IMG/VR virus record: IMGVR_UViG_3300034358_000008
Coordinates: 248,001-312,000 of that record
DNA from: a virus
Length of the DNA: 64,000 nt
Reading direction: 5' to 3' (one strand)
This document shows, piece after piece, positions 1 through 64,000 of this stretch (positions within the stretch are counted from its first letter, which is position 1; each line of letters opens with the position of its first letter). A program made the position numbers and the translations under genes. A model generated the notes under the pieces. The model did not search any database. It saw nothing but the letters and a program-made list of their open reading frames with translations, and was not told where the DNA came from.

Positions 1-1
1 A

Positions 2-622
2 ATGTACTTCGAGAAGCCGCACAACGTGGAGAACCCAGATAAGGGTAATCTGAATAAGGCGCTTAAAGCGGATGACATGAATTGGTCAGCCTTCAACAAA
101 GCAATCGACTTCCTCAACCCACATAAAGCAGTCTTGGATATCAAGCTGTTCTGGCGGGACGGAAGTGAAAGCAACTATCGAATCAATGTTGATCCGACTG
201 ATGATGAAGCCAAACCAACAGTTAATGAATTCAACTGGAAAGACTGTGAACTCTTCAAGGGAACTAAAGATCCATCTTTGCTGATGGGCCACGTGTTCCG
301 TCACATTGTTAATGCAGAGGGCTCTAAGCACCCAGACATCAACGTCTGGTATGAAAAGCTTTTTGATGATTACACGAAGAACCCATCCAACGTGGTTGGG
401 TTAAGTCAGAATGAAATCAACAAGAACGTCCAGCAACTCCGTCGCACTTTGATCGATCCTCGATTGAGTTGGAACGGTTTCCGTCGTGGGTTACATCTGC
501 TCCGCCCAAAAGCAGAAGAGTACACCCTTACCCTTGAATGGGCTGACAACGAACAACTGAAGAAGACTCTCCCGGACACGATCCATCCTGTCTTTGTGGC
601 TGACCCGTACTTTGAGGAATAA
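2..622 (+). CDS. Hypothetical protein, possibly 5'-truncated
   Basis: The ATG at base 2 opens a 206-residue frame, but only one base precedes it, so the true start may lie outside the window. The protein is soluble-looking, rich in Trp, Asn and charged residues, with no signal peptide, membrane segment or motif I recognise. It ends 3 bases before the next gene and is probably co-transcribed with it. Function unknown. Confidence 0.7.
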   Translation: MYFEKPHNVENPDKGNLNKALKADDMNWSAFNKAIDFLNPHKAVLDIKLFWRDGSESNYRINVDPTDDEAKPTVNEFNWKDCELFKGTKDPSLLMGHVFRHIVNAEGSKHPDINVWYEKLFDDYTKNPSNVVGLSQNEINKNVQQLRRTLIDPRLSWNGFRRGLHLLRPKAEEYTLTLEWADNEQLKKTLPDTIHPVFVADPYFEE

Positions 623-625
623 CTG

Positions 626-1003
626 ATGTACGTTCTCGATCTTAGCTGTAAACATACCTGCCCACCGCAGTTTCGTTTCGACTTCGAGGACCCTAAGCAG
701 ACTATGACAGGGATAGGCTTCCTGTCATACGAAGGCTTGCGAATGTACCTCATTACCGGGAGCAAATACAAGATGTTCCTCCAAGGCAACTTGGAGTACG
801 CTATACAACAATACAAACCAGACTACGTGTTCATCCCAGATCTTCACGAGCAACTAGAGAATACTCTGAAGTTGGTATTAGCACGTTACCCGTTCCTCAA
901 ATTGAAGTACGGGCGTAACACACAAGTCGTTTGGACTAAGTTCGGTGTCACCCAAGCTGAGCAAGAATGGGTTGAGATCGTACGGAAGGTCCTTGCATCG
1001 TAA
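626..1003 (+). CDS. Hypothetical protein
   Basis: 125 residues. The start is supported by a GAGGAA ribosome-binding site inside the end of the upstream gene. The protein has two early Cys residues (CKHTC) and mixed alpha/beta character. No domain recognised. It is followed by a short hairpin and then the 294-aa gene. Confidence 0.75.
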   Translation: MYVLDLSCKHTCPPQFRFDFEDPKQTMTGIGFLSYEGLRMYLITGSKYKMFLQGNLEYAIQQYKPDYVFIPDLHEQLENTLKLVLARYPFLKLKYGRNTQVVWTKFGVTQAEQEWVEIVRKVLAS

Positions 1004-1004
1004 T

Positions 1005-1027
1005 AGGTTATCCATTTCGTATAACCT
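1005..1027 (+). terminator. Weak intergenic hairpin
   Basis: AGGTTAT and ATAACCT form a 7-bp stem around a 9-nt loop just after a stop codon. There is no real U run, so it may be a weak terminator or an RNA-processing or stability element. Confidence 0.35.
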
Positions 1028-1050
1028 CTTAAACTCAAAAGGTAGTAAAT

Positions 1051-1935
1051 ATGACTAATGTACGTGAACTCGTTAAAACCGAAGTAGCCCTGCAAAAGAA
1101 AGCCATGATCTGGACTAACAAGCAGTTAGTGTTAGAGAAACAGGTTACTATTCAACAACTGGCTTCGGCTCTACGAGTGAGTGTAGCAAAGGCTGAAGAG
1201 GTAATGCACTTTCAGATTTACGGTGTAGGCGACGTTGCTCTGCTCGGGGTTAAATTACAGATCTTTGTGATTGACGGAAAACTCCCAGACTGGCTTCGTA
1301 AATTCCTGAACAAGATTCAGATCGCCTCAGTATTGCGTACCGCCAAGTCGACCACCAGTACATTGATCGAGCGCGATGTGCATCGTAAGGTTCTATCGCA
1401 AGTCTACGGTGATTCATTCAAAGACATTCTGACTGCAAGTTATCGCCGGGCTAGTGACACTCTATTTAATGCCTTAGTGCAGACCAATCTCGTAACTGAA
1501 GCTGCTCCATGTGAACTACATCAGTTTGATCAATTGACTAACCCACGCTGGGCGTTTGATCGCATGACTGGCCGAGCTGGTTTGGCCCACCATGTTCGTA
1601 AAGACGATGGTCTGACAGTACACATCCATTTCGGTAACCAACCTCCTGAAACTCTCGAGGCTATGGATCTTACAGTTAGCCGTCCTATCTCGGTAAACAC
1701 TGAGGCGACAACGTGTTCCCTGACTGCCGAGGAAATAGCTGATAATAAAGCTAAGCTGGAACATATCATCGAAAGCATGCGTCAAGCCGGCTACGCATTA
1801 TTGTCCGTACATAAACTCATCTCGTACCTACCCAAGAAAGGCGAAGCCCATACACGGCTATTGTTTGCTGAGAACACGGATATCGGTCTCACCATTGCAT
1901 TGACTGCACCATGGCAGGGATTGGTGTTTAAGTAA
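1051..1935 (+). CDS. Hypothetical protein, HTH-like segment near N terminus
   Basis: 294 residues, preceded by AAGGTAG. Residues about 31-50 (VTIQQLASALRVSVAKAEEVM-like) resemble a short helix-turn-helix, but this is weak. The middle (about 110-150) is helical and basic; the C terminus is alpha/beta. No catalytic motif recognised. A strong terminator follows, so this ends a transcription unit. Confidence 0.8.
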   Translation: MTNVRELVKTEVALQKKAMIWTNKQLVLEKQVTIQQLASALRVSVAKAEEVMHFQIYGVGDVALLGVKLQIFVIDGKLPDWLRKFLNKIQIASVLRTAKSTTSTLIERDVHRKVLSQVYGDSFKDILTASYRRASDTLFNALVQTNLVTEAAPCELHQFDQLTNPRWAFDRMTGRAGLAHHVRKDDGLTVHIHFGNQPPETLEAMDLTVSRPISVNTEATTCSLTAEEIADNKAKLEHIIESMRQAGYALLSVHKLISYLPKKGEAHTRLLFAENTDIGLTIALTAPWQGLVFK

Positions 1936-1946
1936 CTAAGTAATCT

Positions 1947-1970
1947 GGGGCACTTCGGTGCCCCATTTTA
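1947..1970 (+). terminator. Rho-independent terminator
   Basis: GGGGCAC-TTCG-GTGCCCC stem (7 bp, UUCG tetraloop) followed by ATTTTA. It lies immediately after the 294-aa gene and before the start of the 388-aa gene. Confidence 0.8.
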
Positions 1971-1996
1971 TGTCCTTTCTTTTTTGGGTGAATCCA

Positions 1997-3163
1997 ATGT
2001 TACCATTAACTCTTCCAACCTTTACAGGCTTACCTACTAACCCAGTCGCGATTGTTGATCCCTATACCAGTGCCAACCCTGAGCTTATGACTAAGCTCGC
2101 TTCCAAGGTAACTGCATTCGATTCAGACCTTGGCGGCATTATTGGCAGTGCCACTAAGATGGTCAAGGGTATTGGTGACCAACTCAAAAGTAGTGGTATT
2201 GACTTACCGTCAGCTGTACAGCGTGTTAAAGACGCATTAGGGGGTTCCCGGTCAGCTATCTCAGATCTAGCCGAAGGCGTCGAGCGTAGCATCTTCGGAG
2301 ACCTCACGGGCATTGACGAAGGTACTGGCTACGTTCGTGGTGCTAACACCATGATTGACTCCGTTAAGATGGTGTACGACGGAGCTGTCCGTACATTCAA
2401 AGACGGCAACTTCAAAAACGTTTCCGGTATTGTCGATTTCATCGGTGATCTATCGGGTAACAAACTAATCGGTGTATTCGACCTTGGTGCTCAAGCAGCC
2501 CTCATTAAAGGTATCTTGGGCGAAGTATCTGATTGGGGTATCCCACAACTCGTAGATGAAACCTTTGGGGCTAAATGGAACCAAGAGAAGAACTCTTACG
2601 ATTACACCTATGATGATGAGTTCCGATTCAGTGTAACTAAACGTGCATCGGAGTCGATCTCTCCATCAACCAGCTTAGAAGTAATTGATCGTTTGATGGA
2701 ACATGGCGGTGATGCAGCATTGGTTGCTAATAACCCAAGCTTCCCTCAACAACTGTTGGCAGGTTATGTGTTTCCAGAAGGTTGCATTGCAGGGGGTCCT
2801 TACCCAGTAATGATTCCTAATCCTAGTATCCCAGGCGGTACTATGCCAGACCCTACTGGCGCACAGACTGTACCTAACTACGTAGATGAAGCACGTAAAC
2901 TGGTAATCATTCTCGATCGTTTGATGCCGGGCTGGTTTGAAGTTAACCGTACTGTGTCTACTGGGATTGATAGTAACCCTTGGCGTGTTGATAAGGCTTG
3001 GACCTTTCAATATATCAATACCGCCTCAGACGCCGCCAAGGCCGTTCTAACGACTAATGCGAAATACCGTGACGCTTTCCTTGCTGCACCGTTCTATCGC
3101 ATTGAATCGGGCGTAGCGCTCCTTAAAAACATGTATCCGTACTTCGTTGAGTCCTCCAGATAA
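1997..3163 (+). CDS. Putative virion structural protein
   Basis: 388 residues from the ATG at 1997, which has GGGTGA upstream. An in-frame ATG at 1958 sits inside the terminator stem and is unlikely. The N terminus is rich in Pro, Thr, Gly and Ala. Residues about 35-110 form an amphipathic region typical of phage structural proteins, and the C-terminal half has Trp/Tyr-rich aromatic patches. A structural role is inferred from composition and isolation as a single-gene unit between two terminators; I recognise no family. Confidence 0.65.
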   Translation: MLPLTLPTFTGLPTNPVAIVDPYTSANPELMTKLASKVTAFDSDLGGIIGSATKMVKGIGDQLKSSGIDLPSAVQRVKDALGGSRSAISDLAEGVERSIFGDLTGIDEGTGYVRGANTMIDSVKMVYDGAVRTFKDGNFKNVSGIVDFIGDLSGNKLIGVFDLGAQAALIKGILGEVSDWGIPQLVDETFGAKWNQEKNSYDYTYDDEFRFSVTKRASESISPSTSLEVIDRLMEHGGDAALVANNPSFPQQLLAGYVFPEGCIAGGPYPVMIPNPSIPGGTMPDPTGAQTVPNYVDEARKLVIILDRLMPGWFEVNRTVSTGIDSNPWRVDKAWTFQYINTASDAAKAVLTTNAKYRDAFLAAPFYRIESGVALLKNMYPYFVESSR

Positions 3164-3166
3164 CCT

Positions 3167-3190
3167 AGCCTCCCTTCGGGGAGGCTTTTA
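3167..3190 (+). terminator. Rho-independent terminator
   Basis: AGCCTCCC-TTCG-GGGAGGCT (8-bp stem) followed by TTTTATG. Ends the 388-aa gene unit. Confidence 0.85.
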
Positions 3191-3214
3191 TGTTATTAGA
3201 AGCCATTTAAACAC

Positions 3215-3222
3215 TATATTAC
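3215..3222 (+). promoter_or_regulatory. Phage promoter-like TATATTAC motif
   Basis: Exact TATATTAC in an AT-rich stretch, 84 nt upstream of a microprotein gene and just after a terminator. TATATTAC is the core reported for phiKZ early promoters used by the virion RNA polymerase. The same octamer recurs at 45377. Confidence 0.6.
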
Positions 3223-3305
3223 TTCTGTGCATGATGGATAGATTAAGTGTTGTTTACTTAGTCCGAAGTTGTGCTATTGGTACCAATAACCAAGAGGTAA
3301 GTTAG

Positions 3306-3422
3306 ATGAGCACTAAGCAAAAATGGCAAGTTGCTGTAATCATCGCCGCCGGTTGCACTGCTACTGCACTGTCGGTCCTCTACGTAACCCGTGACACCAT
3401 CCTTGGACGGATGGACACGTAA
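3306..3422 (+). CDS. Membrane microprotein (38 aa)
   Basis: A 38-residue frame with GAGGTAAG ending 3 nt before the ATG. A basic N terminus (MSTKQKW) is followed by one hydrophobic segment at residues about 8-26, then a short polar tail with Arg and Asp. It looks like a single-pass membrane microprotein. It shares its layout with the 45-aa microprotein at 3567, and the two flank a folded RNA segment. Function unknown; a role at the host membrane is only a guess. Confidence 0.55.
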   Translation: MSTKQKWQVAVIIAAGCTATALSVLYVTRDTILGRMDT

Positions 3423-3430
3423 CTAGCAGG

Positions 3431-3529
3431 GAGTTAAGTGGATTTAACTCTGAAGTGCCGTCCTCTGAGTTTGAACCCAGAGACGTTAGGAGATGGCAGG
3501 GGGAAACACAACTAGAGCAGCCACTCCTA
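3431..3529 (+). ncRNA. Cluster of three consecutive RNA hairpins (possible ncRNA or structured leader)
   Basis: Three stems pack into about 100 nt. H1 (3431-3450) is GAGTTAA/TTAACTC, 7 bp. H2 (3459-3485) is CGT(c)CTCTG/CAGAGACG, 8 bp with one bulge. H3 (3487-3529) is TAGGAG(a)TGGC/GCCACTCCTA, 10 bp with one bulge and a 22-nt purine-rich loop. The segment is non-coding, lies between two microprotein genes, and is followed by a terminator at 3745. It could be a free RNA or the 5' leader of the 45-aa gene. Confidence 0.45.
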
Positions 3530-3566
3530 CATGTTACATACATTCACTAAGAGGAAAAAGATCCAA

Positions 3567-3704
3567 ATGCAGTCTTCAAAAACGGAAGATAAGAAAGACA
3601 ATAGCAAACGCGTACGTCGCATGATGGAAGCGTGTCTAACTGCGGCAGCGTGTACATACTTAGGCATCACAGCCTATAGAAAGCTAACTGAACCAAAAAG
3701 CTGA
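3567..3704 (+). CDS. Membrane microprotein (45 aa)
   Basis: 45 residues, with AAGAGGAAAAAG about 7-10 nt upstream of the ATG. A very basic, polar N terminus (residues 1-19, many Lys/Arg) precedes a hydrophobic Ala/Cys/Leu-rich segment (about 20-36) and a short polar C terminus, giving a probable single-pass topology. It ends 40 nt before a strong terminator. Same organisation as the 38-aa microprotein upstream. Function unknown. Confidence 0.55.
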   Translation: MQSSKTEDKKDNSKRVRRMMEACLTAAACTYLGITAYRKLTEPKS

Positions 3705-3744
3705 TAGTTGCCTGGCATCTATTGGTTATTGATTTTCGGTTACC

Positions 3745-3768
3745 GGGGGGTGGGGACCCCCCTTTTTC
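3745..3768 (+). terminator. Rho-independent terminator
   Basis: GGGGGGT-GGGG-ACCCCCC perfect 7-bp stem followed by TTTTT. Ends the microprotein unit. Confidence 0.85.
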
Positions 3769-3803
3769 CAACAACTCAATTACGTAAATTCAATAGGTGG
3801 CCC

Positions 3804-4592
3804 ATGGAAAAGATATATGTTGTGCATTACATCATCGATACGTATGGTGAAACAACCAACTACCGAACGGTAAATATGACGGAGGTAATAGACCGTTACG
3901 AGATGTTGACTGACCGCATCAAAAAGGCCATGTTGACCAATGGCATCGAAAACCCAGACGAACTGGTTACCTACTCCTTTCGGATGTTGGGTGATCTGCG
4001 TAATGGTCACTACCAACGGAAAGAACTGGTTGAAGTTAACCTGGAAGCTCTGAAGGAAGACCTCACTGGGTTCCCGTGGGAGAACTGGGATTGGGTAAAA
4101 GCCTTCCAGCCTGTGGTTGATGTCGCTGGCTACTCGATTGTAGAACTTGAAAAAGAACTTCAGTCGTTCGGTCCGTCGATGCATAAGTCTAACGATTACG
4201 TCGCACCGTGCTATCGTATCTACGAAAGCGGGCGGGCGGATTACCGTAAGTCGGAGTTCACTGACAACACCAAGAAGCAACAGCAAACCCCACCTGCCCA
4301 GAAACCGTGGTATGCGCGATTCAAGGATAACTACCTTGTCCCTTTCGGTGATGCACTTACTGAAAATGCGCCAACCATTCTGGCTGTAACTACCACGATC
4401 GCGGCAGTGGCTGTAATGATGCATACTTCTAATGAGTCAGTACATGTGGTCGAGGAGGCCACTCGCAAGAACGAAGAACTGTTGCGACACATCGAAGAAA
4501 CGATCGAGGATGCCGTGGAGTTACCCCAGATCGTTAAGGTTGAACTCGGTGATGACATCGAGGTCATTGCGACAGGTCATCGTACCTGGTAG
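3804..4592 (+). CDS. Hypothetical membrane-anchored protein
   Basis: 262 residues from the ATG at 3804 (GGTGG just upstream). In-frame starts further 5' would run through the terminator at 3745-3768 and were not used. The first 150 residues are soluble and acidic. A Gln/Pro-rich linker (about 155-170) leads to one hydrophobic segment at about 189-207 and then an acidic, Glu-rich tail that may be coiled-coil. It is the third membrane-associated gene in a row. Function unknown. Confidence 0.75.
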   Translation: MEKIYVVHYIIDTYGETTNYRTVNMTEVIDRYEMLTDRIKKAMLTNGIENPDELVTYSFRMLGDLRNGHYQRKELVEVNLEALKEDLTGFPWENWDWVKAFQPVVDVAGYSIVELEKELQSFGPSMHKSNDYVAPCYRIYESGRADYRKSEFTDNTKKQQQTPPAQKPWYARFKDNYLVPFGDALTENAPTILAVTTTIAAVAVMMHTSNESVHVVEEATRKNEELLRHIEETIEDAVELPQIVKVELGDDIEVIATGHRTW

Positions 4593-4600
4593 CAATACTT

Positions 4601-4627
4601 AGCCCCCTCGTCGGAGGGGGCTTTTTA
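4601..4627 (+). terminator. Rho-independent terminator
   Basis: AGCCCCCTC-GTCG-GAGGGGGCT, a perfect 9-bp stem followed by TTTTTA. Confidence 0.9.
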
Positions 4628-4651
4628 TAACCTGATGCTGGAGTATTTCAT

Positions 4652-4960
4652 ATGAAGGTTTCCGTAATGGTGGCCAACTACTTTGCTTTAATAAAGGAGT
4701 TGAACCGTCTTGATCGAAAGAAACATGAAATCGTTTTGATGGCTAACCCAGGTGCAGTGCATTCAGTTACATTGCATTTGATTGATGAAGGTGCTCGTGC
4801 TTTCGTCAAGGTAGTAGAAGGTGAGGCCTGTACCGTTACACTCTGGAATGCTCAGGGTGAATACGATACTGGTTTGGAAATCACCGACGGTAACATCAAG
4901 GAGTCAGCTCAGCAGATAGTTGATTATCTACATAACCCAACGAATGCGTTTAAGGAGTAA
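4652..4960 (+). CDS. Small paralog-array protein 1
   Basis: 102 residues. First of a head-to-tail run of small genes. It has an N-terminal helix, a beta-rich centre, and a C-terminal signature: Asp-containing strand, helix with Ala/Gln/Ile-Val, then YLHNP. The next two proteins share this signature (IVSYLKNP, IMQYLKYM). GGAG precedes the start. No known family. The shared pattern suggests duplication and divergence of one small fold. Confidence 0.7.
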   Translation: MKVSVMVANYFALIKELNRLDRKKHEIVLMANPGAVHSVTLHLIDEGARAFVKVVEGEACTVTLWNAQGEYDTGLEITDGNIKESAQQIVDYLHNPTNAFKE

Positions 4961-4963
4961 ACG

Positions 4964-5305
4964 ATGCACATTTCCGAAGAACTGAAGAACGGCATTAAAC
5001 TGATGCTGAACTTGCAAGAACTGGATTCCCCTGCCTTTGAGTTGAAGGCTTATATCGAGGAACTCCCGTACCCAGCACTCAAGTGGGTGTATGTGATCAC
5101 ACCTGTGGGTTTGCCACAGATGGCCAAGCTGATCATCGATCCGTTCGATAGCCTCACTGTAGAGCTTTACAGCGAGACCATCATCATGACTGATCGTCTC
5201 ACTGTCCATGACAATGCTGACCTGCACAAGACTGCTGAGATGATTGTATCGTATCTCAAGAACCCATCTGCATTCGACAGGTTTAAAAATGCTGATCGCG
5301 CCTGA
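4964..5305 (+). CDS. Small paralog-array protein 2
   Basis: 113 residues, starting 4 nt after the previous stop with AAGGAG upstream. The N terminus (EELKNGIKLMLNLQEL) closely parallels that of the next protein (PELKNAMSLINRLEKL), and the C-terminal DNADLHKTAEMIVSYLKNP matches DDADLDELANKIMQYLK there. This makes the two clear paralogs. Its last bases overlap the next gene. Function unknown. Confidence 0.75.
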   Translation: MHISEELKNGIKLMLNLQELDSPAFELKAYIEELPYPALKWVYVITPVGLPQMAKLIIDPFDSLTVELYSETIIMTDRLTVHDNADLHKTAEMIVSYLKNPSAFDRFKNADRA

Positions 5306-5609
5306 ACTGAAAAACGCAATGTCATTGATCAATCGTCTGGAGAAGCTTGAAACTAAAAACTTCAAGCTTTTCGTAAGACTGTTGTTCTCTGAGAATGGCT
5401 TCATCATTTCACCCGTTGGGAAGAAACAATGCATTAAGCTGTACGTTGAACAGCACCATCACCTGTTGGCCGTGTACATTAATCACCGTGAGAAATATGA
5501 TACGGAAACGATTATTGCTGACGATGCTGATTTGGATGAACTGGCTAACAAGATCATGCAGTACCTGAAATACATGGAACACGTTGTAGAACACGAACAG
5601 TGTAGTTAA
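5289..5609 (+). CDS. Small paralog-array protein 3
   Basis: 106 residues from the ATG at 5289, which overlaps the preceding gene by 17 nt and has AGG upstream. Earlier in-frame ATGs lie deep inside the preceding gene. N- and C-terminal segments are homologous to the protein at 4964-5305. It has a His-rich middle and acidic end. Function unknown. Confidence 0.7.
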   Translation: MLIAPELKNAMSLINRLEKLETKNFKLFVRLLFSENGFIISPVGKKQCIKLYVEQHHHLLAVYINHREKYDTETIIADDADLDELANKIMQYLKYMEHVVEHEQCS

Positions 5610-5639
5610 ACAAACCCTAATCCTTAAAGGAATTTACCC

Positions 5640-5981
5640 GTGCCTAAGACTAAATTGATCCTGCTTGAACAATCCCTCGTCTCCATGCTGGATCATTGCA
5701 TGGGTGAAGCGTGGGTTGAATGTGGTGATAACCTACCCGATGTGGTAGTGCATAACCTCGTCGATGGTCACCTTACCTGGACTGTACATGGTCAGGCAAC
5801 AACTGAACTGCATTATCGCGTTGACTTCATGTTCACCGATGATGACGTCTGCTTCGTTGAATGGGAGCAAGGTGTGGGTATTCAATCCTACGCATTCCCT
5901 AACCCGACCGAAGAACGTTTCTTCATCATGGCTGGAATGGCATTGGCCTTCCAATCTAACGTTCTCCAACAGATCCAGTAA
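5640..5981 (+). CDS. Small paralog-array protein 4 (GTG start)
   Basis: 113 residues from a GTG start preceded by AAAGGA. Acidic and beta-rich with several Trp and Cys. Its size and helix-sheet-helix pattern resemble its neighbours, but sequence similarity to proteins 1-3 is not obvious by eye. Function unknown. Confidence 0.7.
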   Translation: MPKTKLILLEQSLVSMLDHCMGEAWVECGDNLPDVVVHNLVDGHLTWTVHGQATTELHYRVDFMFTDDDVCFVEWEQGVGIQSYAFPNPTEERFFIMAGMALAFQSNVLQQIQ

Positions 5982-5991
5982 GGAGTTTATC

Positions 5992-6357
5992 ATGGACCTC
6001 GCACACAAGTTGATCCTGTTGCAATTCGATGAAGTCTTCAGGGTCTACAATGAGTGGATCGACCTGGAGGATCACGTTAAGCTTATACCGCGTGACCCTA
6101 ACATCCGTTTCGATGCAGTAGCTGAAAAACGAATGGCTGTACTGAAGTTCGTTGTTAAAGTAAACGAACAAGAAGTCGTCTTCGTATCGAGCTGCATCGG
6201 TGGATCTTTCACCGGTTCACTTATCGACACTGGCGGACGTATTGCTACCTACGGTGAATTGGCAGATATCTTGTCTGATATCACAGCTGAGATCTATTAT
6301 CAGCTGGTTAAGTACGCCGAAGAAAACAACTTCCCCTCTTACAACATCATGCACTAA
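5992..6357 (+). CDS. Small paralog-array protein 5
   Basis: 121 residues from the ATG at 5992 with AAGGAG upstream. An upstream in-frame ATG lies within the previous gene and lacks a ribosome-binding site. N-terminal helix, central strands (VLKFVVKV, VVFVSS), then a helix with ELADILSDI, reminiscent of the C-terminal helix of the first three array proteins. Function unknown. Confidence 0.7.
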   Translation: MDLAHKLILLQFDEVFRVYNEWIDLEDHVKLIPRDPNIRFDAVAEKRMAVLKFVVKVNEQEVVFVSSCIGGSFTGSLIDTGGRIATYGELADILSDITAEIYYQLVKYAEENNFPSYNIMH

Positions 6358-6377
6358 TCATCCCCAAGGAGTAATAC

Positions 6378-6848
6378 ATGTTCGGTAAACTGACTGACAA
6401 AATCGTCTACAATCAACTTACCCATTACGTTGTTCTGGCCAGTTGTATGGTCCGCGGTATGGAACGCCGCCAAGCCCTGAAAGAACTGATCGATCTGATC
6501 TTTAGTAAACAGGGTGAATCGGTGTTGTTCTTCAACCGTGAAGACTCCCGTTATTTCGTAGCTGAGTTTGATGGCGTTCGCCTGATGACTGTCTACGAAG
6601 ATCGTAACGGCGATATATCGGTTGAAGCCATCGATCGACTGCCTGAATCGGGTGCTTCGATCATCACCGAAATGTTGGCAAAGGCTATACAGATCAAAAC
6701 TCTGGAATGGCACGTCGCCGCGTTGGATCGTATCGCAGGTATGCATCAACGCACTGTTGCTCAATTGGGTAATATCAGTAAACTCCTGACTGTAGGTAAT
6801 AACTTCAGTCAGGCTAACCTGCCTCCTCCAGCTGGTCCGCTTTACTAA
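6378..6848 (+). CDS. Small paralog-array protein 6
   Basis: 156 residues with AAGGAG upstream; last gene of the array before a strong terminator. N-terminal helices, a central beta-meander (SVLFFNREDSRYFVAEF, RLMTVYED) and a C-terminal helical extension ending in a Pro-rich tail. Same general plan as its neighbours, but longer. Function unknown. Confidence 0.7.
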   Translation: MFGKLTDKIVYNQLTHYVVLASCMVRGMERRQALKELIDLIFSKQGESVLFFNREDSRYFVAEFDGVRLMTVYEDRNGDISVEAIDRLPESGASIITEMLAKAIQIKTLEWHVAALDRIAGMHQRTVAQLGNISKLLTVGNNFSQANLPPPAGPLY

Positions 6849-6859
6849 GACGACATAAA

Positions 6860-6901
6860 GCCAGCTCCTTATGGGAGCTGGCCTATGCCTTATTTTTTTT
6901 T
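6860..6901 (+). terminator. Rho-independent terminator between convergent units
   Basis: GCCAGCTCC-TTATG-GGAGCTGGC (9-bp stem), then a run of nine T about 9 nt downstream. It separates the rightward small-gene array from the leftward head/RNA-polymerase operon. Confidence 0.85.
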
Positions 6902-6906
6902 GTGTC

Positions 6907-7776
6907 TTAACGAAGGTAGTTAGGACGACGAACACCTTTAGCACGATCCCAATCAAGAATCTTGATCAGTTCCGATACATCACGATGCTCAGCAGACTCC
7001 AACCCAAGGCGTGTACGCTTCTGGTTATCATCTTGGATCTTCCACAGTACATCAGGGGTGATCTGACGTTCAGGGATGATCATTGCTTCTTCAGCTGTGA
7101 AGTTTTCCAGAGCAGGAGAAGTATATTTGTTAGCGGTAAAGATACCACCTTCACCTACGAAGTCCCATGTAGAGATTTCACGGGTGTACTTAATGCCACG
7201 GTATTGATCGTCCTGAGTAATAGAACGTACCGAACAGTAAGTGTTAATGCTTGGGTTATCCAGCGAGTCTTTGAAGACTTGAGCAAAAGGACCGTAAGGT
7301 TTAACTTCAGCTACAACCATCTTGACAGGCTTACCCTGCTCATTCGTACCTGGAACAATAGTCAGGTTACGGATGTGTGCACAAACGCGGTTGTCGTCGA
7401 TCTGACGAATCCGCATGAGGTACTCAGCATCAGAGAGTGGCTTACGAACAACCCGACCATCGATCATGAGATCTTGGAATGGTTCAGGGTGTTTGAACTC
7501 CATGAACAAAACGCCTTTCTTAAGACGTCTCATCAAAGAACTCGATGGTTCAAACATCGCTACGCCGGATGCTTCATCATAAAACATACCAGCGGAGTTT
7601 TGTGTACCATAGCTACCAACCACGAGGGTGTAGTAACCGTCAGCATCCGCAGGAAGGATGCCGCGTTTGTTAGTACCAGCCAACATCGCACAACCAACAG
7701 TAACTGCTGATTGCGCCAAGGCAACTTGACCAGATGGGTTAGGGATCGTTCTCCCTCGGATAAGACCTAAGTTCAT
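6907..7776 (-). CDS. Prohead protease (T4 gp21 / phiKZ gp175-like)
   Basis: 289 residues. Proteases of this family cleave scaffold and head proteins during capsid maturation. Seen: an EFKHPE motif at about 93-98 (His96), matching the E-x-x-HP catalytic His region, and a CSVRS motif at about 181-185 (Ser182), matching the nucleophile block near residue 140-180 in gp21-type enzymes. The spacing and the upstream VVAEVKPYGPF strand fit the fold. It is the last gene of the leftward head operon, as expected from the phiKZ gp175-gp180 order. The third catalytic residue was not assigned. Assignment is by motif and context, not search. Confidence 0.7.
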   Translation of the reverse strand: MNLGLIRGRTIPNPSGQVALAQSAVTVGCAMLAGTNKRGILPADADGYYTLVVGSYGTQNSAGMFYDEASGVAMFEPSSSLMRRLKKGVLFMEFKHPEPFQDLMIDGRVVRKPLSDAEYLMRIRQIDDNRVCAHIRNLTIVPGTNEQGKPVKMVVAEVKPYGPFAQVFKDSLDNPSINTYCSVRSITQDDQYRGIKYTREISTWDFVGEGGIFTANKYTSPALENFTAEEAMIIPERQITPDVLWKIQDDNQKRTRLGLESAEHRDVSELIKILDWDRAKGVRRPNYLR

Positions 7777-7789
7777 ATACCACTTCCAT

Positions 7790-8509
7790 TTAAGTGCGGA
7801 GCAGTTCTTCGATCATCTCAACCGACTCAGATTGGTTAACCAGAGCAGAGTTGATACCTTCGCTGTAATAAGCACCGTTTAGTTTAGACGTTGTATCGGA
7901 AGTGTTCCAAATAACAGAACGGAAGGGAACCGTAACAGGAGGTTTAGTCCGTAGGTCTTCCGGGCGTGCAAGGATGTGCCGATACAGCCGAGTCATATCA
8001 TTCGGATCTCGAGCAATAGTTGAAATAATCAACTCGATAATCGAACGACCACCAAGGTCAACCCCGGCGTGCTCTTTTGCTGTGTCGAACATATTCGCCA
8101 TGTCGAAGTAATCCATGTACCAAGGAATGTTACCCTTAGCAATGAACTCATCGTACATGTAGTAACTGAGGGTGTCTGTCACAACCAAAGCGGTCGTGTA
8201 GATTAACTTGTCTCCAGCTTCAAACTGGAACTCGATGTAAGGTGTTTCGTTAACTACGATCTTCTGCGTGGAGCTAGGACAGATACGCATCATTGCGATA
8301 GTCTTGTTAACAGCGTATCGGTCTCCCATGATGATCGGGAAGAAACCAAAGACAAAAACCTCACTGCCTAGGACAGCAAGGTTCTTAGCTGTAAAACTTT
8401 CGGGAATCTGTACGGTACACGGAACAGTAGTAACGACACTTCCATCGGATTCTTCTGACAAACGACTGAGTACGTAGTCTGCATCACGAATCAGATTTGG
8501 AGTGTTCAT
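7790..8509 (-). CDS. Putative head/virion structural protein
   Basis: 239 residues. Soluble, mixed alpha/beta, no enzymatic motif seen. It lies between the prohead protease and the ParB-like/GNAT protein in a leftward operon, separated by 10-13 nt on each side, so a head-morphogenesis or structural role is inferred from context. The position would correspond to phiKZ gp176. Confidence 0.6.
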   Translation of the reverse strand: MNTPNLIRDADYVLSRLSEESDGSVVTTVPCTVQIPESFTAKNLAVLGSEVFVFGFFPIIMGDRYAVNKTIAMMRICPSSTQKIVVNETPYIEFQFEAGDKLIYTTALVVTDTLSYYMYDEFIAKGNIPWYMDYFDMANMFDTAKEHAGVDLGGRSIIELIISTIARDPNDMTRLYRHILARPEDLRTKPPVTVPFRSVIWNTSDTTSKLNGAYYSEGINSALVNQSESVEMIEELLRT

Positions 8510-8519
8510 GGGTTATCCT

Positions 8520-9743
8520 TTAATTTTTAAGCCAAACTTCGTAGGAGCTACCGTCATCTTCACGAATGGTCTTACCACTACGTTTGAATCCAGCCGACTC
8601 GAATAACTTTTGACTCTTAATGTTGTCAGGTTCAATCATAGCTCGACCGGGTTTATCTGCAAAATACTGCGCTACAAATGCCCCAGCTATACCTTGATGT
8701 TGGAATCGTTGAGTAACGAAGATTGCGCCTGTGCGGTATCGACCGTCGCCGTCCTTACGTGGTACAGCAAAACCAACGACCTCGGTCCCCTTAAAGAAAC
8801 CAGTTACGGTCTTAGTTTTACGTCCCCTAACGACATCCCCTAAAAACCTGTCCCCTTCAGACTCATCGATTAACTTAACAATCATTGGGTCATCAACAGA
8901 GATGGATTTAAAAGATACGTCACCGAAAGATTCTTGACCGAGCTTAGTCTTAAGGTCACGATGAAACTTATCAGCAGCTTGACGTTCACTGATTGTTGGT
9001 GGAAGATCCTTAACTACGTTATCAACGTGAGCTTTAAATCGATCACCTTGCGACACAGATGCGTAAGCTGTACGACGTTCACGCTCTTCAAACATCAAAG
9101 GAGAACCTTGATGAATGTCTTGCAGTCTAGCTACACGATCAGGTAAAGGCCAGTTAGGCTCAACACCCATAGCGTCACATTCACTGGTAAGGCGCTTCTC
9201 TTCAGCTTGTAGCACTAATTGAGCAGACTTAGAATTCGCAGCAGCGGCGTAAGCTTCTGCCTTGGTGAAGTAACCTTCTTTGCTGACTGTTTGCTTTGTG
9301 AGTTTACGGATCAACGCATCGTTAACTACGATAGCTAGAATAGTCTGATGACCATCTTGAGCTGCACGTACTACACGGTGATAACCATCTAAGGTAGCAA
9401 AGTTCCCCGGAGAATACTCATGGACTATAACTGGATATTTGAGATCTACTTTAGCAACGCGTTCTGCATCAACTGAAGTAGCGGGTTCAATCATCCATAC
9501 AAGTTTAGAGATAGGGAAGTTAACTGGTGTCATACCCTTAGTGACTTTCAGCAATTCATCTACCAAGTAAACTGAACCTTGGTGGGAGAATAAGCTATCT
9601 GCGCCTTCCTTGTACTCACTACCAACCTTCTGGGATTCCGTCCAAGCGGGATAAGGGAGGCCGTTCCGCCGGGCGTGTAGCCTAGCGAGACGGCGCTCAA
9701 TTTCTCCGGGACCCCAAGCTTCGTTAGAAGGTTGGCTTAGGTC
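8520..9743 (-). CDS. ParB-like + GNAT-like protein, probably made as a -1 frameshift extension of the 680-aa protein
   Basis: The open frame runs from the slippery site to 8520 (407 codons). The only conventional start is a TTG at 9566, giving 348 aa. However, the 59 codons upstream of it (LSQPSNEAWGPGEIERRL..., PAWTESQKVG...) look fully coding and contain no ATG, GTG or TTG. The frame is -1 relative to the 680-aa gene and begins at a CCCTTTG heptamer. Domains seen: a ParB-like segment just after the TTG (PISKLVWM..., DGYHRVVRA) and a C-terminal GNAT-like acetyltransferase fold (RFQHQGIAGAFVAQYF acetyl-CoA loop; LFESAGF). Its place in the head operon suggests a virion or capsid-assembly role. 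If translated as a fusion the product would be about 1086 aa. Confidence 0.65.
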   Translation of the reverse strand, partial: DLSQPSNEAWGPGEIERRLARLHARRNGLPYPAWTESQKVGSEYKEGADSLFSHQGSVYLVDELLKVTKGMTPVNFPISKLVWMIEPATSVDAERVAKVDLKYPVIVHEYSPGNFATLDGYHRVVRAAQDGHQTILAIVVNDALIRKLTKQTVSKEGYFTKAEAYAAAANSKSAQLVLQAEEKRLTSECDAMGVEPNWPLPDRVARLQDIHQGSPLMFEERERRTAYASVSQGDRFKAHVDNVVKDLPPTISERQAADKFHRDLKTKLGQESFGDVSFKSISVDDPMIVKLIDESEGDRFLGDVVRGRKTKTVTGFFKGTEVVGFAVPRKDGDGRYRTGAIFVTQRFQHQGIAGAFVAQYFADKPGRAMIEPDNIKSQKLFESAGFKRSGKTIREDDGSSYEVWLKN

Positions 9744-11779
9744 AAAGGGGTTTCGTCATCTTCTTCAGATTCTTCATCGGTAGTTTCAGTCTCTTCGACT
9801 TCGGCTTCCTCAGATTCTTCTGCGTCAGTTGCTTCAGCGGTAGATTCGGTTTCTTCAGTTGCCTCGGTTTCGGTTTGTTCAACCTCTGTCTCAGCTTCTT
9901 CAGTTTCCTCTACTTCTTCAGCGACTTCCTCTTCGTCACCTTCGTCGGTTTCGAGATCAGCGTACGGATCTGCTTCTTCATCGCTGCCGTCACCTGTAAA
10001 GTCTTCTTCGACGTCTGTTTCCGCTTCACCAGTTTCGGCTACATCGGTTTCACCAGTAGCGTCACCGAGATCGGTATCGTCAGCAGTGCCATCAGTACCC
10101 AGATCACCAGCTGTGTCGTCCAGACCATCCCCAAGATCGGAAGTGTCATCACCCAGACCAACATCAGACAAGCCGTCATCGCCATTAACACCGGCGTCGC
10201 CGACAGTGCCTTCTTCACCGGCAATACCCAGTTCGTCGCCACCCAATCCAGCTTCGCCTTCATCTGTAGCTTCATCATCAGCAATAGCCAATAGACCGGA
10301 ATCATCGATAGGACCAGTAGCAGAACCTTCAGGATCAATCTCAGCTGAGAACATTTCAACCTTGACTTGTTTAGCCTGGAAGATAGCAACCAGAGTAATC
10401 ATCGCTTGCGTAGCCAGTTCACGAACGGTAGCCTTGGTATAAGTCTGACCAAACTGATCGATTGCATCCAGATACTCAAGGTAGGTGGATTCAGGGAAGT
10501 ACACACGGCAAACCAATGCCGAGAACACTTTGTACGGATTGTCGTAATCATCTCGACGAACGTAACGCAGTGCTTCAATCAGACCCTGTTCCATTTCTGG
10601 AGTGTAACGATCTTTCAACAGTTCACTACGACCGATTTCACGGAAAGCAGAGATAACGTTGTTCAGACGTTGACGATCAGAGTAGTCAATTGCAGCCTGT
10701 TGGATCATCGGATAGATTTCGTGCCAACGTTCAATGAACTTGTGAGCAGCAGCATTCAGATACTTAACGTCAGTAACGCCAGTGTTCTCAACAGCAGCAC
10801 CCAAGATAGCTTGAATGTCACCACCACCTACAACCCATGGATCGAATACGTCACCGTTAACAGTAACGATAGCACGACGGGTAGCGATAGGGTTGGTAGC
10901 TTCGTTCTTCAGAATCATTACACCCTGTTCACGCATGTCAGCACGACGCACGTAAGCGCGCATCAGATAGAAGCCGAACATTTCGTGCAACAGTTTCATG
11001 GTGTGTTCCCACTCTTCCAGATCAACGGAGAAGTTAGGGACGACCACTGGGTTGTCGATATAGTGACCGCAGATGAAATAAGCGACCAGCAAATCGTCAA
11101 CGTTGAACGGAGCAGCTTGTGCTGACAGGTAAGGCAAACCAGCAGGCATTACGTGACCAGTAGTGAACAAGGAGTTCCATACCAGTTCCAGTCGTGCACT
11201 ACCAACTTGCAGAGCCCACTCGGTGATCTCTTCTTGCTCAAGGTGTGGGTTGTTGACCGACATCATTTCGATAATCGATTCAGCAGTCTGACCTTCGAGT
11301 TGGAAAGACTTATAAGAGTCTTTAGGACGAACGGTGGTGTAACGAGTGTTGATGTGGTTAACCAACGTGGCACTGTTGTGTGGTGCCAGATAACGCCATG
11401 CCTTAACCGAGTACTCGGGTTGGCAAGAAGCCGATTGCATACCAGCATAAGTCTGGTGCATAGCTTTAATAGCAGGGATAATAACGTTAGTCGTGTTGAA
11501 CTGAACCTTGGCTACAGCTTGACCCAAGTTAGCAACGATCGATTCACGGGAATCATCTTCAGCTGGAGTGGTATCTTGGTTGATCGCATCGAAGTGATCT
11601 TCTACTGCTACCATCTCTTCATCAGGCAATGCAGTGTTGGTTGGTTCGTCGTCAACTTTGTAGGTATCGGCGAATACAGCCAGGGGGAACTCAGGGTTCC
11701 CCACAGTCAGTACTTTACCTTCCCGAGTCAACGTCTGGGCCGCGTCACGGACAGCGTCCATAGTTTCGGATTGGTACAT
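9737..11779 (-). CDS. Head-operon protein with extremely acidic C-terminal tail
   Basis: 680 residues. The first about 490 form an ordinary alpha-rich protein (RGD-like and Arg-rich helices, Trp/Tyr motifs). The last about 190 are low-complexity Asp/Gly then Glu/Thr/Ala, nearly devoid of Lys and Arg. Acidic tails of this kind occur in scaffold or portal-associated head proteins. The gene lies between the RNA polymerase beta-like gene and the prohead protease, so a virion or scaffold role is inferred. It ends at the slippery site described for 9743-9749. Probable counterpart of phiKZ gp177 by position. Confidence 0.65.
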   Translation of the reverse strand: MYQSETMDAVRDAAQTLTREGKVLTVGNPEFPLAVFADTYKVDDEPTNTALPDEEMVAVEDHFDAINQDTTPAEDDSRESIVANLGQAVAKVQFNTTNVIIPAIKAMHQTYAGMQSASCQPEYSVKAWRYLAPHNSATLVNHINTRYTTVRPKDSYKSFQLEGQTAESIIEMMSVNNPHLEQEEITEWALQVGSARLELVWNSLFTTGHVMPAGLPYLSAQAAPFNVDDLLVAYFICGHYIDNPVVVPNFSVDLEEWEHTMKLLHEMFGFYLMRAYVRRADMREQGVMILKNEATNPIATRRAIVTVNGDVFDPWVVGGGDIQAILGAAVENTGVTDVKYLNAAAHKFIERWHEIYPMIQQAAIDYSDRQRLNNVISAFREIGRSELLKDRYTPEMEQGLIEALRYVRRDDYDNPYKVFSALVCRVYFPESTYLEYLDAIDQFGQTYTKATVRELATQAMITLVAIFQAKQVKVEMFSAEIDPEGSATGPIDDSGLLAIADDEATDEGEAGLGGDELGIAGEEGTVGDAGVNGDDGLSDVGLGDDTSDLGDGLDDTAGDLGTDGTADDTDLGDATGETDVAETGEAETDVEEDFTGDGSDEEADPYADLETDEGDEEEVAEEVEETEEAETEVEQTETEATEETESTAEATDAEESEEAEVEETETTDEESEEDDETPLT
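9743..9749 (-). promoter_or_regulatory. Putative -1 ribosomal frameshift site (C CCT TTG)
   Basis: Reading the minus strand, the last codons of the 680-aa gene are ACC CCT TTG ACC TAA. C-CCT-TTG fits the X-XXY-YYZ slippery consensus in the correct frame. Slipping -1 enters the otherwise start-less frame of the downstream ParB/GNAT protein two codons before the stop. I did not find a clear stimulatory hairpin at the usual 5-9 nt spacing. Confidence 0.5.
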
Positions 11780-11791
11780 GATAGCTCCTAA

Positions 11792-11989
11792 TTAGCAGTT
11801 CAGATGTTTAAGCATACGACCAACCAATGCGGCTTTAATGTCCGCAGCGGAGAGCGATTCGCCTTCGATGGTGTTGGCAGCCGATTCGGAGCCCAGGGAG
11901 CGCAGAATTGCTTCTGCACCCAGTTCAGCAGCAGCGGTCAGAACGGCAAGGTTCTGTCCGAAGACTACGTTGTTACTTTGCTTTTGCAT
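11792..11989 (-). CDS. Small hypothetical protein in RNAP/head operon
   Basis: 65 residues from the ATG at 11989, which has GAGGAACTAAAC upstream (AGGA, 7-nt spacing); a further 5' ATG lacks this. It overlaps the end of the RNA polymerase beta-like gene by 17 nt, so translation is probably coupled. Ala-rich helical protein with no recognised motif. Confidence 0.65.
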   Translation of the reverse strand: MQKQSNNVVFGQNLAVLTAAAELGAEAILRSLGSESAANTIEGESLSAADIKAALVGRMLKHLNC

Positions 11990-14900
11990 GTTTAGTTCCT
12001 CGGTATACACCAGCAATGTGTTTGGAGAGTTGCTTCAAGAGCATGCTAGTGGTTGCGATTAGTTTCGGAGACATTACCATCCGTTCTTCTACAGACGTGT
12101 TGCCGAAGATGATGTCGATTGGAGTGTCGTCTTCAAGCTTGTTGACACCAGTCATCACACGAGAGATTACGGTCTTCATCTGGTTACACAATACAGCCTT
12201 GTCACCAGTACCGAATGGAATATCATGGTCGATGTAAATACGGATAACCATGCTATCCGGTTCCAACACTTGACCTTTAATACGGAAGGAGGAATCTACT
12301 TCACCGGAGTGAGCAGGTCGTCCTCTTTGACGTGCAGATTCAGCACGCCATTCATCAGACTTCTCTGCGAGTTTACGCAGGTTGTCAGACATGTCATCCA
12401 GATCACCGTGATAGAAACATTCGATTCGAGATACCGTACCAACTACCTTAGCGGTAGGTGTGGCAGCCGAGAGTCGCTTGAGCGTCTCAATGGAAGCTTC
12501 ATCAAACAGCGTGTTACCCGCAGTTTCAGGATCTTCAATAATACATAGAATTGAATTCAGGTCGAGGTGCTCGCCCTCTTTGACCAGATCACGGACATGT
12601 TGGTCGAACCTAACAATGACGTTCTTCACGTCAGAAGTCTGTGTGTTCAACTTAATAGCCATGGATTCAGAAACAACAGATCCGTCCTCGAGAGTATCGA
12701 GGTTGTCACTAAATACAACCACGCCAATAACCCCAGGCATCAAAGAAGCTTGAGTTGGGTTGTAGCGATCCTTCTTGAAATACTTCCGGTTGTATGAGAT
12801 TGTGTCACCGCGTTTAAATTTGTCACCTTTCTTAAGATCGGATACCAAAGCGTGCGGATACACTACACCAGCAGCAGAACCATGAATCGTGCCCAAAGGC
12901 ATCGAGTCGAGTTCACCACTTGCATACTTCACAGTTACAGCGTGCTTATCGATGGAGACAACTTCACCATCTTCATCAGCAGAGGTTGCAAAGATACTGG
13001 AAGTACGTTGAGCTACGACTTGTTCATAACCAGTACGGACTGGCGAAAGATCGTAACCATCTGCATACAAACCTTGTTGCTGTTGAATCGACGCAAAGCC
13101 GATACGCTTCATGTCGTCGTGTGCCATACCTACACCCAAGAGTGCAGAGGTAGAGAACAACTTAGACTTGGTATCAATCGATTCATCAAACACACGTGTC
13201 AAACCACGCATCGAGGTGAAGTTAGCATCAGGAGTCATGTAGGCAATGATACCTACGTCACCGGAGTCAACAGTAGACTCAGAGATAATCCCCCGATCGT
13301 TGTCACCATAAACACGAGTACGAGCAACCATCGATACAGCAGCACGACCACCCGACCCACGATAGGTCATTGCTTCTTGTTCACGCAGGTTAGCAATTGG
13401 GTTAGAGTCTTCAATAGTAGCTACAGTCGGATCGTTCAGTTCACGCCATACTTCATGACGATCGAGAACTACCTTCAGTTCAGTACTACCTTCACGACTA
13501 TTATACCGTTTTACAGCCTTAGACAGACTGCTGAAGATCTGGCCTGCAATGCGTTCGTAGCCACGATAGCGCATGTACGCACCGTCTACCTCATTAGGAG
13601 ACCAATCGGTCATGAGGAGTTCTACAGAGCGGTACAGCAACCCTTCGAAGTCAGTTGGCTCACCCATCTCTTCCAACAGACCCTTAGTGATAGGGTCCAA
13701 CCAAGCTTCGAACAGGAAATCGATCTCTTTCAAGAATCGAGCACCCATGTCTTGCTCAGCGAGGATACGGAAGTAAACATCCTTACGGTTAAAGTCATAC
13801 CGGGAATAGTTACGCAGCGACTTGTGATAACGACGTAGACCACCGAGTACCAACATGGCTTTATAGTCAGAGCGTGGGAACACCAAGACTTCATCGTTGA
13901 AAGCCAGTACCCATTCATCTTGCTGAATCACTACGCCTTTGGTACCACGAGGATAAGCCGTGTACTCAACACCGAGTTTCTCCAGCAGGTTATTGAAACC
14001 AAACTGATAACCCAGTACCAAGCCTAGAGGCAAGTCCTTACCACCCACCTTAACATCTACCGATTCCAGTGGAGCTTTGGTCATGTTCAATCCAGCGAGG
14101 TCTACGATAGTCCCCATTGGTTCAAGATCAGTCAAAGACTCTTGGAGATAGAACACACCTTGTTGGTCAACCACAACTGGAGAGTTCTGGTAAGCACCCA
14201 CCAGCACCAACCCATCCCGTTCAACATTAGCTGCTGTGATCCCGTACTTAGACTGGAAATGCTCTTCACGTTGAGGATAGTTGAAGAAGAAGTGAATGTC
14301 TCCGTTATCGAATGCGCTGAACTTAGTAGCCAGAGCAGTGTAGACTCGTGGTAACCCTTGGAATGAGGACAGATCAATTTCAGCGAACTTCGGATTGGAG
14401 ATAATAGCGTTAGACTCATCACGAGCCTTAACATCCAATTGACGAGTCAACCATTTGTCGTAGTTGTTATCAGCACGCTCCGAACGCAATACGAATGTCT
14501 TGTTCGTATAACTGGTCAACGCAACTTTCATTGGGTTAACTTTACGGATTGGAATATCAGCACGCTGAATACGTTGACGGTAAGTAACACCGTTAGACAA
14601 GAACCGACCATCCCGATCAATAACCGGAATAGTGAACTCCAAGTTACTCGATACACCACGAACAGGTTTCACTGTAACTGTGAAGGTTTGAGTGTGGTTC
14701 ATGACATCTTCATTCTCACGAATCTTAATGTCTGTAACCGATACACCTTGACGCTGGATAAACATGATGCCGTTGAGGATATCCTTAGGCAACAGAGTCT
14801 TGATGTATTTACGCATCATCGGTTTGTGAACCGACTTCAACATGGCTTTGTCCATGATAGTAGCTTTATCAGGATACGCATCCACAGGGACCGTGTAATC

Positions 14901-16415
14901 CTCATTAGCATACTGCATGGCTTCCTTAACAGTTAACCCAGAACCGAATGGGTCTGGCATTGTCTCGTAAGACATCGCTTGATCCACAGCTTGTTCAAAG
15001 CTACGTTCAGAAATCATGTTGGTCTTAGCCAAACGATACGCTCGCTTAGCAACACCGTCCAACATGTCATCGCCAGTAGAGAACTCTTCCTGCTTAGGTG
15101 CACCCGGTTTACGCTCTTCTACTTTAAGTGTCTTGGTAGCTGCCTCAGACATCTCATCGGTTTCGATGTGAAGTGTGGTGCTATCCAAATCTAACTCAGG
15201 TGGAGGAGTATAGGTGACTTGCAGAACATCAAGATCGAATGTCTTGTAGACCTTACTGAGAGGTTCAGCAACTTCCGTAACATCAATCTCTTCAACGGGT
15301 TCTTCAACAACAGCCTCTACTTCCGTATCACCGTTATCGTTCTCTTCAAGATCCTCAGTCATATCTGGTTGAGGAGCTTCAATCTCAGCTACGGCTTTCA
15401 ACAGGTTGTTAGCTTGTACGTTAGCATCGTTCTCAACGAGTGCTTGACTACCGTTAGCAAATTCAACCAGTGTGGTTACCAGACTGATGAAACGACGCTG
15501 CAATACTTCAGGTTTGAAATAAGCTTCCAGACCAAAGTCATCGATGTACGATTCAAAGCCCATTGCATAGAGAGATTCTTTGTCGTTATTCTCGAGTGCT
15601 ACCTTCTGAGCAGCCAAAGCCAACACGTCTTCTTCAATTTCTTCCTCGGTCTGTGTACGCCACTCATCGAGCTTACCAAGGTTGATAACAAAGAAGCTAC
15701 CTTGGACACGGATGAAGAAGTTAATCTGCGCTAGCGCTGCCTTAGGCACCTTAGAGATGTAACTAGACTTACGCTCCAAGCCAAGGAACCGATAAACATC
15801 AAACAGATTCAAAAGACTACCCGTATTGAACAGCTCCAAGAGGTGTTGGTTCTGGGAAGTCTCAAGTTGTTTGAACTGAGCGATGGTTGGCATCCGCTCA
15901 GGGATATGCAGTTCCATGAAATGGTTCCAGTGAGGGAACCGGTCTACAGCTTTCGCTACGCCGTCCCAAACTGTTGCAGCATTGTTACTCCAGCGGTAGT
16001 ACGTTGCCTTATAACTGGCAATGTAGCGATACAGCGGGTTGAGCATGTTGTAGTTGAACAACGCGACGTTCTGTTGATTCAAACGTACCGATTCATCACG
16101 ACGCAGTGGTTTGAAGAAACGATGTTGTTTACGGAATTCGTTCATGAGGGTGATAGGTAACACCCCTGTACGCTTAGGACTACCATCAAGGGTTTCCAAC
16201 TGAGTAAAGTGTTCAATGAACACCTTACCTTTCAGCTTAGCGATAATAGGGTCAGCTTGGCTAGGTCCCATTACCGCAGTGTTGTCATCCCAGAAGTGAT
16301 AGACGGTCTCTATCGGGAAATCAAATTTCTTAATGGCGTGCAGACGAGGAGACTGAAGCTCCCCAACCTGACGCAGACCGTAGTCTCTAAGAAACTGTAT
16401 AATTTTTAAGCGCAT
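11973..16415 (-). CDS. Virion RNA polymerase beta-like subunit (phiKZ gp178-like)
   Basis: 1480 residues, a divergent multisubunit-RNAP beta homolog. Seen in the C-terminal third: GDKFKRGDTISYNRKYF with YNPTQASLMPGV downstream, and GDKAVLCNQMKTVISRVM, matching the beta GDK...GxKxxxS block that places catalytic-centre lysines. An acidic insert (about 345-400) separates the N-terminal part from the core. In phiKZ the virion polymerase is packaged and injected to transcribe early genes without host RNAP. The gene starts 3 nt after the beta'-like gene in the same operon. The beta' C-terminal half (phiKZ gp149-like) is not in this window. Confidence 0.8.
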   Translation of the reverse strand: MRLKIIQFLRDYGLRQVGELQSPRLHAIKKFDFPIETVYHFWDDNTAVMGPSQADPIIAKLKGKVFIEHFTQLETLDGSPKRTGVLPITLMNEFRKQHRFFKPLRRDESVRLNQQNVALFNYNMLNPLYRYIASYKATYYRWSNNAATVWDGVAKAVDRFPHWNHFMELHIPERMPTIAQFKQLETSQNQHLLELFNTGSLLNLFDVYRFLGLERKSSYISKVPKAALAQINFFIRVQGSFFVINLGKLDEWRTQTEEEIEEDVLALAAQKVALENNDKESLYAMGFESYIDDFGLEAYFKPEVLQRRFISLVTTLVEFANGSQALVENDANVQANNLLKAVAEIEAPQPDMTEDLEENDNGDTEVEAVVEEPVEEIDVTEVAEPLSKVYKTFDLDVLQVTYTPPPELDLDSTTLHIETDEMSEAATKTLKVEERKPGAPKQEEFSTGDDMLDGVAKRAYRLAKTNMISERSFEQAVDQAMSYETMPDPFGSGLTVKEAMQYANEDYTVPVDAYPDKATIMDKAMLKSVHKPMMRKYIKTLLPKDILNGIMFIQRQGVSVTDIKIRENEDVMNHTQTFTVTVKPVRGVSSNLEFTIPVIDRDGRFLSNGVTYRQRIQRADIPIRKVNPMKVALTSYTNKTFVLRSERADNNYDKWLTRQLDVKARDESNAIISNPKFAEIDLSSFQGLPRVYTALATKFSAFDNGDIHFFFNYPQREEHFQSKYGITAANVERDGLVLVGAYQNSPVVVDQQGVFYLQESLTDLEPMGTIVDLAGLNMTKAPLESVDVKVGGKDLPLGLVLGYQFGFNNLLEKLGVEYTAYPRGTKGVVIQQDEWVLAFNDEVLVFPRSDYKAMLVLGGLRRYHKSLRNYSRYDFNRKDVYFRILAEQDMGARFLKEIDFLFEAWLDPITKGLLEEMGEPTDFEGLLYRSVELLMTDWSPNEVDGAYMRYRGYERIAGQIFSSLSKAVKRYNSREGSTELKVVLDRHEVWRELNDPTVATIEDSNPIANLREQEAMTYRGSGGRAAVSMVARTRVYGDNDRGIISESTVDSGDVGIIAYMTPDANFTSMRGLTRVFDESIDTKSKLFSTSALLGVGMAHDDMKRIGFASIQQQQGLYADGYDLSPVRTGYEQVVAQRTSSIFATSADEDGEVVSIDKHAVTVKYASGELDSMPLGTIHGSAAGVVYPHALVSDLKKGDKFKRGDTISYNRKYFKKDRYNPTQASLMPGVIGVVVFSDNLDTLEDGSVVSESMAIKLNTQTSDVKNVIVRFDQHVRDLVKEGEHLDLNSILCIIEDPETAGNTLFDEASIETLKRLSAATPTAKVVGTVSRIECFYHGDLDDMSDNLRKLAEKSDEWRAESARQRGRPAHSGEVDSSFRIKGQVLEPDSMVIRIYIDHDIPFGTGDKAVLCNQMKTVISRVMTGVNKLEDDTPIDIIFGNTSVEERMVMSPKLIATTSMLLKQLSKHIAGVYRGTKHAKAK

Positions 16416-16418
16416 GAA

Positions 16419-18071
16419 TTATTTCCTTGGCTGAGGATCGCCTGTCATGTACCGGAGCGTAAGGTTAAGGGTATGGATGTTCAGAGAGAACGCAATACCA
16501 CCACCGGCTCGGATATAAGCCAAACGGGACTTAAAGAATTTGTTGCATTCAGCAATCGACTCATTCGAATAACATGCAATCCACGAAGTAGTGTCACCAT
16601 CGAAGTCGGCAGTCAGTGGAGCGAGGGTTGCTGGGGGTAGAGAAATAGAGTCGTGCCATTGAGCAGGCTTGTTCAACTCGAACACTGGGAATTCCAGAGC
16701 CAGTGGCAAATCAGGATCACGCTTCCAATCCCAACCAAGTTGGTGACGAAGCTCACCTTTAACGGTGGTCTTGAGATACATACGGCACGGAATAGAACTG
16801 TTATAGTTCTCAATCGGATAACGTGTAACGAATCCAACTGTGGTGTTCCACATAGATAAGCCGCTCAGGTAAACTAGCTCGGCATACGTCAGTGGGAATA
16901 CGAATTCCTTGTTCAAATGCTTAGGCAAAGACGTGATATCACGGAAGATCTTGAAGTTAGAATCTTTGTCTTTGTAGATCAGTGCCAGATAGTGACCTTC
17001 AATCTCAATCGCTCGAGAACGTTGTTCCACTACTTTCAATTCGTTGATCACCTTCTCCAAACCATCTGGAGTAGCCCAACGATCGAGGATGTCTGTACCT
17101 ACGTCAACCCATTCCAGCTTAAGGGTCTTTTTGTTGATGAGTTCTACCCGTTGAGTCAGGGAATCGAATACATCACCGATTACCGAATTACGTAGACCAT
17201 AGATCGTCTTAGGTTTAACCGATACTGCACCTTGATACAACCCGATAGCAACGTCCTTAAACTTAGGACGGTTAGGGAGATCCAAGTCAGCGGCGTTAGT
17301 ATCCAGCGAGGAGATCACGTTTCGTGTACCGTTGAATACTTTACGAGATGCCCAGTTAGACTGAATGAAACCACCCTTACCCGAGAGCAGACGTTCGTAG
17401 TGGTTATAGATCTCCATCACGGTGTTCTGCAAAGCTACTCGTTTACGGTCGTAGATACTCAGATCGTCATTAGGACCGAAGTATTCAGGTACGTCACGAG
17501 ACTGCTGGAGAAGCCGTCTGTAGAGTTCATTCACTTCATCCATAGTGGTGCGGCCATAAGCATCGATCTCGACCTCACGGAACGCAGCAGGAGCTACTAG
17601 GAACTGTTTCAGGATACAATTGTCTTTATACTTCTCAATCAGCTGCAATCGGTTGAGTCGGATACCGGAACCGGTGGATTTGAAGTCGACGTCTTTCCAG
17701 TTGTCGTAGAAGAAGGTGTAGCCAGTCTTTCCATTAAGCTCGTTAGCTGGGACGAAGTCTTTAAGATCTCTGTCAAAGATGGCGAAGGCTTTACCGAGGA
17801 TGATGTCTTCATAGAAACCTTTCAGTTTAAGAATGTTACGGTAGATCACCGGATGGATTACGGGCAAACCTAGTTCTATGTAACCGAAGCGAGATTCACG
17901 TTCATTAGAACTGATTCGACCGAAGATCTCAGTCGAGAACAAACCCTTCTCGTGGAAGTTGCCACCTAAGCCTTCAAAGATCTCATGACTCGTTACTTGA
18001 CCCAAGAAACCAAGCTGTGCTTTGGTTGGAATCAGTAGTGAGATGTTGAAGGGCAACAATGCCTTTTTCAT
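16419..18071 (-). CDS. Virion RNA polymerase beta'-like subunit, N-terminal part (phiKZ gp180-like)
   Basis: 550 residues. The Mg-binding signature TADFDGD (Asp489, Asp491 and Asp493) is the NADFDGD motif of beta' subunits. It lies near the C terminus, so this polypeptide covers only the part of beta' up to the active site and must pair with a separate C-terminal subunit. It also has RXXR-rich segments around the expected double-psi barrel. First gene of the leftward operon, divergent from the giant virion gene with a 67-bp intergenic gap. Role: early transcription as part of the packaged polymerase. Confidence 0.85.
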   Translation of the reverse strand: MKKALLPFNISLLIPTKAQLGFLGQVTSHEIFEGLGGNFHEKGLFSTEIFGRISSNERESRFGYIELGLPVIHPVIYRNILKLKGFYEDIILGKAFAIFDRDLKDFVPANELNGKTGYTFFYDNWKDVDFKSTGSGIRLNRLQLIEKYKDNCILKQFLVAPAAFREVEIDAYGRTTMDEVNELYRRLLQQSRDVPEYFGPNDDLSIYDRKRVALQNTVMEIYNHYERLLSGKGGFIQSNWASRKVFNGTRNVISSLDTNAADLDLPNRPKFKDVAIGLYQGAVSVKPKTIYGLRNSVIGDVFDSLTQRVELINKKTLKLEWVDVGTDILDRWATPDGLEKVINELKVVEQRSRAIEIEGHYLALIYKDKDSNFKIFRDITSLPKHLNKEFVFPLTYAELVYLSGLSMWNTTVGFVTRYPIENYNSSIPCRMYLKTTVKGELRHQLGWDWKRDPDLPLALEFPVFELNKPAQWHDSISLPPATLAPLTADFDGDTTSWIACYSNESIAECNKFFKSRLAYIRAGGGIAFSLNIHTLNLTLRYMTGDPQPRK

Positions 18072-18138
18072 TTTATTTCCTCAGTGGGGGATTTACATGG
18101 CAACGATATGATTAATTGATATCGATGGAGTTATCAAC

Positions 18139-21100
18139 ATGGCTAAAAAGACTATTCCTCTCGTCAAACCAAAAGGTACTGACGGCAAGGGGAACATCAA
18201 AGTACCGGGCGGTCCGTTGGTTCTAGACCTGGGCGATTTTGACGATATGTTTGGTCCTCTGGAGAGTGATTCTCCTAAGGGCGGACCTCTCGACGAATTC
18301 TGGTCAGGGATGAAAGAATCATTCAGTGATCGTGTACAGGTTAAAGATGTAGTCAGAAACTTTTTACGCTCGGCTGCTCCTGATGGTATCTCTAACCTGA
18401 TGGGCTTTGCCGATGAGGCATTGAGCGCATCTCGGGATATCAAAGAGTCTCTCGAACGTACTAACGCATCTGACCTACAATACATCGCTAAGCGGGCGCA
18501 AGCTCTCCTACCGAAATTACAAGACTACGCACCTGAAGGTATTTACAACGACATCAGTCAGGGTCTAGAGAATAAGATTGACGAGTACGACTACACGATT
18601 CAATCGGCTCGTGATCAAACTCCTATTCGTCGGGCTGCTCAAGAACGAACTGAAACTAGTGAGATCGAATCGGCACTGGACAACATTGCTCTCTCGAGCA
18701 AGGTTAACCACAACCGCTCAGAACATGGCGCTCAAGTACGACATAACCAAACTCGTGCAGAAGCCAGTGTTCGTGATTTGCTCAAAACTAAACGCTTTGA
18801 CTTCATGGCTAAGTCCATGGGCATGGCGAATGATAGCCTTCAACAAATTAATGGTTACAACCAACAGGTTAACTTTGGCTTCCAGCGTAAAGGCTTGGAA
18901 CTCCAATTCCGTAGCTACATGGGTATCAAGGAACTCATCAAGCTTCAGGAAGCTAACCTTGAATTGAATGCTCGTGCATTTAATGCGATGATTCGTAACA
19001 CCGGCATGACTGACTTCGAGAAGAACGGGAATAAAGACCTGCAATCGATGGGTGGTCAAGGTGGTGGTAAGCGTCAAGGGTTGGTATCGAAAGCTACTAA
19101 CAAAACCCTTTCTCACTTCCTTGGTAATTATGGTGGTGAAGCACAAGGTCGTATCTCAGGCGACATCAGTCAGAAACTCAGCATGGCCGTAATGGCTATG
19201 AAGATGGGTGAAGGTTCTGGCGGTAGCATGTGGAAGAACAAGTACAAGATGGCAGGTAACTTTGCTGGCGATCAAGCTGGCGACTTCATCTTGAATGAAC
19301 TGATTCCAATGTTGGGTCGTGAGGCTCGTCCGGGTCTGACTCGTGCTTCTGACAAACACTTAGGTGGCGCACACAACAAGGTTGGTTATGCGTTGGATAA
19401 CATCCCTGCGTTCTTGCAGGAGTTCGTTAACAACAACCAAAACCAACACGGGATGAAAGGAAAGCTCAGAGGTTTGATCGCTCCATACGTCCCACAGTTC
19501 GGTCTTCAAGATCGCACGAAGAGTTCCAACTATCAAACAATTGATCAACCTGCCCAGTTTAACCAAATGACTCAACGAACTATCGTTGATGCTCTCCCCG
19601 GTTACTTGGCACGTATTCTTCAAACTCTCCGTCAGATTAAGACAGGTAGTGACGATGTTGGTCGTGAGATTTGGGACTTCACCACAGGTAAGTTTACAGT
19701 AGAAGGTTCGGCCCATGATAGCCTCCTAGCTAAGATCGTTCCTAAGAATGCTATCCGTTCTGCATCGACTACTATTAACGACGCACTGAACACGATGGAC
19801 TCCGGGGGCAACCTTAGCCCTAAGGCTCGTCAAGCTTTGTCCGAACGTATGTTGCGTGATGCATCTACTAACCGTCGTTTCGATCCAGAGGCTTATGTCA
19901 AGTCTGGTGGTTATGCTAAAGACATGCCTGCCGATGTTGCTAAAGAGCTGGAAGGCTTCTTTAATAGCAAGTTCGAGATGGATGGTCAAGGCGGGATGGT
20001 CGATAACGCCAAGAACAACAAACTCCGTCAAGAGTTTTCTCAAGCGTTCTTGGATATCCGTAGTATCTCTCGTGATCCAATCAAAGAGATCTCACGGATT
20101 ATCGATTCGGGTCACACTGATGGTCTGCGTGCTATCGGTATCATTATTACTGAGGATGGGATCGATAAGATCAACTACCCTCGTATCTGGGAACTACTGC
20201 GAAGTGGTGTAACGGATGGTAACCCATTCGGTCCAGGTGGTAATGGTGGACATGATCCAAGCCGTGATGATCAATCGGGTAACGCGGGTCATAAAGACTT
20301 CATGGGACCTAAGGCTCCAGGTGATGCCGATTGGGTTAAGGGTAAGCTGAGTCGGTTCCGTACCAAGTATGCTCCTGAAGAACAAGCTGCTCGTGATCAG
20401 ATGGCTAAACACCTGAAGACTATGCGTGGTCGTTTCGGTAGTGCTGCTAACCATGTTCAAGACATGGCTTCCAACTTACCGGGACAGTTCCAAGACCTCC
20501 AAAAACAAGCCGGTGAAGCAGGTGGTTATTCCCAACTGTTGAGCGGTAAGTATAAAGGCCAGATGCAGGGTATGGCCGATACCGGGATGGCTGGTTTCAA
20601 TCAGTTCGTCGGTAAAGCATCTAACGTTGTAAACGACGCCGTCAGCAGTGTTGTTCACCGCTCCGAAGATGTTATCACAGACCTGTATTCCCAGTTCGAT
20701 AAGAACTATCCGGCATTGCGGGCTAAGGATTTCGTTAACGGTAGTCTGATCGATGTTAACACCAAGCAAATTATTACCAAGCTCAGCGACATCACGGGTA
20801 AAGTAATTAACATGGCTGGTGACACCATCCTGACCGCCAACGAAGTAGCTGCTGGGCTGATGAACCCAAATGGCGATATCGTTCTTAAGGTAGATGGGAA
20901 TTCTACCAGTAAGGTTGGCGATGCAATCGATAAGAACCAACCTAAGCTTAACGGTGAAGGTGGGTCGGGTGATCCACAAGATCCTAACTCGGAAGAGAAC
21001 CTCAATTCTCAAGACTGGGCACTTGGTCCCGGAGAGAATATCGTCCTTACTGCCCGTGGATTACTTAACGGTGAGTATCGAGATGAAGCAGGTAAGATCA

Positions 21101-24100
21101 TCAACTCGATTAAGGATATTGCTGGTGACGTCTTTGACAAAACTGGTAACGTAGTCCTGACAGCTAAAGAGTTTGCTGGTGGTCTGTGGGGTCGTCGTTC
21201 TGGTACTCGTTATCGTCCGACTAAGAACTTTGCTCGACTTCTTCGGTTGGGTAAAGCTGCCGGTAGGTTCTCCAGTCAGTCGGCTGGTACTATCGCTTGG
21301 GGCGCTACTAAGTTTATGGCTAAGGCCACACTTGGTATTGCATCTCGTCTGTTCAACATCTTCGTGGATAACCAGAACGCCTATACTGAAGGTGACCCTA
21401 TCCCAGTATTGACTCGTCGCTCTTTGGCTAACGGTGAATACTTTGATGATAAGGGTAAGGTCATTGAGAACTTTGTGGATGTGTATTCCATTATCCACGA
21501 TGCTAAAGGTGAACCGGTAATTCCTGCTGATCAATATAAACTACTCAAGAACTACGATGGTACTCGTCACGTACTGGCGAAGAACAAACGTATCTGGGGT
21601 AAGTTGGTCATGCGTCCTCTTCGGGCCATGCGTAACGCTTACGCTCGTCAAACCAAGAAGTACTACAAATGGCTCGGTAAAACGTCCGTTAAAGTAGGTG
21701 GTTGGGTAGGTAAGAAAACGTTGGGTGGTTTCGCTAAAGCAGGTGGGATGATCTTCAACCGCATGTTTGAGAAGATCCCTGATGAACAGCGTGCTACAGC
21801 GGAAGCGACAGCTGCCGGTGCATCCGTAGCTAACCAGCCTGTTGTCGAGGGCCTTCAAGAAATTCTTCAAGAACTGAAAGATCAGAAGCCTAAAGAAATC
21901 CGTAAGGGTAGCTGGCAAGATAAAGACGGGAAGAAAGAAGAAGGCGAGAAAGAGAAGAAAGGTGACGCGAAAGAAGAGAAGAAAAGTGGCTTCTTAAAAC
22001 GTGGCCTTGCTGGTATTGCCGGTATGTTAGGCCTGGGCGGTAAGAAAAAGAAAGACGATGGTGAGGAAGGGGAAGAAGACGAAGATGGTGGTATCATGGA
22101 CTCCATCAGTGGTGCTGCTGACATCAACTCGCTCTCGGGAGGGAAAGGCGGCAAGATCATGAAGTGGGGTAAGAAACTCATCGGCGGTAAAGCCAGTAAA
22201 ATGCTCGGTAGCATAGCTAGCTCGAAGGTTGGGCAGTTTATCGGTAAAGCTGGCGGCCAAATGCTGATGCGTGGTGCCATGATGGCAGGTACCGCTATTG
22301 CTGGGTTGTTGAGTGGACCTGTACTACTCATCGCTGCGGCAGTTGCCGTAACGGCAGGTGCAGCGTACCTTGGTTGGAACCGATACAAAAATATCTCGGG
22401 TGAATTCCGTGAACTGCGGTTGGCTCAGTACGGTGTTGATAAACCGGTTAGCAAAGGTTTTATCGATTCCATTACATCGATGGATATGTTTAGTCTTGGT
22501 GGCGACAAAATCAAGATTCTCAAGATGGAAGGATTGCTTGATAAATTCACATCCAAAGACGCAGAGAAACCCCAAGTTAACATCAGTGGTGCAGGTGGTC
22601 AAGAACTGCTTGACATCATGGGTATTGACATTGACGACGAAGCTGCTGTAATGGTGTTTGCACGTTGGCTCGAGAAACGTTTTAAACCAGTCTATCTCCA
22701 GTGGATTGGTGGTTTGAACAAGATCGGTCAAGGTACCGTTAATATCAACGACGTCGACGATAAAGTCCCTGAAGAACTGAAAGGTGATTTCCTTGAGACC
22801 ATTCGATTCCCTTACAACAACGAGTCTCCTTACGTTGTAACCGAAAACCCATTCAGCCCAAGCTATCCCCTCCCTAACAACATGGACGTAATCTCTAAGA
22901 TGTTCGATGAACTCAAAGAGAAGTACGGCTTGAAGAAGAAAGAGGCGGAAGAGAAGAAAGCTGCTGAGGCTGGCAAAGACGGTAAACTGGGTACTCCTGC
23001 CGATGTGGCGAAGTCTGCTACTGATGGGATTGCTAAAGATGCTGTTGCTGCAACTGGTGGTGCCGCTGCTGGCGCTGGTGCAATGTCTGCTGCTCAAAAG
23101 CTGGCTAATGAAGCTAGTCAGAAAGATAAGACAGAGCAAGACAAGTTGAAGTCGCCTACTGAAGTTGCCAATGCAGGTGTGTTGTCTGCAAGCCAAGCTG
23201 TGGCTGGTATGAGCGGTGAGATTGCTGACCTTAGCGCGAAGTTGGGTCGTACTCTAACGGCGCTCCAAGCGATCCGTATGCGTGCGTACGGTATGCAGTT
23301 CCTTACCGCCGCTGAAGTTACTGCTGTATTAGCGTTGGAAGCTATCTATGCAAAAGACCTGACTGTATCAGCTACTAGTGTGGACTACGGCGGTGACGCT
23401 GGAGTACTACTTAGTGAAGCTGGACGTCTGTTGGGTAAAGATACTGCTATCGGTGCTGATGATCGATATGCATTGCATGGCTGGCTGACTAACCGTTTCA
23501 CTCCTGTGTTCCGTGCATACTTCGGTGCTGCTCGTAACGTTCAACCTGCGGCTAGTCTGGCTGGTTTGGAATCGAAACTGACCGCCAGTGATAAGGTTAC
23601 AGTGGCTACTGCCATGTTGGGTGCGTTGGATGCATTCAAACGCTCTATTTGGGATGCTCCATCGTTGTTTGAAATTATGGGCGATCCTAAACAGTTGAAG
23701 GCTCTGGCAGATGCTGATCTGGCATCGTTGCAGAAAGACGCTGAGAAAGAAGCCCTTGCGACTCCTACTCAGAAATCATCCGATGCCGTAGCGGGTAAAG
23801 CAGCTGCTGATAAAGGTGGTAGTTTCGCAGATCAAGTCATGTCAGGTATTAAAGATACTTGGGACTCGGCTAAAGAAACTGTTTCGTCTGCATGGAACAA
23901 TGCAACTGATGCCGTTGGTGATACTGTCGCCGGTGCTAAGATTGCATTGGGTATGGGTCCAGAGTTTGGTGGTGGCGGTACAGCCAAAGGTGGTACTGTT
24001 CAGTCCGCTGGTAATACCGGTGCAGTAGTTGCTGGTAACGGTGGTCAGTGGGAAGCTATTCCTATTCCTACGGCTAGTGGGTCTATCAAAGCTGCGCTGC

Positions 24101-25254
24101 CTACACTGAAAGCTGTTTCTGGGATGACCGGTGTTCCACTGGATTGGTTGTTGGCGATCGTTGGTTTGGAATCTGGCTTCCGTTTTGGAGTTAAGGCTTC
24201 GACCTCATCGGCAACTGGGTGGTTCCAGTTCATTAATAGCACTTGGGATATCATGTATGCTAAGTGCGTTAAGAAATATGGGTTGCCGCCAGATCCAGGT
24301 AAGACTCGTGCAGGTCGTACAGATCCACGTATCAACGCCTTGCTGGGTGGTGAGTTCACGAAGGATAACTGGGAAGGTCTGAAGAAAGGTTTAGGTCGTG
24401 ATAACATCACGGATACGGATGTGTACATGGCTCACTTCTTGGGTCTGTATGGTGCATTGAAATTCCTTCGTGCTGATCCGAATGCCTTCGGGTATAAGGT
24501 CTTCAAGGATGCGTACTCTGCGAACATGCCGTTGTTCTTCGTTGATGGGAAACCATCTAAACCTCGAACGATCTCTGAGATGTATCAGATGTTCCAGGCC
24601 AAGATTGCAAAATTCTGGGCCACCACAGGTAAGGGTTATAAGTCGAGTGATGGTGGAGAAGCTTCCACTGTACCTCAAGCACAAACACCGGGTCCAGAGA
24701 AGACCCCTGAGCAAATTGCTGACGAGCAACTTCAGTCTAGTTTAAAAGAAGATGCTAAAGACAAAGATGGACTAGGTAAATCTGGTGATGGCCAAGATCC
24801 TTTGGACGTACCGGGTTCTGATAGTATCCCTACCGTAGCTTCTATAGCGGCGGATACTGCTCCAATGCCGGGTGCTCCTGCAACCGGTGGTGGTTCTAGT
24901 TCACCAAGTTCAAGCGTCAACTCTGAAGGCGCTGATTCGGGTGCTAGCTCAGTAGATACACAACGTCAATCTCAAATGGATACCGCTCAGTCTCAGAACT
25001 CTCGCCGTGAGGCGGAAGTTAGACGTGATCAAGCAACAGCTAGCGAAGTAGGGGACATTCAGACTAAACAACTGAACACACTTTACGAGATTCGTGACCT
25101 GATGAAAGTTGCGTTGGAACAGATCGGTAATAAATTCGGAGGTGGTGCTGGTGGACAACAAGGTTCGAATAGTCAATCGGGTAATAGTATGACCCCGTCT
25201 GGCATACAGAGCCGTCCAGCAGCTCAGCGACCGAGTAGCTTGACGCTGAAGTAA
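18139..25254 (+). CDS. Giant virion protein with lytic transglycosylase domain (phiKZ gp181-like)
   Basis: 2371 residues. A C-terminal SLT-type domain (about 1990-2160) carries GLESGF with catalytic Glu2011, followed by ATGWFQFINSTW and a downstream YMAHFLG block, typical of soluble lytic transglycosylases that cut peptidoglycan during DNA injection. Elsewhere: an N-terminal alpha-rich region; three approximate repeats of about 50 aa (LTA/R..L.NGE....GK.I), around 859-911, 967-1017 and 1090-1140; a Lys/Glu-rich stretch about 1255-1320; a hydrophobic segment about 1384-1413; two copies of a divergent domain about 1421-1590 and 1707-1855; and a Ser/Gly/Gln-rich C terminus. Its size matches phiKZ gp181. 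Divergent from the RNAP genes; ends before a terminator. Confidence 0.85.
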   Translation: MAKKTIPLVKPKGTDGKGNIKVPGGPLVLDLGDFDDMFGPLESDSPKGGPLDEFWSGMKESFSDRVQVKDVVRNFLRSAAPDGISNLMGFADEALSASRDIKESLERTNASDLQYIAKRAQALLPKLQDYAPEGIYNDISQGLENKIDEYDYTIQSARDQTPIRRAAQERTETSEIESALDNIALSSKVNHNRSEHGAQVRHNQTRAEASVRDLLKTKRFDFMAKSMGMANDSLQQINGYNQQVNFGFQRKGLELQFRSYMGIKELIKLQEANLELNARAFNAMIRNTGMTDFEKNGNKDLQSMGGQGGGKRQGLVSKATNKTLSHFLGNYGGEAQGRISGDISQKLSMAVMAMKMGEGSGGSMWKNKYKMAGNFAGDQAGDFILNELIPMLGREARPGLTRASDKHLGGAHNKVGYALDNIPAFLQEFVNNNQNQHGMKGKLRGLIAPYVPQFGLQDRTKSSNYQTIDQPAQFNQMTQRTIVDALPGYLARILQTLRQIKTGSDDVGREIWDFTTGKFTVEGSAHDSLLAKIVPKNAIRSASTTINDALNTMDSGGNLSPKARQALSERMLRDASTNRRFDPEAYVKSGGYAKDMPADVAKELEGFFNSKFEMDGQGGMVDNAKNNKLRQEFSQAFLDIRSISRDPIKEISRIIDSGHTDGLRAIGIIITEDGIDKINYPRIWELLRSGVTDGNPFGPGGNGGHDPSRDDQSGNAGHKDFMGPKAPGDADWVKGKLSRFRTKYAPEEQAARDQMAKHLKTMRGRFGSAANHVQDMASNLPGQFQDLQKQAGEAGGYSQLLSGKYKGQMQGMADTGMAGFNQFVGKASNVVNDAVSSVVHRSEDVITDLYSQFDKNYPALRAKDFVNGSLIDVNTKQIITKLSDITGKVINMAGDTILTANEVAAGLMNPNGDIVLKVDGNSTSKVGDAIDKNQPKLNGEGGSGDPQDPNSEENLNSQDWALGPGENIVLTARGLLNGEYRDEAGKIINSIKDIAGDVFDKTGNVVLTAKEFAGGLWGRRSGTRYRPTKNFARLLRLGKAAGRFSSQSAGTIAWGATKFMAKATLGIASRLFNIFVDNQNAYTEGDPIPVLTRRSLANGEYFDDKGKVIENFVDVYSIIHDAKGEPVIPADQYKLLKNYDGTRHVLAKNKRIWGKLVMRPLRAMRNAYARQTKKYYKWLGKTSVKVGGWVGKKTLGGFAKAGGMIFNRMFEKIPDEQRATAEATAAGASVANQPVVEGLQEILQELKDQKPKEIRKGSWQDKDGKKEEGEKEKKGDAKEEKKSGFLKRGLAGIAGMLGLGGKKKKDDGEEGEEDEDGGIMDSISGAADINSLSGGKGGKIMKWGKKLIGGKASKMLGSIASSKVGQFIGKAGGQMLMRGAMMAGTAIAGLLSGPVLLIAAAVAVTAGAAYLGWNRYKNISGEFRELRLAQYGVDKPVSKGFIDSITSMDMFSLGGDKIKILKMEGLLDKFTSKDAEKPQVNISGAGGQELLDIMGIDIDDEAAVMVFARWLEKRFKPVYLQWIGGLNKIGQGTVNINDVDDKVPEELKGDFLETIRFPYNNESPYVVTENPFSPSYPLPNNMDVISKMFDELKEKYGLKKKEAEEKKAAEAGKDGKLGTPADVAKSATDGIAKDAVAATGGAAAGAGAMSAAQKLANEASQKDKTEQDKLKSPTEVANAGVLSASQAVAGMSGEIADLSAKLGRTLTALQAIRMRAYGMQFLTAAEVTAVLALEAIYAKDLTVSATSVDYGGDAGVLLSEAGRLLGKDTAIGADDRYALHGWLTNRFTPVFRAYFGAARNVQPAASLAGLESKLTASDKVTVATAMLGALDAFKRSIWDAPSLFEIMGDPKQLKALADADLASLQKDAEKEALATPTQKSSDAVAGKAAADKGGSFADQVMSGIKDTWDSAKETVSSAWNNATDAVGDTVAGAKIALGMGPEFGGGGTAKGGTVQSAGNTGAVVAGNGGQWEAIPIPTASGSIKAALPTLKAVSGMTGVPLDWLLAIVGLESGFRFGVKASTSSATGWFQFINSTWDIMYAKCVKKYGLPPDPGKTRAGRTDPRINALLGGEFTKDNWEGLKKGLGRDNITDTDVYMAHFLGLYGALKFLRADPNAFGYKVFKDAYSANMPLFFVDGKPSKPRTISEMYQMFQAKIAKFWATTGKGYKSSDGGEASTVPQAQTPGPEKTPEQIADEQLQSSLKEDAKDKDGLGKSGDGQDPLDVPGSDSIPTVASIAADTAPMPGAPATGGGSSSPSSSVNSEGADSGASSVDTQRQSQMDTAQSQNSRREAEVRRDQATASEVGDIQTKQLNTLYEIRDLMKVALEQIGNKFGGGAGGQQGSNSQSGNSMTPSGIQSRPAAQRPSSLTLK

Positions 25255-25261
25255 TTCATAG

Positions 25262-25288
25262 GCCGGTCCTTCGGGACTGGCTTTATTT
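25262..25288 (+). terminator. Rho-independent terminator
   Basis: GCCGGTCC-TTCG-GGACTGGC (8-bp stem with one G-U) followed by TTTATTT, after the giant virion gene. Confidence 0.85.
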
Positions 25289-25305
25289 CCCTTGAGGTTT
25301 CAATA

Positions 25306-27324
25306 ATGGCCGAAGACTTACAACCCATCTGGCTACGGAAAGCATTTATGCTTCCAGTCAGTTACGAAAAAAGTAGTTATGGTTCTAATACCAAACGCCG
25401 AATGGCTAACTCAGCAGCATTCAAATTTACGAACACCTCTCCGGGTGGCAGCTTCCCCATCAACATGTTACCCCAATACACACGCTACTGTGATATCCGT
25501 CAACCGGGTCGTGGCCGCGCATGGGAAGATCGTTTCCTAGGTATGGGTCGGTATTACTCCGAAGCTCATGACGACACCAAACAAGAACTCCACATGGCCT
25601 TTGGCGTACCACGCTTTAGTAGCTGGGCTGGATTCTTCACAAACTTCTACGACCGTAGTGCAGCATCGATGGCCAACACTGGCTCTGGTACTGGACTGTG
25701 GTATAACTTGGGTAACGCAGCAGGCTTGTTGGTATCTCTTCCAGCACAGCCGTTTATCCTTGGGTTGACTGGTACAATGAACGTACTTAGTTTCTTGACC
25801 AAGTCTCAACCTTCCAAGTGGTTCTACTTTAAACCGACGATGCACACCTACTGGTCTTCGGTAAACACCCTCGCTAACGAATTCGCTATCGGTCTAGGGA
25901 TTACTCCTTGGTTCTGGGCTAACGAATCTCCTGAGGGTACTGACCCAGGGATGAAACGTGTAACTGCTGATACTGATATGCCGGGTGCTCAGGGTACATT
26001 GCAAGACATGAAAGAGCTTCACCGTATTTTCCCATCGTTGTTCCGGGAAGATGGTGGTGTAGACGTAATGGCTCTATGTGGTCGTGCTCAACGTATGGCC
26101 GATACATCGCAACGTGAGTTCAAGGCTATGGCTGAGAAAGCACGTACTGTGGATGAACTACGAGCAGCTACTGAGAAAGCTATGGCTCAAGCTGTAGTCG
26201 ATCCTAACCCAGGTCAAGACGCACGTAAATACTACTTGGACTATCTAAACAAAGATAAGCGAAAGAATAAAGAAGGTAAAGATGAAACGGGGGTAATCGA
26301 CAACGACTTCTTCTCTAGTTGGTCTGACTTGACTCACATGTACAAATACATCGTAGGCGCACAGCACGACGGGCAACAATTCGTTACGTTACGAGCTGAC
26401 TATAACGGTGAGATATCTGAGAGCTTTACTAACTCGACACGAGACGTTGGTGTAATTCAAACGTTGAACACGAAAGTAGGTGAAGGTCGGAACAAGTCGT
26501 TCGAATTCATGGGTGGTAACATCGTAGAAGGTGCAGGTGCTGTTACAGGTATGTTGCTCGACTTTGCGGCTGGCGCATTGGACTCGGTTAACTTGGGCGG
26601 GCTTGCAGTACTTACAGGTTCGGCGTTTGTTGACGTACCTGAATACTGGGATGCGGCAACCGCCAGTCTCCCTACTGCTCAGTACACGATTCCTTTGATC
26701 ACTCCTTACGGTAACGTGATTTCTCGATTCCTTAACATCTATCTACCGCTTGCTATGATCCTCCCAATGGGTCTACCACGCTCTGCTGGTCGATCGGCAT
26801 ACACAGCCCCATTCATCGTACAACTCTTCCATAAAGGTCGCGTACAGCGTCAGCTGGGTATTGTTGACTCTATCCAGATCCGTCGCGGTACAGGTAACGT
26901 TGGTTTCAACTCTAACCACGATATGCTTGGGTGTGAAGTAACGATTGGTATTAAAGACCTTTCGAAGGTCATGCACATTCCTATTAAGGGTGGCTTCGCT
27001 TCTCCTAGTTGGATTGGTACTGGCGCTAAGTGGGCTACAGCAACTGCTTCTGAAGCGGCTACTGGTAGTGCTGCATTGGGTCTGGCACTGACGGATGGCG
27101 CAGTATGGGACGAACAATCGTTGTTTAACGATTACGTAGCTACACTGTGTTCTCAAAGTTGGTCTGACCTTTACTATGCTGGTAAGCGTTTGAACCTTAA
27201 CATCACTCGTTCTGTACAAGCTTTCAAGTCATGGCGTTCTCCATCGAACTTTGCCTCTTGGATCTTGGATGGTGACATTGCTCGTATGTTGTCTGCATTT
27301 GTACAAACCACTGATCGGTTCTAA
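25306..27324 (+). CDS. Virion structural protein (phiKZ gp182-like)
   Basis: 672 residues with TTGAGG upstream of the ATG. The N-terminal half is rich in Trp, Tyr, Phe and Pro. Gly-rich hydrophobic stretches occur at about 125-165, and a Gly/Ala/Leu-rich segment lies near 405-440. No enzymatic motif. Its place directly after the giant transglycosylase protein fits the phiKZ gp181-gp182 order, from which the structural role is inferred. Confidence 0.7.
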
Positions 27325-27332
27325 GAAATACT

Positions 27333-27366
27333 GGGGTGTTAGATTCTGTAGAGGATCTAGCATCCC
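27333..27366 (+). terminator. Long intergenic hairpin
   Basis: A continuous 14-bp stem (GGGGTGTTAGATTC paired with GGATCTAGCATCCC-type strand, three G-U pairs) with loop TGTAGA. Only a weak T-rich tail follows (CTTATT). It could be a terminator or an mRNA-processing or stability element separating two structural units. Confidence 0.55.
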
Positions 27367-27396
27367 TAACTCTTATTCCCTCTCGTGGAGATTCAC

Positions 27397-27885
27397 ATGA
27401 ATCTGATTCAACGTATCATCGTCTGGTTGGCAACTCGGTTCCTGACCAATGGCTCTGTTGTGGACCTTTTCATTGAAAAGATTCTGGCCAAAGAAGACGC
27501 TACACATACCTTGCGCACGTTGTTCAATCGTCACAACAACACTGTGCCTGGTGATAAGAAGAACCTGAACTTCATCGCCGTGAATCATCTGTACAATATC
27601 TTCGGTACACATGAACTGGCTAAGTTACTGTTCTTCAAATCGATCAAAGAACAACGTGTCCGTTGCGCAGATGCTGCCTGTGATGAAAGTGAGTTGGATG
27701 AACTACTTGTCAAACTGCGTGACAACATTGCAACTAACCCAATGAAACGACTGTCGACCTTTAAGCAGATCCTACGAACTGCTTTGCCCCTGACAGGTGA
27801 AGAGGAGATCGCTATCCTCGCTCAGATCGCCATGTCTACCAGTCACACCCTCGTCGCCAACGCCCAATTCCTGAAAGAGATCTAA
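27397..27885 (+). CDS. Hypothetical protein, paralog of the next gene
   Basis: 162 residues from the ATG at 27397, preceded by GTGGAG; a GTG at 27385 is an alternative. Almost entirely helical. The N terminus (LIQRIIVWLATRFLTNGSVVDLF) parallels that of the following protein (AIKSVVKFLADRFLTKDDLLPDL), and both end with a Leu/Ala-rich helix, so the two arose by duplication. Possibly virion-associated given the neighbours. Function unknown. Confidence 0.7.
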   Translation: MNLIQRIIVWLATRFLTNGSVVDLFIEKILAKEDATHTLRTLFNRHNNTVPGDKKNLNFIAVNHLYNIFGTHELAKLLFFKSIKEQRVRCADAACDESELDELLVKLRDNIATNPMKRLSTFKQILRTALPLTGEEEIAILAQIAMSTSHTLVANAQFLKEI

Positions 27886-27887
27886 TC

Positions 27888-28415
27888 ATGTCTGCTATTA
27901 AATCCGTTGTAAAGTTCCTCGCTGATCGTTTCCTGACTAAGGACGATCTGCTGCCTGACCTGCTGGCTCAACAAGACATCACTGAACGTGCTAATAGTGC
28001 AATCGGTTTCTTCAAGCGCGAAGCTGCTCTGCTGGTTCCAGGGGGTAAGGTTTACGCTGATGCAGTGAAGGCTGCTGAAGACCTGTTGGTTACTCACTAT
28101 CGTGCTTCCAGCTTCGTACAACTGTGCCGTAGCCAAGTACGTAAGAATGCTAAGCCTGAGTACTACACGATCGCTACTATCGGCCAGATCATCGAAGCTC
28201 ATAAAGCTGATCATCGTGAAGATGACGTTGCTCCAGTGGTTGGTGGTGAAGCTGCTGCTCTGTTGGCTACCATCAATGATGCTCTGGGTGCAGCCAAGTC
28301 TGAGACTAACTTCATCAAGCGTCGTTCGATCGTTCGCAAAGCTATCGTCGCTACTCTGCCTGGCATTAGTAGTGATCGTGCTGCTGCGCTGACCGAGTTG
28401 ACTCTGCTGGTATAA
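27888..28415 (+). CDS. Hypothetical protein, paralog of the previous gene
   Basis: 175 residues, starting 3 nt after the previous stop. Helical, Ala-rich and strongly codon-biased (GCT, CTG), suggesting high expression. It shares the N-terminal WLA/FLA-x-RFLT signature with the protein upstream and ends before a UUCG terminator. Function unknown. Confidence 0.7.
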   Translation: MSAIKSVVKFLADRFLTKDDLLPDLLAQQDITERANSAIGFFKREAALLVPGGKVYADAVKAAEDLLVTHYRASSFVQLCRSQVRKNAKPEYYTIATIGQIIEAHKADHREDDVAPVVGGEAAALLATINDALGAAKSETNFIKRRSIVRKAIVATLPGISSDRAAALTELTLLV

Positions 28416-28422
28416 GAATTCT

Positions 28423-28446
28423 GTCCTCCTTCGGGAGGACTTTATT
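28423..28446 (+). terminator. Rho-independent terminator
   Basis: GTCCTCC-TTCG-GGAGGAC (7-bp stem) followed by TTTATT. Confidence 0.85.
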
Positions 28447-28486
28447 CCCAGTTATGTTATGTAATCCATTAACCAAGGAACTCCCA

Positions 28487-29095
28487 ATGAGTCTTTCTCA
28501 AACTATGGCTTGGGCACATGGCCTCGAGTCTGAATCCGATGGCACTGCTCGTGAAGTAGACGTCAAGACAGTTAAGTCCTCTATCGATATCGACGATGTT
28601 GATTCGACGGACATCAAAGACAGCGATACTGAAACCAAGAATCTCACCGATGGTGGGGATGAAGTTAATGCCGATACCAATCACGACATCGTAGGTTCTA
28701 TCGAAGACCACGAAGCGGGTATTGCATCGGGTGATGCTGGCGGTAAGATCATCGAAGCCTTTGCTATCGATCCTAAATCGAATGCTCCTAAGCGTTTCGT
28801 GATCAGTGGCTTTGATGCCCAGTCTAACGATGCTGCTGAAGCTGGCGACAACCTGAATGCATGTGTGATCTTGCTGCAAAGCGGTCCACTGGGCGAAGTA
28901 GGTGTCAACGGTATCACTGCTGAAGATCTGCTTAAGGTGGTAGAAGAAACTTACGTCTGCTTCCAAGAAGGCCAGTTTGCTTGTGGAGAGAACGAAGAAG
29001 TTCTACAACACATTCGTGCTGCACAAGCTGCTATTGCTAAACGTTTCCAACGGCGTGCTGCTGAAGGTACCGAAGGCACCATGCAAGGTAACTGA
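28487..29095 (+). CDS. Hypothetical acidic protein (possible head-associated)
   Basis: 202 residues from the ATG at 28487, which has AAGGAACTCCC upstream; an earlier in-frame ATG is poorly placed. Residues about 10-85 are highly acidic, Asp/Thr/Ser/Val-rich and probably disordered. The remainder is a small alpha/beta domain with a Cys pair and a C-terminal Arg-rich helix. Single-gene unit between two UUCG terminators next to structural genes, which hints at an abundant virion or head-core protein; this is inference. Confidence 0.65.
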   Translation: MSLSQTMAWAHGLESESDGTAREVDVKTVKSSIDIDDVDSTDIKDSDTETKNLTDGGDEVNADTNHDIVGSIEDHEAGIASGDAGGKIIEAFAIDPKSNAPKRFVISGFDAQSNDAAEAGDNLNACVILLQSGPLGEVGVNGITAEDLLKVVEETYVCFQEGQFACGENEEVLQHIRAAQAAIAKRFQRRAAEGTEGTMQGN

Positions 29096-29101
29096 CATAC
29101 G

Positions 29102-29124
29102 GCCTCCCTTCGGGGAGGCTTTAT
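29102..29124 (+). terminator. Rho-independent terminator
   Basis: GCCTCCC-TTCG-GGGAGGC (7-bp stem) followed by TTTATG. Confidence 0.85.
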
Positions 29125-29129
29125 GACGG

Positions 29130-29159
29130 CAATAGAAAAATCTTCAGATTTATATCATA
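29130..29159 (+). promoter_or_regulatory. Phage promoter-like element, copy A of an exact 30-nt repeat
   Basis: Thirty bases identical to 46594-46623, ending in TATATCAT (29151-29158). Located after a terminator and 34 nt before the inferred start of the 109-aa gene, the same distance as at the other copy. This positional conservation is the main evidence that it is a promoter. Confidence 0.65.
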
Positions 29160-29192
29160 GCCATGTATCTGAAACCAATAACAGGTGAAATG

Positions 29193-29522
29193 ATGTCAAG
29201 AGAATTGATTGGTGGATCTGATGGTGCAATGTCGACACTCATCATCGACCCCAGCTATGTAAGTTGTATTGATAAACCTCCTTCATTGGAGTCACATCAA
29301 CGTCGACGTGATGAAGAAGACGAAGCGCATGATGCTCGTCTGAATACACTTCGGGCTGAGATGGCCACGCGTAGTGCTAACGACGCTGTAGAAACATTAC
29401 AGCGCTATGCAGCTGAGTTGGAACCATTCGGTACCCGTACTAAACCTGCGAGCTGGTTCCGTCGTAAGTACATCCGTTGGACTTATAAACTGCACGAGAT
29501 CATCAAGATCATTCGGGAGTAG
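29193..29522 (+). CDS. Hypothetical protein
   Basis: 109 residues from the ATG at 29193, placed 4-5 nt after AGGTGA; ATGs at 29163 and 29190 are alternatives. First gene behind a putative phage promoter. Charged, Arg/Glu-rich helical protein (RRRDEEDEAHDARL) with a basic C-terminal end. No family recognised. Confidence 0.65.
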   Translation: MSRELIGGSDGAMSTLIIDPSYVSCIDKPPSLESHQRRRDEEDEAHDARLNTLRAEMATRSANDAVETLQRYAAELEPFGTRTKPASWFRRKYIRWTYKLHEIIKIIRE

Positions 29523-29524
29523 TA

Positions 29525-29944
29525 ATGGATCAGAATTCGGTAGAATACCAAGAACGTCGAGAAAGTTTCCTCAATGGGCAGGAACGTTTGTTTGATCTGG
29601 TAAATGATCGACAAGGTGGCGTACTCAAGAAAGACCTCGGTGATGAGATCTACAAACTCTATACCACCGAAGGTCTGACAACCGTACAAGTAGCTGAACG
29701 TGTGGACTGTTGGGTTGAAGAAGGTCGTCCGGTAGTTGTACGTACACCAGAAGAGCAAGTAGACGAAGCACTTGACCGCGCGTTCTCTCTATCAGGCTTC
29801 GATGGTTCATGGCATAAAGAATACGCAATCGATCAAATGGTCCGTGCACTCACTGGTCCGAAGTATCGTGAATGGGTTGCCAAGTTCGAAGACGGTGAAG
29901 ACGGCCCACAAACGTACAGCTGGGAAACAGGTACACCGCCATGA
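29525..29944 (+). CDS. Hypothetical protein
   Basis: 139 residues, 2 nt after the previous stop. Acidic, with a possible helix-turn-helix-like segment at about 40-65 (KLYTTEGLTTVQVAERVDCWV). It overlaps the next gene by 4 nt (ATGA), so translation is coupled. Function unknown. Confidence 0.7.
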   Translation: MDQNSVEYQERRESFLNGQERLFDLVNDRQGGVLKKDLGDEIYKLYTTEGLTTVQVAERVDCWVEEGRPVVVRTPEEQVDEALDRAFSLSGFDGSWHKEYAIDQMVRALTGPKYREWVAKFEDGEDGPQTYSWETGTPP

Positions 29945-30126
29945 GTTACTACCATCATCTATTCATAGTTTACGTTGACGCGGTTGTCTCGAGTTGTGAT
30001 ACCTTAGGGTTGTCTAATGACGAATCCCTTAAGCGTTCGCAGTGCTGCTGGGATCTGCAACAACGTATTCGTAAAGGCGGTACTATCGTTCGAATCACGG
30101 TGAATCCAATTGGTCGAATTGTGTAA
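29941..30126 (+). CDS. Small hypothetical protein
   Basis: 61 residues with an ATGA overlap with the upstream gene. Starts with a Tyr/His-rich hydrophobic strand, contains a CC pair in the middle and ends basic. It overlaps the next frame. Function unknown. Confidence 0.6.
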   Translation: MSYYHHLFIVYVDAVVSSCDTLGLSNDESLKRSQCCWDLQQRIRKGGTIVRITVNPIGRIV

Positions 30127-30424
30127 ACGTCCTATCCGTCGTAGTTCAGTGGTTGCCTATAAAGAAGGTGGTCATTTATTCTACGGGCGGGTTATCCGAG
30201 TTTTACCTAACGGTGATATCTTCTGGTTGTGCTGTGGACTTCATTTCCATATCACTCCAGTAGCCGACTTGCATCACTTGTCTTACAAAGGTCGCTACAA
30301 CTGGAAGAAACATTGGATTCCAATGACTAGCCTTAGGAGTCTTAAACTTCAGGCCACGCGGTACCATTATGAGTACGCTCATAACACGCCGCTCGACTAT
30401 CACCACATTCGGAGAAAGCTATGA
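30110..30424 (+). CDS. Small hypothetical basic protein (non-ATG start)
   Basis: Up to 104 residues. There is no ATG; TTG at 30110 or TTG at 30119 are the possible starts, both overlapping the preceding gene. Basic, beta-rich N-terminal half (VVAYKEGGHLFYGRVIRVL) and His/Tyr/Arg-rich C-terminal half. Ends with an ATGA overlap into the next gene. Start uncertain, function unknown. Confidence 0.55.
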   Translation: MVELCKRPIRRSSVVAYKEGGHLFYGRVIRVLPNGDIFWLCCGLHFHITPVADLHHLSYKGRYNWKKHWIPMTSLRSLKLQATRYHYEYAHNTPLDYHHIRRKL

Positions 30425-30924
30425 ATATCTGTCCTACTGGTTACTGTGGTTATCCATGCATGTGTGCATCGTCTTACAACCATGTAAATGCCACAGACAC
30501 CAAAGAACTAATTGGTATCTTGAAGAAGCGTCTTACCACAATTGCTGAAGGCGTAGCTAGTAAAGATACCGGCGAAGCGATGGTCGAGTTTGCAACCAAG
30601 ACCGCTGTGATCAAAGTGATCCGTTGTGATAATGCGGTTCATCAAACAAACATCGAGTTGCACAAGTTTACCCCTAACTTGAATCCTGAGGGAATCAATG
30701 CCCTTAGTGGAATGTGTTCGATCCTAAAGGTTGGCGATACATTCAAATCTAAGGAAGGGTACGATCCAGATGCTACAGGTTGGATCAGTTACGAGATCGT
30801 CAACTATAAAGGTGAGATCTCTGTTCAGGTGGTCACTAAGTCTACAGCCTATCCCGATATGACCGCGTACATCGGCTTCGAAGATGGTCTAACCTATTAC
30901 CCAAAGGATGCACTCCCAGCATGA
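30421..30924 (+). CDS. Hypothetical protein with Cys-rich N terminus
   Basis: 167 residues. The N terminus has four Cys in the first 16 residues (CPTGYCGYPCMC), possibly a small metal site, followed by an alpha/beta domain. ATGA overlaps at both ends place it in a coupled operon. No family recognised. Confidence 0.7.
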   Translation: MNICPTGYCGYPCMCASSYNHVNATDTKELIGILKKRLTTIAEGVASKDTGEAMVEFATKTAVIKVIRCDNAVHQTNIELHKFTPNLNPEGINALSGMCSILKVGDTFKSKEGYDPDATGWISYEIVNYKGEISVQVVTKSTAYPDMTAYIGFEDGLTYYPKDALPA

Positions 30925-31586
30925 ACGATATCCAAGAGATTGTAAAAGGCGCCGTTAACAATGCGGTAATGGAAGGTCTGGTTAAGCTGGTACTTAACCC
31001 ATACTTCCTGAAGATCCTCCAAGCCAGTGAGTTCAGCGCGTTGATTGATAACGTGTCGAAAGAATCGCAGGAACGAGAATTGCAATGGTTCCTCGACAAA
31101 GAGAGCGGGCCACGTCAGACAGCCGAAGAACAAGCTGCTGCTTTGCGTAGCCAGTTCGGTGAAGACGGTATGAAAGCTGTAGGTGGTCTACTGACTGGTT
31201 ATCATGAACCAATGATTCCTGAGGCTGTGGTACCGTTTAAGGTCGGCCAGAAAGTTGTGATCGAAGAACCGATTCCTAAGTTCGACCGTTACAACTTCCC
31301 ACTGCGTTCTGCTGGTTATGGTATCTGGGAAATCGGATTGAATAATCCACGGGTACGTGAAGCTGCTAATTTGTCGACTCGTGAGTTCTTCCGGGAGCAG
31401 GGTGCGATCAGTGGCTACGATGTTACTGATACAGTCATGTATTACGTATCGGACTTCGAACCATCGTCTTTTGTACATGTGCACAACGTGAGCCAAGGTA
31501 AGAACTTCCGTCTTGGCACCACCCTCGAGCAGTTCAATCAGTGGTTCAAGGCTACCTCCACTAAACTTGCTATTCTCGCTGACTGA
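30921..31586 (+). CDS. Hypothetical protein
   Basis: 221 residues. N-terminal helix with hydrophobic face (IVKGAVNNAVMEGLVKLVL), an acidic linker, then a beta-rich C-terminal domain beginning near residue 105 with KVGQKVVIEEP, which looks like a small barrel. Possibly a nucleic-acid or protein-binding module; not assigned. Last gene of a coupled run. Confidence 0.65.
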   Translation: MNDIQEIVKGAVNNAVMEGLVKLVLNPYFLKILQASEFSALIDNVSKESQERELQWFLDKESGPRQTAEEQAAALRSQFGEDGMKAVGGLLTGYHEPMIPEAVVPFKVGQKVVIEEPIPKFDRYNFPLRSAGYGIWEIGLNNPRVREAANLSTREFFREQGAISGYDVTDTVMYYVSDFEPSSFVHVHNVSQGKNFRLGTTLEQFNQWFKATSTKLAILAD

Positions 31587-31649
31587 TCCGCAATAAGTAA
31601 TACCCACAACTAATTCAAAACATCACTTTACGTAATAGGAAAATGTATC

Positions 31650-32072
31650 ATGGCTAAGACTACCAACACTGAACTGAAATCCCGCTCGTTCGCTACCGAC
31701 AACAACCTGGGTGAACACTACATCCTGAACGAAGCTAACAGTTTCGATGTTGCTGCTGATCTGTACAGCACCGTTGTACTGGAGAAGTGTGGTATCACTC
31801 TGGACCAACTGAAGAAGAAACAAAAGCTGGATGGTGAGTTCGCCAGTGCTTCTGTTCTCCTCGGTGGTGAAGCAGCTGATGCACGCTTCAAAGAAAACGC
31901 TGAGCTGTCTGAGATCTCTCTGAGTATCCCTATGGGTGGTTCGCAAACTCTGTCGGCTGTGTTCACCCGTGGTCAAGCGACTGTGGTTGCAATGAACACC
32001 AAGATCGAAACCGCTGAGATGAAACGCGTACTGGGTCACCTCGATGGTTTGTTCGCTGAAGTAGCGAGCTAA
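31650..32072 (+). CDS. Hypothetical conserved-looking protein
   Basis: 140 residues with AGGA about 9 nt before the ATG. Strong codon bias suggests good expression. Alpha/beta, with a Ser/Ala/Gly-rich middle and the strand SQTLSAVFTRG. Its stop codon overlaps the next start (TAATG). Function unknown. Confidence 0.7.
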   Translation: MAKTTNTELKSRSFATDNNLGEHYILNEANSFDVAADLYSTVVLEKCGITLDQLKKKQKLDGEFASASVLLGGEAADARFKENAELSEISLSIPMGGSQTLSAVFTRGQATVVAMNTKIETAEMKRVLGHLDGLFAEVAS

Positions 32073-32377
32073 TGTCTAGCCGCAGCTGTTTTACAAATCG
32101 GGTAAGTGACGCTGTAAAGGATAAGCTTGCTAAAGAAGCTACCCAGATTACAGCTAAACGCATGACCGATTACACAGCTGGCCTTAAGGATGGGGTAGAT
32201 CTCATCCTTAAGCTTACATCCAGTGCCAACTACGAAGACGGGGGCTTTAAGATCTTCCAAGTTGACATGATTCCAGTTGTGCACACCGAACCCGTTCAAA
32301 TGTTTAATCACGACCGTCCGTTAGGTTCACCCTGTGTGACTTTAATGGATGAGTTATGGAATAAGGTGAGTTCATGA
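32072..32377 (+). CDS. Hypothetical protein
   Basis: 101 residues, start overlapping the previous stop by one base. Basic helical N-terminal half (KDKLAKEATQITAKRM) and a beta-like C-terminal half. ATGA overlap with the next gene. No family recognised. Confidence 0.65.
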   Translation: MSSRSCFTNRVSDAVKDKLAKEATQITAKRMTDYTAGLKDGVDLILKLTSSANYEDGGFKIFQVDMIPVVHTEPVQMFNHDRPLGSPCVTLMDELWNKVSS

Positions 32378-32730
32378 TTCCTGCTCCACAAATGTCGGTT
32401 GAAGATCTCCGGCAACGTGTTAAAGAAGCTGCTGACTTGATTAACGAACCAAACTTCAAAGAACAGTTTGATCGTTATATTTTTCTGCGTCGATGGCTTA
32501 TCCGTTTCGCTAAGGATATAAGTCAGGCGGAAGAACATCGTATCGATGCCTTTATGTGTTCCGATGCATTGAAGTTTGCGATGAACGTTACTACCGGTGC
32601 AATGCTGAAGATGGCGAAGATGTTTGAATATAAGGAATCCGCACTATACGGAAAGCCTGTCGCTAATAATCCACCTGTCCGCCATTACTTTGCTCAGAAT
32701 CTCCTGACTTCCGCATGTCGAGTTAATTGA
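32374..32730 (+). CDS. Hypothetical helical protein
   Basis: 118 residues, translationally coupled to its neighbours. Predominantly helical with charged amphipathic segments and no recognised motif. Confidence 0.65.
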   Translation: MIPAPQMSVEDLRQRVKEAADLINEPNFKEQFDRYIFLRRWLIRFAKDISQAEEHRIDAFMCSDALKFAMNVTTGAMLKMAKMFEYKESALYGKPVANNPPVRHYFAQNLLTSACRVN

Positions 32731-32731
32731 C

Positions 32732-33091
32732 ATGGGACTAGACTTAGATTTCTCACGCATTAAAAGAAAGACCGGTGAAGCCCTGTTGGATGAACGTGGT
32801 CAGATTGATTACTACGATGGTTCAGCGGCAGAGGAAGAGTTGCTCTACTACCGTAAGAACTGGTCAGTAATGGAGGCGTTGAATGAGATGTTTGAATATC
32901 CACCTCAGACAACGTATATCCCATTAACCAAATTGCAAGCGCATCATCTGTGGTACATGGTTCAACAGCGACGAGATAAGTCATGTGCTGTGACCAGGAA
33001 GAAGGGAGCTAAGTTCATTCAAGAGTTCGGTAATCTACTGAAAACTTTTGACTGGGATAACTATCTGCTGACTTTCAACTGGATCTCGTGA
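32732..33091 (+). CDS. Hypothetical protein
   Basis: 119 residues, 1 nt after the preceding stop. Tyr/Trp-rich, with a basic patch (QQRRDKSCAVTRKKGAKF) in the C-terminal half. End of a transcription unit, followed by a hairpin. Function unknown. Confidence 0.65.
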   Translation: MGLDLDFSRIKRKTGEALLDERGQIDYYDGSAAEEELLYYRKNWSVMEALNEMFEYPPQTTYIPLTKLQAHHLWYMVQQRRDKSCAVTRKKGAKFIQEFGNLLKTFDWDNYLLTFNWIS

Positions 33092-33113
33092 TTCTTTACT
33101 GATCATTGGTATA

Positions 33114-33160
33114 CTGTAGGAGTTCCACACGGGCTCCTACAGATTACTTTTAATTTTTTG
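33114..33160 (+). terminator. Terminator hairpin upstream of thymidylate kinase
   Basis: CTGTAGGAG and CTCCTACAG form a perfect 9-bp stem (33114-33142) with an 11-nt loop, followed by a T-rich stretch (CTTTTAATTTTTTG). It could also act as an attenuator for the kinase gene. Confidence 0.7.
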
Positions 33161-33179
33161 TTATCGATAGGAACTTGCA

Positions 33180-34238
33180 ATGTCGAACAAACGTACTTTC
33201 GTTGTAGTTGATGGTCCAGACTTCTCCGGTAAATCTACCCTCATGAAAGCTTTCCTCGCTCGGATCGAGCAGGAACAAATCCCATTCGTGGCTATCCGTG
33301 AACCGGGTAGTGTTGATGGTGCTCCATCTCTGGCTGAAGAAGTTCGTGCTACCCTGATCGCTAAGCGTGATGAAGTAGTGCATCCTGAAACTGACGTACT
33401 GCTGCATATGGGTTACCGTATCCAGAACGTCAAGAACGTAATCAAGCCTGCTCTGGATGAAGGTAAGTGGGTCGTATCCGATCGCTTCATCTTCTCGACG
33501 TGGTGTCTGAACGTTCAAGCTAACCTGCCAACTCATCCACATCTGGTTGAGATGTTCTACGGTCTGATGCCGTACGTACTGAAAGGTATTCCTGAGCCAC
33601 TGACTTTCATTCTGGATACTCCTCGTGAGATCCGTGATGCTCGTGCAGCCTCTGACGAACGCAAGAAAGACCGTTACGAGTCTCAGGCTAAAGACGTACA
33701 CGATCGCATTGAAGCAGCCTACGATCAACTCCGTAGTGCTCCTAGCTGTGTGTTCCTCGACGGTACCAAGTCTACAGAAGAACTGGTTGAGCAAATGCTC
33801 GTAACCGTTAAGGCTTTCAGTGAAGAACTTCAGGACCAGCTGGAATCTGAACAGGCTCGGACAGAAGTCGTTGAAGAACGTAAGCTGACTGCTGATGAAC
33901 GCATGCAAGAAGTGCGTAATGAACTTGATGCAGACGAATCTTGGGATCTCGATACCAAGTGTCATGAATACGTACGTGATCACATCACAATCGTAGCTGA
34001 CCGTTTGTTCCCAGGTGCTGAAGGTGAAGAACTGGTCAAGTACACCAAGGATGCTGAAGAGTTTTCCTTCAAGGCTGCTAAAGCCGTGTTCTTGAAATCC
34101 GGTGAAGACCGTACCATTTTCCATCCATCCCGGATCGGACAGATTAACCAAAAGGTTCACTCTGTTCTTAACTTCAGCTTCATGAAGGAGCAGTGGAACG
34201 AACTCTTCGATCGCGAAGGGATCAAACCCGCTGAATAA
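33180..34238 (+). CDS. tmk: Thymidylate kinase-like protein with C-terminal extension
   Basis: 352 residues. N-terminal about 215 residues match thymidylate kinase (dTMP to dTDP): P-loop GPDFSGKST (12-20), REPG (40-43) and SDRF at about 100-103 (Asp-Arg). Typical Tmk is about 210 aa. Here a further about 140-aa acidic helical domain follows a Glu/Gln-rich linker (about 200-250) and has no match I recognise. It supports nucleotide supply for phage DNA synthesis, together with the dCTP deaminase at 60126. It lies behind a hairpin terminator in its own upstream region. AGGAACTTGCA precedes the ATG. Confidence 0.8.
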   Translation: MSNKRTFVVVDGPDFSGKSTLMKAFLARIEQEQIPFVAIREPGSVDGAPSLAEEVRATLIAKRDEVVHPETDVLLHMGYRIQNVKNVIKPALDEGKWVVSDRFIFSTWCLNVQANLPTHPHLVEMFYGLMPYVLKGIPEPLTFILDTPREIRDARAASDERKKDRYESQAKDVHDRIEAAYDQLRSAPSCVFLDGTKSTEELVEQMLVTVKAFSEELQDQLESEQARTEVVEERKLTADERMQEVRNELDADESWDLDTKCHEYVRDHITIVADRLFPGAEGEELVKYTKDAEEFSFKAAKAVFLKSGEDRTIFHPSRIGQINQKVHSVLNFSFMKEQWNELFDREGIKPAE

Positions 34239-34241
34239 ACA

Positions 34242-34442
34242 ATGCCCGTAGACATTCCAGGACCAGATCTTTGGAAGTACGAGGGTTGTGAATTCCACTC
34301 CGTAGTTGGTGGCATGTTGATGCGTGTAATCTTTAAATGCGCTGATTCGAAGAACGTTACTGTCTGTAACTACTACCACCGAAACAATACTTGCAAGATC
34401 AAACTCAAATCGTTTCTCGAAAGCTTTACTCTAATCAAATAA
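34242..34442 (+). CDS. Small hypothetical protein
   Basis: 66 residues starting 4 nt after the kinase stop. Beta-rich with several Cys and a Lys-rich C terminus. A short Tudor- or SH3-like barrel is possible but unproven. Function unknown. Confidence 0.6.
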   Translation: MPVDIPGPDLWKYEGCEFHSVVGGMLMRVIFKCADSKNVTVCNYYHRNNTCKIKLKSFLESFTLIK

Positions 34443-34456
34443 GGAATCTTTGTAGC

Positions 34457-34696
34457 ATGGCCGACATCCTCTCCCTCTCTAGCCCTAAATACATTCGTGC
34501 AAGCGAATTGGCTGACCTCGGGGACTACGTAAACCGTACTTTCATTATTCGTAAGAACGGCGCCGTCAACGCAGTAAAGTTGAATGAAGTAAAGAACAAC
34601 ACTGTGTATTTGGAATACACCACAGAACGTCAGGATAAGTTTAGTGTACCACTGAACAAGTTCCTTAAATTCTACGAACTCCCTCAGAAGGTTTAA
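34457..34696 (+). CDS. Small hypothetical protein
   Basis: 79 residues from the ATG at 34457 (AAGGAATC upstream). Beta-strand pattern (FIIRKNGAVNAVKL, NTVYLEYTTE, KFSVPLNKF) suggests a small barrel. No family recognised. Confidence 0.6.
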   Translation: MADILSLSSPKYIRASELADLGDYVNRTFIIRKNGAVNAVKLNEVKNNTVYLEYTTERQDKFSVPLNKFLKFYELPQKV

Positions 34697-34699
34697 GCC

Positions 34700-35020
34700 A
34701 TGATTCGTACCGCTGGTAACATCATCGCATTAACGTCGTTGTTGTCTGGTGTACATTGCTACTTCTTGCATCACGAACGTTCTAGCGAAGTTGTAATCAA
34801 AGCTGGTAACATCTTACTGGGCGAAGGCATTCAAATGACTTCGGATCGATGTGCTTACCGCCTGAATGTCTACTTAGAAGTCGATGAACTGGTTGTAAGT
34901 ACATGGCATGACGGTGCAATGATTAATCAACTCCGCATCGTAGGTGACACGGTTGAAGATCGGCGAGACCTGTTGGCTAAGGTTGTCAAGATTCTCATGG
35001 GTGAAACTGTTTTCGAGTAA
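34700..35020 (+). CDS. Hypothetical protein
   Basis: 106 residues, 4 nt after the previous stop. Alpha/beta with the C-terminal pattern DTVEDRRDLLAKVVKILMG. The general layout recalls the small array proteins at 4.6-5.6 kb, but similarity is only suggestive. Ends before a UUCG terminator. Confidence 0.65.
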   Translation: MIRTAGNIIALTSLLSGVHCYFLHHERSSEVVIKAGNILLGEGIQMTSDRCAYRLNVYLEVDELVVSTWHDGAMINQLRIVGDTVEDRRDLLAKVVKILMGETVFE

Positions 35021-35028
35021 ACATAAAC

Positions 35029-35056
35029 TCCCTACCTTCGGGTAGGGATTTATTTC
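35029..35056 (+). terminator. Rho-independent terminator
   Basis: TCCCTACC-TTCG-GGTAGGGA (8-bp stem) followed by TTTATTTC. Confidence 0.85.
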
Positions 35057-35066
35057 GTGAGGTTGT

Positions 35067-35315
35067 ATGATATCTGAAATCAAAGTGTGGATGCCTGAGA
35101 AGGGTTATAAGGATGCAGATCTAGGTGAATGTATCTTTGTGACTGACGACTTCGTCACGTTTGCAACGGACTATCCACCTGCTGCACTCCGATCACAACA
35201 GATGTGGAATAATGGTTGGGAGGTCTACGTTCAACCTGTGCTCTATACTTGGGTATCGGCGAATACGCCAAATAGGGGTTACGTTACCACTTACAAGCGG
35301 AGAACTCTAAAATGA
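35067..35315 (+). CDS. Small paralog family member A
   Basis: 82 residues. One of three related small proteins in this interval. Shared pattern: a strand with (D/N)FVT, a short helix, then (N/D/Q)GWE-(V/I/S)-Y, then a C-terminal strand TTYKRR/TTYKK/QTFKK. GTGAGG precedes the ATG. ATGA overlap with the next. Function unknown. Confidence 0.7.
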   Translation: MISEIKVWMPEKGYKDADLGECIFVTDDFVTFATDYPPAALRSQQMWNNGWEVYVQPVLYTWVSANTPNRGYVTTYKRRTLK

Positions 35316-35530
35316 GTTGGATTTATGAGAATGGCCAGTATCTAGGTAATGATGCTAAAATTGCGAGTATGGCGGATGGATTCGTAACGGTCGATAGTAT
35401 ATTCATTCCCGACGCTATTACGCTAGGCCTGTTCAAGCGTGATGGGTGGGAAATCTATAATGGTACTGTCCATAAAGATGAATCGCACGCAGTATTCAAA
35501 TATCGTACAACTTACAAAAAGGTGATCTGA
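35312..35530 (+). CDS. Small paralog family member B
   Basis: 72 residues. Shares DGFVT, DGWEIY and TTYKK blocks with the preceding protein and with the one at 35915. Coupled to member A by an ATGA overlap. Function unknown. Confidence 0.7.
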   Translation: MSWIYENGQYLGNDAKIASMADGFVTVDSIFIPDAITLGLFKRDGWEIYNGTVHKDESHAVFKYRTTYKKVI

Positions 35531-35531
35531 C

Positions 35532-35930
35532 GTGGCAAGAAGATATGATTGGAAACGTCGCACGGAGTTATTGGTTGAAGCTGCTGGCGAGTATGCTGCT
35601 CACTGGGTGGGTACAGCTGGTACAACACGAGCGAAGATTAGTACCGTTAACCGAGGGGAACGGTTCTATATCGAATGGCGCCGTAATAAGACCAAGCAAT
35701 GGACTGCTGTACGTGTCATGAGTCGACATGGTCGAGATATTTACGTAGAGTTGAAACACGGTATAGTACTAACGGTAGCTGATTGGACGCTTCATAAAGG
35801 TGATTGGAAGAAACTGTACAAGCAACTTGAACGGACTATCTTTAAACATCTAACTACCGAACATGCTTCTCAAATTATGTCTAACGCTGATGACCGCTAC
35901 TACTGGGATTGCACATGTGTAAAGAACTAG
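35532..35930 (+). CDS. Hypothetical basic protein (GTG start)
   Basis: 132 residues from GTG at 35532. Very basic N terminus (MARRYDWKRR) and a Trp/Arg-rich beta region, so nucleic-acid binding is possible. Unrelated to the small paralogs on both sides, although its end overlaps the third of them. Function unknown. Confidence 0.65.
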   Translation: MARRYDWKRRTELLVEAAGEYAAHWVGTAGTTRAKISTVNRGERFYIEWRRNKTKQWTAVRVMSRHGRDIYVELKHGIVLTVADWTLHKGDWKKLYKQLERTIFKHLTTEHASQIMSNADDRYYWDCTCVKN

Positions 35931-36139
35931 AACTATACGCCACCGTGGTAAATGCACAATGCATTAGCGTATCGGAAAACTTTGCTACTATGGAAAGTGA
36001 TGTACCGATGACGGCTACTGAATTACAGGAGATGCTAGAACAACAATGGGAATCGATGTACGCCCCTGTTCTAGTGGGTGAAGGTACGACCTCACCCGTT
36101 TTCCATCAAACCTTTAAGAAAATCATTTTCCACGGCTAA
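35915..36139 (+). CDS. Small paralog family member C
   Basis: 74 residues from the ATG at 35915, inside the end of the preceding gene. Shares the pattern SENFATMESD ... QQWESMYAPVL ... HQTFKK with members A and B. Function unknown. Confidence 0.6.
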   Translation: MCKELELYATVVNAQCISVSENFATMESDVPMTATELQEMLEQQWESMYAPVLVGEGTTSPVFHQTFKKIIFHG

Positions 36140-36150
36140 CAGGATAAGAG

Positions 36151-36843
36151 ATGAAAAAGTTTCATTGGAGTATAGTGTTACTGGTTTTGGTTATAGTGGT
36201 ACTATGCTTGGGACAAGCTAAGGCTGCTCCAATGCAGTACTTCGGTACTCCGATCTGGTACTCGAAGTTCACCCCTAACGAATTCGATTGCGTGTATGCA
36301 AAGGAAGCATCATTCGGATTCTGTGCTGATGCTCGGTACTACGAAGAAGCTACAGTTGGGTACACTCAGAAGAATGATCCTAATAAAGGTGTAGGTGTGC
36401 CCGTTAGGCTGTTTACTGAAGTGGTCTGCTTAGACACGATCTGCGCCACGAACTACGGTGAGCCTTACGGTTCATCAGTTGAACGCGGTGTGACGTACTG
36501 GTACGTTCCTGTGGGCTTCTACATGGACAATAGCACTGGTAAGACCCGTGTATACAAACATGGTACTGGTCCACGTGCAGATTACTTCTTAATGAAGGGT
36601 ATTAAACTGATCCCCGGTTATCAAGATCCACCTGTGGGTAAAGTACAAGTACCAAAAGATACTCTAGACCGTTACGATGTGTACTGCAACCAAGCTGATG
36701 AATGTAGCTATATGGGTCGGATCATGCTGGCCTCTCAACTTAAACAGTACATCCCAAAAGTACTAACTTACAATTGTTCCGGTCGGTTCTGCTATAACCA
36801 AGATAAGACCATTGCCGGACTTAACCCTCGAGACATGAATTAA
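36151..36843 (+). CDS. Exported Cys-rich protein with Sec signal peptide
   Basis: 230 residues. Basic start (MKKFHW), a strongly hydrophobic core (about 7-21) and an AKA cleavage site at about 23-25 form a textbook signal peptide. No lipobox Cys. The mature part has about nine Cys, many Tyr and no membrane segment, consistent with a disulfide-bonded periplasmic protein. It abuts a membrane protein gene with no gap. Phage proteins sent to the periplasm often act in lysis or superinfection exclusion, but nothing here identifies which. Preceded by AAGAG. Confidence 0.7.
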   Translation: MKKFHWSIVLLVLVIVVLCLGQAKAAPMQYFGTPIWYSKFTPNEFDCVYAKEASFGFCADARYYEEATVGYTQKNDPNKGVGVPVRLFTEVVCLDTICATNYGEPYGSSVERGVTYWYVPVGFYMDNSTGKTRVYKHGTGPRADYFLMKGIKLIPGYQDPPVGKVQVPKDTLDRYDVYCNQADECSYMGRIMLASQLKQYIPKVLTYNCSGRFCYNQDKTIAGLNPRDMN

Positions 36844-37227
36844 ATGGATATTTTAGGCGAACTCCAGAGTTACATTACGATTCAGGCTACATTTGAATTG
36901 TTCTTCCTTCTAATGGTTGGGCATGCACTTGCTGACTACGCACTGCAAAATGATTTTATGGCAGCAGCCAAGAATCATAAGACCGAACTAGGGAAGGTTT
37001 ATTGGAAATGGGTATTGCCCTCACACGGGTTGATCCATGCTGGGTTCGTCTATTTTATTGCTGGGTCATTTGTACTGGCTCTAGCGGAGTTCGTTATCCA
37101 CACGATCACAGACTACCTCAAGTGCGATGGTCGTATTGGATTCCAAACTGACCAATGGATTCATGTGGGTTGTAAGGTACTATGGGTCTTGTTGTTGGCC
37201 TTCGAAATCCCCTTTGTTCTGGAGTAA
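36844..37227 (+). CDS. DUF3307-like integral membrane protein
   Basis: 127 residues, about three to four membrane segments. The pattern HALADYALQ-x3-MA ... HGLIHA ... HTITDYLK ... DQWIHV resembles the DUF3307 family: His and Asp residues in membrane helices, LQ near the first, DQ-x-x-H near the end. The function of the family is unknown. ATG directly follows the stop of the exported Cys-rich protein, suggesting a joint envelope function. Confidence 0.7.
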   Translation: MDILGELQSYITIQATFELFFLLMVGHALADYALQNDFMAAAKNHKTELGKVYWKWVLPSHGLIHAGFVYFIAGSFVLALAEFVIHTITDYLKCDGRIGFQTDQWIHVGCKVLWVLLLAFEIPFVLE

Positions 37228-37230
37228 GTT

Positions 37231-37683
37231 ATGAACCCTATGCAACAGTGTTTCTTTGGTATGACTCGTACAGAGATCGAGTCAGCCTGTAGTGGATGGT
37301 CTATACCTCACGATGTAATGGTAGCCGTTTTTACAGCGGTGTCTCCACAGAAGCATGAAGTCGGTACCGGCACCGGACCAACACTTCAGGACGTAATTGA
37401 TCATTTCATGAATGAGAAGGCATATGGCGAACTACGGTTGTTGCCTGACACGTTGTTGCAACATCAACTCGATAAGGCAATGCAGTACACTGCCTTAGAG
37501 GCTGGCGCATGGAATGATACTACGTGTTTCAAAGTAGCCAGCCTACGTTATCACATGGACCTTTACAACGTCGGTCAGTTTAGCTTCATGAACTCCAGCT
37601 GGTTCCGTAAAGAAGTCCAACCTACTGTTAATTCGGTTAAAGCCAAATTGAAACTTGCACTACCATTTATTAAGGAAATGTAA
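37231..37683 (+). CDS. Hypothetical protein, paralog of the next gene
   Basis: 150 residues, 3 nt after the membrane protein. The central block GTGTGPTLQDVIDHFMNEKAY is shared with the next protein (GTGPGPTMQEVIDHYYDQRNY), showing a local duplication. Otherwise helical; no family recognised. Confidence 0.7.
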   Translation: MNPMQQCFFGMTRTEIESACSGWSIPHDVMVAVFTAVSPQKHEVGTGTGPTLQDVIDHFMNEKAYGELRLLPDTLLQHQLDKAMQYTALEAGAWNDTTCFKVASLRYHMDLYNVGQFSFMNSSWFRKEVQPTVNSVKAKLKLALPFIKEM

Positions 37684-37684
37684 C

Positions 37685-38095
37685 ATGGGACTCATGGGTA
37701 CAACTGAAGATCGTTTCTATAACCTTACCAAAGACCAGATGGCAACCCTTGCTCCGTCAGATCTACGTGTCATCATACGTAAAGCTTTTGATAATCCATG
37801 TACAGGTACGGGTCCTGGTCCTACGATGCAGGAGGTCATTGATCATTACTACGATCAACGTAACTATATCCTTTTCCGTAGAATGAACCCTACATCTATA
37901 CCGATGTTGGAAGTGTTGGATCTGTTGTTTACCTTTAACCGAAATGCTACCGCAGGTAGTCTTCCATGGTGTGTACCATCGATCTGTGAAGATAGTGATC
38001 AGGTCCACGGTATTGGCGACTTTGATTTCAAAGCCGCCCGTGAACAACACCCAGAAGTTGACAAGCTTTTGACTGATGCTGGTTGGGTTTCCTAA
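37685..38095 (+). CDS. Hypothetical protein, paralog of the previous gene
   Basis: 136 residues from the ATG at 37685 (a second in-frame ATG lies at 37694). Carries the shared G-T-G-x-G-P-T-(L/M)-Q-(D/E)-V-I-D-H block. Ends before a UUCG terminator. Function unknown. Confidence 0.7.
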   Translation: MGLMGTTEDRFYNLTKDQMATLAPSDLRVIIRKAFDNPCTGTGPGPTMQEVIDHYYDQRNYILFRRMNPTSIPMLEVLDLLFTFNRNATAGSLPWCVPSICEDSDQVHGIGDFDFKAAREQHPEVDKLLTDAGWVS

Positions 38096-38105
38096 CGAAC
38101 ATATC

Positions 38106-38147
38106 GCCAGTCCTTCGGGACTGGCTTTATGCCTTTTTCTTTTTTGT
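38106..38147 (+). terminator. Rho-independent terminator
   Basis: GCCAGTCC-TTCG-GGACTGGC (8-bp stem) followed by TTTATG and a longer T-rich run. Confidence 0.85.
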
Positions 38148-38193
38148 GTTCAATGTAATGTATAGATAAGTCCACTCTGACACGGAGGGGGAC

Positions 38194-38676
38194 ATGGTGC
38201 TTACTTACAACACTGTCGACAAAATCGATATACAAGTAACTAATGGCATGTCTATTGGATACTTTGGGACAGAGGATGACCTTGCCGCGATCCCTAAACA
38301 GATTGGGGATTGGCTTCTAAAGACTGTACCGGATGACTATCGCCCAGGCGTTGGTTACATCGTAGCAGTCCCGTCGAATAAACGGACTCGGTTGTTGTAC
38401 AAGCAAGGTCGTCTTCGATGGCTAGAGGTAATTGGGTTTAATCCAAATCAAGCATTTAAATACATGAAGGCTGCTGAACGTGCTTCTCGGCGTTGGGACC
38501 ACCGTGTAGCTAAATTCGTGGTTGATAATTATACCCTTGATCCTTTCGTTATAGATGAGATCCTTAATAGTGCACTCCCACGGAATGTGTGCCTGGCTAA
38601 CGGGATTTACACTACATTAAACCATGGGAAGGTTCTTGCAGCCTGCAATATTCTCAAGAACCTAGCATCATTATAA
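38194..38676 (+). CDS. Hypothetical protein
   Basis: 160 residues with GGAGGGGG just before the start; ATG 38194 or GTG 38197. Single-gene unit flanked by terminators. Alpha/beta with a helical, Arg-rich second half. No family recognised. Confidence 0.7.
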   Translation: MVLTYNTVDKIDIQVTNGMSIGYFGTEDDLAAIPKQIGDWLLKTVPDDYRPGVGYIVAVPSNKRTRLLYKQGRLRWLEVIGFNPNQAFKYMKAAERASRRWDHRVAKFVVDNYTLDPFVIDEILNSALPRNVCLANGIYTTLNHGKVLAACNILKNLASL

Positions 38677-38679
38677 CTC

Positions 38680-38704
38680 GGAGGACTACGGTCCTCCATT
38701 TATT
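38680..38704 (+). terminator. Rho-independent terminator
   Basis: GGAGGAC-TACG-GTCCTCC (7-bp stem) followed by ATTTATTTT. Confidence 0.8.
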
Positions 38705-38744
38705 TTGCTTATTCATATGAAACTAATAACTTGGAGACGCCATA

Positions 38745-39176
38745 GTGGACTTTTTTGTTGACGCAGAATTTGATGTACCTACTAAGACCCTAATCAGTTT
38801 GGGCATCGTAAGCGCCGACGGTAACCGTGAGTTTTACGAAGTACTCGACTACTCTAATATTCAAGATCCGTGGGTTAAGGCTAACGTCATCCCTATCTTG
38901 GAAAAGGAACCGATCCCGCGCGAAGAATTTCAAGAGCGTCTTAAGCGCTTTGTTGGTCAATTCCCCGGCATGAACATAATCGTTAACCACCCGAACGATG
39001 TGATCTATTTTAGTGAAGCATTGTTATACGGTGACAAAGGCAAGTGGATTAAGATCCAACCTCTTACCTTTGATGTCGATGACGAACTAAGTGGTAAAGG
39101 CTCTAAGTTACTTCATAACGCCCTCCATGACGCAAGAGCTACCAGAGAAGACTGGCTCATGAAGAATGGTTTTTAA
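38745..39176 (+). CDS. DEDDh-type 3'-5' exonuclease
   Basis: 143 residues from a GTG start (GGAGACGCCATA upstream). Seen: ExoI VDAE (Asp6, Glu8); a central NHPNDV block with Asp85 as the ExoII candidate; and H-x4-DA near the C terminus (His124, Asp129) as ExoIII. This fits the small Rv2179c-like exoribonuclease family found in many large phages. Likely degrades RNA or single-stranded DNA ends. Its small size and lack of other domains match that family. Confidence 0.7.
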   Translation: MDFFVDAEFDVPTKTLISLGIVSADGNREFYEVLDYSNIQDPWVKANVIPILEKEPIPREEFQERLKRFVGQFPGMNIIVNHPNDVIYFSEALLYGDKGKWIKIQPLTFDVDDELSGKGSKLLHNALHDARATREDWLMKNGF

Positions 39177-39190
39177 ATAAGGAAATAGAA

Positions 39191-39862
39191 ATGTCAGTAT
39201 TTGAACAAATGACCTCTCAACCAAATCGCCGTTGCCGTCCTGAGACGCTCCTGCGGTTGCTGATGTCCACAAGTTATCCTCAGTCTACCTTGAGTGATCT
39301 CACACTTGCAATCGCGGTGCATGGTGGTCAGACTGATTCAGCAGAACTCGAACAAGATGCTTCGGGTATGCGTGAAGTAGAACGATCGTATTCGTTGTTT
39401 GACTTCATTCGTTGCATTGAGATTAAACGTGTAGATGGTGAGATTAAGATCATCACTAAATGTTTGGACATTGATCCAACCATGCGGGCTATTAATGATA
39501 GTGCCGAGACACACGTACAAATGGCTGCTGCTACAGTAAGCCTGATTAACGGTGATTCTCCATTGGCTGAGACAGATGCTTTGGCCATTCGTCTATTAGA
39601 GCTGTTCTACCGCTCTCAGGTTAAGTCTAAGCGTCCTAACGACACGATCGATAAGACTACGTGGCGTTACCGCAATAAGATACAAGACCGCTCCAATCCT
39701 GCTGGGAAGCGTGAGAACGTAGACTCTGATTTGTCCGTTAAAGAAGCTATTGATAAACTGGCTTCGAGTTTGGGTAAGAAGAACTTCCATGTGATCCTTA
39801 CACAGAACGCTATCCTGCTATTGGATCAGAAAGCACGTCTTTACGGTACACGTACGAAATGA
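39191..39862 (+). CDS. Hypothetical protein
   Basis: 223 residues, GGAAATAGAA before the ATG. Helical N-terminal half, a beta-hairpin (IEIKRVDGEIKIITKCL) and a basic C-terminal half. Ends in a convergent terminator facing the fibre-like operon. Function unknown. Confidence 0.7.
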   Translation: MSVFEQMTSQPNRRCRPETLLRLLMSTSYPQSTLSDLTLAIAVHGGQTDSAELEQDASGMREVERSYSLFDFIRCIEIKRVDGEIKIITKCLDIDPTMRAINDSAETHVQMAAATVSLINGDSPLAETDALAIRLLELFYRSQVKSKRPNDTIDKTTWRYRNKIQDRSNPAGKRENVDSDLSVKEAIDKLASSLGKKNFHVILTQNAILLLDQKARLYGTRTK

Positions 39863-39869
39863 CATAAAG

Positions 39870-39896
39870 CCCCTCCCGTTAAAGGAGGGGTCTTAT
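39870..39896 (+). terminator. Terminator between convergent genes
   Basis: CCCCTCC-CGTTAAA-GGAGGGG (7-bp stem) followed by TCTTATG on the plus strand; on the minus strand it is followed by TTTATGTC. Probably acts in both directions. Confidence 0.75.
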
Positions 39897-39900
39897 GCCG

Positions 39901-41838
39901 TTATGCACCTACAGTCGAGTTGGCACCGATAACCCAATTAGAAGCATTGAGTGTGTTGACGGCCTTACGACCAACGTTGAACAGTACGTCAGCTTTCACT
40001 GGATGGAGTGTCCAGACAATCGGTAAGTCATCCCAGTAATAGACTTGGTTGGTATCTGCAATAATAACTGCATCACCGATAGCGCCTACTGCGGGTTTGT
40101 TCGTATTGAATGATGCGAGGTTTGCATAGATCTGTACACGAACCGGAGTCAGTTCAGAGCTTGCAAATGGTAGACGCATCTTACCCATCACCTTCCACCA
40201 CTGATTGTAAGTGGTAGTACCCAAGCTTTTAGCTGTGGTATAACACTTATCTGCAAATAGCGTTATGTCGCTTTGCACCTCCGCCACAGTTTTACCTGTG
40301 AAGTAAGGGTGTTGAAGGATCTGATTAATAAACGTCGAGATTCCACCACTAGCTTCCCAGTACGGTGTAACGTTAGGGATACTAATAGTAGTTGTCAAGC
40401 TGTATTCAAACGGATCAGTGATCGAGAACTTCAATACCGAACCATTCTTCACTGGCATTGGGTTACCCGAACCGCCGAATGGTAGGTACGCGGTATTACC
40501 TACACCCGCCGTTACGGAAGTCTGGAAGAAGCCAACCAAATTACCATCTACTTGAATCTTACCTCGTAAGGTGCCTTCGAATGCTGGGTCAGGACCGATC
40601 CCATAATCCACGACAGGTTTATAAGTGGTTGACGTAGCCAGTACAGACCGGTTAAAGGAATCACGTACAGTAACAGCAGACGGGTCAATTACAGTAAACA
40701 ACATTGGCTTAGTAATGATAGTACCATCATTCAACTGGACCAATACGTTAACCCGATATTTACCAGCTGTAGTCATGGGGATCACTAGAGCTTGTGTTGG
40801 ATCAACTGCTTCATCGGTATACAACTCAGGCATCACTAGAGATTCAGAAACCCCTGCGTAGATAGATGCTGAATCTGGTAATCCATTTAACAACGGGTGA
40901 GTTTGTGGTGGACCAGGAGCGCCAATTTGACGTTTGATTTCAGATACCAATACAGGACTACGATCAACGTTACCAGAGAAATAACAACCATACTCTTTTG
41001 CCAACAAGATAGCTGCCGCAGCAAATATACTACCACGAGACACAGCATCCTGAAGACTGGTATAGTTGTCACCGCAGTGGTCCGTAATGATAGCAATACC
41101 ATTACCCGCTGATCGATACGCTGCAAGTTCTTTTGCAAACCGATCTGTTACCCGTAAACTTGCCATATCGGCATAGTCTTTCAAACCGAAGAACACTACT
41201 GCTGCGTATTGATCTAAGTAGTTGAAGTCAAAGTCGATCTTAGTGCTCGCGTTAGGTGGCTCGTAATAAGTTGCCGTCCAGTTACCCGCTTGGACGATAC
41301 CAGTTAGAGTATCCTTAAACCCTAATGGGCCATCTGGACTAGATTGGCCAGCAGTAGGATTGTAATGTGAGTCGGTCAGTACAAAGGTTTCACCCTTAAT
41401 ACAGTCACCAATAAACAGTACCTTACGGTTACCTGCCGCAACCTTACGTGGGTTAGCAATAAAGTTCAATCCGTTATACAGGTACTTTTGTGCTGGAGTT
41501 AAAGTGGCAAACGTATTGGGTAGTGTTGCAGGATACGTCCCACCATTATTAGCTGCAAGCTGGTTATTGTAGAACTTAGGGAAACCCCCATCGTAGATAA
41601 CGTTACCACGTCCATCTTGAGTAACGGCTAGGAAAGGGCGATCGATAGTAGGTCCCGGATTAGGACCCGGTGGAACTGGCGTGATAGGACCACGGTCATA
41701 TGCCAAGATCTCAGTCAGGACTGGATTTCGTTCAGTACGTGTAACAATAGCCCGACGAGAGTTCGCCGGGAACGTTACGGTAAGTGTTTGACCCGTTGTG
41801 TAATAACCGGGTTCTAGAGAAGAGATGATCTCAGCCAT
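39901..41838 (-). CDS. Putative tail-fibre/virion protein with Rossmann-like insert
   Basis: 645 residues. N-terminal small beta domain, a Pro/Gly linker (ITPVPPGPNPGPTI) at about 51-64, then a region (about 138-290) with KVLFIGD, AAVVFFGLKDYAD and GNGIAIITDHCGDNY strands, resembling a flavodoxin or class-I-amidotransferase-like alpha/beta fold, followed by beta-sandwich-like Gly/Thr/Val-rich C-terminal domains. The low-complexity linker and beta-rich tail suggest a fibre or decoration protein. Not homologous to a family I can name. Second gene of a two-gene leftward unit. Confidence 0.6.
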   Translation of the reverse strand: MAEIISSLEPGYYTTGQTLTVTFPANSRRAIVTRTERNPVLTEILAYDRGPITPVPPGPNPGPTIDRPFLAVTQDGRGNVIYDGGFPKFYNNQLAANNGGTYPATLPNTFATLTPAQKYLYNGLNFIANPRKVAAGNRKVLFIGDCIKGETFVLTDSHYNPTAGQSSPDGPLGFKDTLTGIVQAGNWTATYYEPPNASTKIDFDFNYLDQYAAVVFFGLKDYADMASLRVTDRFAKELAAYRSAGNGIAIITDHCGDNYTSLQDAVSRGSIFAAAAILLAKEYGCYFSGNVDRSPVLVSEIKRQIGAPGPPQTHPLLNGLPDSASIYAGVSESLVMPELYTDEAVDPTQALVIPMTTAGKYRVNVLVQLNDGTIITKPMLFTVIDPSAVTVRDSFNRSVLATSTTYKPVVDYGIGPDPAFEGTLRGKIQVDGNLVGFFQTSVTAGVGNTAYLPFGGSGNPMPVKNGSVLKFSITDPFEYSLTTTISIPNVTPYWEASGGISTFINQILQHPYFTGKTVAEVQSDITLFADKCYTTAKSLGTTTYNQWWKVMGKMRLPFASSELTPVRVQIYANLASFNTNKPAVGAIGDAVIIADTNQVYYWDDLPIVWTLHPVKADVLFNVGRKAVNTLNASNWVIGANSTVGA

Positions 41839-41847
41839 GGGTCACAC

Positions 41848-42213
41848 CTATTTCTTAACCGGCATGGTAACACGAATGTGGTAAGTTACCACACCATTAT
41901 AGTTGTTCTTGATTACGACCTTACCATCAGCTTGGATTTCATACCGCAATACACTCAATGCATCAACGATTGGCGGAGTGGTTGGAATAGTCGGATCAAC
42001 CATACTCAGTTGGATACCGATAGAACCAGCGTAATACAGAGCGATGTCGAAACCCAGTTCAGTTGGTGCATCGTAGATGGTCTGACCATTGGCTGGAACA
42101 GTACCTGTCTTATAACGGAACGAAGCAGCCCCGCCGCTGGTAATAGCAGCCTTCACTTTAGCGAAGTATGCTTGCATTTGTTGGATCATGTAAGCTTTGC
42201 CTGTAGCGCTCAT
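41848..42213 (-). CDS. Putative virion accessory protein
   Basis: 121 residues from the ATG at 42213. Helical N terminus followed by a beta-rich domain. It ends 9 nt before the 645-aa gene and is probably co-expressed with it, so an accessory virion role is inferred. A longer in-frame start at 42348 would run into the opposing promoter region and was not used. Confidence 0.6.
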   Translation of the reverse strand: MSATGKAYMIQQMQAYFAKVKAAITSGGAASFRYKTGTVPANGQTIYDAPTELGFDIALYYAGSIGIQLSMVDPTIPTTPPIVDALSVLRYEIQADGKVVIKNNYNGVVTYHIRVTMPVKK

Positions 42214-42249
42214 GTCTTTTACCTTTAATGTTAGAACAATTTTAACAAC

Positions 42250-42257
42250 TATATCAT
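42250..42257 (+). promoter_or_regulatory. Phage promoter-like TATATCAT motif
   Basis: TATATCAT, 20 nt before the ATG of the homing endonuclease, in an AT-rich stretch (CAATTTTAACAACTATATCAT). Same motif as at 29151, 46615 and 53412. Confidence 0.5.
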
Positions 42258-42276
42258 TCACGTGGAGGAAAGCACT

Positions 42277-43050
42277 ATGCGTGAAAATATAACTTTGAAG
42301 TATCCAGATACGCCCGCCTTCTATAAGCTGACACTTAAGAGCGGACATTATTATGTTGGATCAACTAAACGTTTATCGAAACGGTTAAGAGATCACAGAC
42401 ATTATTTAGAAACTGGTACACACCACAACGAGAAGTTCCTCAGTCATTTTACCGAATGGTCTGAAGTCACTGTTGAGTTTAATGAGTATCAATTTCTGGA
42501 ATTAGCGAGGGCGCACGAACAGGCGCATCTCGATGAATATTATCTAGTGCCAGAACTATGTAACGTGGCTACTAACGTAGATAGTCTTTGGGGTGGACAA
42601 CATGGAATGCCTCAGGAGGTAAGGGATAAAATTGCTGCTGGGCATCGTGGTAAAACACATGGTCAAGCATTTAGAGATAAATGCCGAGAACGTATGTTAG
42701 GTTCAGTTATGTCTGATGAACATAAGCTAAAAATATCTGAAACCTTGAAAGGACGTGAAGTTAGTGTTGAACATCGTGCTAATCTCAGTAGGGCTTTGAA
42801 GGGTAAAGGCATCGGACGTAAGGCTTCTCCCAGTGCTATCGAGAATATGCGTAAAGCGCAACAAGGTAAAACAATGCCGGAAGAAGCTAAACGAAAAATT
42901 GCAGAAGCTAACTACAAACGTGTATCGGTGTATGATGTAGAATATGAATCACTCCAAGCCTGCGCGGTAGTTTATGATGTAAGTCACTCAACTGTTACTA
43001 ATAGGGCTAAATCGGATAAACCGAAATGGCATGGTTGGCGACTACTATGA
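42277..43050 (+). CDS. GIY-YIG homing endonuclease with NUMOD repeats
   Basis: 257 residues; GTGGAGGAAAGC before the ATG at 42277 (a GTG at 42262 is possible). N-terminal GIY-YIG nuclease variant: FYKL (15-18), YYVGS (25-29) and the catalytic Arg in SKRLRDH (about 36). The middle (about 105-215) has NUMOD3-type repeats (GKTHG/MSDEHKLKISETLKGR/MPEEAKRKIAEA), which bind DNA, and the C terminus (SVYDVEYESLQACAVVYDVSHSTVTNRA) is a NUMOD1-like helix-turn-helix. Free-standing mobile gene, more AT-rich than its surroundings, inserted on the plus strand between two minus-strand genes. No intron is evident. Confidence 0.9.
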   Translation: MRENITLKYPDTPAFYKLTLKSGHYYVGSTKRLSKRLRDHRHYLETGTHHNEKFLSHFTEWSEVTVEFNEYQFLELARAHEQAHLDEYYLVPELCNVATNVDSLWGGQHGMPQEVRDKIAAGHRGKTHGQAFRDKCRERMLGSVMSDEHKLKISETLKGREVSVEHRANLSRALKGKGIGRKASPSAIENMRKAQQGKTMPEEAKRKIAEANYKRVSVYDVEYESLQACAVVYDVSHSTVTNRAKSDKPKWHGWRLL

Positions 43051-43054
43051 AAAT

Positions 43055-43099
43055 AATGAGTGGGCATCAGCCCACTCATTTATAGTTTCTTTTTTTATC
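43055..43099. terminator. Bidirectional terminator between convergent genes
   Basis: AATGAGTGGGC-ATCA-GCCCACTCATT, a perfect 11-bp stem (43055-43080), followed on the plus strand by TATAGTTTCTTTTTTT. Serves the homing endonuclease gene and the opposing helicase gene. Confidence 0.9.
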
Positions 43100-45224
43100 T
43101 CATCCAAGATGGTAGCAATGGCTTAGATTCTTGCTTGTACGTAAATTGATTGAAATCAATTTTGATATCATACATTTCAAAAGCCTTCGTCAATGTTTGA
43201 TACATTATTTTGTTATCATCAAACTGACCTTCCTTTATTGCTTCCATAGCTGCTTGTTCAAATACGTCACCTTCGACAAATGGTGACGATATTCCCATTA
43301 TGAGCGAAACTTGTTCAGTAGACCATGCCAAGATATCGGCAGAGCGAGTGGAAATGTTTGGGATCTCTCCAGTGTCAAGGATACATTGATAAACGTAAGT
43401 CTGAGAGTCTTGCCCTAAACGATAGATACGGGAAATCGCCTGTTCCAGAATGTAAGCACGGAAAGGAGAGTTCAACAGGATCATCGTGTCTGCCATGGTG
43501 AGTCGTACACCAGTAGACAGCGAGGCATATGTAGCCAACAACGGGTTCAGTTTGTCATCTGTTTCGAAACGCTTAACCATAGCTGGGAGATCGTTAGACG
43601 TCTTCCCGTATACAACCAATGGCTTCATACCCAGTCGAGTAGTAAACACGTCAGCGGCGTCTACAGCCTCGATGAAGCTGGTAAACATGATGGTCTTCTT
43701 CTGAGTAGACTCAACAATGCCAACCCAGTCGATATGTGGGATCATAGCCACGTTTGCTTCGATACGCATACCACCTACGATCCGGCCCAATACTTCACCT
43801 TGGATCTTAAGGTTAACGTATTTGATTACAGACTTAACGTCACGGAATCGTGGGATCATCTCACGGGGTAAGAGTTTCTCAAAGACATGCTTCTCAAATG
43901 AGTTAGCCGCCTTCATCTCATCACCCAAGAACCTAGGGTCTGGTGTACGAGAAATCAAGTGTACCTTATACAGATACTCATCGAACTCTACCAGTTCTTG
44001 TTTCTTGATGATCTTAGATCGGGCAAGCTTAACGCATTGATCCCAGAACTTAAGATCATCAGGGCGGCGGTCTTTATAGTAGGTTGCTCGTTCTTTGATG
44101 AAAGCTTCCATGACCTTACGAATAGCAGGTAGGGTAAACCGCTCACCATCTGGAATACGGATTGGGTAACTACGCATGATCGGTGGTAACAGCTCAGCGT
44201 CAATCTCACCCTTCTCTACTTTATACGACACCAAACCCAATCGGTGACGAATAATGTCCAACCCTTTCGAAGCTTCCTTACCGTACATCTTCTTGAAGGC
44301 AAGTTCTACACGTGGAGTGAACAGTGGATCTACTACGCGGAGCAGAGTAATGATCTCAGCACCCAGTGCTTTAACTGGTGTACCGGAGCCTTGGATGTTA
44401 TCACGTGAACCAAACTTCTTAACCAGTTCTTGATACAGCATACTACGTGCGGAAGTAGGATCGTTCATGTTGTGCGATTCATCTAGAATCGTAACGATCT
44501 TCTTACCAGCGAAAGACTTAGGGTTCTCAAAGATCTCGTTGAGTTTATGCATTGCGTCGTAGTGACACAGTACCCAACGTTGCCCAGTGTATTCCATCGG
44601 TGTGCCGGAATGCCAGATCGTCTGAGGTGTCTTAAACATCTCATTAATCGATTCGAGCCATACTGACTCTAGAACGATTTTAGGACAGAAGACTATGACG
44701 AGGTCAGCGTTCAACATTTCGGCTAGTGCAGAGGCCATGTAGGTCTTCCCAGAACCTGCTGCGGCTGCCATCAAGTCACCCAGTAAGTTATACTGGTCCA
44801 GACGGTAGCTATAGTTCTCGAAGTACTCCATTTGATACGGCTTAGCTGTATAAGTGAGGTTACTCAGCTTACGGAAGTCTAGTCGTCCAGGGACAGTGGC
44901 TTTATCTACCGGTTTGGTATTAGCTAGATACGTATTCGTCATCATCGCTTCAATGATACCATTGATAGCTTTAATGCTAGTCCAACGGTTTCGATAGAAC
45001 TTGATGTTCTCCAGAATGTACATGATCTCTGGAGCCCAGAACTTATCAAAGCTAAAGGAACCACTACTTACGGTGTTGAAGATGTTTTGGGAAATGCGAG
45101 TTGTCTTCCAGAACTTATCCATGTCTCGGATAATGTCCTTAGCTCTGATACCAGAGACGACGATCTCAGCATTAGTCTCCTTTACGGTTACATTACCGAA
45201 TAAGGATCTGAATGAGTCGATCAT
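43095..45224 (-). CDS. SF2 (SNF2/DEAH-like) helicase
   Basis: 709 residues. Walker A AAAGSGKT at about 154-161; motif II DESH at 248-251; motif III GSGTP at about 281-285; and a C-terminal motif VI-like QAISRIYRLGQ, which is SNF2-like. The N-terminal about 120 residues are a separate helical domain. Likely an ATP-driven DNA translocase or helicase; large phages use such proteins in replication, recombination or packaging-related steps. Single-gene leftward unit. The start has GGGAACATCTA upstream. Confidence 0.85.
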   Translation of the reverse strand: MIDSFRSLFGNVTVKETNAEIVVSGIRAKDIIRDMDKFWKTTRISQNIFNTVSSGSFSFDKFWAPEIMYILENIKFYRNRWTSIKAINGIIEAMMTNTYLANTKPVDKATVPGRLDFRKLSNLTYTAKPYQMEYFENYSYRLDQYNLLGDLMAAAAGSGKTYMASALAEMLNADLVIVFCPKIVLESVWLESINEMFKTPQTIWHSGTPMEYTGQRWVLCHYDAMHKLNEIFENPKSFAGKKIVTILDESHNMNDPTSARSMLYQELVKKFGSRDNIQGSGTPVKALGAEIITLLRVVDPLFTPRVELAFKKMYGKEASKGLDIIRHRLGLVSYKVEKGEIDAELLPPIMRSYPIRIPDGERFTLPAIRKVMEAFIKERATYYKDRRPDDLKFWDQCVKLARSKIIKKQELVEFDEYLYKVHLISRTPDPRFLGDEMKAANSFEKHVFEKLLPREMIPRFRDVKSVIKYVNLKIQGEVLGRIVGGMRIEANVAMIPHIDWVGIVESTQKKTIMFTSFIEAVDAADVFTTRLGMKPLVVYGKTSNDLPAMVKRFETDDKLNPLLATYASLSTGVRLTMADTMILLNSPFRAYILEQAISRIYRLGQDSQTYVYQCILDTGEIPNISTRSADILAWSTEQVSLIMGISSPFVEGDVFEQAAMEAIKEGQFDDNKIMYQTLTKAFEMYDIKIDFNQFTYKQESKPLLPSWMR

Positions 45225-45376
45225 TAGATGTTCCCTTGGGTTGGTATGATTAAAGATTCATAAAATGAGTAGACAAGTACTTGGTTGAGGTATGTAATGG
45301 AGAGGGGAGATTTGAATTCAAAAGTATATAAAAGCTATTACGGAGTAATAAGCATTATTGAAAGCTCTTATAGACC

Positions 45377-45384
45377 TATATTAC
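45377..45384 (+). promoter_or_regulatory. Phage promoter-like TATATTAC motif
   Basis: Exact TATATTAC, 35 nt before the ATG at 45420, in the 195-nt gap after the helicase start. Nothing else coding was seen in that gap. Same octamer as at 3215 and as the reported phiKZ early promoter core. Confidence 0.65.
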
Positions 45385-45419
45385 TCTTGTGAATCTACTA
45401 CCATTAAAGGAATTTAAAG

Positions 45420-45656
45420 ATGTCTATGAAAACAGATAAGTCGAAATACGAAGCTGAATGGAAAATGCGTGGCTGGGGACCTAAGTTCACTTGCCCTAGT
45501 CATTACGCCAAAGTCTATTTCGATACTCCAGAGGAAATGGAGGATTGGGTTAAGCATAACAACGAGCTACCTACTAATCACAGGTGGGCTAAGTATTTTG
45601 AAGTTAGGGATCTTGAGACGGATAGGATTGTCCATCGTAATCATTACCCTTACTAA
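45420..45656 (+). CDS. Small hypothetical protein (likely early)
   Basis: 78 residues with AAAGGAATTTAAAG before the ATG. Trp/Tyr-rich, charged, with no recognised motif. It forms a single-gene unit between a TATATTAC element and a strong terminator, which suggests early expression. Phage early microproteins often bind host targets, but no target can be named. Confidence 0.65.
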   Translation: MSMKTDKSKYEAEWKMRGWGPKFTCPSHYAKVYFDTPEEMEDWVKHNNELPTNHRWAKYFEVRDLETDRIVHRNHYPY

Positions 45657-45661
45657 TAATA

Positions 45662-45701
45662 GCCCTACCTCACGGTAGGGCGCTATACCTTTTCTTTTTT
45701 G
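45662..45701 (+). terminator. Rho-independent terminator
   Basis: GCCCTACC-TCAC-GGTAGGGC (8-bp stem), then a T-rich tract (ACCTTTTCTTTTTTG). Confidence 0.85.
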
Positions 45702-45725
45702 TTTAAAAGAATACTTCAGCATACA

Positions 45726-45734
45726 TGGTATAGT
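45726..45734 (+). promoter_or_regulatory. Possible extended -10 promoter for the ncRNA
   Basis: TGGTATAGT matches a TGnTATAnT extended -10 element and lies immediately upstream of the structured RNA. No convincing -35 element was seen. Whether host or phage polymerase would use it is unknown. Confidence 0.35.
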
Positions 45735-45911
45735 CAAGAAGCAGTCCGTGCAATTACGCACTGCGTTCAAGGGGGTGATCCAGCCATAGGTGACCTGGTA
45801 CGTTAAGAATACTAGCGGGAGCTAGCATCAGTACCTAACTACGTGCTTCTTCGACTTTCATTAGGCTTATCTAATCTAATGGGTATCTAGCCTTCCCTTA
45901 GCGGGAAGGCT
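45733..45911 (+). ncRNA. Structured non-coding RNA candidate with its own terminator
   Basis: About 180 nt without a credible ORF. A long closing helix GTCAAGAAGCA (45733-45743) / TGCTTCTT(C)GAC (45844-45855) encloses several hairpins: GTGC/GCAC (45748-45761), CCAG/CTGG (45780-45798), and CTAGC-GGGA-GCTAG (45812-45825), the last within a GTTA/TAAC helix. After the closing helix come CATTAG/CTAATG (45859-45881) and a terminator GCCTTCCC/GGGAAGGC (45890-45910). The layout, a multibranch RNA plus terminator after another gene's terminator, suggests an independent small RNA. It does not look like a tRNA, tmRNA or a riboswitch class I recognise. Confidence 0.55.
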
Positions 45912-45915
45912 TTAT
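45889..45915 (+). terminator. Rho-independent terminator of the ncRNA
   Basis: AGCCTTCCC-TTAGC-GGGAAGGCT followed by TTATG. Confidence 0.8.
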
Positions 45916-45942
45916 GCCGTCACTAACAATTGAGGATTGTTT

Positions 45943-46122
45943 ATGAAGGTCGATTATAACAACGTGGATGGTCGAGAATGTGCTGTGAAACCTAATTACA
46001 AGTTTTTTGTCGAAGAAGCTCTCAAGCGTGTAGGCGAAGGGTTTCGAGCAGCTACTGAGAGAGACCCATGTACCGCTAGAGATAACGGTGAACCTAACGT
46101 TAATGAGAGAAGATACAGATGA
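45943..46122 (+). CDS. Small charged hypothetical protein
   Basis: 59 residues from the ATG at 45943 (TGAGGATTGTTT upstream). Charged, Arg/Glu/Asn-rich C terminus, probably partly disordered. First of a series of small polar proteins. ATGA overlap with the next gene. Confidence 0.6.
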   Translation: MKVDYNNVDGRECAVKPNYKFFVEEALKRVGEGFRAATERDPCTARDNGEPNVNERRYR

Positions 46123-46361
46123 GTAGAAATGCAGACAAGACTTCAGCAGCGGGGTCGATAGCAGAATCTAGAGATAAGAAGACTGACTATCGAATGTTTC
46201 AACAACGGGGTAAGAGTGATCAGACCTGGAGTTCCACTGAGGGTGCGCGGATTGAAAATGAACAAGATATGGATAACATCCATGACAGTAAGACTGATCT
46301 ATACAGACTGAGTTGGAAGACCGACGTACAACGTGGTTTGATTGACGATAAGTGGTGGTGA
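46119..46361 (+). CDS. Small charged hypothetical protein
   Basis: 80 residues, ATGA-coupled to the previous gene. Rich in Asp, Lys, Ser, Gln and Trp, with few hydrophobic residues. Likely disordered. Function unknown. Confidence 0.6.
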   Translation: MSRNADKTSAAGSIAESRDKKTDYRMFQQRGKSDQTWSSTEGARIENEQDMDNIHDSKTDLYRLSWKTDVQRGLIDDKWW

Positions 46362-46362
46362 T

Positions 46363-46599
46363 ATGAGTAGATACGACCAAGACAAGGGAACAATTGTAGA
46401 GTTAGTGGGTTATCCCGGTCGCGGAGAACTTAAACCATCCTTCACCCCTGATCGATTCCACAACACAGATGCTGAATCCGTTGCACATTCAATGGATCGA
46501 ATCATCGAGCGTGCAGATGAGGACGATCGACTCGAGATGACGGAACGACAACAGACATGGGCCTTCTATAGTCGCCAGCCATTTGATACTAGTCAATAG
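46363..46599 (+). CDS. Small charged hypothetical protein
   Basis: 78 residues from the ATG at 46363, just after the previous stop, with GGTGAT upstream. Polar, Asp/Arg/Glu-rich. Its end is followed directly by a promoter-like repeat. Function unknown. Confidence 0.6.
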   Translation: MSRYDQDKGTIVELVGYPGRGELKPSFTPDRFHNTDAESVAHSMDRIIERADEDDRLEMTERQQTWAFYSRQPFDTSQ

Positions 46600-46623
46600 A
46601 AAAATCTTCAGATTTATATCATA
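46594..46623 (+). promoter_or_regulatory. Phage promoter-like element, copy B of an exact 30-nt repeat
   Basis: Identical over 30 nt to 29130-29159, including TATATCAT (46615-46622), and 34 nt before the ATG at 46657, the same spacing as at the other copy. Confidence 0.65.
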
Positions 46624-46656
46624 CACGGGCAATACTTACCCCAAGAGGATTAAATC

Positions 46657-46854
46657 ATGTCCCGTAAACAAGTGCATTTGATCGTTAATGCCGAACACGC
46701 TCTTCTCCGTACTCCATCGTTAGATAACCGTATCTGGTTTTCAGCACAACGTTTGGTTAATCGTTGTCGTCGTGGTTTGGTAAAACAGATTAGCGTTACT
46801 GATCGTGAACCGAGTATGAAGTTTGATGCTCCGCTCATTGGACGTGTGTTCTAA
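46657..46854 (+). CDS. Small basic hypothetical protein
   Basis: 65 residues, first gene after the 30-nt promoter-like repeat, with AAGAGGATTAAATC before the ATG. Basic (RLVNRCRRGLVKQ) with His; possible nucleic-acid binding. TAATG overlap with the next gene. Confidence 0.6.
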   Translation: MSRKQVHLIVNAEHALLRTPSLDNRIWFSAQRLVNRCRRGLVKQISVTDREPSMKFDAPLIGRVF

Positions 46855-47234
46855 TGGACATGACTACAACCCAACGTGGGTTTGGTCTCCATGAGTTTGA
46901 GGACCGGTACGGTTCGAAGTGTTCGCTACAAGAGTCATCGGCCAGTGGTGATGAAGACACTGGTGCATTCATTTGGTTCGGTGTTGATAAACCTGAAGTA
47001 AAAGTATTCCGTCCAAATGAATCAGGTTGGCAGAATGTACCGTTGCCAGAAGATGTGATGATCACTGGTCGCATGCATCTGTCACAGGTAGAAGTAACTC
47101 GGTTGCTGCCTTCCCTCCAATACTTCGCGCATAGTGGTTATCTCCCTAATACGGAAGAACATGCTAAGTTCGTTGAGCACATTAAACCGGCTAACGATCT
47201 CGTTGCCTCCTATTTTGAAGAAGTGAGTAGCTAA
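46854..47234 (+). CDS. Conserved phage protein of unknown function
   Basis: 126 residues. The pattern GFGLHEFEDRYGSKCSLQESS ... IWFGVD ... RMHLSQVEVTRLLPSLQYF resembles a small protein seen widely in dsDNA phages (EFTDRYG-x-xCS-x-Q-x-SS, then a Trp-containing strand, then a helix with LLP-x-L). No biochemical role is known to me. TAATG-coupled to the gene before; the next begins 2 nt later. Confidence 0.7.
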   Translation: MDMTTTQRGFGLHEFEDRYGSKCSLQESSASGDEDTGAFIWFGVDKPEVKVFRPNESGWQNVPLPEDVMITGRMHLSQVEVTRLLPSLQYFAHSGYLPNTEEHAKFVEHIKPANDLVASYFEEVSS

Positions 47235-47235
47235 T

Positions 47236-47601
47236 ATGCTGCGTAAGATCGACCCAAAGACCAAACTCGGACGTCGCCTGTTGACTATCGGCACGTACTA
47301 CCAGAATGAATCCAGTAGCAAATCGGGTCGGGTTAGTAAGTTGATCCGTTCTGATAACACCTTCTTCAAGATCGGTGTTACAGCGAATGGTACTTTCAGC
47401 CTGAACTATAGCGGCTTACTCAATGACAAACATACTGTCATCGAATTGCTGTACGGTAACTTAACGGTAGAACAGTACATCGGGGATGTGCTGCGTTATG
47501 TCACTGACGCTGATGCAATCAAGTTGTTGGACCGGTTGTTGAAAGCTGAGTTCAAACATGTACCGTCCAAAGTCACGCGTGCTGACACTATTCACATCTA
47601 A
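47236..47601 (+). CDS. Hypothetical protein
   Basis: 121 residues. Basic N-terminal part, then a beta-hairpin (FFKIGVTANGTFSLNYSGLL) and C-terminal helices. No family recognised. Ends 10 nt before the MGCD protein. Confidence 0.65.
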   Translation: MLRKIDPKTKLGRRLLTIGTYYQNESSSKSGRVSKLIRSDNTFFKIGVTANGTFSLNYSGLLNDKHTVIELLYGNLTVEQYIGDVLRYVTDADAIKLLDRLLKAEFKHVPSKVTRADTIHI

Positions 47602-47611
47602 GGGGTTTACA

Positions 47612-48511
47612 ATGGGCTGCGACGTTCATCCGTCTTTTCAACGTAAGACAATCGATGTAGAAACCGGCAAAGAAAGCTGGGAATATATCCTGGATCACAA
47701 ATACGAAGGCAACCGTCACTACTTCCTATTTGGATGGTTGGCTAACGTTCGTAATGGCCTTGGCTTTGCTGGTTGCGATACTGGTGATGCTATCCGACCT
47801 TTGGCTGCTCCTCGTGGACTACCTGAAGATCTGGTAAAGCTTACTTCACCAGAACACGAGTATGAATACGAAGATCCGGCTTGGCGTCAGTTCTACCACA
47901 ATGGTGGTGGTGATTTCGGTGATCACTCGCAAAGCTGGTTGACTAGTACTGAGATCATTGAAGGTGCTAAGAACTTCAACGCTGTGCACCGTCGTGGCGT
48001 AATCAGCATGTCCGAATATCTCGCTTGGGATAAGAAGACTGCACTCGAATCGTGGTCCGGCGGTATCTGGGGTAAAGGACATTCCACGGTTGATCAAGCC
48101 GATGTTACCCCGGAACAAATCAGATCGCAAGCTTACGCTAGTGAACTCAGTCGACTGATCGAGGCTGAACAGGCCAAGAACCGTTGGGTTGTTAAGACTG
48201 TCAAAGCTCTGGTCTTTGAGGATGACAAATATAATAACATCGGTTGGCTGTTCCAGTCGCGCCCATCGTTCCACGAGCCGAAGGTTGAGAAGCTTGTCCG
48301 CAAACGTGTTCTGGTACGTAAGACAGCTAAGCAGAAGCATCTGGCTAAGTTGAATCGCTACGCTCGTCGTATCGGTACTATCAGTGTTCGCGTGCAGTGG
48401 ACGCTTGACAATGAGGCTATCTACAAAGAGTTCGCTTATTTCATCGATGAAGTGAAACGACTGCATGAACTGTACGGTGAAGTCCGTATGGTGTTCGGTT
48501 TCGATTCTTAA
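47612..48511 (+). CDS. MGCD(I/V)H-family phage protein
   Basis: 299 residues from the ATG at 47612 (AAGGGGTTTACA upstream). It begins MGCDVH and has the downstream YFLFGWLANVRNGLGFAGCDTGD and RGLPEDL and GDHSQSWLT blocks typical of a widespread phage and prophage family of unknown function. His, Asp and Cys residues in these blocks could bind metal. The C-terminal about 120 residues are basic and helical and may be specific to this phage. Confidence 0.75.
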   Translation: MGCDVHPSFQRKTIDVETGKESWEYILDHKYEGNRHYFLFGWLANVRNGLGFAGCDTGDAIRPLAAPRGLPEDLVKLTSPEHEYEYEDPAWRQFYHNGGGDFGDHSQSWLTSTEIIEGAKNFNAVHRRGVISMSEYLAWDKKTALESWSGGIWGKGHSTVDQADVTPEQIRSQAYASELSRLIEAEQAKNRWVVKTVKALVFEDDKYNNIGWLFQSRPSFHEPKVEKLVRKRVLVRKTAKQKHLAKLNRYARRIGTISVRVQWTLDNEAIYKEFAYFIDEVKRLHELYGEVRMVFGFDS

Positions 48512-48520
48512 GAGGTTAGC

Positions 48521-49102
48521 ATGCACACACTGGAACAATATTTCGGTATCATCAGTTTTGACGGTGGTGTCAAATACATCAATAAAAAGGACATCTTGAC
48601 GACTGATGCTTCGGAGGCTAAGCAGTTCTCCTCTATGGCAGAAGCTAAAACCTTCATGGTTGAATGGTTTAACCGTAAATCGGTCTTCCGCGATGAACAA
48701 GACACCTACTCGGTAGTCCCACTAGTTGGCCATGAAGTCAAACCGCATCCAGAGTTGCCATCATTACCACCACCTGACTTTTATGAGGTAGGTACACCGA
48801 CAACCGCTGAGTACATCATCAGCGTTTTATCGAATGACAACTTTGCAGCTAGCTTTATACCGGTAGACAACATTAATGGTTCAAGTCAGATGCAAGCGGG
48901 TGTTAGTACTGACCCGCATGACGATCGTGCTGTAGCTCGTTCGGCTAAGTTCAGTTTCCCTGGCTGGATGGAGCAGGACGAAATTGTTAAGTTGCGTGAA
49001 TCAGCTACACGTCATGGTCAGTGGAAGAACCTACGGATCGTCAATCGCGGTAATGGGTTTGCCAAGTGGTTCATTGTAATCCTTAGTCAGGATCTTCGTT
49101 AA
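48521..49102 (+). CDS. Hypothetical protein
   Basis: 193 residues, AAGAGGTTAGC before the ATG. An N-terminal alpha/beta domain (about 1-65), a Pro-rich linker (PHPELPSLPPPDF) and a C-terminal domain with an Arg/Trp-rich end. Function unknown. Overlaps the next start. Confidence 0.65.
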   Translation: MHTLEQYFGIISFDGGVKYINKKDILTTDASEAKQFSSMAEAKTFMVEWFNRKSVFRDEQDTYSVVPLVGHEVKPHPELPSLPPPDFYEVGTPTTAEYIISVLSNDNFAASFIPVDNINGSSQMQAGVSTDPHDDRAVARSAKFSFPGWMEQDEIVKLRESATRHGQWKNLRIVNRGNGFAKWFIVILSQDLR

Positions 49103-49335
49103 TGCGTAAGGGTGAACCTTTCAACCATGAACGTAAGAATCTAACTAGACCTGATCGCGATATAACTGTACCGCATAAACAGGCCATGGGTATGCGAACC
49201 GGAGAACGGACTTTAGGCAATTCGGTACGAAAAGGAATCTATGTTCCAGATCGATTCCGCGATACCGAGAGTGAGCCTAACGACGATACAGTGATTGATC
49301 GACCAGATCCAGCTTGTGACGATTTCGCAATGTGA
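49102..49335 (+). CDS. Small charged hypothetical protein
   Basis: 77 residues; Arg/Asp/Pro-rich and probably disordered. Part of the series of small polar proteins in this region. TAATG overlap upstream. Confidence 0.6.
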   Translation: MRKGEPFNHERKNLTRPDRDITVPHKQAMGMRTGERTLGNSVRKGIYVPDRFRDTESEPNDDTVIDRPDPACDDFAM

Positions 49336-49343
49336 GGTGTTAG

Positions 49344-49595
49344 GTGCGCGGAGATGTTTTGCATGACCCCAGTGACGATTACTCTTGGTGTGAGGAAGCG
49401 GTTCACGATGCACGGTACGGCTCCCATAAACCAGAACCGGAATGGGAAAGTTATCCAGACTATCTTCGCGGCCTTACCGATTGTAGTTGGGTATTCCGAC
49501 GTGACAATGAGAATGATGATGAAGATCGTTTTGATCTAGATAAAGACTGTTTAGATCCACGATTAGAAAAGAGAGATGACGAATGCGTTTTTTGA
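49344..49595 (+). CDS. Small acidic hypothetical protein (GTG start)
   Basis: 83 residues from a GTG with GAGGTGTTAG upstream. Very acidic C-terminal half (Asp/Glu/Arg), several Trp and Tyr. Overlaps the next gene by 13 nt. Function unknown. Confidence 0.6.
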   Translation: MRGDVLHDPSDDYSWCEEAVHDARYGSHKPEPEWESYPDYLRGLTDCSWVFRRDNENDDEDRFDLDKDCLDPRLEKRDDECVF

Positions 49596-49873
49596 AATCT
49601 GAATTCGGGCAACGTAGTAAAGAAGCTGCTTCCGGTTGTCGTGAAGATGACGTCATGTACCCAGAACAGCTTTGTGATCACGACATTCTAATCTGGCGCC
49701 GAGACGAGCATTCCTATTTTAACTATCGACGCGATGGCGATAAACACAGTTGGGCTGGCGAGGGCATAGACTTAGTTCGTGATAATGATGCACCTGGACT
49801 GTCTCGCGATATCCATACCAAATCCAAAGACATGTTCAACTTATCATCCATGATTCTTCGTACTAGCCTCTAG
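49583..49873 (+). CDS. Small charged hypothetical protein
   Basis: 96 residues, starting inside the previous gene. Charged, with Arg/Asp and several His and Tyr. No motif. Confidence 0.6.
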   Translation: MRFLKSEFGQRSKEAASGCREDDVMYPEQLCDHDILIWRRDEHSYFNYRRDGDKHSWAGEGIDLVRDNDAPGLSRDIHTKSKDMFNLSSMILRTSL

Positions 49874-49881
49874 GAGGTTTA

Positions 49882-50121
49882 ATGCGCCGTGATGAACCGG
49901 GTAACTGGGGTAGGAAAGTTCCCGTGCATGGTGATAACAGTAACCCTACACGTGCCGCCGTAGCTATGTTCAGTAGTAGTCGGAATGGTAATGGTGAAGG
50001 TTATCGTGCGAAACAACTAGACCTTAGCAACACAAAATTTGGTCGTAAGGGTCACCCAGATATCCGTACCCGTGAATTAGTGCATATTGACGATGCAATA
50101 TGCGAACGTTTGATTTACTGA
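49882..50121 (+). CDS. Small polar hypothetical protein
   Basis: 79 residues with a strong AGGAGGTTTA ribosome-binding site. Gly/Asn/Arg/Ser-rich N-terminal two thirds, probably disordered. Precedes the AAA+ ATPase gene. Confidence 0.6.
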   Translation: MRRDEPGNWGRKVPVHGDNSNPTRAAVAMFSSSRNGNGEGYRAKQLDLSNTKFGRKGHPDIRTRELVHIDDAICERLIY

Positions 50122-50147
50122 ATCCAATTTAAACAAAGGAAAACGCA

Positions 50148-51281
50148 ATGAACTTTATCGAAAAGCAAGAAGCCGCTAACAAAGCTGAGTTTGATGGTAT
50201 CACTCCAGAACTGCGTACCCGTCTGGAAGAATTCAACTCCAAACTGGAATTGCTTCGTGGTGATAACATCTACGACGTAGTGCGCTTGTACTTCTCCACC
50301 CAAGGTCAACATTCGGAACAACATGAACTGTTGGTTGACATTCCTCATGGCGGCACTAAAGAAGAATCGGCTAACGAAGTTACTCGTGTTGTAAGTGAAG
50401 ACATTCTGGCTAAAGTGGGTCTGCGTATGATCCGTTGTGTAATGGGCCGAGTGATCGTTTCCGATACCCACATCATCGGTGCTTTCGTTAACCCGTCGGT
50501 TACTGCTACCAAGTCGACTTACGATGTACTTGGTCTGCCAGTGTTCTGCGAATGGTTCAAAGCTGAGTTCGCTAAACACCTGCAAGCTAACCCTACACGC
50601 TACCTGACCCGTATCCGTGTGGATGGTCAAGGTAACCTGTGTACCGTTATGGAAACCATTCAAGGTGTCCGTGACGTTAAAGATATTACTAAGTTCTATC
50701 CGTACTTCGATTTCACTCCAACCAAGTTCTACGAGGAGTTCTCCAAATCGAACTCTAACGTATCCCTGATCTACGGTGTACCGGGTACTGGTAAATCGAA
50801 CTGGATGATGGAAGTTATCAACGCACGTGGTTGGGATGATAAGATCTATCTGGCTGACCGTATGGACGTATTGGGCCACCCTGGCTTCCCAGACTTCATT
50901 CGTGAACTGCCAGCTGGTTCGATCGTACTGACTGAAGATGCTGACATTCTGGTTAAGAAGCGTACCGAAGGTAACGTTTCGATGTCGGCACTGCTCAACG
51001 CTACTGCTGGTATTGTATCTCGTGACGTGAAGATTATCATCTGCACTAACTTGCCATCTACCCGTGATATCGATGAAGCTCTGATGCGTCCAGGCCGTTG
51101 CTTCCGTGTATTGAAGTTCCTGAACCTGACTGGCGAACAAGCTAACGATATCCGTGCCATGATGGAAATCGATGCTTTCGACTTCAAAGAAGGTCGTACT
51201 GACATCACTCTCGCTGAGGCTATCAACGCTCACGAGATCAGTGAAGGTCACGCCAAACAAGGTATGGGCTTCGGCGGTTAA
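50148..51281 (+). CDS. AAA+ ATPase
   Basis: 377 residues with AAAGGAAAACGCA before the ATG. N-terminal about 200 residues form an unassigned alpha/beta domain. The AAA+ core follows: Walker A YGVPGTGKS (209-217), Walker B-like SIVLTEDAD (258-266), sensor-1 Asn301 (IICTN), and RPGR at about 314-317 as in BCS1/FtsH-type ATPases. A Gly-rich C terminus ends the protein. Likely an oligomeric remodelling ATPase; its substrate is unknown. Strong codon bias suggests good expression. A terminator follows directly. Confidence 0.85.
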   Translation: MNFIEKQEAANKAEFDGITPELRTRLEEFNSKLELLRGDNIYDVVRLYFSTQGQHSEQHELLVDIPHGGTKEESANEVTRVVSEDILAKVGLRMIRCVMGRVIVSDTHIIGAFVNPSVTATKSTYDVLGLPVFCEWFKAEFAKHLQANPTRYLTRIRVDGQGNLCTVMETIQGVRDVKDITKFYPYFDFTPTKFYEEFSKSNSNVSLIYGVPGTGKSNWMMEVINARGWDDKIYLADRMDVLGHPGFPDFIRELPAGSIVLTEDADILVKKRTEGNVSMSALLNATAGIVSRDVKIIICTNLPSTRDIDEALMRPGRCFRVLKFLNLTGEQANDIRAMMEIDAFDFKEGRTDITLAEAINAHEISEGHAKQGMGFGG

Positions 51282-51287
51282 TTGACT

Positions 51288-51318
51288 GGGGAGCTTCGGC
51301 TCCCCTTTCATCTTTTCT
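51288..51318 (+). terminator. Rho-independent terminator
   Basis: GGGGAGC-TTCG-GCTCCCC (7-bp stem) followed by TTTCATCTTTTCTTTTT. Confidence 0.85.
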
Positions 51319-51331
51319 TTTTGGAGTAGTT

Positions 51332-52111
51332 ATGTCGGTTCCTTTGGTATTGTTTTCTGGCGGTATGGATTCCACCTACCTCGTTTCTTATATGCTGTCC
51401 GAAGATGGCCCCGTTGATATTCTGTATGTTAATGGTGGACAATCTCGGGAGAAGATGCGCTTAGAGTTAGAGGCACGGGATCGTTTGATTGAATTCATGA
51501 ACCGTGAATACCCTAACAAGATCCAACGCCAGTATGAGATTCTTCAACCAGTCTACATTCATGATGGCTGCAATAAGAAATGGATACAACCGAACGCGTG
51601 GATGCAAGGGGCATTCCGGGTATTGGATGCTAGTCGACATAGCTGTGTCCGAATAGCGTACGTCAATAGTGATGGTGCTTATTTCGGTAGCCATCTCTCG
51701 GATATCAAAGCTCAATGGAAAAGCATGCTCAAGGTGGGTTTCAAAGGCGATCACATTCCACTAGAGTTCGCTATCCTACACATGGACAAACTGGAAGTGT
51801 TGGAAGCAATCGATAAACGTTTGCTCCCGATGGTTTGGGTATGTGAAATGCCGAGCGATGGCAAAGCTTGCCAAAAATGCTCCCCTTGTAAACTAGCTAA
51901 CGCTACACTACATGCGTACAAACAGAGGCATGGTGAAACTGTATGGCGGGCTGTGGCGCGAGCTAAGCGTAAAGACCCTTACGGTACCCCATTGGAAGAA
52001 CAGCGTGAAGAACAACGAGTAGGTGACTTGGCCTATGTGAAGATAAGCTATCCAAGCTACGATCACTATCGTTGTCCCCCGGAGTTTAATAATGAAACGA
52101 TCATGCTGTAA
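51332..52111 (+). CDS. QueC-like PP-loop enzyme (7-cyano-7-deazaguanine synthase family)
   Basis: 259 residues; TTGGAGTAGTT before the ATG. PP-loop SGGMDS (9-14) binds ATP, as in QueC, which makes preQ0 from carboxy-deazaguanine. Four Cys at 171, 180, 183 and 186 (C-x8-C-x2-C-x2-C) match the QueC zinc site. The rest diverges from bacterial QueC. In phages such enzymes feed deazaguanine DNA modification that evades restriction; QueD, QueE, FolE and a DpdA/Tgt-like transferase were not seen in this window. The end overlaps the next gene by 20 nt. Confidence 0.75.
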   Translation: MSVPLVLFSGGMDSTYLVSYMLSEDGPVDILYVNGGQSREKMRLELEARDRLIEFMNREYPNKIQRQYEILQPVYIHDGCNKKWIQPNAWMQGAFRVLDASRHSCVRIAYVNSDGAYFGSHLSDIKAQWKSMLKVGFKGDHIPLEFAILHMDKLEVLEAIDKRLLPMVWVCEMPSDGKACQKCSPCKLANATLHAYKQRHGETVWRAVARAKRKDPYGTPLEEQREEQRVGDLAYVKISYPSYDHYRCPPEFNNETIML

Positions 52112-52325
52112 AGGTGAGACATTTGTATCGGGTAAGCGTCGTGAAGCCGACAGTGATGGTTACATCCTTCTAAATGAAGAGGTCGGTATGAAGGAGCATC
52201 TCCGGGATGCCGAACCTATAAAAACCGCACTACGTAGTATTCAGTTCCCATTGGCTAGACTGATGCTGGTCGATGTACGCAATGCTCACGAACAACCGGG
52301 TCGGATAGGTGAGTATGGCCAATGA
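52092..52325 (+). CDS. Small charged hypothetical protein
   Basis: 77 residues from the ATG at 52092, overlapping the QueC-like gene but with GGAG well placed upstream. N-terminal CC pair and basic stretch, helical C-terminal part. Function unknown. Confidence 0.55.
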   Translation: MKRSCCKGETFVSGKRREADSDGYILLNEEVGMKEHLRDAEPIKTALRSIQFPLARLMLVDVRNAHEQPGRIGEYGQ

Positions 52326-52635
52326 CAAAAAACGCGAACGATATTACAAAGCCAAAGCTCATCCCGCCATGGGGCGAGGTATGGACGGGGAAGTTGATAT
52401 CCTAGCGTACATGAATGGGCCACTACATTTAATAGCGCTTGACTGGCAGATTGATCGTGACCGACGCGATCCAGAAGATGAACTCAGTATGGATTGTTGT
52501 TCTTACACTCGTGAATTCTATGAGTTGGATAAGAGCCTTGATGAACTCTGGTCACCAGATATGAATCGTGAGAATCGAGCGTTGTTAGTTTATCCTCACC
52601 ACCTCAATTCTGATCAGAGTAGAGAGAATGGCTAA
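52315..52635 (+). CDS. Small charged hypothetical protein
   Basis: 106 residues from the ATG at 52315, with AGGTGA just upstream; a GTG at 52309 is an alternative. Basic N terminus, acidic middle, His-containing C terminus. Overlaps both neighbours. Confidence 0.6.
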   Translation: MANDKKRERYYKAKAHPAMGRGMDGEVDILAYMNGPLHLIALDWQIDRDRRDPEDELSMDCCSYTREFYELDKSLDELWSPDMNRENRALLVYPHHLNSDQSRENG

Positions 52636-52928
52636 TGGGTAGAAAGTTTGGAGGCAAATGCTTTTTCTACAGTGCTCGAGAAGTACCTGACGCACCTGTG
52701 ACTAATGTTGAACTTGGTGGACTAGATGGTTTTGGCTTAGAAACGAGTAGTACAGTTCTGCGTGATGACGAACCTAACCGTCTAATGCGTAATCGACGTG
52801 AAGGTGGTTGGCGCGACGAATTCAGAGTGGGTGAAACCAATGCTAACCGATCCACAGTTACTTTTAGGCAAGCGGGTAACAGTGAATGGTTACACAGTCG
52901 GCGCCTGAACGATGACCAGCGTACCTGA
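52635..52928 (+). CDS. Small charged hypothetical protein
   Basis: 97 residues, TAATG-coupled to the previous gene. Gly/Arg/Asn/Asp-rich; likely disordered. Last of the small polar protein series. Confidence 0.6.
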   Translation: MGRKFGGKCFFYSAREVPDAPVTNVELGGLDGFGLETSSTVLRDDEPNRLMRNRREGGWRDEFRVGETNANRSTVTFRQAGNSEWLHSRRLNDDQRT

Positions 52929-52964
52929 TTCTATGTGACCCATTAATTATAACAGAGGTGCTAC

Positions 52965-53333
52965 ATGGCAATCCCAACACCCGACAGCTTGATTGCTGTT
53001 GTTAAACCTGTACTCGATACAACAGCTGGTTTCATTTCAAAGCTCAGTGCTTTGATGGCGGATGCTGGTACTGTAAACGACGCTTATCGCGGCGCAGGTC
53101 AGTTCAGCTTCTATGTACCGGGTTACATCAACCCGACGGTGGAAATTGAAGTAAGTAAAGCATTGGTTACAGCAGGTTATGTGGTACATGCCTTCAAGCA
53201 ACAAGTTGGTTATATGCCAGCAGCCCACATGGTCGATATTGAAGCAGCCGATTACACCAACGAAGGTGTAACTGGTAATAGTCAATTCCTCTGGGTACAA
53301 GTTACCATTTCGAAAAAGAAAGTGGTGGAATAA
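52965..53333 (+). CDS. Hypothetical protein
   Basis: 122 residues with CAGAGGTGCTAC before the ATG. Balanced alpha/beta composition with a C-terminal strand ending in KKKVVE. Followed by a terminator. Function unknown. Confidence 0.7.
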   Translation: MAIPTPDSLIAVVKPVLDTTAGFISKLSALMADAGTVNDAYRGAGQFSFYVPGYINPTVEIEVSKALVTAGYVVHAFKQQVGYMPAAHMVDIEAADYTNEGVTGNSQFLWVQVTISKKKVVE

Positions 53334-53347
53334 AGTAACGACATATC

Positions 53348-53392
53348 GCCAGTCCTCCGGGACTGGCTTTATTACCTTTTTTCTTTTTGCCA
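53348..53392 (+). terminator. Rho-independent terminator
   Basis: GCCAGTCC-TCCG-GGACTGGC (8-bp stem) followed by TTTATTACCTTTTTTCTTTTT. Confidence 0.85.
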
Positions 53393-53411
53393 ATTCAATA
53401 AATTTGAGATT

Positions 53412-53419
53412 TATATCAT
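53412..53419 (+). promoter_or_regulatory. Phage promoter-like TATATCAT motif
   Basis: TATATCAT inside GAGATTTATATCATG, 37 nt before the ATG at 53457. The preceding bases (CAATTCAATAAATTTGAGATT) are a diverged version of the exact 30-nt repeat found at 29130 and 46594. It would drive the long operon running to about 60.1 kb. Confidence 0.6.
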
Positions 53420-53456
53420 GCATTTGATCCTAAACCAACATGATGGTTAATACAAA

Positions 53457-53921
53457 ATGACTAACACTGTACCTGAACAACTTTACGGCACTGACGATTA
53501 CATCAAGTATGATTTCCACCGTACGGATGTAACTCCAGACATGTGTGAATCAGCTGTAGCATTCGCTGAGAACAATCCCGACACTGACGAACATAGCTAC
53601 AACCAGTTCCGTGACCTACGTACATTGGTTGAAGAGAACTTCAATAACCCGTACGACCTCGAACGTATCACTGATGAAATCGGTGAAGGTTATGAGATCG
53701 CTATCGGTTACCGCACGTCTCCAACTGACGAAGCTTGGGGTCTTCTGGATCGTTACTTCAAACTGAATGGTTGGTTGAAGTTCACATATTCCTCATTTGG
53801 TTGCTATAAATGGCATACCCGTCACAAAGATGTAATCACCGATTCTTCGTCGGGCATTAACTACCGTATTAAAGTCTACCACAAACTACTGGAGCAAACA
53901 GATGCCTTGGCCAGCGCGTGA
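53457..53921 (+). CDS. Hypothetical protein
   Basis: 154 residues, first gene of a long operon of tightly overlapping genes. Tyr/Asp-rich, mixed alpha/beta. Overlaps the next frame by 20 nt. No family recognised. Confidence 0.65.
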   Translation: MTNTVPEQLYGTDDYIKYDFHRTDVTPDMCESAVAFAENNPDTDEHSYNQFRDLRTLVEENFNNPYDLERITDEIGEGYEIAIGYRTSPTDEAWGLLDRYFKLNGWLKFTYSSFGCYKWHTRHKDVITDSSSGINYRIKVYHKLLEQTDALASA

Positions 53922-54408
53922 TTCAGGTTTCCAAGTAAAAGAAACACCGGGTGTATATAGCTGGAACAAACCAAATCTGGCTAAAAGGATGTGGTATCGT
54001 CTTACGGGTCAAGCAGATATGAAACGGCTTGAATTGATGGCGCGCCAAACTCTTGAACGCTATATGTTTCAATGCTGGATTCAAGATGATGCAGATGGTT
54101 TCACTGGGTGGCGTTGGGACAAGTACAAGGTAGACTTCGTAATCGTTAGTGCAGCTAACCGTTATAAAGATATCGTCGTAATGGGACCACGGCATTACAG
54201 TAACTTGATGATGGCACACATCGAAGCTTATGGTGGCGTTGACCTACTCAGGAAATATGCTGGGGATGATCTCGAACAAGGTTTCGTAGATCAGTACGGT
54301 ACTTTCTATGACCGAGTGACGGCTAAGAAGATTGCAATCAAACGTGGTCAATTACGTTACCCTCAAAACTGCCCCGGTTCAGATCTGTTCTCCGAAGGAA
54401 TCTGCTAA
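53902..54408 (+). CDS. Hypothetical protein
   Basis: 168 residues, start inside the previous gene with CTGGAG upstream. Trp/Arg-rich, alpha/beta. TAATG coupling to the next gene. Confidence 0.65.
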   Translation: MPWPARDSGFQVKETPGVYSWNKPNLAKRMWYRLTGQADMKRLELMARQTLERYMFQCWIQDDADGFTGWRWDKYKVDFVIVSAANRYKDIVVMGPRHYSNLMMAHIEAYGGVDLLRKYAGDDLEQGFVDQYGTFYDRVTAKKIAIKRGQLRYPQNCPGSDLFSEGIC

Positions 54409-54836
54409 TGAAGAAGTCTAAAGCTCGAATCGTAACCTCAATGGAATTCGTGGGCACTACCTTGAAGTTCGAGGATGTCCTCTACAAAGCTATTCCCCAA
54501 GTAGGCGATGCATTACCTTTCCTACGGATAGATAAAGTTGGTGATAAGGTGCGTATCCTGAAAACCGAAGGGTTCTTAGGTGACTTTGGGGACAACCATC
54601 GTTTCGACTTTAAGATCCATCGGGAAGTTAGTGGTGAAGATCCACACGAACTACACACGGGTTCCGGTGATACCCACAAGGTGACTGTATACACGGGTAT
54701 CAAAGACGCTGAGTTCTTATATGCCATCGAAGGTATGGAAGATGGTGATATTCGCATTACCCATTCAGTTGATTTCCTAAAAGAGTGGAGGCATCTGGAT
54801 GTTGCAGGTTACCTGTTCACGAGAGTGGTTAGCTAA
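54408..54836 (+). CDS. Hypothetical protein
   Basis: 142 residues. Beta-rich with a His-containing loop (DPHELHTGSGDTHKV). No family recognised. Coupled to neighbours at both ends. Confidence 0.65.
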   Translation: MKKSKARIVTSMEFVGTTLKFEDVLYKAIPQVGDALPFLRIDKVGDKVRILKTEGFLGDFGDNHRFDFKIHREVSGEDPHELHTGSGDTHKVTVYTGIKDAEFLYAIEGMEDGDIRITHSVDFLKEWRHLDVAGYLFTRVVS

Positions 54837-54997
54837 TGACCCCACTGCAATGGGAACTCAATTGGATTGACCAAAACGCGCACCGTTATGATTCCATCGA
54901 TCATACCACGTTGGTTAAGTTCAACATTACTAAGCGTTATCAACGTAACGCTTTACTCAAGCAACTTCAATCACTACGCCCAAGGATACTTAAATGA
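54836..54997 (+). CDS. Small hypothetical protein (53 aa)
   Basis: 53 residues; the start overlaps the previous stop (TAATG) and the end overlaps the next start (ATGA). Basic, helical C terminus (NALLKQLQSLRPRILK). Coding is supported by the perfect overlaps and by its filling an otherwise empty 157-nt interval. Confidence 0.6.
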   Translation: MTPLQWELNWIDQNAHRYDSIDHTTLVKFNITKRYQRNALLKQLQSLRPRILK

Positions 54998-55467
54998 ATC
55001 ACCTAGATATCATCCGTTCCTTTAGCCGCTCCATGAAACTGGAACTAAGTTATGGTGGGAATAACAACAGTAAGATCAACATGATGGAACGTTGCATTGG
55101 TGGTGATCTTCTGGAAGTCCACCTGTCGCCGGAAGAAGACGAGTTCGCTGATGCACAGGACTTCGGTTGGAAGCTTTTGGTGGATGTCATGGTTAAACGT
55201 GCTCCTTACGACTTCGAAGATCGCTTGTGGCGTTGGGAACCAAAAGAGATAGCCCATGGTAAGATCGCTTTCCATCACTGGGATCATGCGGAGCTGCTTA
55301 AGCGTGGCGCAGAATGGTTGCTTGAACACGAAGACCACAAAACTGGATTAGTTCCAGCTTGGGATGCTAACCGTAAAGATGTTGGTCCCGTAGTACGCAC
55401 TGTTAAATGTGGTGCAATAGGTAGGCTAAAACACTACACCACTGTAAAAGGGTTTGAAGATGCTTGA
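54994..55467 (+). CDS. Hypothetical protein
   Basis: 157 residues, ATGA-coupled. Alpha/beta, Trp/His-rich middle (HHWDHAELLKRGAEWLLEH). No family recognised. Confidence 0.65.
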   Translation: MNHLDIIRSFSRSMKLELSYGGNNNSKINMMERCIGGDLLEVHLSPEEDEFADAQDFGWKLLVDVMVKRAPYDFEDRLWRWEPKEIAHGKIAFHHWDHAELLKRGAEWLLEHEDHKTGLVPAWDANRKDVGPVVRTVKCGAIGRLKHYTTVKGFEDA

Positions 55468-55516
55468 GTATTTACCTCCGTACCAGATGATGTACTACCT
55501 GTGATCGGAGGTAACC

Positions 55517-56167
55517 ATGGAACAAGAATACGTTGCAATTGTAGGCTCACGTGAAGCGAGTCTTGATGATCTCGAACTACTGATTCGTATAGGTCGTACT
55601 TATACGGATCTAGGGATCGCTGTTAGTTCAGGGGATGCTTTCGGAGCGGATCGTGCTGGTTGGTATGGCGCTAAACAATCCCGGAAGTATTCAGAAGTAG
55701 GTGCTCGAATCTATTTGGTGGAATCCAAAGCTTCTCGTAAGCGTGTAACACAGCAACCATTTTTCATGGTCGCTCAAGACTTCGCAGAGAACTGGGACTT
55801 AGCTCGAGCAATCGCTCAGACCGCAAGAGGTTCATTCAGGGGACTGGATGATTACGGTGAAGCTCTGCATACCCGTAACGTGTTCCAGATTCTTGGACAT
55901 GATCTTAAGTCTCATGTAAGAGCTATAATCTATTCGGCACCTACTAAGGGTGATGTTAAACGCGAGGTGATAACCGGTGGAACCGCAACCGCCTTGCATA
56001 TCGCCATTGAAGCAGGTGTACCCATTCGAAAGAATCTGTTTACAGAAGAGGGTACCAAGTGGGCAATTGAGTTCCTTAAGCGTTATGAACAAGATTACCC
56101 ATATGAAGAAATTGATTGGCGTCAAATCCTGAGGCCAACTGATCCACGATTAGAACATCTTTGCTGA
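55517..56167 (+). CDS. SLOG/DprA-like Rossmann protein
   Basis: 216 residues with CGGAGGTAACC before the ATG. Seen: strand VAIVGSRE (6-13), SSGDAFGAD (about 38-46), HTRNVFQILG and IIYSAPTKGD blocks, and a C-terminal GGTATALHIAIEAGVPIRKNL. This layout matches SLOG superfamily (DprA/Smf-TIGR00732-like) proteins, which bind nucleotides or single-stranded DNA. Homologs occur in many phages without known role. A nucleotide-sensing or DNA-processing role is inference. Confidence 0.7.
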   Translation: MEQEYVAIVGSREASLDDLELLIRIGRTYTDLGIAVSSGDAFGADRAGWYGAKQSRKYSEVGARIYLVESKASRKRVTQQPFFMVAQDFAENWDLARAIAQTARGSFRGLDDYGEALHTRNVFQILGHDLKSHVRAIIYSAPTKGDVKREVITGGTATALHIAIEAGVPIRKNLFTEEGTKWAIEFLKRYEQDYPYEEIDWRQILRPTDPRLEHLC

Positions 56168-56174
56168 GGCATGT

Positions 56175-56540
56175 ATGACAACTCCTAACCTAGTTCAGAC
56201 TGAAGTCGCTGATCTGATCAAGCGAACATTTGAACTACAGATCCCATTGCTGTGGAAACAATGCTTCATTGCACCAATGGCTTTCCATGGTGATTACACT
56301 AACATCAAGTTACCTTCACGTAGTATGCCTGGGCTTGAGCTGCACATGTGGAAGAACCGTTTAGAATGTCACTACTTAGGGCAGATCTATTCGGTAGACT
56401 GGTCAGTAGGTCGTCCATGGCATGTTAAGGGGGATTTCGTTCTGAGTCCTAATTGGCGCAGTGCCAAAGGTATCTTCGTCCACACACTCAGTACGCTTAC
56501 ACACCATGCACTGAAGATGGCTGAACACATCATCCTCTAA
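56175..56540 (+). CDS. Hypothetical protein
   Basis: 121 residues, 7 nt after the SLOG gene. His/Trp-rich and alpha/beta. Function unknown. Confidence 0.65.
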   Translation: MTTPNLVQTEVADLIKRTFELQIPLLWKQCFIAPMAFHGDYTNIKLPSRSMPGLELHMWKNRLECHYLGQIYSVDWSVGRPWHVKGDFVLSPNWRSAKGIFVHTLSTLTHHALKMAEHIIL

Positions 56541-56549
56541 GGACTAGTC

Positions 56550-56909
56550 ATGAGTTTTGAAACAACCCATAGAGGTAACCTCTGGACGCATAGTGCATCT
56601 ATTAAAGGTGGACGTAGAGAGCAAGTCAAGAAAGGTGTGTTTGTAATTGACCATCGTAACTCCGGTAGATTCATTATCGGGACTTCTCAAGACGTGTCCA
56701 AGGAAGTTGATAAGCAGATGGCCTTACTCGCTAAGGGTAAGTTCCCAATCAAGCATCTGCAACGGCAATACGATTTCGAACAGCAACGCGAAGATCGTCA
56801 ACCAGCATTCGTTATCATCGAGTATCCATTGAAGTCGGATAAAGACATCAAAAAGACTCTTAAGGAGATTCGTGAAACTAACACGGCTCCTTACTGCTTA
56901 CTTAACTGA
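56550..56909 (+). CDS. GIY-YIG-like domain protein, probably inactive
   Basis: 119 residues. The segment GVFVIDHRNSGRFIIGTS, followed by KFPIKHLQRQYDF and a C-terminal CLLN, aligns with GIY-YIG nucleases (GVY...YIGSS...HLQ.AY...YNLN). The first catalytic Tyr is Phe, YIG is IIG, and the expected Arg after the YIG strand (usually KKR) is missing (SKEV). So the fold may be kept without nuclease activity. No NUMOD repeats, unlike the homing endonuclease at 42277. Confidence 0.55.
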   Translation: MSFETTHRGNLWTHSASIKGGRREQVKKGVFVIDHRNSGRFIIGTSQDVSKEVDKQMALLAKGKFPIKHLQRQYDFEQQREDRQPAFVIIEYPLKSDKDIKKTLKEIRETNTAPYCLLN

Positions 56910-56917
56910 GGCAACCC

Positions 56918-57553
56918 ATGAAAATGCAACGTAACCATAATGAACAACAGATCGTAATGTCAGTCGAACATTACAATCAACTAATCGGTATGTCTTGTAG
57001 TGGTATGGAATATGACCCACAACGCATCCAACGACATGTCCGCAAGTTCAACCCTTTCCTCCAAGCCCCACATCAAGAACGCGTGAAGACGTTCGAAAGC
57101 AAACGTTCTAAACGTATTCGTGAAGTGCGTGATTTGGTAGAGAAGCATCACGGTGAAGTTCTGTACGGCATTACAGACGTACGTCAATATGCCAATGAAG
57201 AACAAGGACCGGTTTACACTCCTGTGCGTGTACGACGCATCAATAAAGAAAAACGTTGGTTGGTAGATACGTACAAACCAGAAGAAACGAAATTCGGTTA
57301 TTACACTAAGACTTCGGTTACAGCTGATACCTTATTCGTAGATGTACCTGAAGGCTACATCCAACTTTTAGGTCCAGGCGTATACCGTAACTTGTTCGTT
57401 AAAGAATGGTCTGGTATACATTTCTACCACCTGCAAGAACAGGCTGAACGAGAAAACTGGGAACGGGAAGAGTACTTGGAAAAACAACGTATGAAAGCTT
57501 ACCGTGAAAGTAACCCACGAGTTGAACTTGTCAGTGCCATCGGCGAACGATAA
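56918..57553 (+). CDS. Hypothetical basic protein
   Basis: 211 residues; ATG at 56918 (or 56924) after GAGGCAACCC. Basic N-terminal half (KTFESKRSKRIREVRDLVEKHH), beta-rich middle and a Glu/Arg coiled-coil-like C terminus. Possibly nucleic-acid binding. TAATG-coupled to the next gene. Confidence 0.65.
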   Translation: MKMQRNHNEQQIVMSVEHYNQLIGMSCSGMEYDPQRIQRHVRKFNPFLQAPHQERVKTFESKRSKRIREVRDLVEKHHGEVLYGITDVRQYANEEQGPVYTPVRVRRINKEKRWLVDTYKPEETKFGYYTKTSVTADTLFVDVPEGYIQLLGPGVYRNLFVKEWSGIHFYHLQEQAERENWEREEYLEKQRMKAYRESNPRVELVSAIGER

Positions 57554-57723
57554 TGGCTAAACATAACCGTCATTGGTTTAAGACAAAGTTAAAACACCGC
57601 CTTAAACTAAACGATAAGTACAATCCCAATCGCTGGGTACGGGTATCGTTCAGAGAAACCATTAGTAGTCCTTTCGGGGACTTTCTTAAACGTTGGGCAG
57701 AATACGTAATGAAGGATGACTAA
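57553..57723 (+). CDS. Small basic hypothetical protein (56 aa)
   Basis: 56 residues, TAATG overlaps at both ends. Very basic N terminus (KTKLKHRLKLNDKY) and Trp-containing C terminus. Coding is supported by the perfect overlaps. A TCCTTTCGGGGA stem-like run inside it is probably incidental. Confidence 0.6.
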   Translation: MAKHNRHWFKTKLKHRLKLNDKYNPNRWVRVSFRETISSPFGDFLKRWAEYVMKDD

Positions 57724-58406
57724 TGCGCAATCAACCACCAAGAGAATTCACTGTTGTAGATATGGCTCGGGCCTTCTGTATTGCTGCTCACGCAGGCGTT
57801 GGACAGAAACGTAAGTACACGGGTGAGGATTACCACCACCATCCTGAGGAAGCCTTACAGATCCTCCTGACTTACTGTGATCCATGCCATGCACAACAAG
57901 CAGCAATCCTGCTACACGACGTCGTTGAAGATACCTCGGTAACACGACAACATATCGCCCAAGTATTCGGTCAAACTGTGTCTACTCTGGTTTGGGGTAT
58001 AACTGACGTATCCCGTAAAGAAGATGGTAACCGGGTCGTCCGTAAACGTCTAGACCGTGAACACATCCTGCGTGGGTGCGATAAGGTTCTGGAGATGAAA
58101 CTTGCCGATTTGATCTCCAACACCCGTTCGATTGCTAAACATGATAAGAAGTTTGCACGGGTGTATCTAGCAGAGAAGATTCTGATCCTATCTGACATGG
58201 TAGATCGGATGGGAGGCACACTGATTTACGAAGAAGCCTGTGAAGTTGCAGCTGCGGCAGGTAAAGAAGTATTTGAAACCCCACTGGAACACTTCACTAT
58301 TTGGGACGAACTTTTCAAAGGACGTGCTGACTATAATGATTTCATGAAAGAAGTTTACCCGGAGATTACCAATGAAGTCCAGAGTGATGACAGCGTCCCA
58401 ACTTAG
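57723..58406 (+). CDS. SpoT/MESH1-like HD hydrolase (putative ppGpp hydrolase)
   Basis: 227 residues. HD-domain signature of (p)ppGpp hydrolases: AHAG (22-25), RKYTGEDYHHHP (30-41), LLHDVVEDT (63-71; His65-Asp66), an FG-x-x-V-x-x-LV-x-GITD block (82-95) and KLADLISNT near 126-134. These match SpoT/RSH hydrolase and MESH1. No synthetase domain. Residues 36-41 replace the usual PY-x-x-HP. It would lower host alarmone levels in the cytoplasm or cleave a related nucleotide such as NADPH (as MESH1 can). TAATG-coupled; overlaps the next gene by 35 nt. Confidence 0.8.
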   Translation: MRNQPPREFTVVDMARAFCIAAHAGVGQKRKYTGEDYHHHPEEALQILLTYCDPCHAQQAAILLHDVVEDTSVTRQHIAQVFGQTVSTLVWGITDVSRKEDGNRVVRKRLDREHILRGCDKVLEMKLADLISNTRSIAKHDKKFARVYLAEKILILSDMVDRMGGTLIYEEACEVAAAAGKEVFETPLEHFTIWDELFKGRADYNDFMKEVYPEITNEVQSDDSVPT

Positions 58407-58782
58407 TGCTATCAACCCGAAGTTTGATAACGGGATTGTGTACCACTACGGGGTAGAAGAAAAAGTCCAAGAGGTCATCAAGATCGTGGACAAATACAAT
58501 CGCGTACTTGATTATGGGATGCCTATCTCCGGTACGGCTTTCATTCGACTCAACACGACTGTTAAGCGTGATAAGAATTCTGCACCATGGTCTATGTCTG
58601 GTGGTGCAATGGTGCGTGAAACGATTGGTGCTGAAGTAGAGCATTCGATCGCAAACGTACTTGAACTTAATCCGGGTTACGTAGTAGCTAAACAGCTGCT
58701 GACTTTAAACATCGTCAACGAGTGGGATCGATATGTGGTAGTATTCGAACTCTACCTTGATCTCGAACAGAAGGATGTATAA
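58372..58782 (+). CDS. Hypothetical protein
   Basis: 136 residues, starting inside the end of the HD hydrolase gene, which suggests coupling. Alpha/beta with a C-terminal strand-rich part. No family recognised. Confidence 0.65.
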   Translation: MKSRVMTASQLSAINPKFDNGIVYHYGVEEKVQEVIKIVDKYNRVLDYGMPISGTAFIRLNTTVKRDKNSAPWSMSGGAMVRETIGAEVEHSIANVLELNPGYVVAKQLLTLNIVNEWDRYVVVFELYLDLEQKDV

Positions 58783-59220
58783 ATGTCTCTAACATTACCC
58801 AATGAATGGAAAGAAGCTATCGAAGCTGAATGGCCTAATCATAGAGAAGTTCTCGGTGTATGGTTACCGAAGTCAAAGGTATTAATTTATAACGCCCGCG
58901 ACGATTCACAGCTTAATGTTCTTTTGTCGCGTATCCCAAAAGAATGGAGTGAGGCAGCAGTACTACCGTTCAGTGATTGGTTCAAACTAACTGATCATAA
59001 GAAAGAACAATACATCGACAAACATTTGATCCTAACCCGGTACATACCCCGTGAAGGAATATGTCATGTTCCCGGTTACTTGTTTTTCTTACCTTACAGC
59101 GTTATAGCTGAAGAACAAGGTAGGTTCACTGACATACGTGATCAGTCAGGTTGGAAGTGGGGTAGTCATGAACGTCGAATCTTATCCAGAGAAGTTTTGA
59201 ACGGAGAAGTTGTATTGTGA
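58783..59220 (+). CDS. Hypothetical protein
   Basis: 145 residues, ATG directly after the previous stop. Trp/Glu-rich with a hydrophobic VPGYLFFLPYSVI stretch. Function unknown. Confidence 0.65.
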   Translation: MSLTLPNEWKEAIEAEWPNHREVLGVWLPKSKVLIYNARDDSQLNVLLSRIPKEWSEAAVLPFSDWFKLTDHKKEQYIDKHLILTRYIPREGICHVPGYLFFLPYSVIAEEQGRFTDIRDQSGWKWGSHERRILSREVLNGEVVL

Positions 59221-59366
59221 AGGTCGGTAACTCCAAATTGTTTCGTAAGTTACATCTGAACCGTAAATCAACTCGCATTCACGATCTGTTTGCGAACAAA
59301 CCTAAGTGCGAAATACCTCCGGTCGAGAACTGGTGGAAGGCACGTAACGTAAAGGACACCGTATGA
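59217..59366 (+). CDS. Small basic hypothetical protein (GTG start, 49 aa)
   Basis: 49 residues from GTG in a GTGA overlap with the preceding stop; it ends in an ATGA overlap with the next gene. Basic N-terminal half. Coding is supported by the overlaps and by filling the gap. Confidence 0.55.
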   Translation: MKVGNSKLFRKLHLNRKSTRIHDLFANKPKCEIPPVENWWKARNVKDTV

Positions 59367-59644
59367 GTCAACACACTTTAGAGTCAATGGTTCAAACGAT
59401 CTATAACCTTAACTGGAAAGGACGTAACGCAAAGGATACAGTCGACTGGGTTAAACACCAGATCGATCACCGATCCGTTGTCGTGTTCCCAACGGCTATC
59501 GATTACAGTCCGTTTGAAAGTGAACAGGTATATCAAGTCAAATGGGAAATCCATAATGACCGTGTAGCTAATCTCTGGATCGCACATGACGTTCATCGTC
59601 CAATCGTAGAAGCTGTCCTCAAGGCTTATCTGGGGTACAACTAA
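59363..59644 (+). CDS. Hypothetical protein
   Basis: 93 residues, coupled at both ends. Helix-strand-helix, with two His near the C terminus (IAHDVHRP). Function unknown. Confidence 0.65.
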   Translation: MSQHTLESMVQTIYNLNWKGRNAKDTVDWVKHQIDHRSVVVFPTAIDYSPFESEQVYQVKWEIHNDRVANLWIAHDVHRPIVEAVLKAYLGYN

Positions 59645-60084
59645 TGATTGATAAATCTAAGCCGTGGTTTCCAAGTGACTTCCCGCTGGATGAAGTGCTT
59701 GCAGCAATTGAAGATCTTCCTTTCGCTAACGATGCTGAGAACCTCGCTCGTCGGCAGCAGATCGCTGACCAATACGAAACCCGTTTGATTGGACCAGCTA
59801 AGATTTTCTTTGATCTTCGTCAAGACCTAATTAAAGAGATGGATGCTGAATTCCGTATTCATCCTGAGAAGGTGACGATGCATGTGGGTACAGCACTCAT
59901 TAAGTTGATGGGTAGCTCTATTCCACAGACCCTGTTCACTGTGAACGAGTATGCGGTCCCGGTGGTCTGCCGAGATGTACCGACTACACTACTGGAAGAA
60001 GTCCGTCCAGTTAAAACGAACGCTGTGCAAGTGTACTGGGATATGGTAGCTGAAGACAGTGCTGTGCAAGAACCTACTGCCTAG
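59644..60084 (+). CDS. Hypothetical protein
   Basis: 146 residues, last gene of the coupled operon. Helical N-terminal two thirds, then a beta segment (TLFTVNEYAVPVVC). No family recognised. Confidence 0.65.
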   Translation: MIDKSKPWFPSDFPLDEVLAAIEDLPFANDAENLARRQQIADQYETRLIGPAKIFFDLRQDLIKEMDAEFRIHPEKVTMHVGTALIKLMGSSIPQTLFTVNEYAVPVVCRDVPTTLLEEVRPVKTNAVQVYWDMVAEDSAVQEPTA

Positions 60085-60125
60085 CATTATACTGTACGAA
60101 GATCAATATCTCTAAGGTAAATTCA

Positions 60126-60713
60126 ATGTCTATTCTCGCTGACTGGCAAATCCGGGACTTGTGCACTGGCGACAAGCCAATGATCAGTCCGTTCTACGCT
60201 GACAAAATGCGTTACATCGAAGAGGACATTCGTGTTCCCTCGTATGGTCTGTCCAGCTATGGTTATGATATCCGTCTCTCGGATGTTGGACTGAAGCTGT
60301 TCACTGACGTACACTGTATCGAAGTTGATCCACGCAACATCGATCCAAAGATCTACATCGAACCCGTAATCAAATACGCTGACGATGGCGCACCTTACGT
60401 ATCGTTGCCACCTAACGGTTTCCTGTTGGGTCATACACCTGAATGGTTCGACATGCCTAACAACGTGTTGGGTAACTGCTTGGGTAAGTCTACCTATGCA
60501 CGTGGAGCAGTGTCGGTAATCGTTACTCCACTGGAACCAGACTGGAAAGGTAATCTCGTAGTGGAAGTAGTGAACAACTGCAACCTGCCTGTACGGGTTT
60601 ATCTGAACTGTGGTATCGCTCAGGTATTGTTCTTGCAGGGCGAACCATGTGAGTCTGGTTATGGTGATGGTAAATACCAGGGTCAGAAAGGTACACAGGA
60701 CGCTTTGGCGTAA
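60126..60713 (+). CDS. dcd: dCTP deaminase
   Basis: 195 residues (bacterial Dcd about 193). The enzyme deaminates dCTP to dUTP for dTTP supply. Seen: SSYGYDIRLS (43-52), PPNGFLLGHT, GKSTYARGAV (substrate loop with Ser/Arg), and PDWKGNLVVEVVN with the catalytic Glu. Works upstream of thymidylate kinase at 33180 in nucleotide supply. Single-gene unit with its own terminator. TCTAAGGTAAATTCA before the ATG. Confidence 0.9.
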   Translation: MSILADWQIRDLCTGDKPMISPFYADKMRYIEEDIRVPSYGLSSYGYDIRLSDVGLKLFTDVHCIEVDPRNIDPKIYIEPVIKYADDGAPYVSLPPNGFLLGHTPEWFDMPNNVLGNCLGKSTYARGAVSVIVTPLEPDWKGNLVVEVVNNCNLPVRVYLNCGIAQVLFLQGEPCESGYGDGKYQGQKGTQDALA

Positions 60714-60730
60714 CTGTACAGTATAAAACG

Positions 60731-60758
60731 GAGTCCCTTCGGGGACTCTTTTTATTTT
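60731..60758 (+). terminator. Rho-independent terminator
   Basis: GAGTCCC-TTCG-GGGACTC (7-bp stem) followed by TTTTTATTTTTG. Confidence 0.9.
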
Positions 60759-60772
60759 TGTCTGAGGCTATT

Positions 60773-61384
60773 ATGCATTTTTACGTATTCACCGACGGTA
60801 AGCCGTTAGAAGTCCATAAGTTCCCGAATATCACTCCTGGATCAGAACAGTTTGAAGTCTGGACACCACCCGTACGGGAGAAACCTTACTTGTGGGAAGG
60901 GGAACACTTCTACGGAATCATGTTCCTAGTCGATAAAGCTCAAGGGTCTGATAAACCTTCAGCTCAGCGTAAGATGCTGAAGATGGTATTGGATCTTGCA
61001 TTCAATAAACCTGAAGATAACTACCCAAGAATGGTACGTGATCTGATCCCACTCTTCCCTGACTACTTTATTGTTATTACTGATCGCGGCATTCGAAGTC
61101 GACACTCAGTAATACTGTCAGGCTGTGGACTAAAGAGGGATTCCGTTCTAACTGTACAATCTCAGGCTGTGGCAACTCAATGCTTCATGAACATCGTTCA
61201 CAAGAACCTGACCAAGAAAGATCTGACTACACAAGAGGCGTTCCAAAATGCATTCAACACCGGGATCTTCGACGAAAGCGAATACTACTATGCTCAAGTA
61301 CCTAAGTGGTATACCTTCGCGCAAGAACATTACGGACCGTCAGACGATGCAACAGTTACACGAGCTAGGCTCGAGTTTGACTAA
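60773..61384 (+). CDS. Hypothetical protein
   Basis: 203 residues from the ATG at 60773 (TCTGAGGCTATT upstream); an earlier start at 60758 overlaps the terminator. Alpha/beta with a YYFIVITDRG-like strand. It precedes and overlaps the pseudo-ligase gene by 38 nt, suggesting a shared pathway. No family recognised. Confidence 0.65.
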   Translation: MHFYVFTDGKPLEVHKFPNITPGSEQFEVWTPPVREKPYLWEGEHFYGIMFLVDKAQGSDKPSAQRKMLKMVLDLAFNKPEDNYPRMVRDLIPLFPDYFIVITDRGIRSRHSVILSGCGLKRDSVLTVQSQAVATQCFMNIVHKNLTKKDLTTQEAFQNAFNTGIFDESEYYYAQVPKWYTFAQEHYGPSDDATVTRARLEFD

Positions 61385-62303
61385 CTACGATCTGATGTAT
61401 CACATCTTCAAAGAACCTGTTATCGCCGATGTGCTCTATGATTTAATGAAACGTGATTACGAAAGGATGTGCAGAGAATACCCTGGGGTAGCTAACTCCA
61501 TTCCTAGGGCGCGAAGTATTAGAGATCAGATGTTAACTAACGGTAAAAGCACCAAGCATGATTTCCCAATGTTACCACTGCGGGAAGTCCATGATGTATC
61601 TGGTGTGAAACGTTGGTTTGAAATGTTTGATGCAAAAGACATCGTGGTTGAACCCTCACTAGTAGGTGTTGAAGTTGAGTTGGTATATGTAGGTGGCACA
61701 CTGCATAAAGCTGTTAACCGTGGAGACAGTCTAGAAGGTCTAGACATTACCATGAACATGTACCTCGTTAACGGTGTCCCGCAACAGATCCCTGAAACCG
61801 AACGTGTGAATATCCATGGTAAGGTAGTCATCTCACGAATGGACCATATGGAAACTATGGGTTGGGAACATTGTTCTCCTCAGATGGTGGTGGCACACCA
61901 TTTGATGAATCAACCCGCCCATGGCACTACCGCGGTAAGACCCGAGTGTTTAGAGTTCATTCCTCACACCGTCAACATCCCAGGGTGTACGTTTGATCTG
62001 ATGGAATTGAGAATGGTTCTGATGGCATGGGACTTTGCGCTTACTCCAACAATCGTATTAAACGGTAAGTGCCGTGAAGTAGGTTCCATCGAAGAATACA
62101 TAGAAGCCTTTGAAGAGATACACATCAAAGACTACATCTATCCGATTGAGGGTCTAACTTTCCGAGTGAATGAAACACAACGTCGTTTGGAATTAGGTTA
62201 CACATCTCGATACCCCGAGTGGGCATTCAAATACATCAAAGGGAAATCCAATGAAGGATCTAGCACCAGCGGTAGTACAGGCACTGAGAGTGGGTTACGC
62301 TGA
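61347..62303 (+). CDS. Catalytically dead NAD+-dependent DNA ligase paralog (domain Ia + adenylation domain)
   Basis: 318 residues from the ATG at 61347, where the N terminus (MQQLHELGSSLTNYDLMYHI) aligns with LigA domain Ia. It covers domain Ia and the adenylation domain only. Where LigA has the nucleotide-binding Lys in KxDG, this protein has SLVG (Ser104). Other motif changes: TRGDG-x-x-GED is NRGDSLEGLD, RGE is HGK, DGVVxK is EGLTFR. YTSRYPEWAFKYIKG replaces the usual TSRAPRWAxAFKFP. OB, zinc and HhH domains are absent. It overlaps the intact ligase gene by 53 nt. A regulatory or structural partner role is inferred. Confidence 0.75.
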   Translation: MQQLHELGSSLTNYDLMYHIFKEPVIADVLYDLMKRDYERMCREYPGVANSIPRARSIRDQMLTNGKSTKHDFPMLPLREVHDVSGVKRWFEMFDAKDIVVEPSLVGVEVELVYVGGTLHKAVNRGDSLEGLDITMNMYLVNGVPQQIPETERVNIHGKVVISRMDHMETMGWEHCSPQMVVAHHLMNQPAHGTTAVRPECLEFIPHTVNIPGCTFDLMELRMVLMAWDFALTPTIVLNGKCREVGSIEEYIEAFEEIHIKDYIYPIEGLTFRVNETQRRLELGYTSRYPEWAFKYIKGKSNEGSSTSGSTGTESGLR

Positions 62304-64000
62304 AGCCTGCTCAGAACTGAACGAGTTGAACTACCAGTATCACGTTAACGACGTTTCGGTTATCCCTGATCCAGAATACGATCTGAAGTTCCGTCAGTTA
62401 GTTGATATAGAAAAGCAATACCCATGGTTAATCGTTCCAGCTTCTCCAACTCAAACCGTTGGTCACGCTATTACGTCGGGCCACTTCCAACCATTGAAGC
62501 ATCGGTTGTCGATGTTGAGTCTGGGTAACACGTTCACTGCTTATGAAGCTGTGGATTGGAGTATTGACATTTCTGGTGATCCTGAAACCCAAGGACTAGA
62601 AGTTCGAGGTGAATGGAAATTAGATGGCTTGAGTCTGAGTCTGGTTTACCGTAAAGGTCGACTGCTATATGCCGTTACTCGTGGTGATGGTGAGACAGGT
62701 GAGAACGTAACGATCAATGCCTTGCAAATCCAAGGTATCCCTAAGGTACTCAAACATTGGACCTCGGTGTACACTTCGATCCGTGGTGAAGTCGTTGTTA
62801 ATCTAGCCGACTACAATGCTATTAATGACGCTTTGCTTGAAGCGGGTAAGAAACCATTCGCTAACCCACGTAACTATGCCGCTGGTAGTTTGCGTCAGAA
62901 AGACCCAGCTATTACAGCTGAGCGTAAATTGATATTTGTGGGTTACTCGATAGATCATGAAGATGATGATACTGACCGTGATTGGTATAATGATCAGGAA
63001 ACTCTAATCAAGAATGGTTTTGAGACAGCAGCTATTCCAGATAAGTTGAATCATAGCCTCGAGGGTATTATTCAAGGGTGGCCAGAGTTCATTGAGAAGA
63101 TGCAAACGTTGCGTAGTGCCCAGCCCTATGAAGTCGATGGTATCGTCTTTAAAGTGGTTAAGCATGCTCACCGTAAATTCCTCGGTATGACTTCTCGTGC
63201 ACCTAAGTGGGCAACGGCATTTAAGTTCCCTGCCTCTGAAGGCGTAACGCCCCTTAAAGATGTCGAGTACCAAGTTGGTCGTACTGGTCGACTGACCCCA
63301 GTTGCACGTGTAGAACCCGTTCACGTTCATGGCACCATGATTTCTAACGTGTCATTGCATAACCGCAACGAGGTTGCTCGTCTCCAGCTCTATAAAGGCT
63401 GTAGCGTACAAATCAAACGAGCAGGGGATGTCATCCCTTACGTAATGGGTACGACTGTCGCACACACTGATCAAGAGCTTTATGAACCGTTGACACATTG
63501 TCCAGTCTGTAACACTAAGACTTCTATTGTCCTCAGTAAGGATGGTAAAGAAACTGACAATTGCGATAATCGAGACTGCTATGGTCGCCAGATTGCACAT
63601 CTTGAATATTGCATGGATCGTGATGTCTTCAACATTAAAGGACTGGGGCCAGCTGTTATTAAGCTGCTCCATCAAGTTGGGCATATCACTGCGTATCAAC
63701 CAGTAAAGATCTTTGATGTAACATTCATGCAACTAATCGGCGTTGGGTTGTCTGAGCTGGAAGCAGAGAAACTGTTGCGTGCAATTGCAGTCGCTGCCGG
63801 CGATCTGGATATGACTCGGATGGTAAGGTCTTTTGGTATTGATGGTATTGCTAAGAACTCCTCTGAGAAACTAGCCATCCACTTCATGAACCTTGAGGCA
63901 CTATCTACTGCAACAGTAGATGATCTGATACATGTAGAAGACATCGGTAAGATTGGTGCTGCTTCTATCTTCGAATACTTTGATGAGGATCGTTCTAAAC
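62251..64000 (+). CDS. ligA: NAD+-dependent DNA ligase (truncated by window end)
   Basis: 583 codons visible, open at the right edge. Order: domain Ia (about 1-60) with YQYHV and DPEYD; adenylation domain with catalytic Lys123 in EWKLDG, TRGDGETGEN, RGEV, NPRNYAAGSLRQ, EVDGIVFKV and APKWATAFKFPA; an OB domain (VGRTGRLTPVARVEPV, KRAGDVIPYV); a zinc finger with Cys417 and Cys420 and two later Cys; and HhH repeats. The BRCT domain, if present, lies outside. Seals nicks during phage replication and repair. NAD+ ligases are known in EL-type jumbo phages. The start overlaps the pseudo-ligase by 53 nt. Confidence 0.9.
   Translation, partial: MKDLAPAVVQALRVGYAEACSELNELNYQYHVNDVSVIPDPEYDLKFRQLVDIEKQYPWLIVPASPTQTVGHAITSGHFQPLKHRLSMLSLGNTFTAYEAVDWSIDISGDPETQGLEVRGEWKLDGLSLSLVYRKGRLLYAVTRGDGETGENVTINALQIQGIPKVLKHWTSVYTSIRGEVVVNLADYNAINDALLEAGKKPFANPRNYAAGSLRQKDPAITAERKLIFVGYSIDHEDDDTDRDWYNDQETLIKNGFETAAIPDKLNHSLEGIIQGWPEFIEKMQTLRSAQPYEVDGIVFKVVKHAHRKFLGMTSRAPKWATAFKFPASEGVTPLKDVEYQVGRTGRLTPVARVEPVHVHGTMISNVSLHNRNEVARLQLYKGCSVQIKRAGDVIPYVMGTTVAHTDQELYEPLTHCPVCNTKTSIVLSKDGKETDNCDNRDCYGRQIAHLEYCMDRDVFNIKGLGPAVIKLLHQVGHITAYQPVKIFDVTFMQLIGVGLSELEAEKLLRAIAVAAGDLDMTRMVRSFGIDGIAKNSSEKLAIHFMNLEALSTATVDDLIHVEDIGKIGAASIFEYFDEDRSK

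What the first reader, a model, noticed from the sequence alone, without database searches (positions are those of the whole stretch)
8520..11779. Probable programmed -1 frameshift fusing an acidic head protein to a ParB-like/GNAT protein
The downstream frame has 59 coding-looking codons before its first possible start (TTG) and no ATG or GTG. It is -1 relative to the upstream gene and begins at an in-frame C-CCT-TTG heptamer two codons before the upstream stop. A fusion of about 1086 aa would place an acetyltransferase-like domain on a subset of copies of an acidic head protein, like minor extended capsid or tail proteins in other phages.
Basis: partly seen in the sequence, partly recalled or inferred. 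Interest (0 to 1): 0.8.

Follow-up and report, generated by a model that had tools for sequence, protein, structure and literature searches.

The report
Frameshift adds cargo to head protein
In a giant Pseudomonas phage related to phiKZ, some ribosomes very probably slip back one base at the end of the gene for an internal head protein whose phiKZ relative is injected into the host, so that some copies carry extra enzyme-like domains, and a conserved protease motif beside the slip point suggests these may be cut free inside the phage head, much as HIV makes Gag-Pol; this is a sequence-based prediction not yet tested in the laboratory.

Summary
Confirmed and extended. The window is a phiKZ-like jumbo phage. 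ORF 11779-9737(-) is the homologue of phiKZ gp177 / 201phi2-1 gp271, an internal head protein cut by the prohead protease and, in phiKZ, injected. A -1 frame without any early start codon follows the in-frame heptamer C CCT TTG at 9749-9743. Seven divergent phages (window, 201phi2-1, Viktualia, Phabio, PhiPA3, two IMG/VR contigs) share CCCCTTT[G/A] there plus a homologous -1 frame. The site is nucleotide-invariant although synonymous sites elsewhere are near background, and the stretch before any start codon shows coding-type third-position substitutions (p about 1e-4). No annotated record I read joins the frames. Psa21-like phages use another heptamer (G GGA AAG) on the same gene; in D6/RVTF4-type phages another internal head protein runs -1 into the same ParB-like domain. 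phiKZ keeps a decayed -1-frame remnant. Inferred mechanism: Gag-Pol-like. Frameshifting fuses a variable cargo (here ParB-like + GNAT-like) to a minority of ejected head proteins; an invariant S-x-E beside the slip fits the prohead-protease consensus and could release it. Frameshifting about 0.94; cargo-and-release about 0.5. No expression data; no strong stimulatory RNA structure found.

The parts
9737..11779 (-). zero-frame gene: homologue of phiKZ gp177 / 201phi2-1 gp271 / PhiPA3 gp208; 680 aa, 74.7 kDa, pI 4.05, with an acidic C-terminal tail of about 180 aa
   Evidence: tblastn and alignment to 10 relatives; PHROG 3841 E 3e-127; masses
9743..9749 (-). slippery heptamer C CCT TTG, in phase X XXY YYZ
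   Evidence: invariant CCCTTT then G/A in seven phages; nucleotide-level conservation unmatched elsewhere in the gene
9737..9739 (-). zero-frame stop TAA two codons after the slip
8520..9743 (-). -1 frame coding stretch after the slip (407 aa plus stop), tail of the 1086-aa fusion; no start codon before TTG at 9566
   Evidence: conserved in six relatives
9720..9728 (-). S-N-E motif (fusion residues 685-687), candidate prohead-protease site S-x-E|A
   Evidence: S and E invariant, middle residue variable in seven phages; consensus from PMC5694885; cleavage itself not shown
9714..9735 (-). small hairpin CCAA-CTTC(UAAC)GAAG-UUGG seven nt after the heptamer, possible weak stimulator
   Evidence: in the consensus fold, but not more stable than shuffles
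9309..9593 (-). ParB-like / sulfiredoxin-fold domain (tail residues 53-147)
   Evidence: PHROG 17560 E 4e-20; AlphaFold pLDDT 75-95 there; Foldseek sulfiredoxin and Noc/ParB E 2e-3
8943..9263 (-). conserved helical core of the tail, second part (RVARLQDIHQGSPLM.EER ... KLGQ)
   Evidence: alignment of seven tails
8523..8918 (-). GNAT-like acetyltransferase domain, window only
   Evidence: Pfam PF13673/PF13508/PF00583 E 3e-4 to 2e-3, below curated cut-offs; 47.8% identity to a free-standing protein of Burkholderia phage FLC9; low model confidence
6907..7776 (-). prohead protease homologue (phiKZ gp175, 201phi2-1 gp268), the enzyme proposed to release the cargo
   Evidence: 55% identity to phiKZ gp175 and 83% to 201phi2-1 gp268
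7790..8509 (-). phiKZ gp176 homologue, next gene downstream with its own ATG
   Evidence: 60% identity

Best explanation
The gp177-type internal head protein is made in two forms. Most ribosomes stop at the TAA (74.7 kDa); a minority slip back one base on C CCU UUG and add a 407-aa tail (120-kDa fusion). This step rests on comparative evidence (about 0.94). Inferred next steps: the gp177 part carries the tail into the head with the ejected inner-body proteins; the prohead protease cuts at S-x-E|A just after the slip and frees a basic, 399-aa, 44.5-kDa cargo (ParB-like and GNAT-like here, other modules in relatives); the cargo enters the host with the DNA. The frameshift rate sets the cargo dose. 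In outline this is the Gag-Pol strategy applied to a phage ejection protein. The stated confidence is for the whole chain.
For: Frameshift: seven phages with the same heptamer and a homologous -1 frame; nucleotide invariance of the site against near-background synonymous identity; coding-type substitutions upstream of any start codon; a different heptamer, G GGA AAG, at the same gene end in Psa21-like phages; a parallel -1 junction from another internal head protein into the same ParB-like domain; a decayed -1-frame remnant in phiKZ. Carrier: gp177 and gp271 are cut by the prohead protease and phiKZ gp177 carrying a C-terminal FLAG tag was packaged and injected (PMC5694885, PMC10449902). Release: S-x-E invariant just after the slip in seven tails and in eight tails of the second system, absent in the free-standing L048 gene; consensus S/A/G/T-X-E in 201phi2-1. 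Virion link of the domain: a ParB-like protein of PA5oct is an MS-detected structural protein.
Against: No expression, mass spectrometry or cleavage data for this phage. S-x-E is short, and the acidic gp177 tail holds many matches; in the GGGAAAG group the motif lies in the zero frame and tail-less relatives have it too. 201phi2-1 gp270 is not marked as MS-detected while gp271 is. The hairpin after the heptamer is weak. In the second carrier only three of eight sites are full heptamers. Most gp177 homologues in other phages lack a tail. The injection assay was one blot on phiKZ, which has no intact tail.
Confidence: 0.5

Rival explanations
1. The -1 frameshift is real, but the tail stays attached: a minor, permanently extended form of the head protein with a structural or DNA-binding role, as in phages whose major head protein is extended by frameshifting.
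For: All frameshift evidence fits equally; the conserved helical core present without any enzyme domain in five phages could be structural.
Against: Invariant S-x-E directly at the junction in two -1-frame systems and its absence in the free-standing gene; the carrier is a known protease substrate; enzyme-like inserts are variable, as expected of cargo.
Confidence: 0.35
2. The frameshift acts mainly as translational control or as a way to make the tail protein in small amounts; the tail works in the infected cell and is not packaged.
For: Related ParB-like proteins are free-standing genes in Machina-type and EL-type phages; 201phi2-1 gp270 is not marked as MS-detected.
Against: It would not explain why both carriers are internal head proteins or why S-x-E is conserved; a ParB-like relative is a virion protein of PA5oct.
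Confidence: 0.09
3. The downstream frame is a separate gene translated by reinitiation or from an internal or non-standard start, without frameshifting.
For: Five relatives have an ATG at codon 33-36 and a TTG at codon 21-24 of the -1 frame; annotators used the ATG.
Against: Codons upstream of every possible start are under -1-frame selection (14/14/36, p = 1.4e-4); L012 has no start codon in the first 70 codons; the window's TTG would remove the first beta-hairpin of the ParB-like fold; the heptamer is nucleotide-invariant.
Confidence: 0.05
4. Sequencing error or a decayed gene.
For: Seen in raw sequence only; phiKZ itself has a decayed tail.
Against: The same junction occurs in seven independent genomes, including deposited isolates, with purifying selection on the -1 frame.
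Confidence: 0.01

Closest known systems
Phage head proteins extended by frameshifting (T3/T7 gene 10, Lactobacillus phage A2, Listeria phages A118, A500, PSA; reviewed in PMC5009743)
   Same: A ribosomal frameshift near the end of a head-protein gene adds a C-terminal domain to some copies
   Different: Those are major shell proteins that keep an Ig-like or other exposed extension; here the carrier is an internal, ejected, protease-processed protein with variable enzyme-like additions and a conserved protease motif at the junction
Retroviral Gag-Pol
   Same: Minor frameshift product takes enzymes into the particle on a structural protein; maturation protease can free them (PMC5009743)
   Different: Unrelated dsDNA phage; the protease is a separate gene; release here is inferred, not shown; cargo would be delivered to the host
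Lambda G/GT tail assembly chaperone frameshift
   Same: -1 slip; the heptamer G GGA AAG used in Psa21-like gp177 genes is the lambda one (own knowledge)
   Different: Chaperone is not in the virion; unrelated protein and gene position; the window uses C CCU UUG
T4 internal and ejected proteins processed by the head protease (Alt, IPs)
   Same: Head-packaged proteins injected into the host and cut by the prohead protease C-terminal to Glu (Alt ITE-6 and LTE-619, PMC5694885)
   Different: T4 Alt is its own gene; no frameshift
phiKZ gp177, 201phi2-1 gp271, SPN3US gp243
   Same: Same gene family as the zero-frame protein; cut at SVE-60 / AVE-61 in phiKZ / 201phi2-1; the window has AVE at residue 60
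   Different: The frameshifted tail is not described in the papers that could be read and is decayed in phiKZ

Membership tests
Programmed -1 ribosomal frameshifting | X XXY YYZ heptamer in phase before the zero-frame stop, leading into an open -1 frame | tested here: met
   C CCT TTR in seven phages
Programmed -1 ribosomal frameshifting | Site conserved beyond amino-acid constraint | tested here: met
   Only invariant 6-nt stretch among 49 conserved dipeptides; rare Leu codons used
Programmed -1 ribosomal frameshifting | -1 frame under coding selection upstream of any start codon | tested here: met
   14/14/36, p = 1.4e-4
Programmed -1 ribosomal frameshifting | Downstream stimulatory RNA structure (common, not universal) | tested here: inconclusive
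   Small hairpin seven nt downstream, not better than shuffles
Programmed -1 ribosomal frameshifting | Fusion protein or reporter activity observed | not testable with these tools
   No expression data
phiKZ gp177 family (internal ejected head protein) | Sequence homology and conserved gene order (vRNAP beta, gp177, gp176, gp175) | tested here: met
phiKZ gp177 family (internal ejected head protein) | N-terminal prohead-protease site near residue 60 | tested here: met
   A-V-E at residues 58-60 of the window protein; sequence only, cleavage not shown
ParB/Srx-fold domain | Fold and DG.HR motif | tested here: inconclusive
   Motif present (DGYHR); Foldseek best E 2e-3, none below 1e-3; no Pfam hit
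GNAT acetyltransferase | Score above the curated Pfam cut-off | tested here: not met
   21.1 bits against 23.6, and lower for two more models; GNAT folds appear in the fold search and a QxxGxA-type motif is visible, so called GNAT-like only
Gag-Pol-like packaging and release | Fusion incorporated in particles and cut by the maturation protease | not testable with these tools
   Only the motif S-x-E and the carrier's published behaviour

The most novel reading that the evidence does not exclude
Some nucleus-forming jumbo phages use programmed -1 frameshifting as a general dosing device for injected effectors: interchangeable cargo domains are fused at low stoichiometry to different ejected inner-body proteins, cut free by the prohead protease at S-x-E and delivered with the genome. 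It would be a Gag-Pol-like system in dsDNA phages, with the ParB-like cargo found on different carriers in different phages.
Probability: 0.42. Interest if true: 0.88.

Novelty: new variant of a known kind. Interest (0 to 1): 0.77.

Why it matters
[quoted passage not shown] It also suggests a simple delivery rule, a C-terminal fusion to a gp177-type protein plus a protease site, that can be tested in culturable laboratory phages. Re-searching existing phage proteomics with fused-frame databases could settle much of it.

Tried and rejected
Stimulatory RNA structure: a small hairpin appears in the consensus fold, but single-sequence energies are no better than shuffles except in PhiPA3, where a different fold forms; not used as support. 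PDB sequence searches for gp177 and the tail: nothing convincing. Fold search for the gp177 core: no match. Genome-contig search: no relatives. Second heptamer hit in the window (ORF 30421-30924 +, CCCAAAG at 30900): rejected as an ordinary overlap with its own ATG. Literature: no report of this frameshift found in the searchable papers, but the two key phiKZ/201phi2-1 proteome papers are not held and supplements could not be read. Sequencing error, pseudogene and reinitiation were considered and set aside (see rivals). S-x-E in the GGGAAAG group was considered as support for release and dropped because tail-less relatives have it too.
Full report
WHAT IS THERE. The window is bases 248001-312000 of a 324,912-bp virus record whose closest named relatives are the phiKZ-like jumbo phages 201phi2-1, Viktualia, Phabio and PhiPA3. 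On the minus strand, 11779-9737 encodes a 680-aa acidic protein (pI 4.05), the homologue of phiKZ gp177, 201phi2-1 gp271 and PhiPA3 gp208. The downstream genes keep the phiKZ order: gp176 homologue at 8509-7790 (60% identity) and prohead protease gp175 homologue at 7776-6907 (55%, and 83% to 201phi2-1 gp268). The junction reads GAA ACC CCT TTG ACC TAA; a -1 slip on C CCT TTG yields ...ETPLDLSQPSNEAW..., a 1086-aa, 120-kDa product.

IS IT MORE THAN CHANCE. Seven phages share the arrangement: window, 201phi2-1, Viktualia, Phabio, PhiPA3 and two IMG/VR contigs, L012 and L013 (a collection-wide pattern scan found no further members). Each has CCCCTTT[G/A] two codons before the zero-frame stop and a -1 frame beginning PF.[LV].Q.S.E[AT][WF]. 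In a codon alignment of the seven gp177 genes, third bases at shared four-fold codons agree in only 35-64% of pairwise comparisons. Of 49 dipeptides conserved in all seven, only the slip-site Pro-Leu keeps its 6-nt n-NNN-NNn stretch identical in all. The Leu codon there is TTG (4) or TTA (3), although CTG makes up 60% and TTA 1% of Leu codons. After the zero-frame stop, differences between phages concentrate at third positions of the -1 frame. Counting only codons before any ATG, GTG or TTG gives 14/14/36 over three disjoint pairs, p = 1.4e-4; counting up to the annotated ATG in the short relatives gives 19/16/47, p = 7e-6. So that stretch is translated in the -1 frame, and no standard start codon accounts for it. 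No annotated record I read joins the two frames: 201phi2-1, Viktualia, Phabio and Psa21 carry a truncated downstream gene, and PhiPA3 leaves the tail unannotated.

HOW GENERAL. In Psa21 and three IMG/VR relatives (L026-L029) the gp177 homologue ends with an in-phase G GGA AAG one codon before the stop and runs -1 into an 86-89-codon frame, third-position excess 26/19/42, p = 0.003 (this comparison is not limited to codons before a start). That tail is homologous to the C-terminal module of the L012 tail (34% over 82 aa), although the slip sites differ. In D6, RVTF4, Psa21 and IMG/VR relatives a different internal head protein ends NNA AAG TAR and the -1 frame encodes a ParB-like domain. The heptamer is G GGA AAG in D6, C CCA AAG in RVTF4 and A AAA AAG in L047; the other five offer only A_AAG, so slippage there is less certain. 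The annotated start is an ATG about 18 codons after the stop, but the codons before it are under selection (6/4/20, p = 2e-4) and L047 lacks that ATG. L048 carries the same domain as an ordinary gene with its own ATG. gp177 homologues of RVTF4, L025, L030-L032, PA1C, HPP-Temi, Noxifer, RAY and LucasX show no such tail. phiKZ has a decayed one: in the -1 frame after gp177, IDDKLRYLEGYR aligns to PhiPA3 IEDKLRRLEERR (score 40, reached by 0 of 2000 shuffles), broken by stops. That the model phage lost it may be why it was overlooked (inference).

WHAT THE TAIL IS. All seven share a core of roughly 110 aa. In the window and L012 a ParB-like/Srx-fold domain is inserted; the window alone adds a GNAT-like domain, and L012 the Psa21-type module. 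AlphaFold gives a fairly confident ParB-like region (block pLDDT 75-95) and a poor GNAT-like region. Foldseek's best matches are sulfiredoxin, Noc/ParB and GNAT enzymes, all at E of 2e-3 or worse, so these are fold-level assignments. Related ParB-like proteins are free-standing genes in Machina-type and EL-type phages, and one is an MS-detected structural protein of PA5oct. The window's own genome has a second, free-standing ParB-like gene elsewhere.

HOW IT LIKELY WORKS. From papers: 201phi2-1 gp271 and phiKZ gp177 are cleaved by the prohead protease at AVE-61 and SVE-60; the cleavage consensus is S/A/G/T-X-E in 201phi2-1 and S/A/G-X-E in phiKZ (PMC5694885). phiKZ gp177 interacts with inner-body proteins and was injected in an assay using C-terminal 3xFLAG fusions (one blot; PMC10449902). 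The SPN3US homologue gp243 is essential and needed for incorporation of the abundant ejection proteins gp53/54. The FLAG experiment shows that a C-terminal addition to gp177 can be packaged and delivered. Seen here: immediately after the slip all seven tails have S-x-E followed by A or T, with x variable (N,S,T,T,T,K,N); the second -1-frame system has S-x-E at the corresponding place in all eight distinct phages (N,Q,V,N,T,T,L,K), while the free-standing L048 gene has none. S-x-E occurs at 0.46% of positions in window ORFs. Inferred: the protease severs the cargo from the carrier inside the head, as in Gag-Pol. In the window, further [SAGT]-x-E motifs fall in or next to predicted linkers (GSE 720, SKE 833, GQE 948), which could cut the tail into modules; this was noticed after the fact and is only suggestive.

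CAVEATS. The motif is short, and the acidic gp177 tail is full of matches. In the GGGAAAG group the S-x-E lies in the zero frame and tail-less relatives also have S-T-E there, so that group adds little to the release argument. 201phi2-1 gp270 is not marked as MS-detected whereas gp271 is. The downstream hairpin is weak. The core proteome papers could not be read. The sequences are related, so the p-values are approximate.

VERDICT. Observation confirmed; programmed -1 frameshifting about 0.94; the whole chain including cargo role and protease release about 0.5. New variant of a known kind (frameshift-extended phage head proteins), with an unusual carrier and a plausible Gag-Pol-like logic.

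Noticed in passing
L026, L027 (Psa21), L028, L029, end of the gp177 homologue (about 5600-5880): A different in-phase heptamer, G GGA AAG, ends the same gene and leads into an 86-89-codon -1 frame; the tail is homologous to the C-terminal module of the L012 tail.
   Followed up: yes
L008 (D6) 2640-4378, L035 (RVTF4) 1592-3324, L009 (Psa21) 3441-4318, L041-L047: Another internal head protein ends NNA AAG TAR and continues in the -1 frame as a ParB-like domain with S-x-E at its start; annotated as a separate gene from a later ATG.
   Followed up: partly
L009 (Psa21) 3441-3983 and L047 about 2396-3007: The carrier upstream of the -1 ParB-like frame is much shorter (about 180-200 codons against about 460) yet the junction and the -1 frame are kept.
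   Followed up: no
L005 (phiKZ) about 4560-4707: The gap after gp177 holds a decayed -1-frame remnant of the tail (IDDKLRYLEGYR), suggesting secondary loss in phiKZ.
   Followed up: yes
L052 (PA5oct) 2099-2848: ORF140, an MS-detected structural protein of an unrelated jumbo phage, contains the same ParB-like domain.
   Followed up: no
G000:C1:35594-35863 (L051), same genome outside the window: A second, free-standing ParB-like gene with its own ATG.
   Followed up: partly
window fusion residues 720, 833 and 948 (tail of the 8520-9743 frame): [SAGT]-x-E motifs fall in or next to predicted inter-domain linkers, as if the tail could be cut into ParB-like, core and GNAT-like pieces; post hoc and untested.
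   Followed up: no
window 30421-30924 (+), heptamer at 30900: In-phase CCCAAAG near the end of an ORF with a 220-codon -1 frame, but that frame has its own overlapping ATG: an ordinary gene overlap.
   Followed up: yes
window 18139-25254 (+): Very long ORF of 2371 aa; not examined.
   Followed up: no

Follow-up and report, generated by a model that had tools for sequence, protein, structure and literature searches.

Non-coding RNAs have been described in phiKZ by Grad-seq, where they correspond to the 3′ UTR of PHIKZ298 and the 5′ UTR of p40 (PMC8545117). Outside phages, an archaeal Val-tRF is a competitor of mRNA on the ribosome, binding to 16S rRNA close to the mRNA channel (PMC8938821). Synthetic molecules have also been directed at the 3′ end of 16S rRNA: to judge from the title of a 1981 report by Jayaraman, an oligonucleotide complementary to it inhibits protein synthesis and growth of E. 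coli (in PMC1995221).

The window analyzed here is a stretch of 64,000 nucleotides (bases 248,001–312,000 of a 324,912-bp viral record) from the genome of a 325-kb phiKZ-type jumbo phage. It contains, at 45732–45911, a free-standing, non-coding, structured RNA gene. We propose that phiKZ-type giant phages carry a dedicated small RNA that is a natural antisense to the anti-Shine-Dalgarno (anti-SD) sequence of host 16S rRNA and controls the ribosome by base pairing, a reading that we regard as probable, if far from secure.

Boundaries and fold of the locus

An earlier note on this DNA, made from the sequence alone, had described about 180 nt without a credible ORF between two terminators, and this is borne out. 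No credible ORF was found on the + strand between 45,690 and 45,930. The 5′ boundary is an upstream terminator hairpin (CCCTACC-TCAC-GGTAGGG, 45663–45681, + strand), at which the scan also calls a terminator on the − strand, and a second hairpin (45889–45911) lies downstream. The closed multibranch fold claimed in the same note is likewise present, all of it on the + strand. The closing helix P1 consists of 12 bp with one bulge, formed in the fold by a 5′ arm (45732–45743) and a 3′ arm (45844–45856) made up of TGCTTCTT, a bulged C and GACT. It encloses the P2 hairpin (45748–45761), in which GTGC (45748–45751) pairs with GCAC (45758–45761), and the P3 stem-loop (45797–45835). The outer stem of P3 is GGTAC/GTACC (45797–45801/45831–45835); its inner stem pairs CTAGC (45812–45816) with GCTAG (45821–45825) and is capped by the GNRA loop GGGA (45817–45820). 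In the alignments, P3 is followed by a conserved joining strand, TAACTACG (45836–45843), which reads AACTACG or CACGG in relatives.

The further hairpin and separate terminator that had been claimed are found in the fold 3′ of this domain. The hairpin (45858–45882) occurs in folds of subfamily A only. The terminator-like hairpin (45889–45911) has 9 bp and is followed by TTTATGCCG; it has only a short T run (CTTTATG), and termination there is plausible. The same arrangement is seen in relatives, in which a terminator-like hairpin ends the RNA and TTTATG, or a sequence close to it, usually comes next. As a separate observation, terminators in these jumbo phages are often directly followed by TTTATGCCG or a close variant, with the late-promoter word TATG inside it (45911–45919 of the window, 1501–1530 of L079, and many other loci), and a similar arrangement occurs in Escherichia phage Goslar, which is without the RNA. 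Such an arrangement could couple termination to re-initiation.

The phages of this group transcribe with their own RNA polymerases. The string TGGTATAGT, previously interpreted as an extended −10 element, is present, but it is probably not a sigma-70 promoter, since the phages use their own polymerases and have a TATG or TATAG motif at the P1 boundary. Among the members inspected, this motif is TATG in subfamilies B and C and in Noxifer and its kin, about eight bases upstream of the boundary in subfamily B, and TATAG in subfamily A. In the window, TATAG occupies 45729–45733 (+ strand), and sequence comparison predicts a transcription start at G+1 = 45733; the start is inferred. The late-promoter consensus of phiKZ is T-3ATG+1 (PMC7598289).

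The folding energy of the locus is not significantly different from chance (z of −1.56 for 190 nt and 0.07 for the 123-nt core). It was therefore rejected as evidence for an RNA, and we rely on comparison instead.

Conservation and covariation among phages

When 1.4 kb of window sequence was compared by blastn, only 45690–45935 proved to be conserved in related phages, at 72–79% (201phi2-1, Viktualia, PA1C, PS119XW, phiHQ, BRkr, HHBS36_1, phiLBG22 and HPP-Temi); the PhiPA3 copy was recovered by a looser search, and that of phiKZ lies between PHIKZ203 and PHIKZ204, at about 212,840–213,060 of AF399011. The RNA was found in phiKZ, 201phi2-1, PhiPA3, PA1C, Noxifer, Phabio, Psa21 and DT01, and in more than 20 metagenomic jumbo phages. 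It is usually located at or near an SNF2 helicase gene, whose product in the window shares 76% identity with its counterpart in Pseudomonas syringae phage Viktualia and 87% with the one in metagenomic phage L111. The exact 17-mer RAGGGGGTGATCCAGCC occurs in 21 stretches of IMG/VR, mostly jumbo contigs, with the same RNA architecture in otherwise unrelated sequence. Two more motif scans added approximately nine jumbo contigs with this architecture, the remaining matches being without it. Neither the covariance model described below nor the motif detected the RNA in EL, OBP, SPN3US, pTD1, PBS1, phiEaH2 or Goslar. A covariance-model match in phiEaH2 (E 0.09) was rejected as a member, as it sits in coding-looking sequence.

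Most of the records matched by blastn have no annotation under the match; Viktualia, HHBS36_1 and HPP-Temi have small hypothetical ORFs that overlap it. The ORFs lying over the RNA are at 3045–3134 of L005 (Viktualia), 1605–1730 of L010 (HHBS36_1), 1418–1836 of L008 (HPP-Temi) and 3031–3153 of L080 (DT01); they are probably spurious.

Several loci deserve separate mention. In a distant relative (L175 at 1501, and L161; 41% helicase identity), the block described in the next section belongs to an RNA beginning TATG-CATGG, at a distance of about 5 kb from the helicase; its architecture looks alike, with no sequence in common outside the block. The 17-mer of L018 (110–126), a viral contig of 37.7 kb that does not belong to the jumbo set, lies inside a 10-bp helix (GCAGCCTTGC/GCAAGGCTGC) and is perhaps a minimal independent version of the RNA. 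In the 283-kb contig L124 (8367, + strand), AGGAGGTGATCC does not precede a gene start but stands between a stop codon and a terminator hairpin. L113 (3060, + strand) and L123 (3795, − strand) contain an enlarged RNA with an extra GNRA hairpin (ATCACC-GNGA-GGTGA), one arm of which repeats ATCACC, the 16S sequence targeted by the block; self-regulation is possible. The helicase and the RNA of PhiPA3 (L157/L081) are on the same strand, and in most other relatives they are divergent, pointing to an inversion next to the RNA. An ORF resembling a GIY-YIG/NUMOD homing endonuclease (42262–43050) lies near the 3′ end of the window's SNF2 helicase gene.

The earlier note had named the absence of compensatory changes in the helices of relatives as grounds for refutation. 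Such changes exist, well above shuffled and slid controls. Common to the family are the closing helix, the hairpin and the GNRA-capped stem-loop, with many compensatory changes. The sequence of P1 differs completely among relatives with its pairing kept, as in the arms AAGAAGCA/TGCTTCTT, GTCAAG/CTTGAC, AGACGAGG/CCTTGTCT, ATGTACAG/CTGTGCAT and GAATACAG/CTGTGTTC. In nearly all members, P3 consists of an outer stem and an inner stem with a GNRA cap, the loop of phiKZ being AGGA. Covariation was counted on MAFFT alignments built without structure. Because the alignment of all subfamilies puts P1 and outer P3 in the wrong register, it was counted within each subfamily, and across subfamilies for the GNRA stem only. 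The inner GNRA stem of P3 (27 sequences, all subfamilies) is 84.7% paired, compared to 57.9% when shuffled, and scores 0.728, compared to 0.245 for shuffled and at most 0.208 for slid controls (0/500). Subfamily C is 98.4% paired with 7 pairs changed on both sides (score 0.394, slid controls ≤0.112), and subfamily A is 90.2% paired with 5 such pairs (score 0.293, slid controls ≤0.140). P2 has compensatory changes in subfamily C; just 75% of its cells are paired in subfamily A, owing to a register shift. The helices contain G-U pairs, which points to an RNA and not to a DNA cruciform.

A covariance model built from six subfamily C sequences only gave 47–51 bits for subfamily B, 34–35 bits for Noxifer, L103 and PhiPA3, 29.4 bits for phiKZ and 27 bits for the window. 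Cellular copies (82 stretches of bacterial genomes with the 17-mer) were rejected as members; the 80 loci tested reach no more than 24.3 bits and served as the null for the model. The score of the window is thus little higher than the block by itself can yield, and the inferred membership of the window rests on blastn similarity and on covariation within subfamily A, not on the cross-family model. The window structure and the alignments meet the family criteria, namely P1, P2, the antisense block, the GNRA-capped P3, the ACGG/ACTACG joint and the terminator. On comparative sequence evidence alone, the window locus and its relatives are shown to be a conserved structured RNA gene.

An invariant block complementary to the 16S rRNA 3′ end

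The central feature of the RNA, which the earlier note had missed, is an invariant block antisense to the 3′ end of 16S rRNA. This block, AAGGGGGTGATCCAGCC (45769–45785, + strand), is located between the hairpins. It is the reverse complement of the 16S 3′ end (approximately nt 1525–1541) and spans the whole anti-SD, so that the target comprises the anti-SD and the 3′ edge of h45. In the window, the pairing table gives 16 Watson-Crick pairs and one G·U. The 16S tail GGCTGGATCACCTCCTTA is exact in gammaproteobacterial sequences, such as those of Acinetobacter, Legionella and Halomonas; for the tail of Pseudomonas we rely on established knowledge rather than on a genome sequence.

The pairing is kept in 34 RNAs, with 14–18 of 18 pairs formed. 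Position 4 and positions 7–15 of the block are invariant among them, and most variants elsewhere preserve pairing (A/G opposite U, C/U opposite G). The predicted duplex of block and tail has an energy of −33.8 kcal/mol, compared to −23.4 kcal/mol for the best of 2000 scrambles. In predicted ensembles, the unpaired fraction of the block is 0.45 with native flanks and 0.35 with shuffled flanks. The 13-mer AGGRGGTGATCCA occurs once each in 8 of 37 records and is absent from the rest, compared to 0/37 for a reversed control; seven of the eight matches are inside the RNA, and the other (L174) is an ordinary Shine-Dalgarno (SD) sequence before an ATG. It is found exactly once in each named phage with the RNA, and not at all in the seven phages listed above as lacking it.

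As a check independent of the motif, loci were fetched by helicase alignment rather than by the block. In the closer relatives thus obtained (L103–L116, L122 and L157), the core AGGRGGTGATCCAG is found immediately upstream of the helicase gene, with one difference in Phabio and two in L123. The position facing U1537 is A or G in these cores. This inner base of the block, the only one to change fast, switched between G and A four times or more on the helicase tree, as forced by well-supported branches, and either base pairs with the same 16S uridine. Changes between G and A are the commonest mutations.

None of the members found has a block altered to match a host whose 16S tail differs. When viral contigs were scanned for the A-form AAGGAGGTGATCCAGCC or for the enterobacterial form ending in CCAACC, no match had the architecture of the RNA; a recurrent A-form match (L046–L077) was rejected, as it resembles a protein-coding motif. 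We also considered a small ORF that would use the block as its SD sequence, and rejected it, since no start codon or frame is conserved after the block. The G·U or A-U pair at the anti-SD core, together with the absence of a start codon, suggests a decoy rather than an initiation site. As far as sequence comparison can establish it, an extended complementarity to the 16S tail is thus shown to be maintained across divergent phages.

Proposed role and relation to known systems

We favor, with some reservation, a mechanism in which the phage RNA pairs in trans with the 16S tail of free 30S subunits and limits or redirects translation initiation; transcription, binding and effect are all inferred. 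A conserved structured RNA of about 120 nt plus terminator would be made by the phage's own RNA polymerase from the inferred TAT(A)G start. Its scaffold of P1, P2 and GNRA-capped P3 would present the block of 14–18 nt, which may then base-pair in trans with the host 16S 3′ end, binding being inferred from the complementarity observed. Such pairing would cover the anti-SD and the strand adjoining h45 on free 30S subunits, where it is inferred to compete with SD-led initiation. The most likely effect is that a fraction of the 30S subunits would be withheld from, or redirected in, SD-dependent initiation, tuning translation during infection. This main reading is limited by the block being only about 45% unpaired in predicted ensembles. 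The genes of the window phage are themselves SD-led (79% at or below −4 kcal/mol, compared to 24% at random), so that an RNA masking the anti-SD would affect phage mRNAs as well. This makes a shut-off directed purely at the host unlikely, and the RNA should act in a limited dose, only at certain times or places, or instead by protecting or storing subunits.

The last of these options leads to an alternative that we hold to be possible, though unlikely, in which the RNA pairs with the 16S tail but holds, protects or positions 30S subunits rather than lowering initiation, whether by storage or hibernation, by shielding the 16S 3′ end from nucleases or by tethering ribosomes near the phage nucleus. 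Complementarity and conservation fit it equally well, a protective or local role would be less costly to a phage that depends on SD-led translation, and proteins by which phiKZ targets host ribosomes are known (PMC10914614). However, the whole anti-SD is covered, so that competition with mRNA is to be expected, and no partner protein or localization signal was identified. We find it quite doubtful that the block binds another ligand, a phage protein or another RNA, with the 16S complementarity a by-product of a purine-rich, SD-like motif. The block is indeed more invariant than 16S pairing needs, as positions 7–15 do not change even to wobble pairs; yet 14–18 contiguous pairs far exceed a usual SD, the complementarity stops close to the mature 16S 3′ terminus, and neither the pair-preserving variants nor the weaker scrambles reported above fit a by-product.

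It is very improbable that the RNA is a cis-acting leader or attenuator of the downstream gene, sensing free 30S subunits, even though the hairpin and terminator lie 3′ of the folded domain and a gene starts shortly 3′ of the RNA in the window and in 201phi2-1. The downstream gene differs among relatives, and PS119XW, phiHQ and BRkr have a convergent gene as the next one annotated, which argues against a leader; the riboswitch or cis-leader criterion of a conserved same-strand downstream gene is not met, and the folds show no evident alternative pairing between domain and terminator. The earlier note's preference for an independent small RNA over a leader is thereby supported, and the inferred TAT(A)G start, the hairpin resembling a terminator and the change of downstream gene between relatives would suit an independent unit, for which there are no transcript data. 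Finally, one copy per genome beside the helicase and an unremarkable folding energy would be compatible with a DNA element (an origin or packaging site) or a chance fold; this is scarcely credible in view of the compensatory changes with G-U pairs, the GNRA loops, and the TAT(A)G and terminator-like hairpin at the 5′ and 3′ edges of the relatives inspected.

If inhibition or redirection of initiation by pairing is correct, the RNA joins the means by which a phage can take over ribosomes and offers a compact natural scaffold for controlling 30S availability. The phiKZ-type phages are a group studied for the uncoupling of transcription from translation, and a small RNA gene has been overlooked in them, including the model phiKZ. 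Since phiKZ carries the RNA and has established infection, Grad-seq and antisense-silencing methods, the RNA is testable at once.

The earlier note had recognized no known class, which fits our searches. Rfam 15 gave nothing at the gathering threshold in the window or five relatives, the best sub-threshold match being U6atac (E 2.9), off the domain, and ARAGORN found no tRNA or tmRNA genes in the window. No description of the RNA was found in the literature searched; an earlier notice of a transcript at the phiKZ locus is not excluded. To our knowledge, no natural RNA that targets the anti-SD by extended pairing has been described, and the literature searched contained none. No known family corresponds to the RNA or to natural antisense targeting of the anti-SD.

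The Grad-seq RNAs of phiKZ are similar in being structured non-coding RNAs of the same phage group, but they come from other loci, and the RNA between PHIKZ203 and PHIKZ204 is not named in the main text of PMC8545117. Ribosome-associated RNAs such as the archaeal Val-tRF and S. aureus SprF1 (PMC8938821) also act on the ribosome and not on one mRNA. Unlike the phage RNA, they are cellular tRNA fragments or an antitoxin; no phage family with this scaffold is among them, and none is reported in PMC8938821 to pair at length with the anti-SD. As regards that class, complementarity to the 16S tail is all that has been established for the phage RNA, for which there are no association data. The oligonucleotides of Jayaraman, as far as the title conveys, share the target site; they are man-made and linear, whereas the phage RNA is natural, structured and phage-encoded. 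Trans-acting bacterial and phage sRNAs that pair with mRNAs are comparable as terminator-ended RNAs exposing a conserved seed, but the putative seed of the phage RNA, at 14–18 nt, matches rRNA rather than mRNA.
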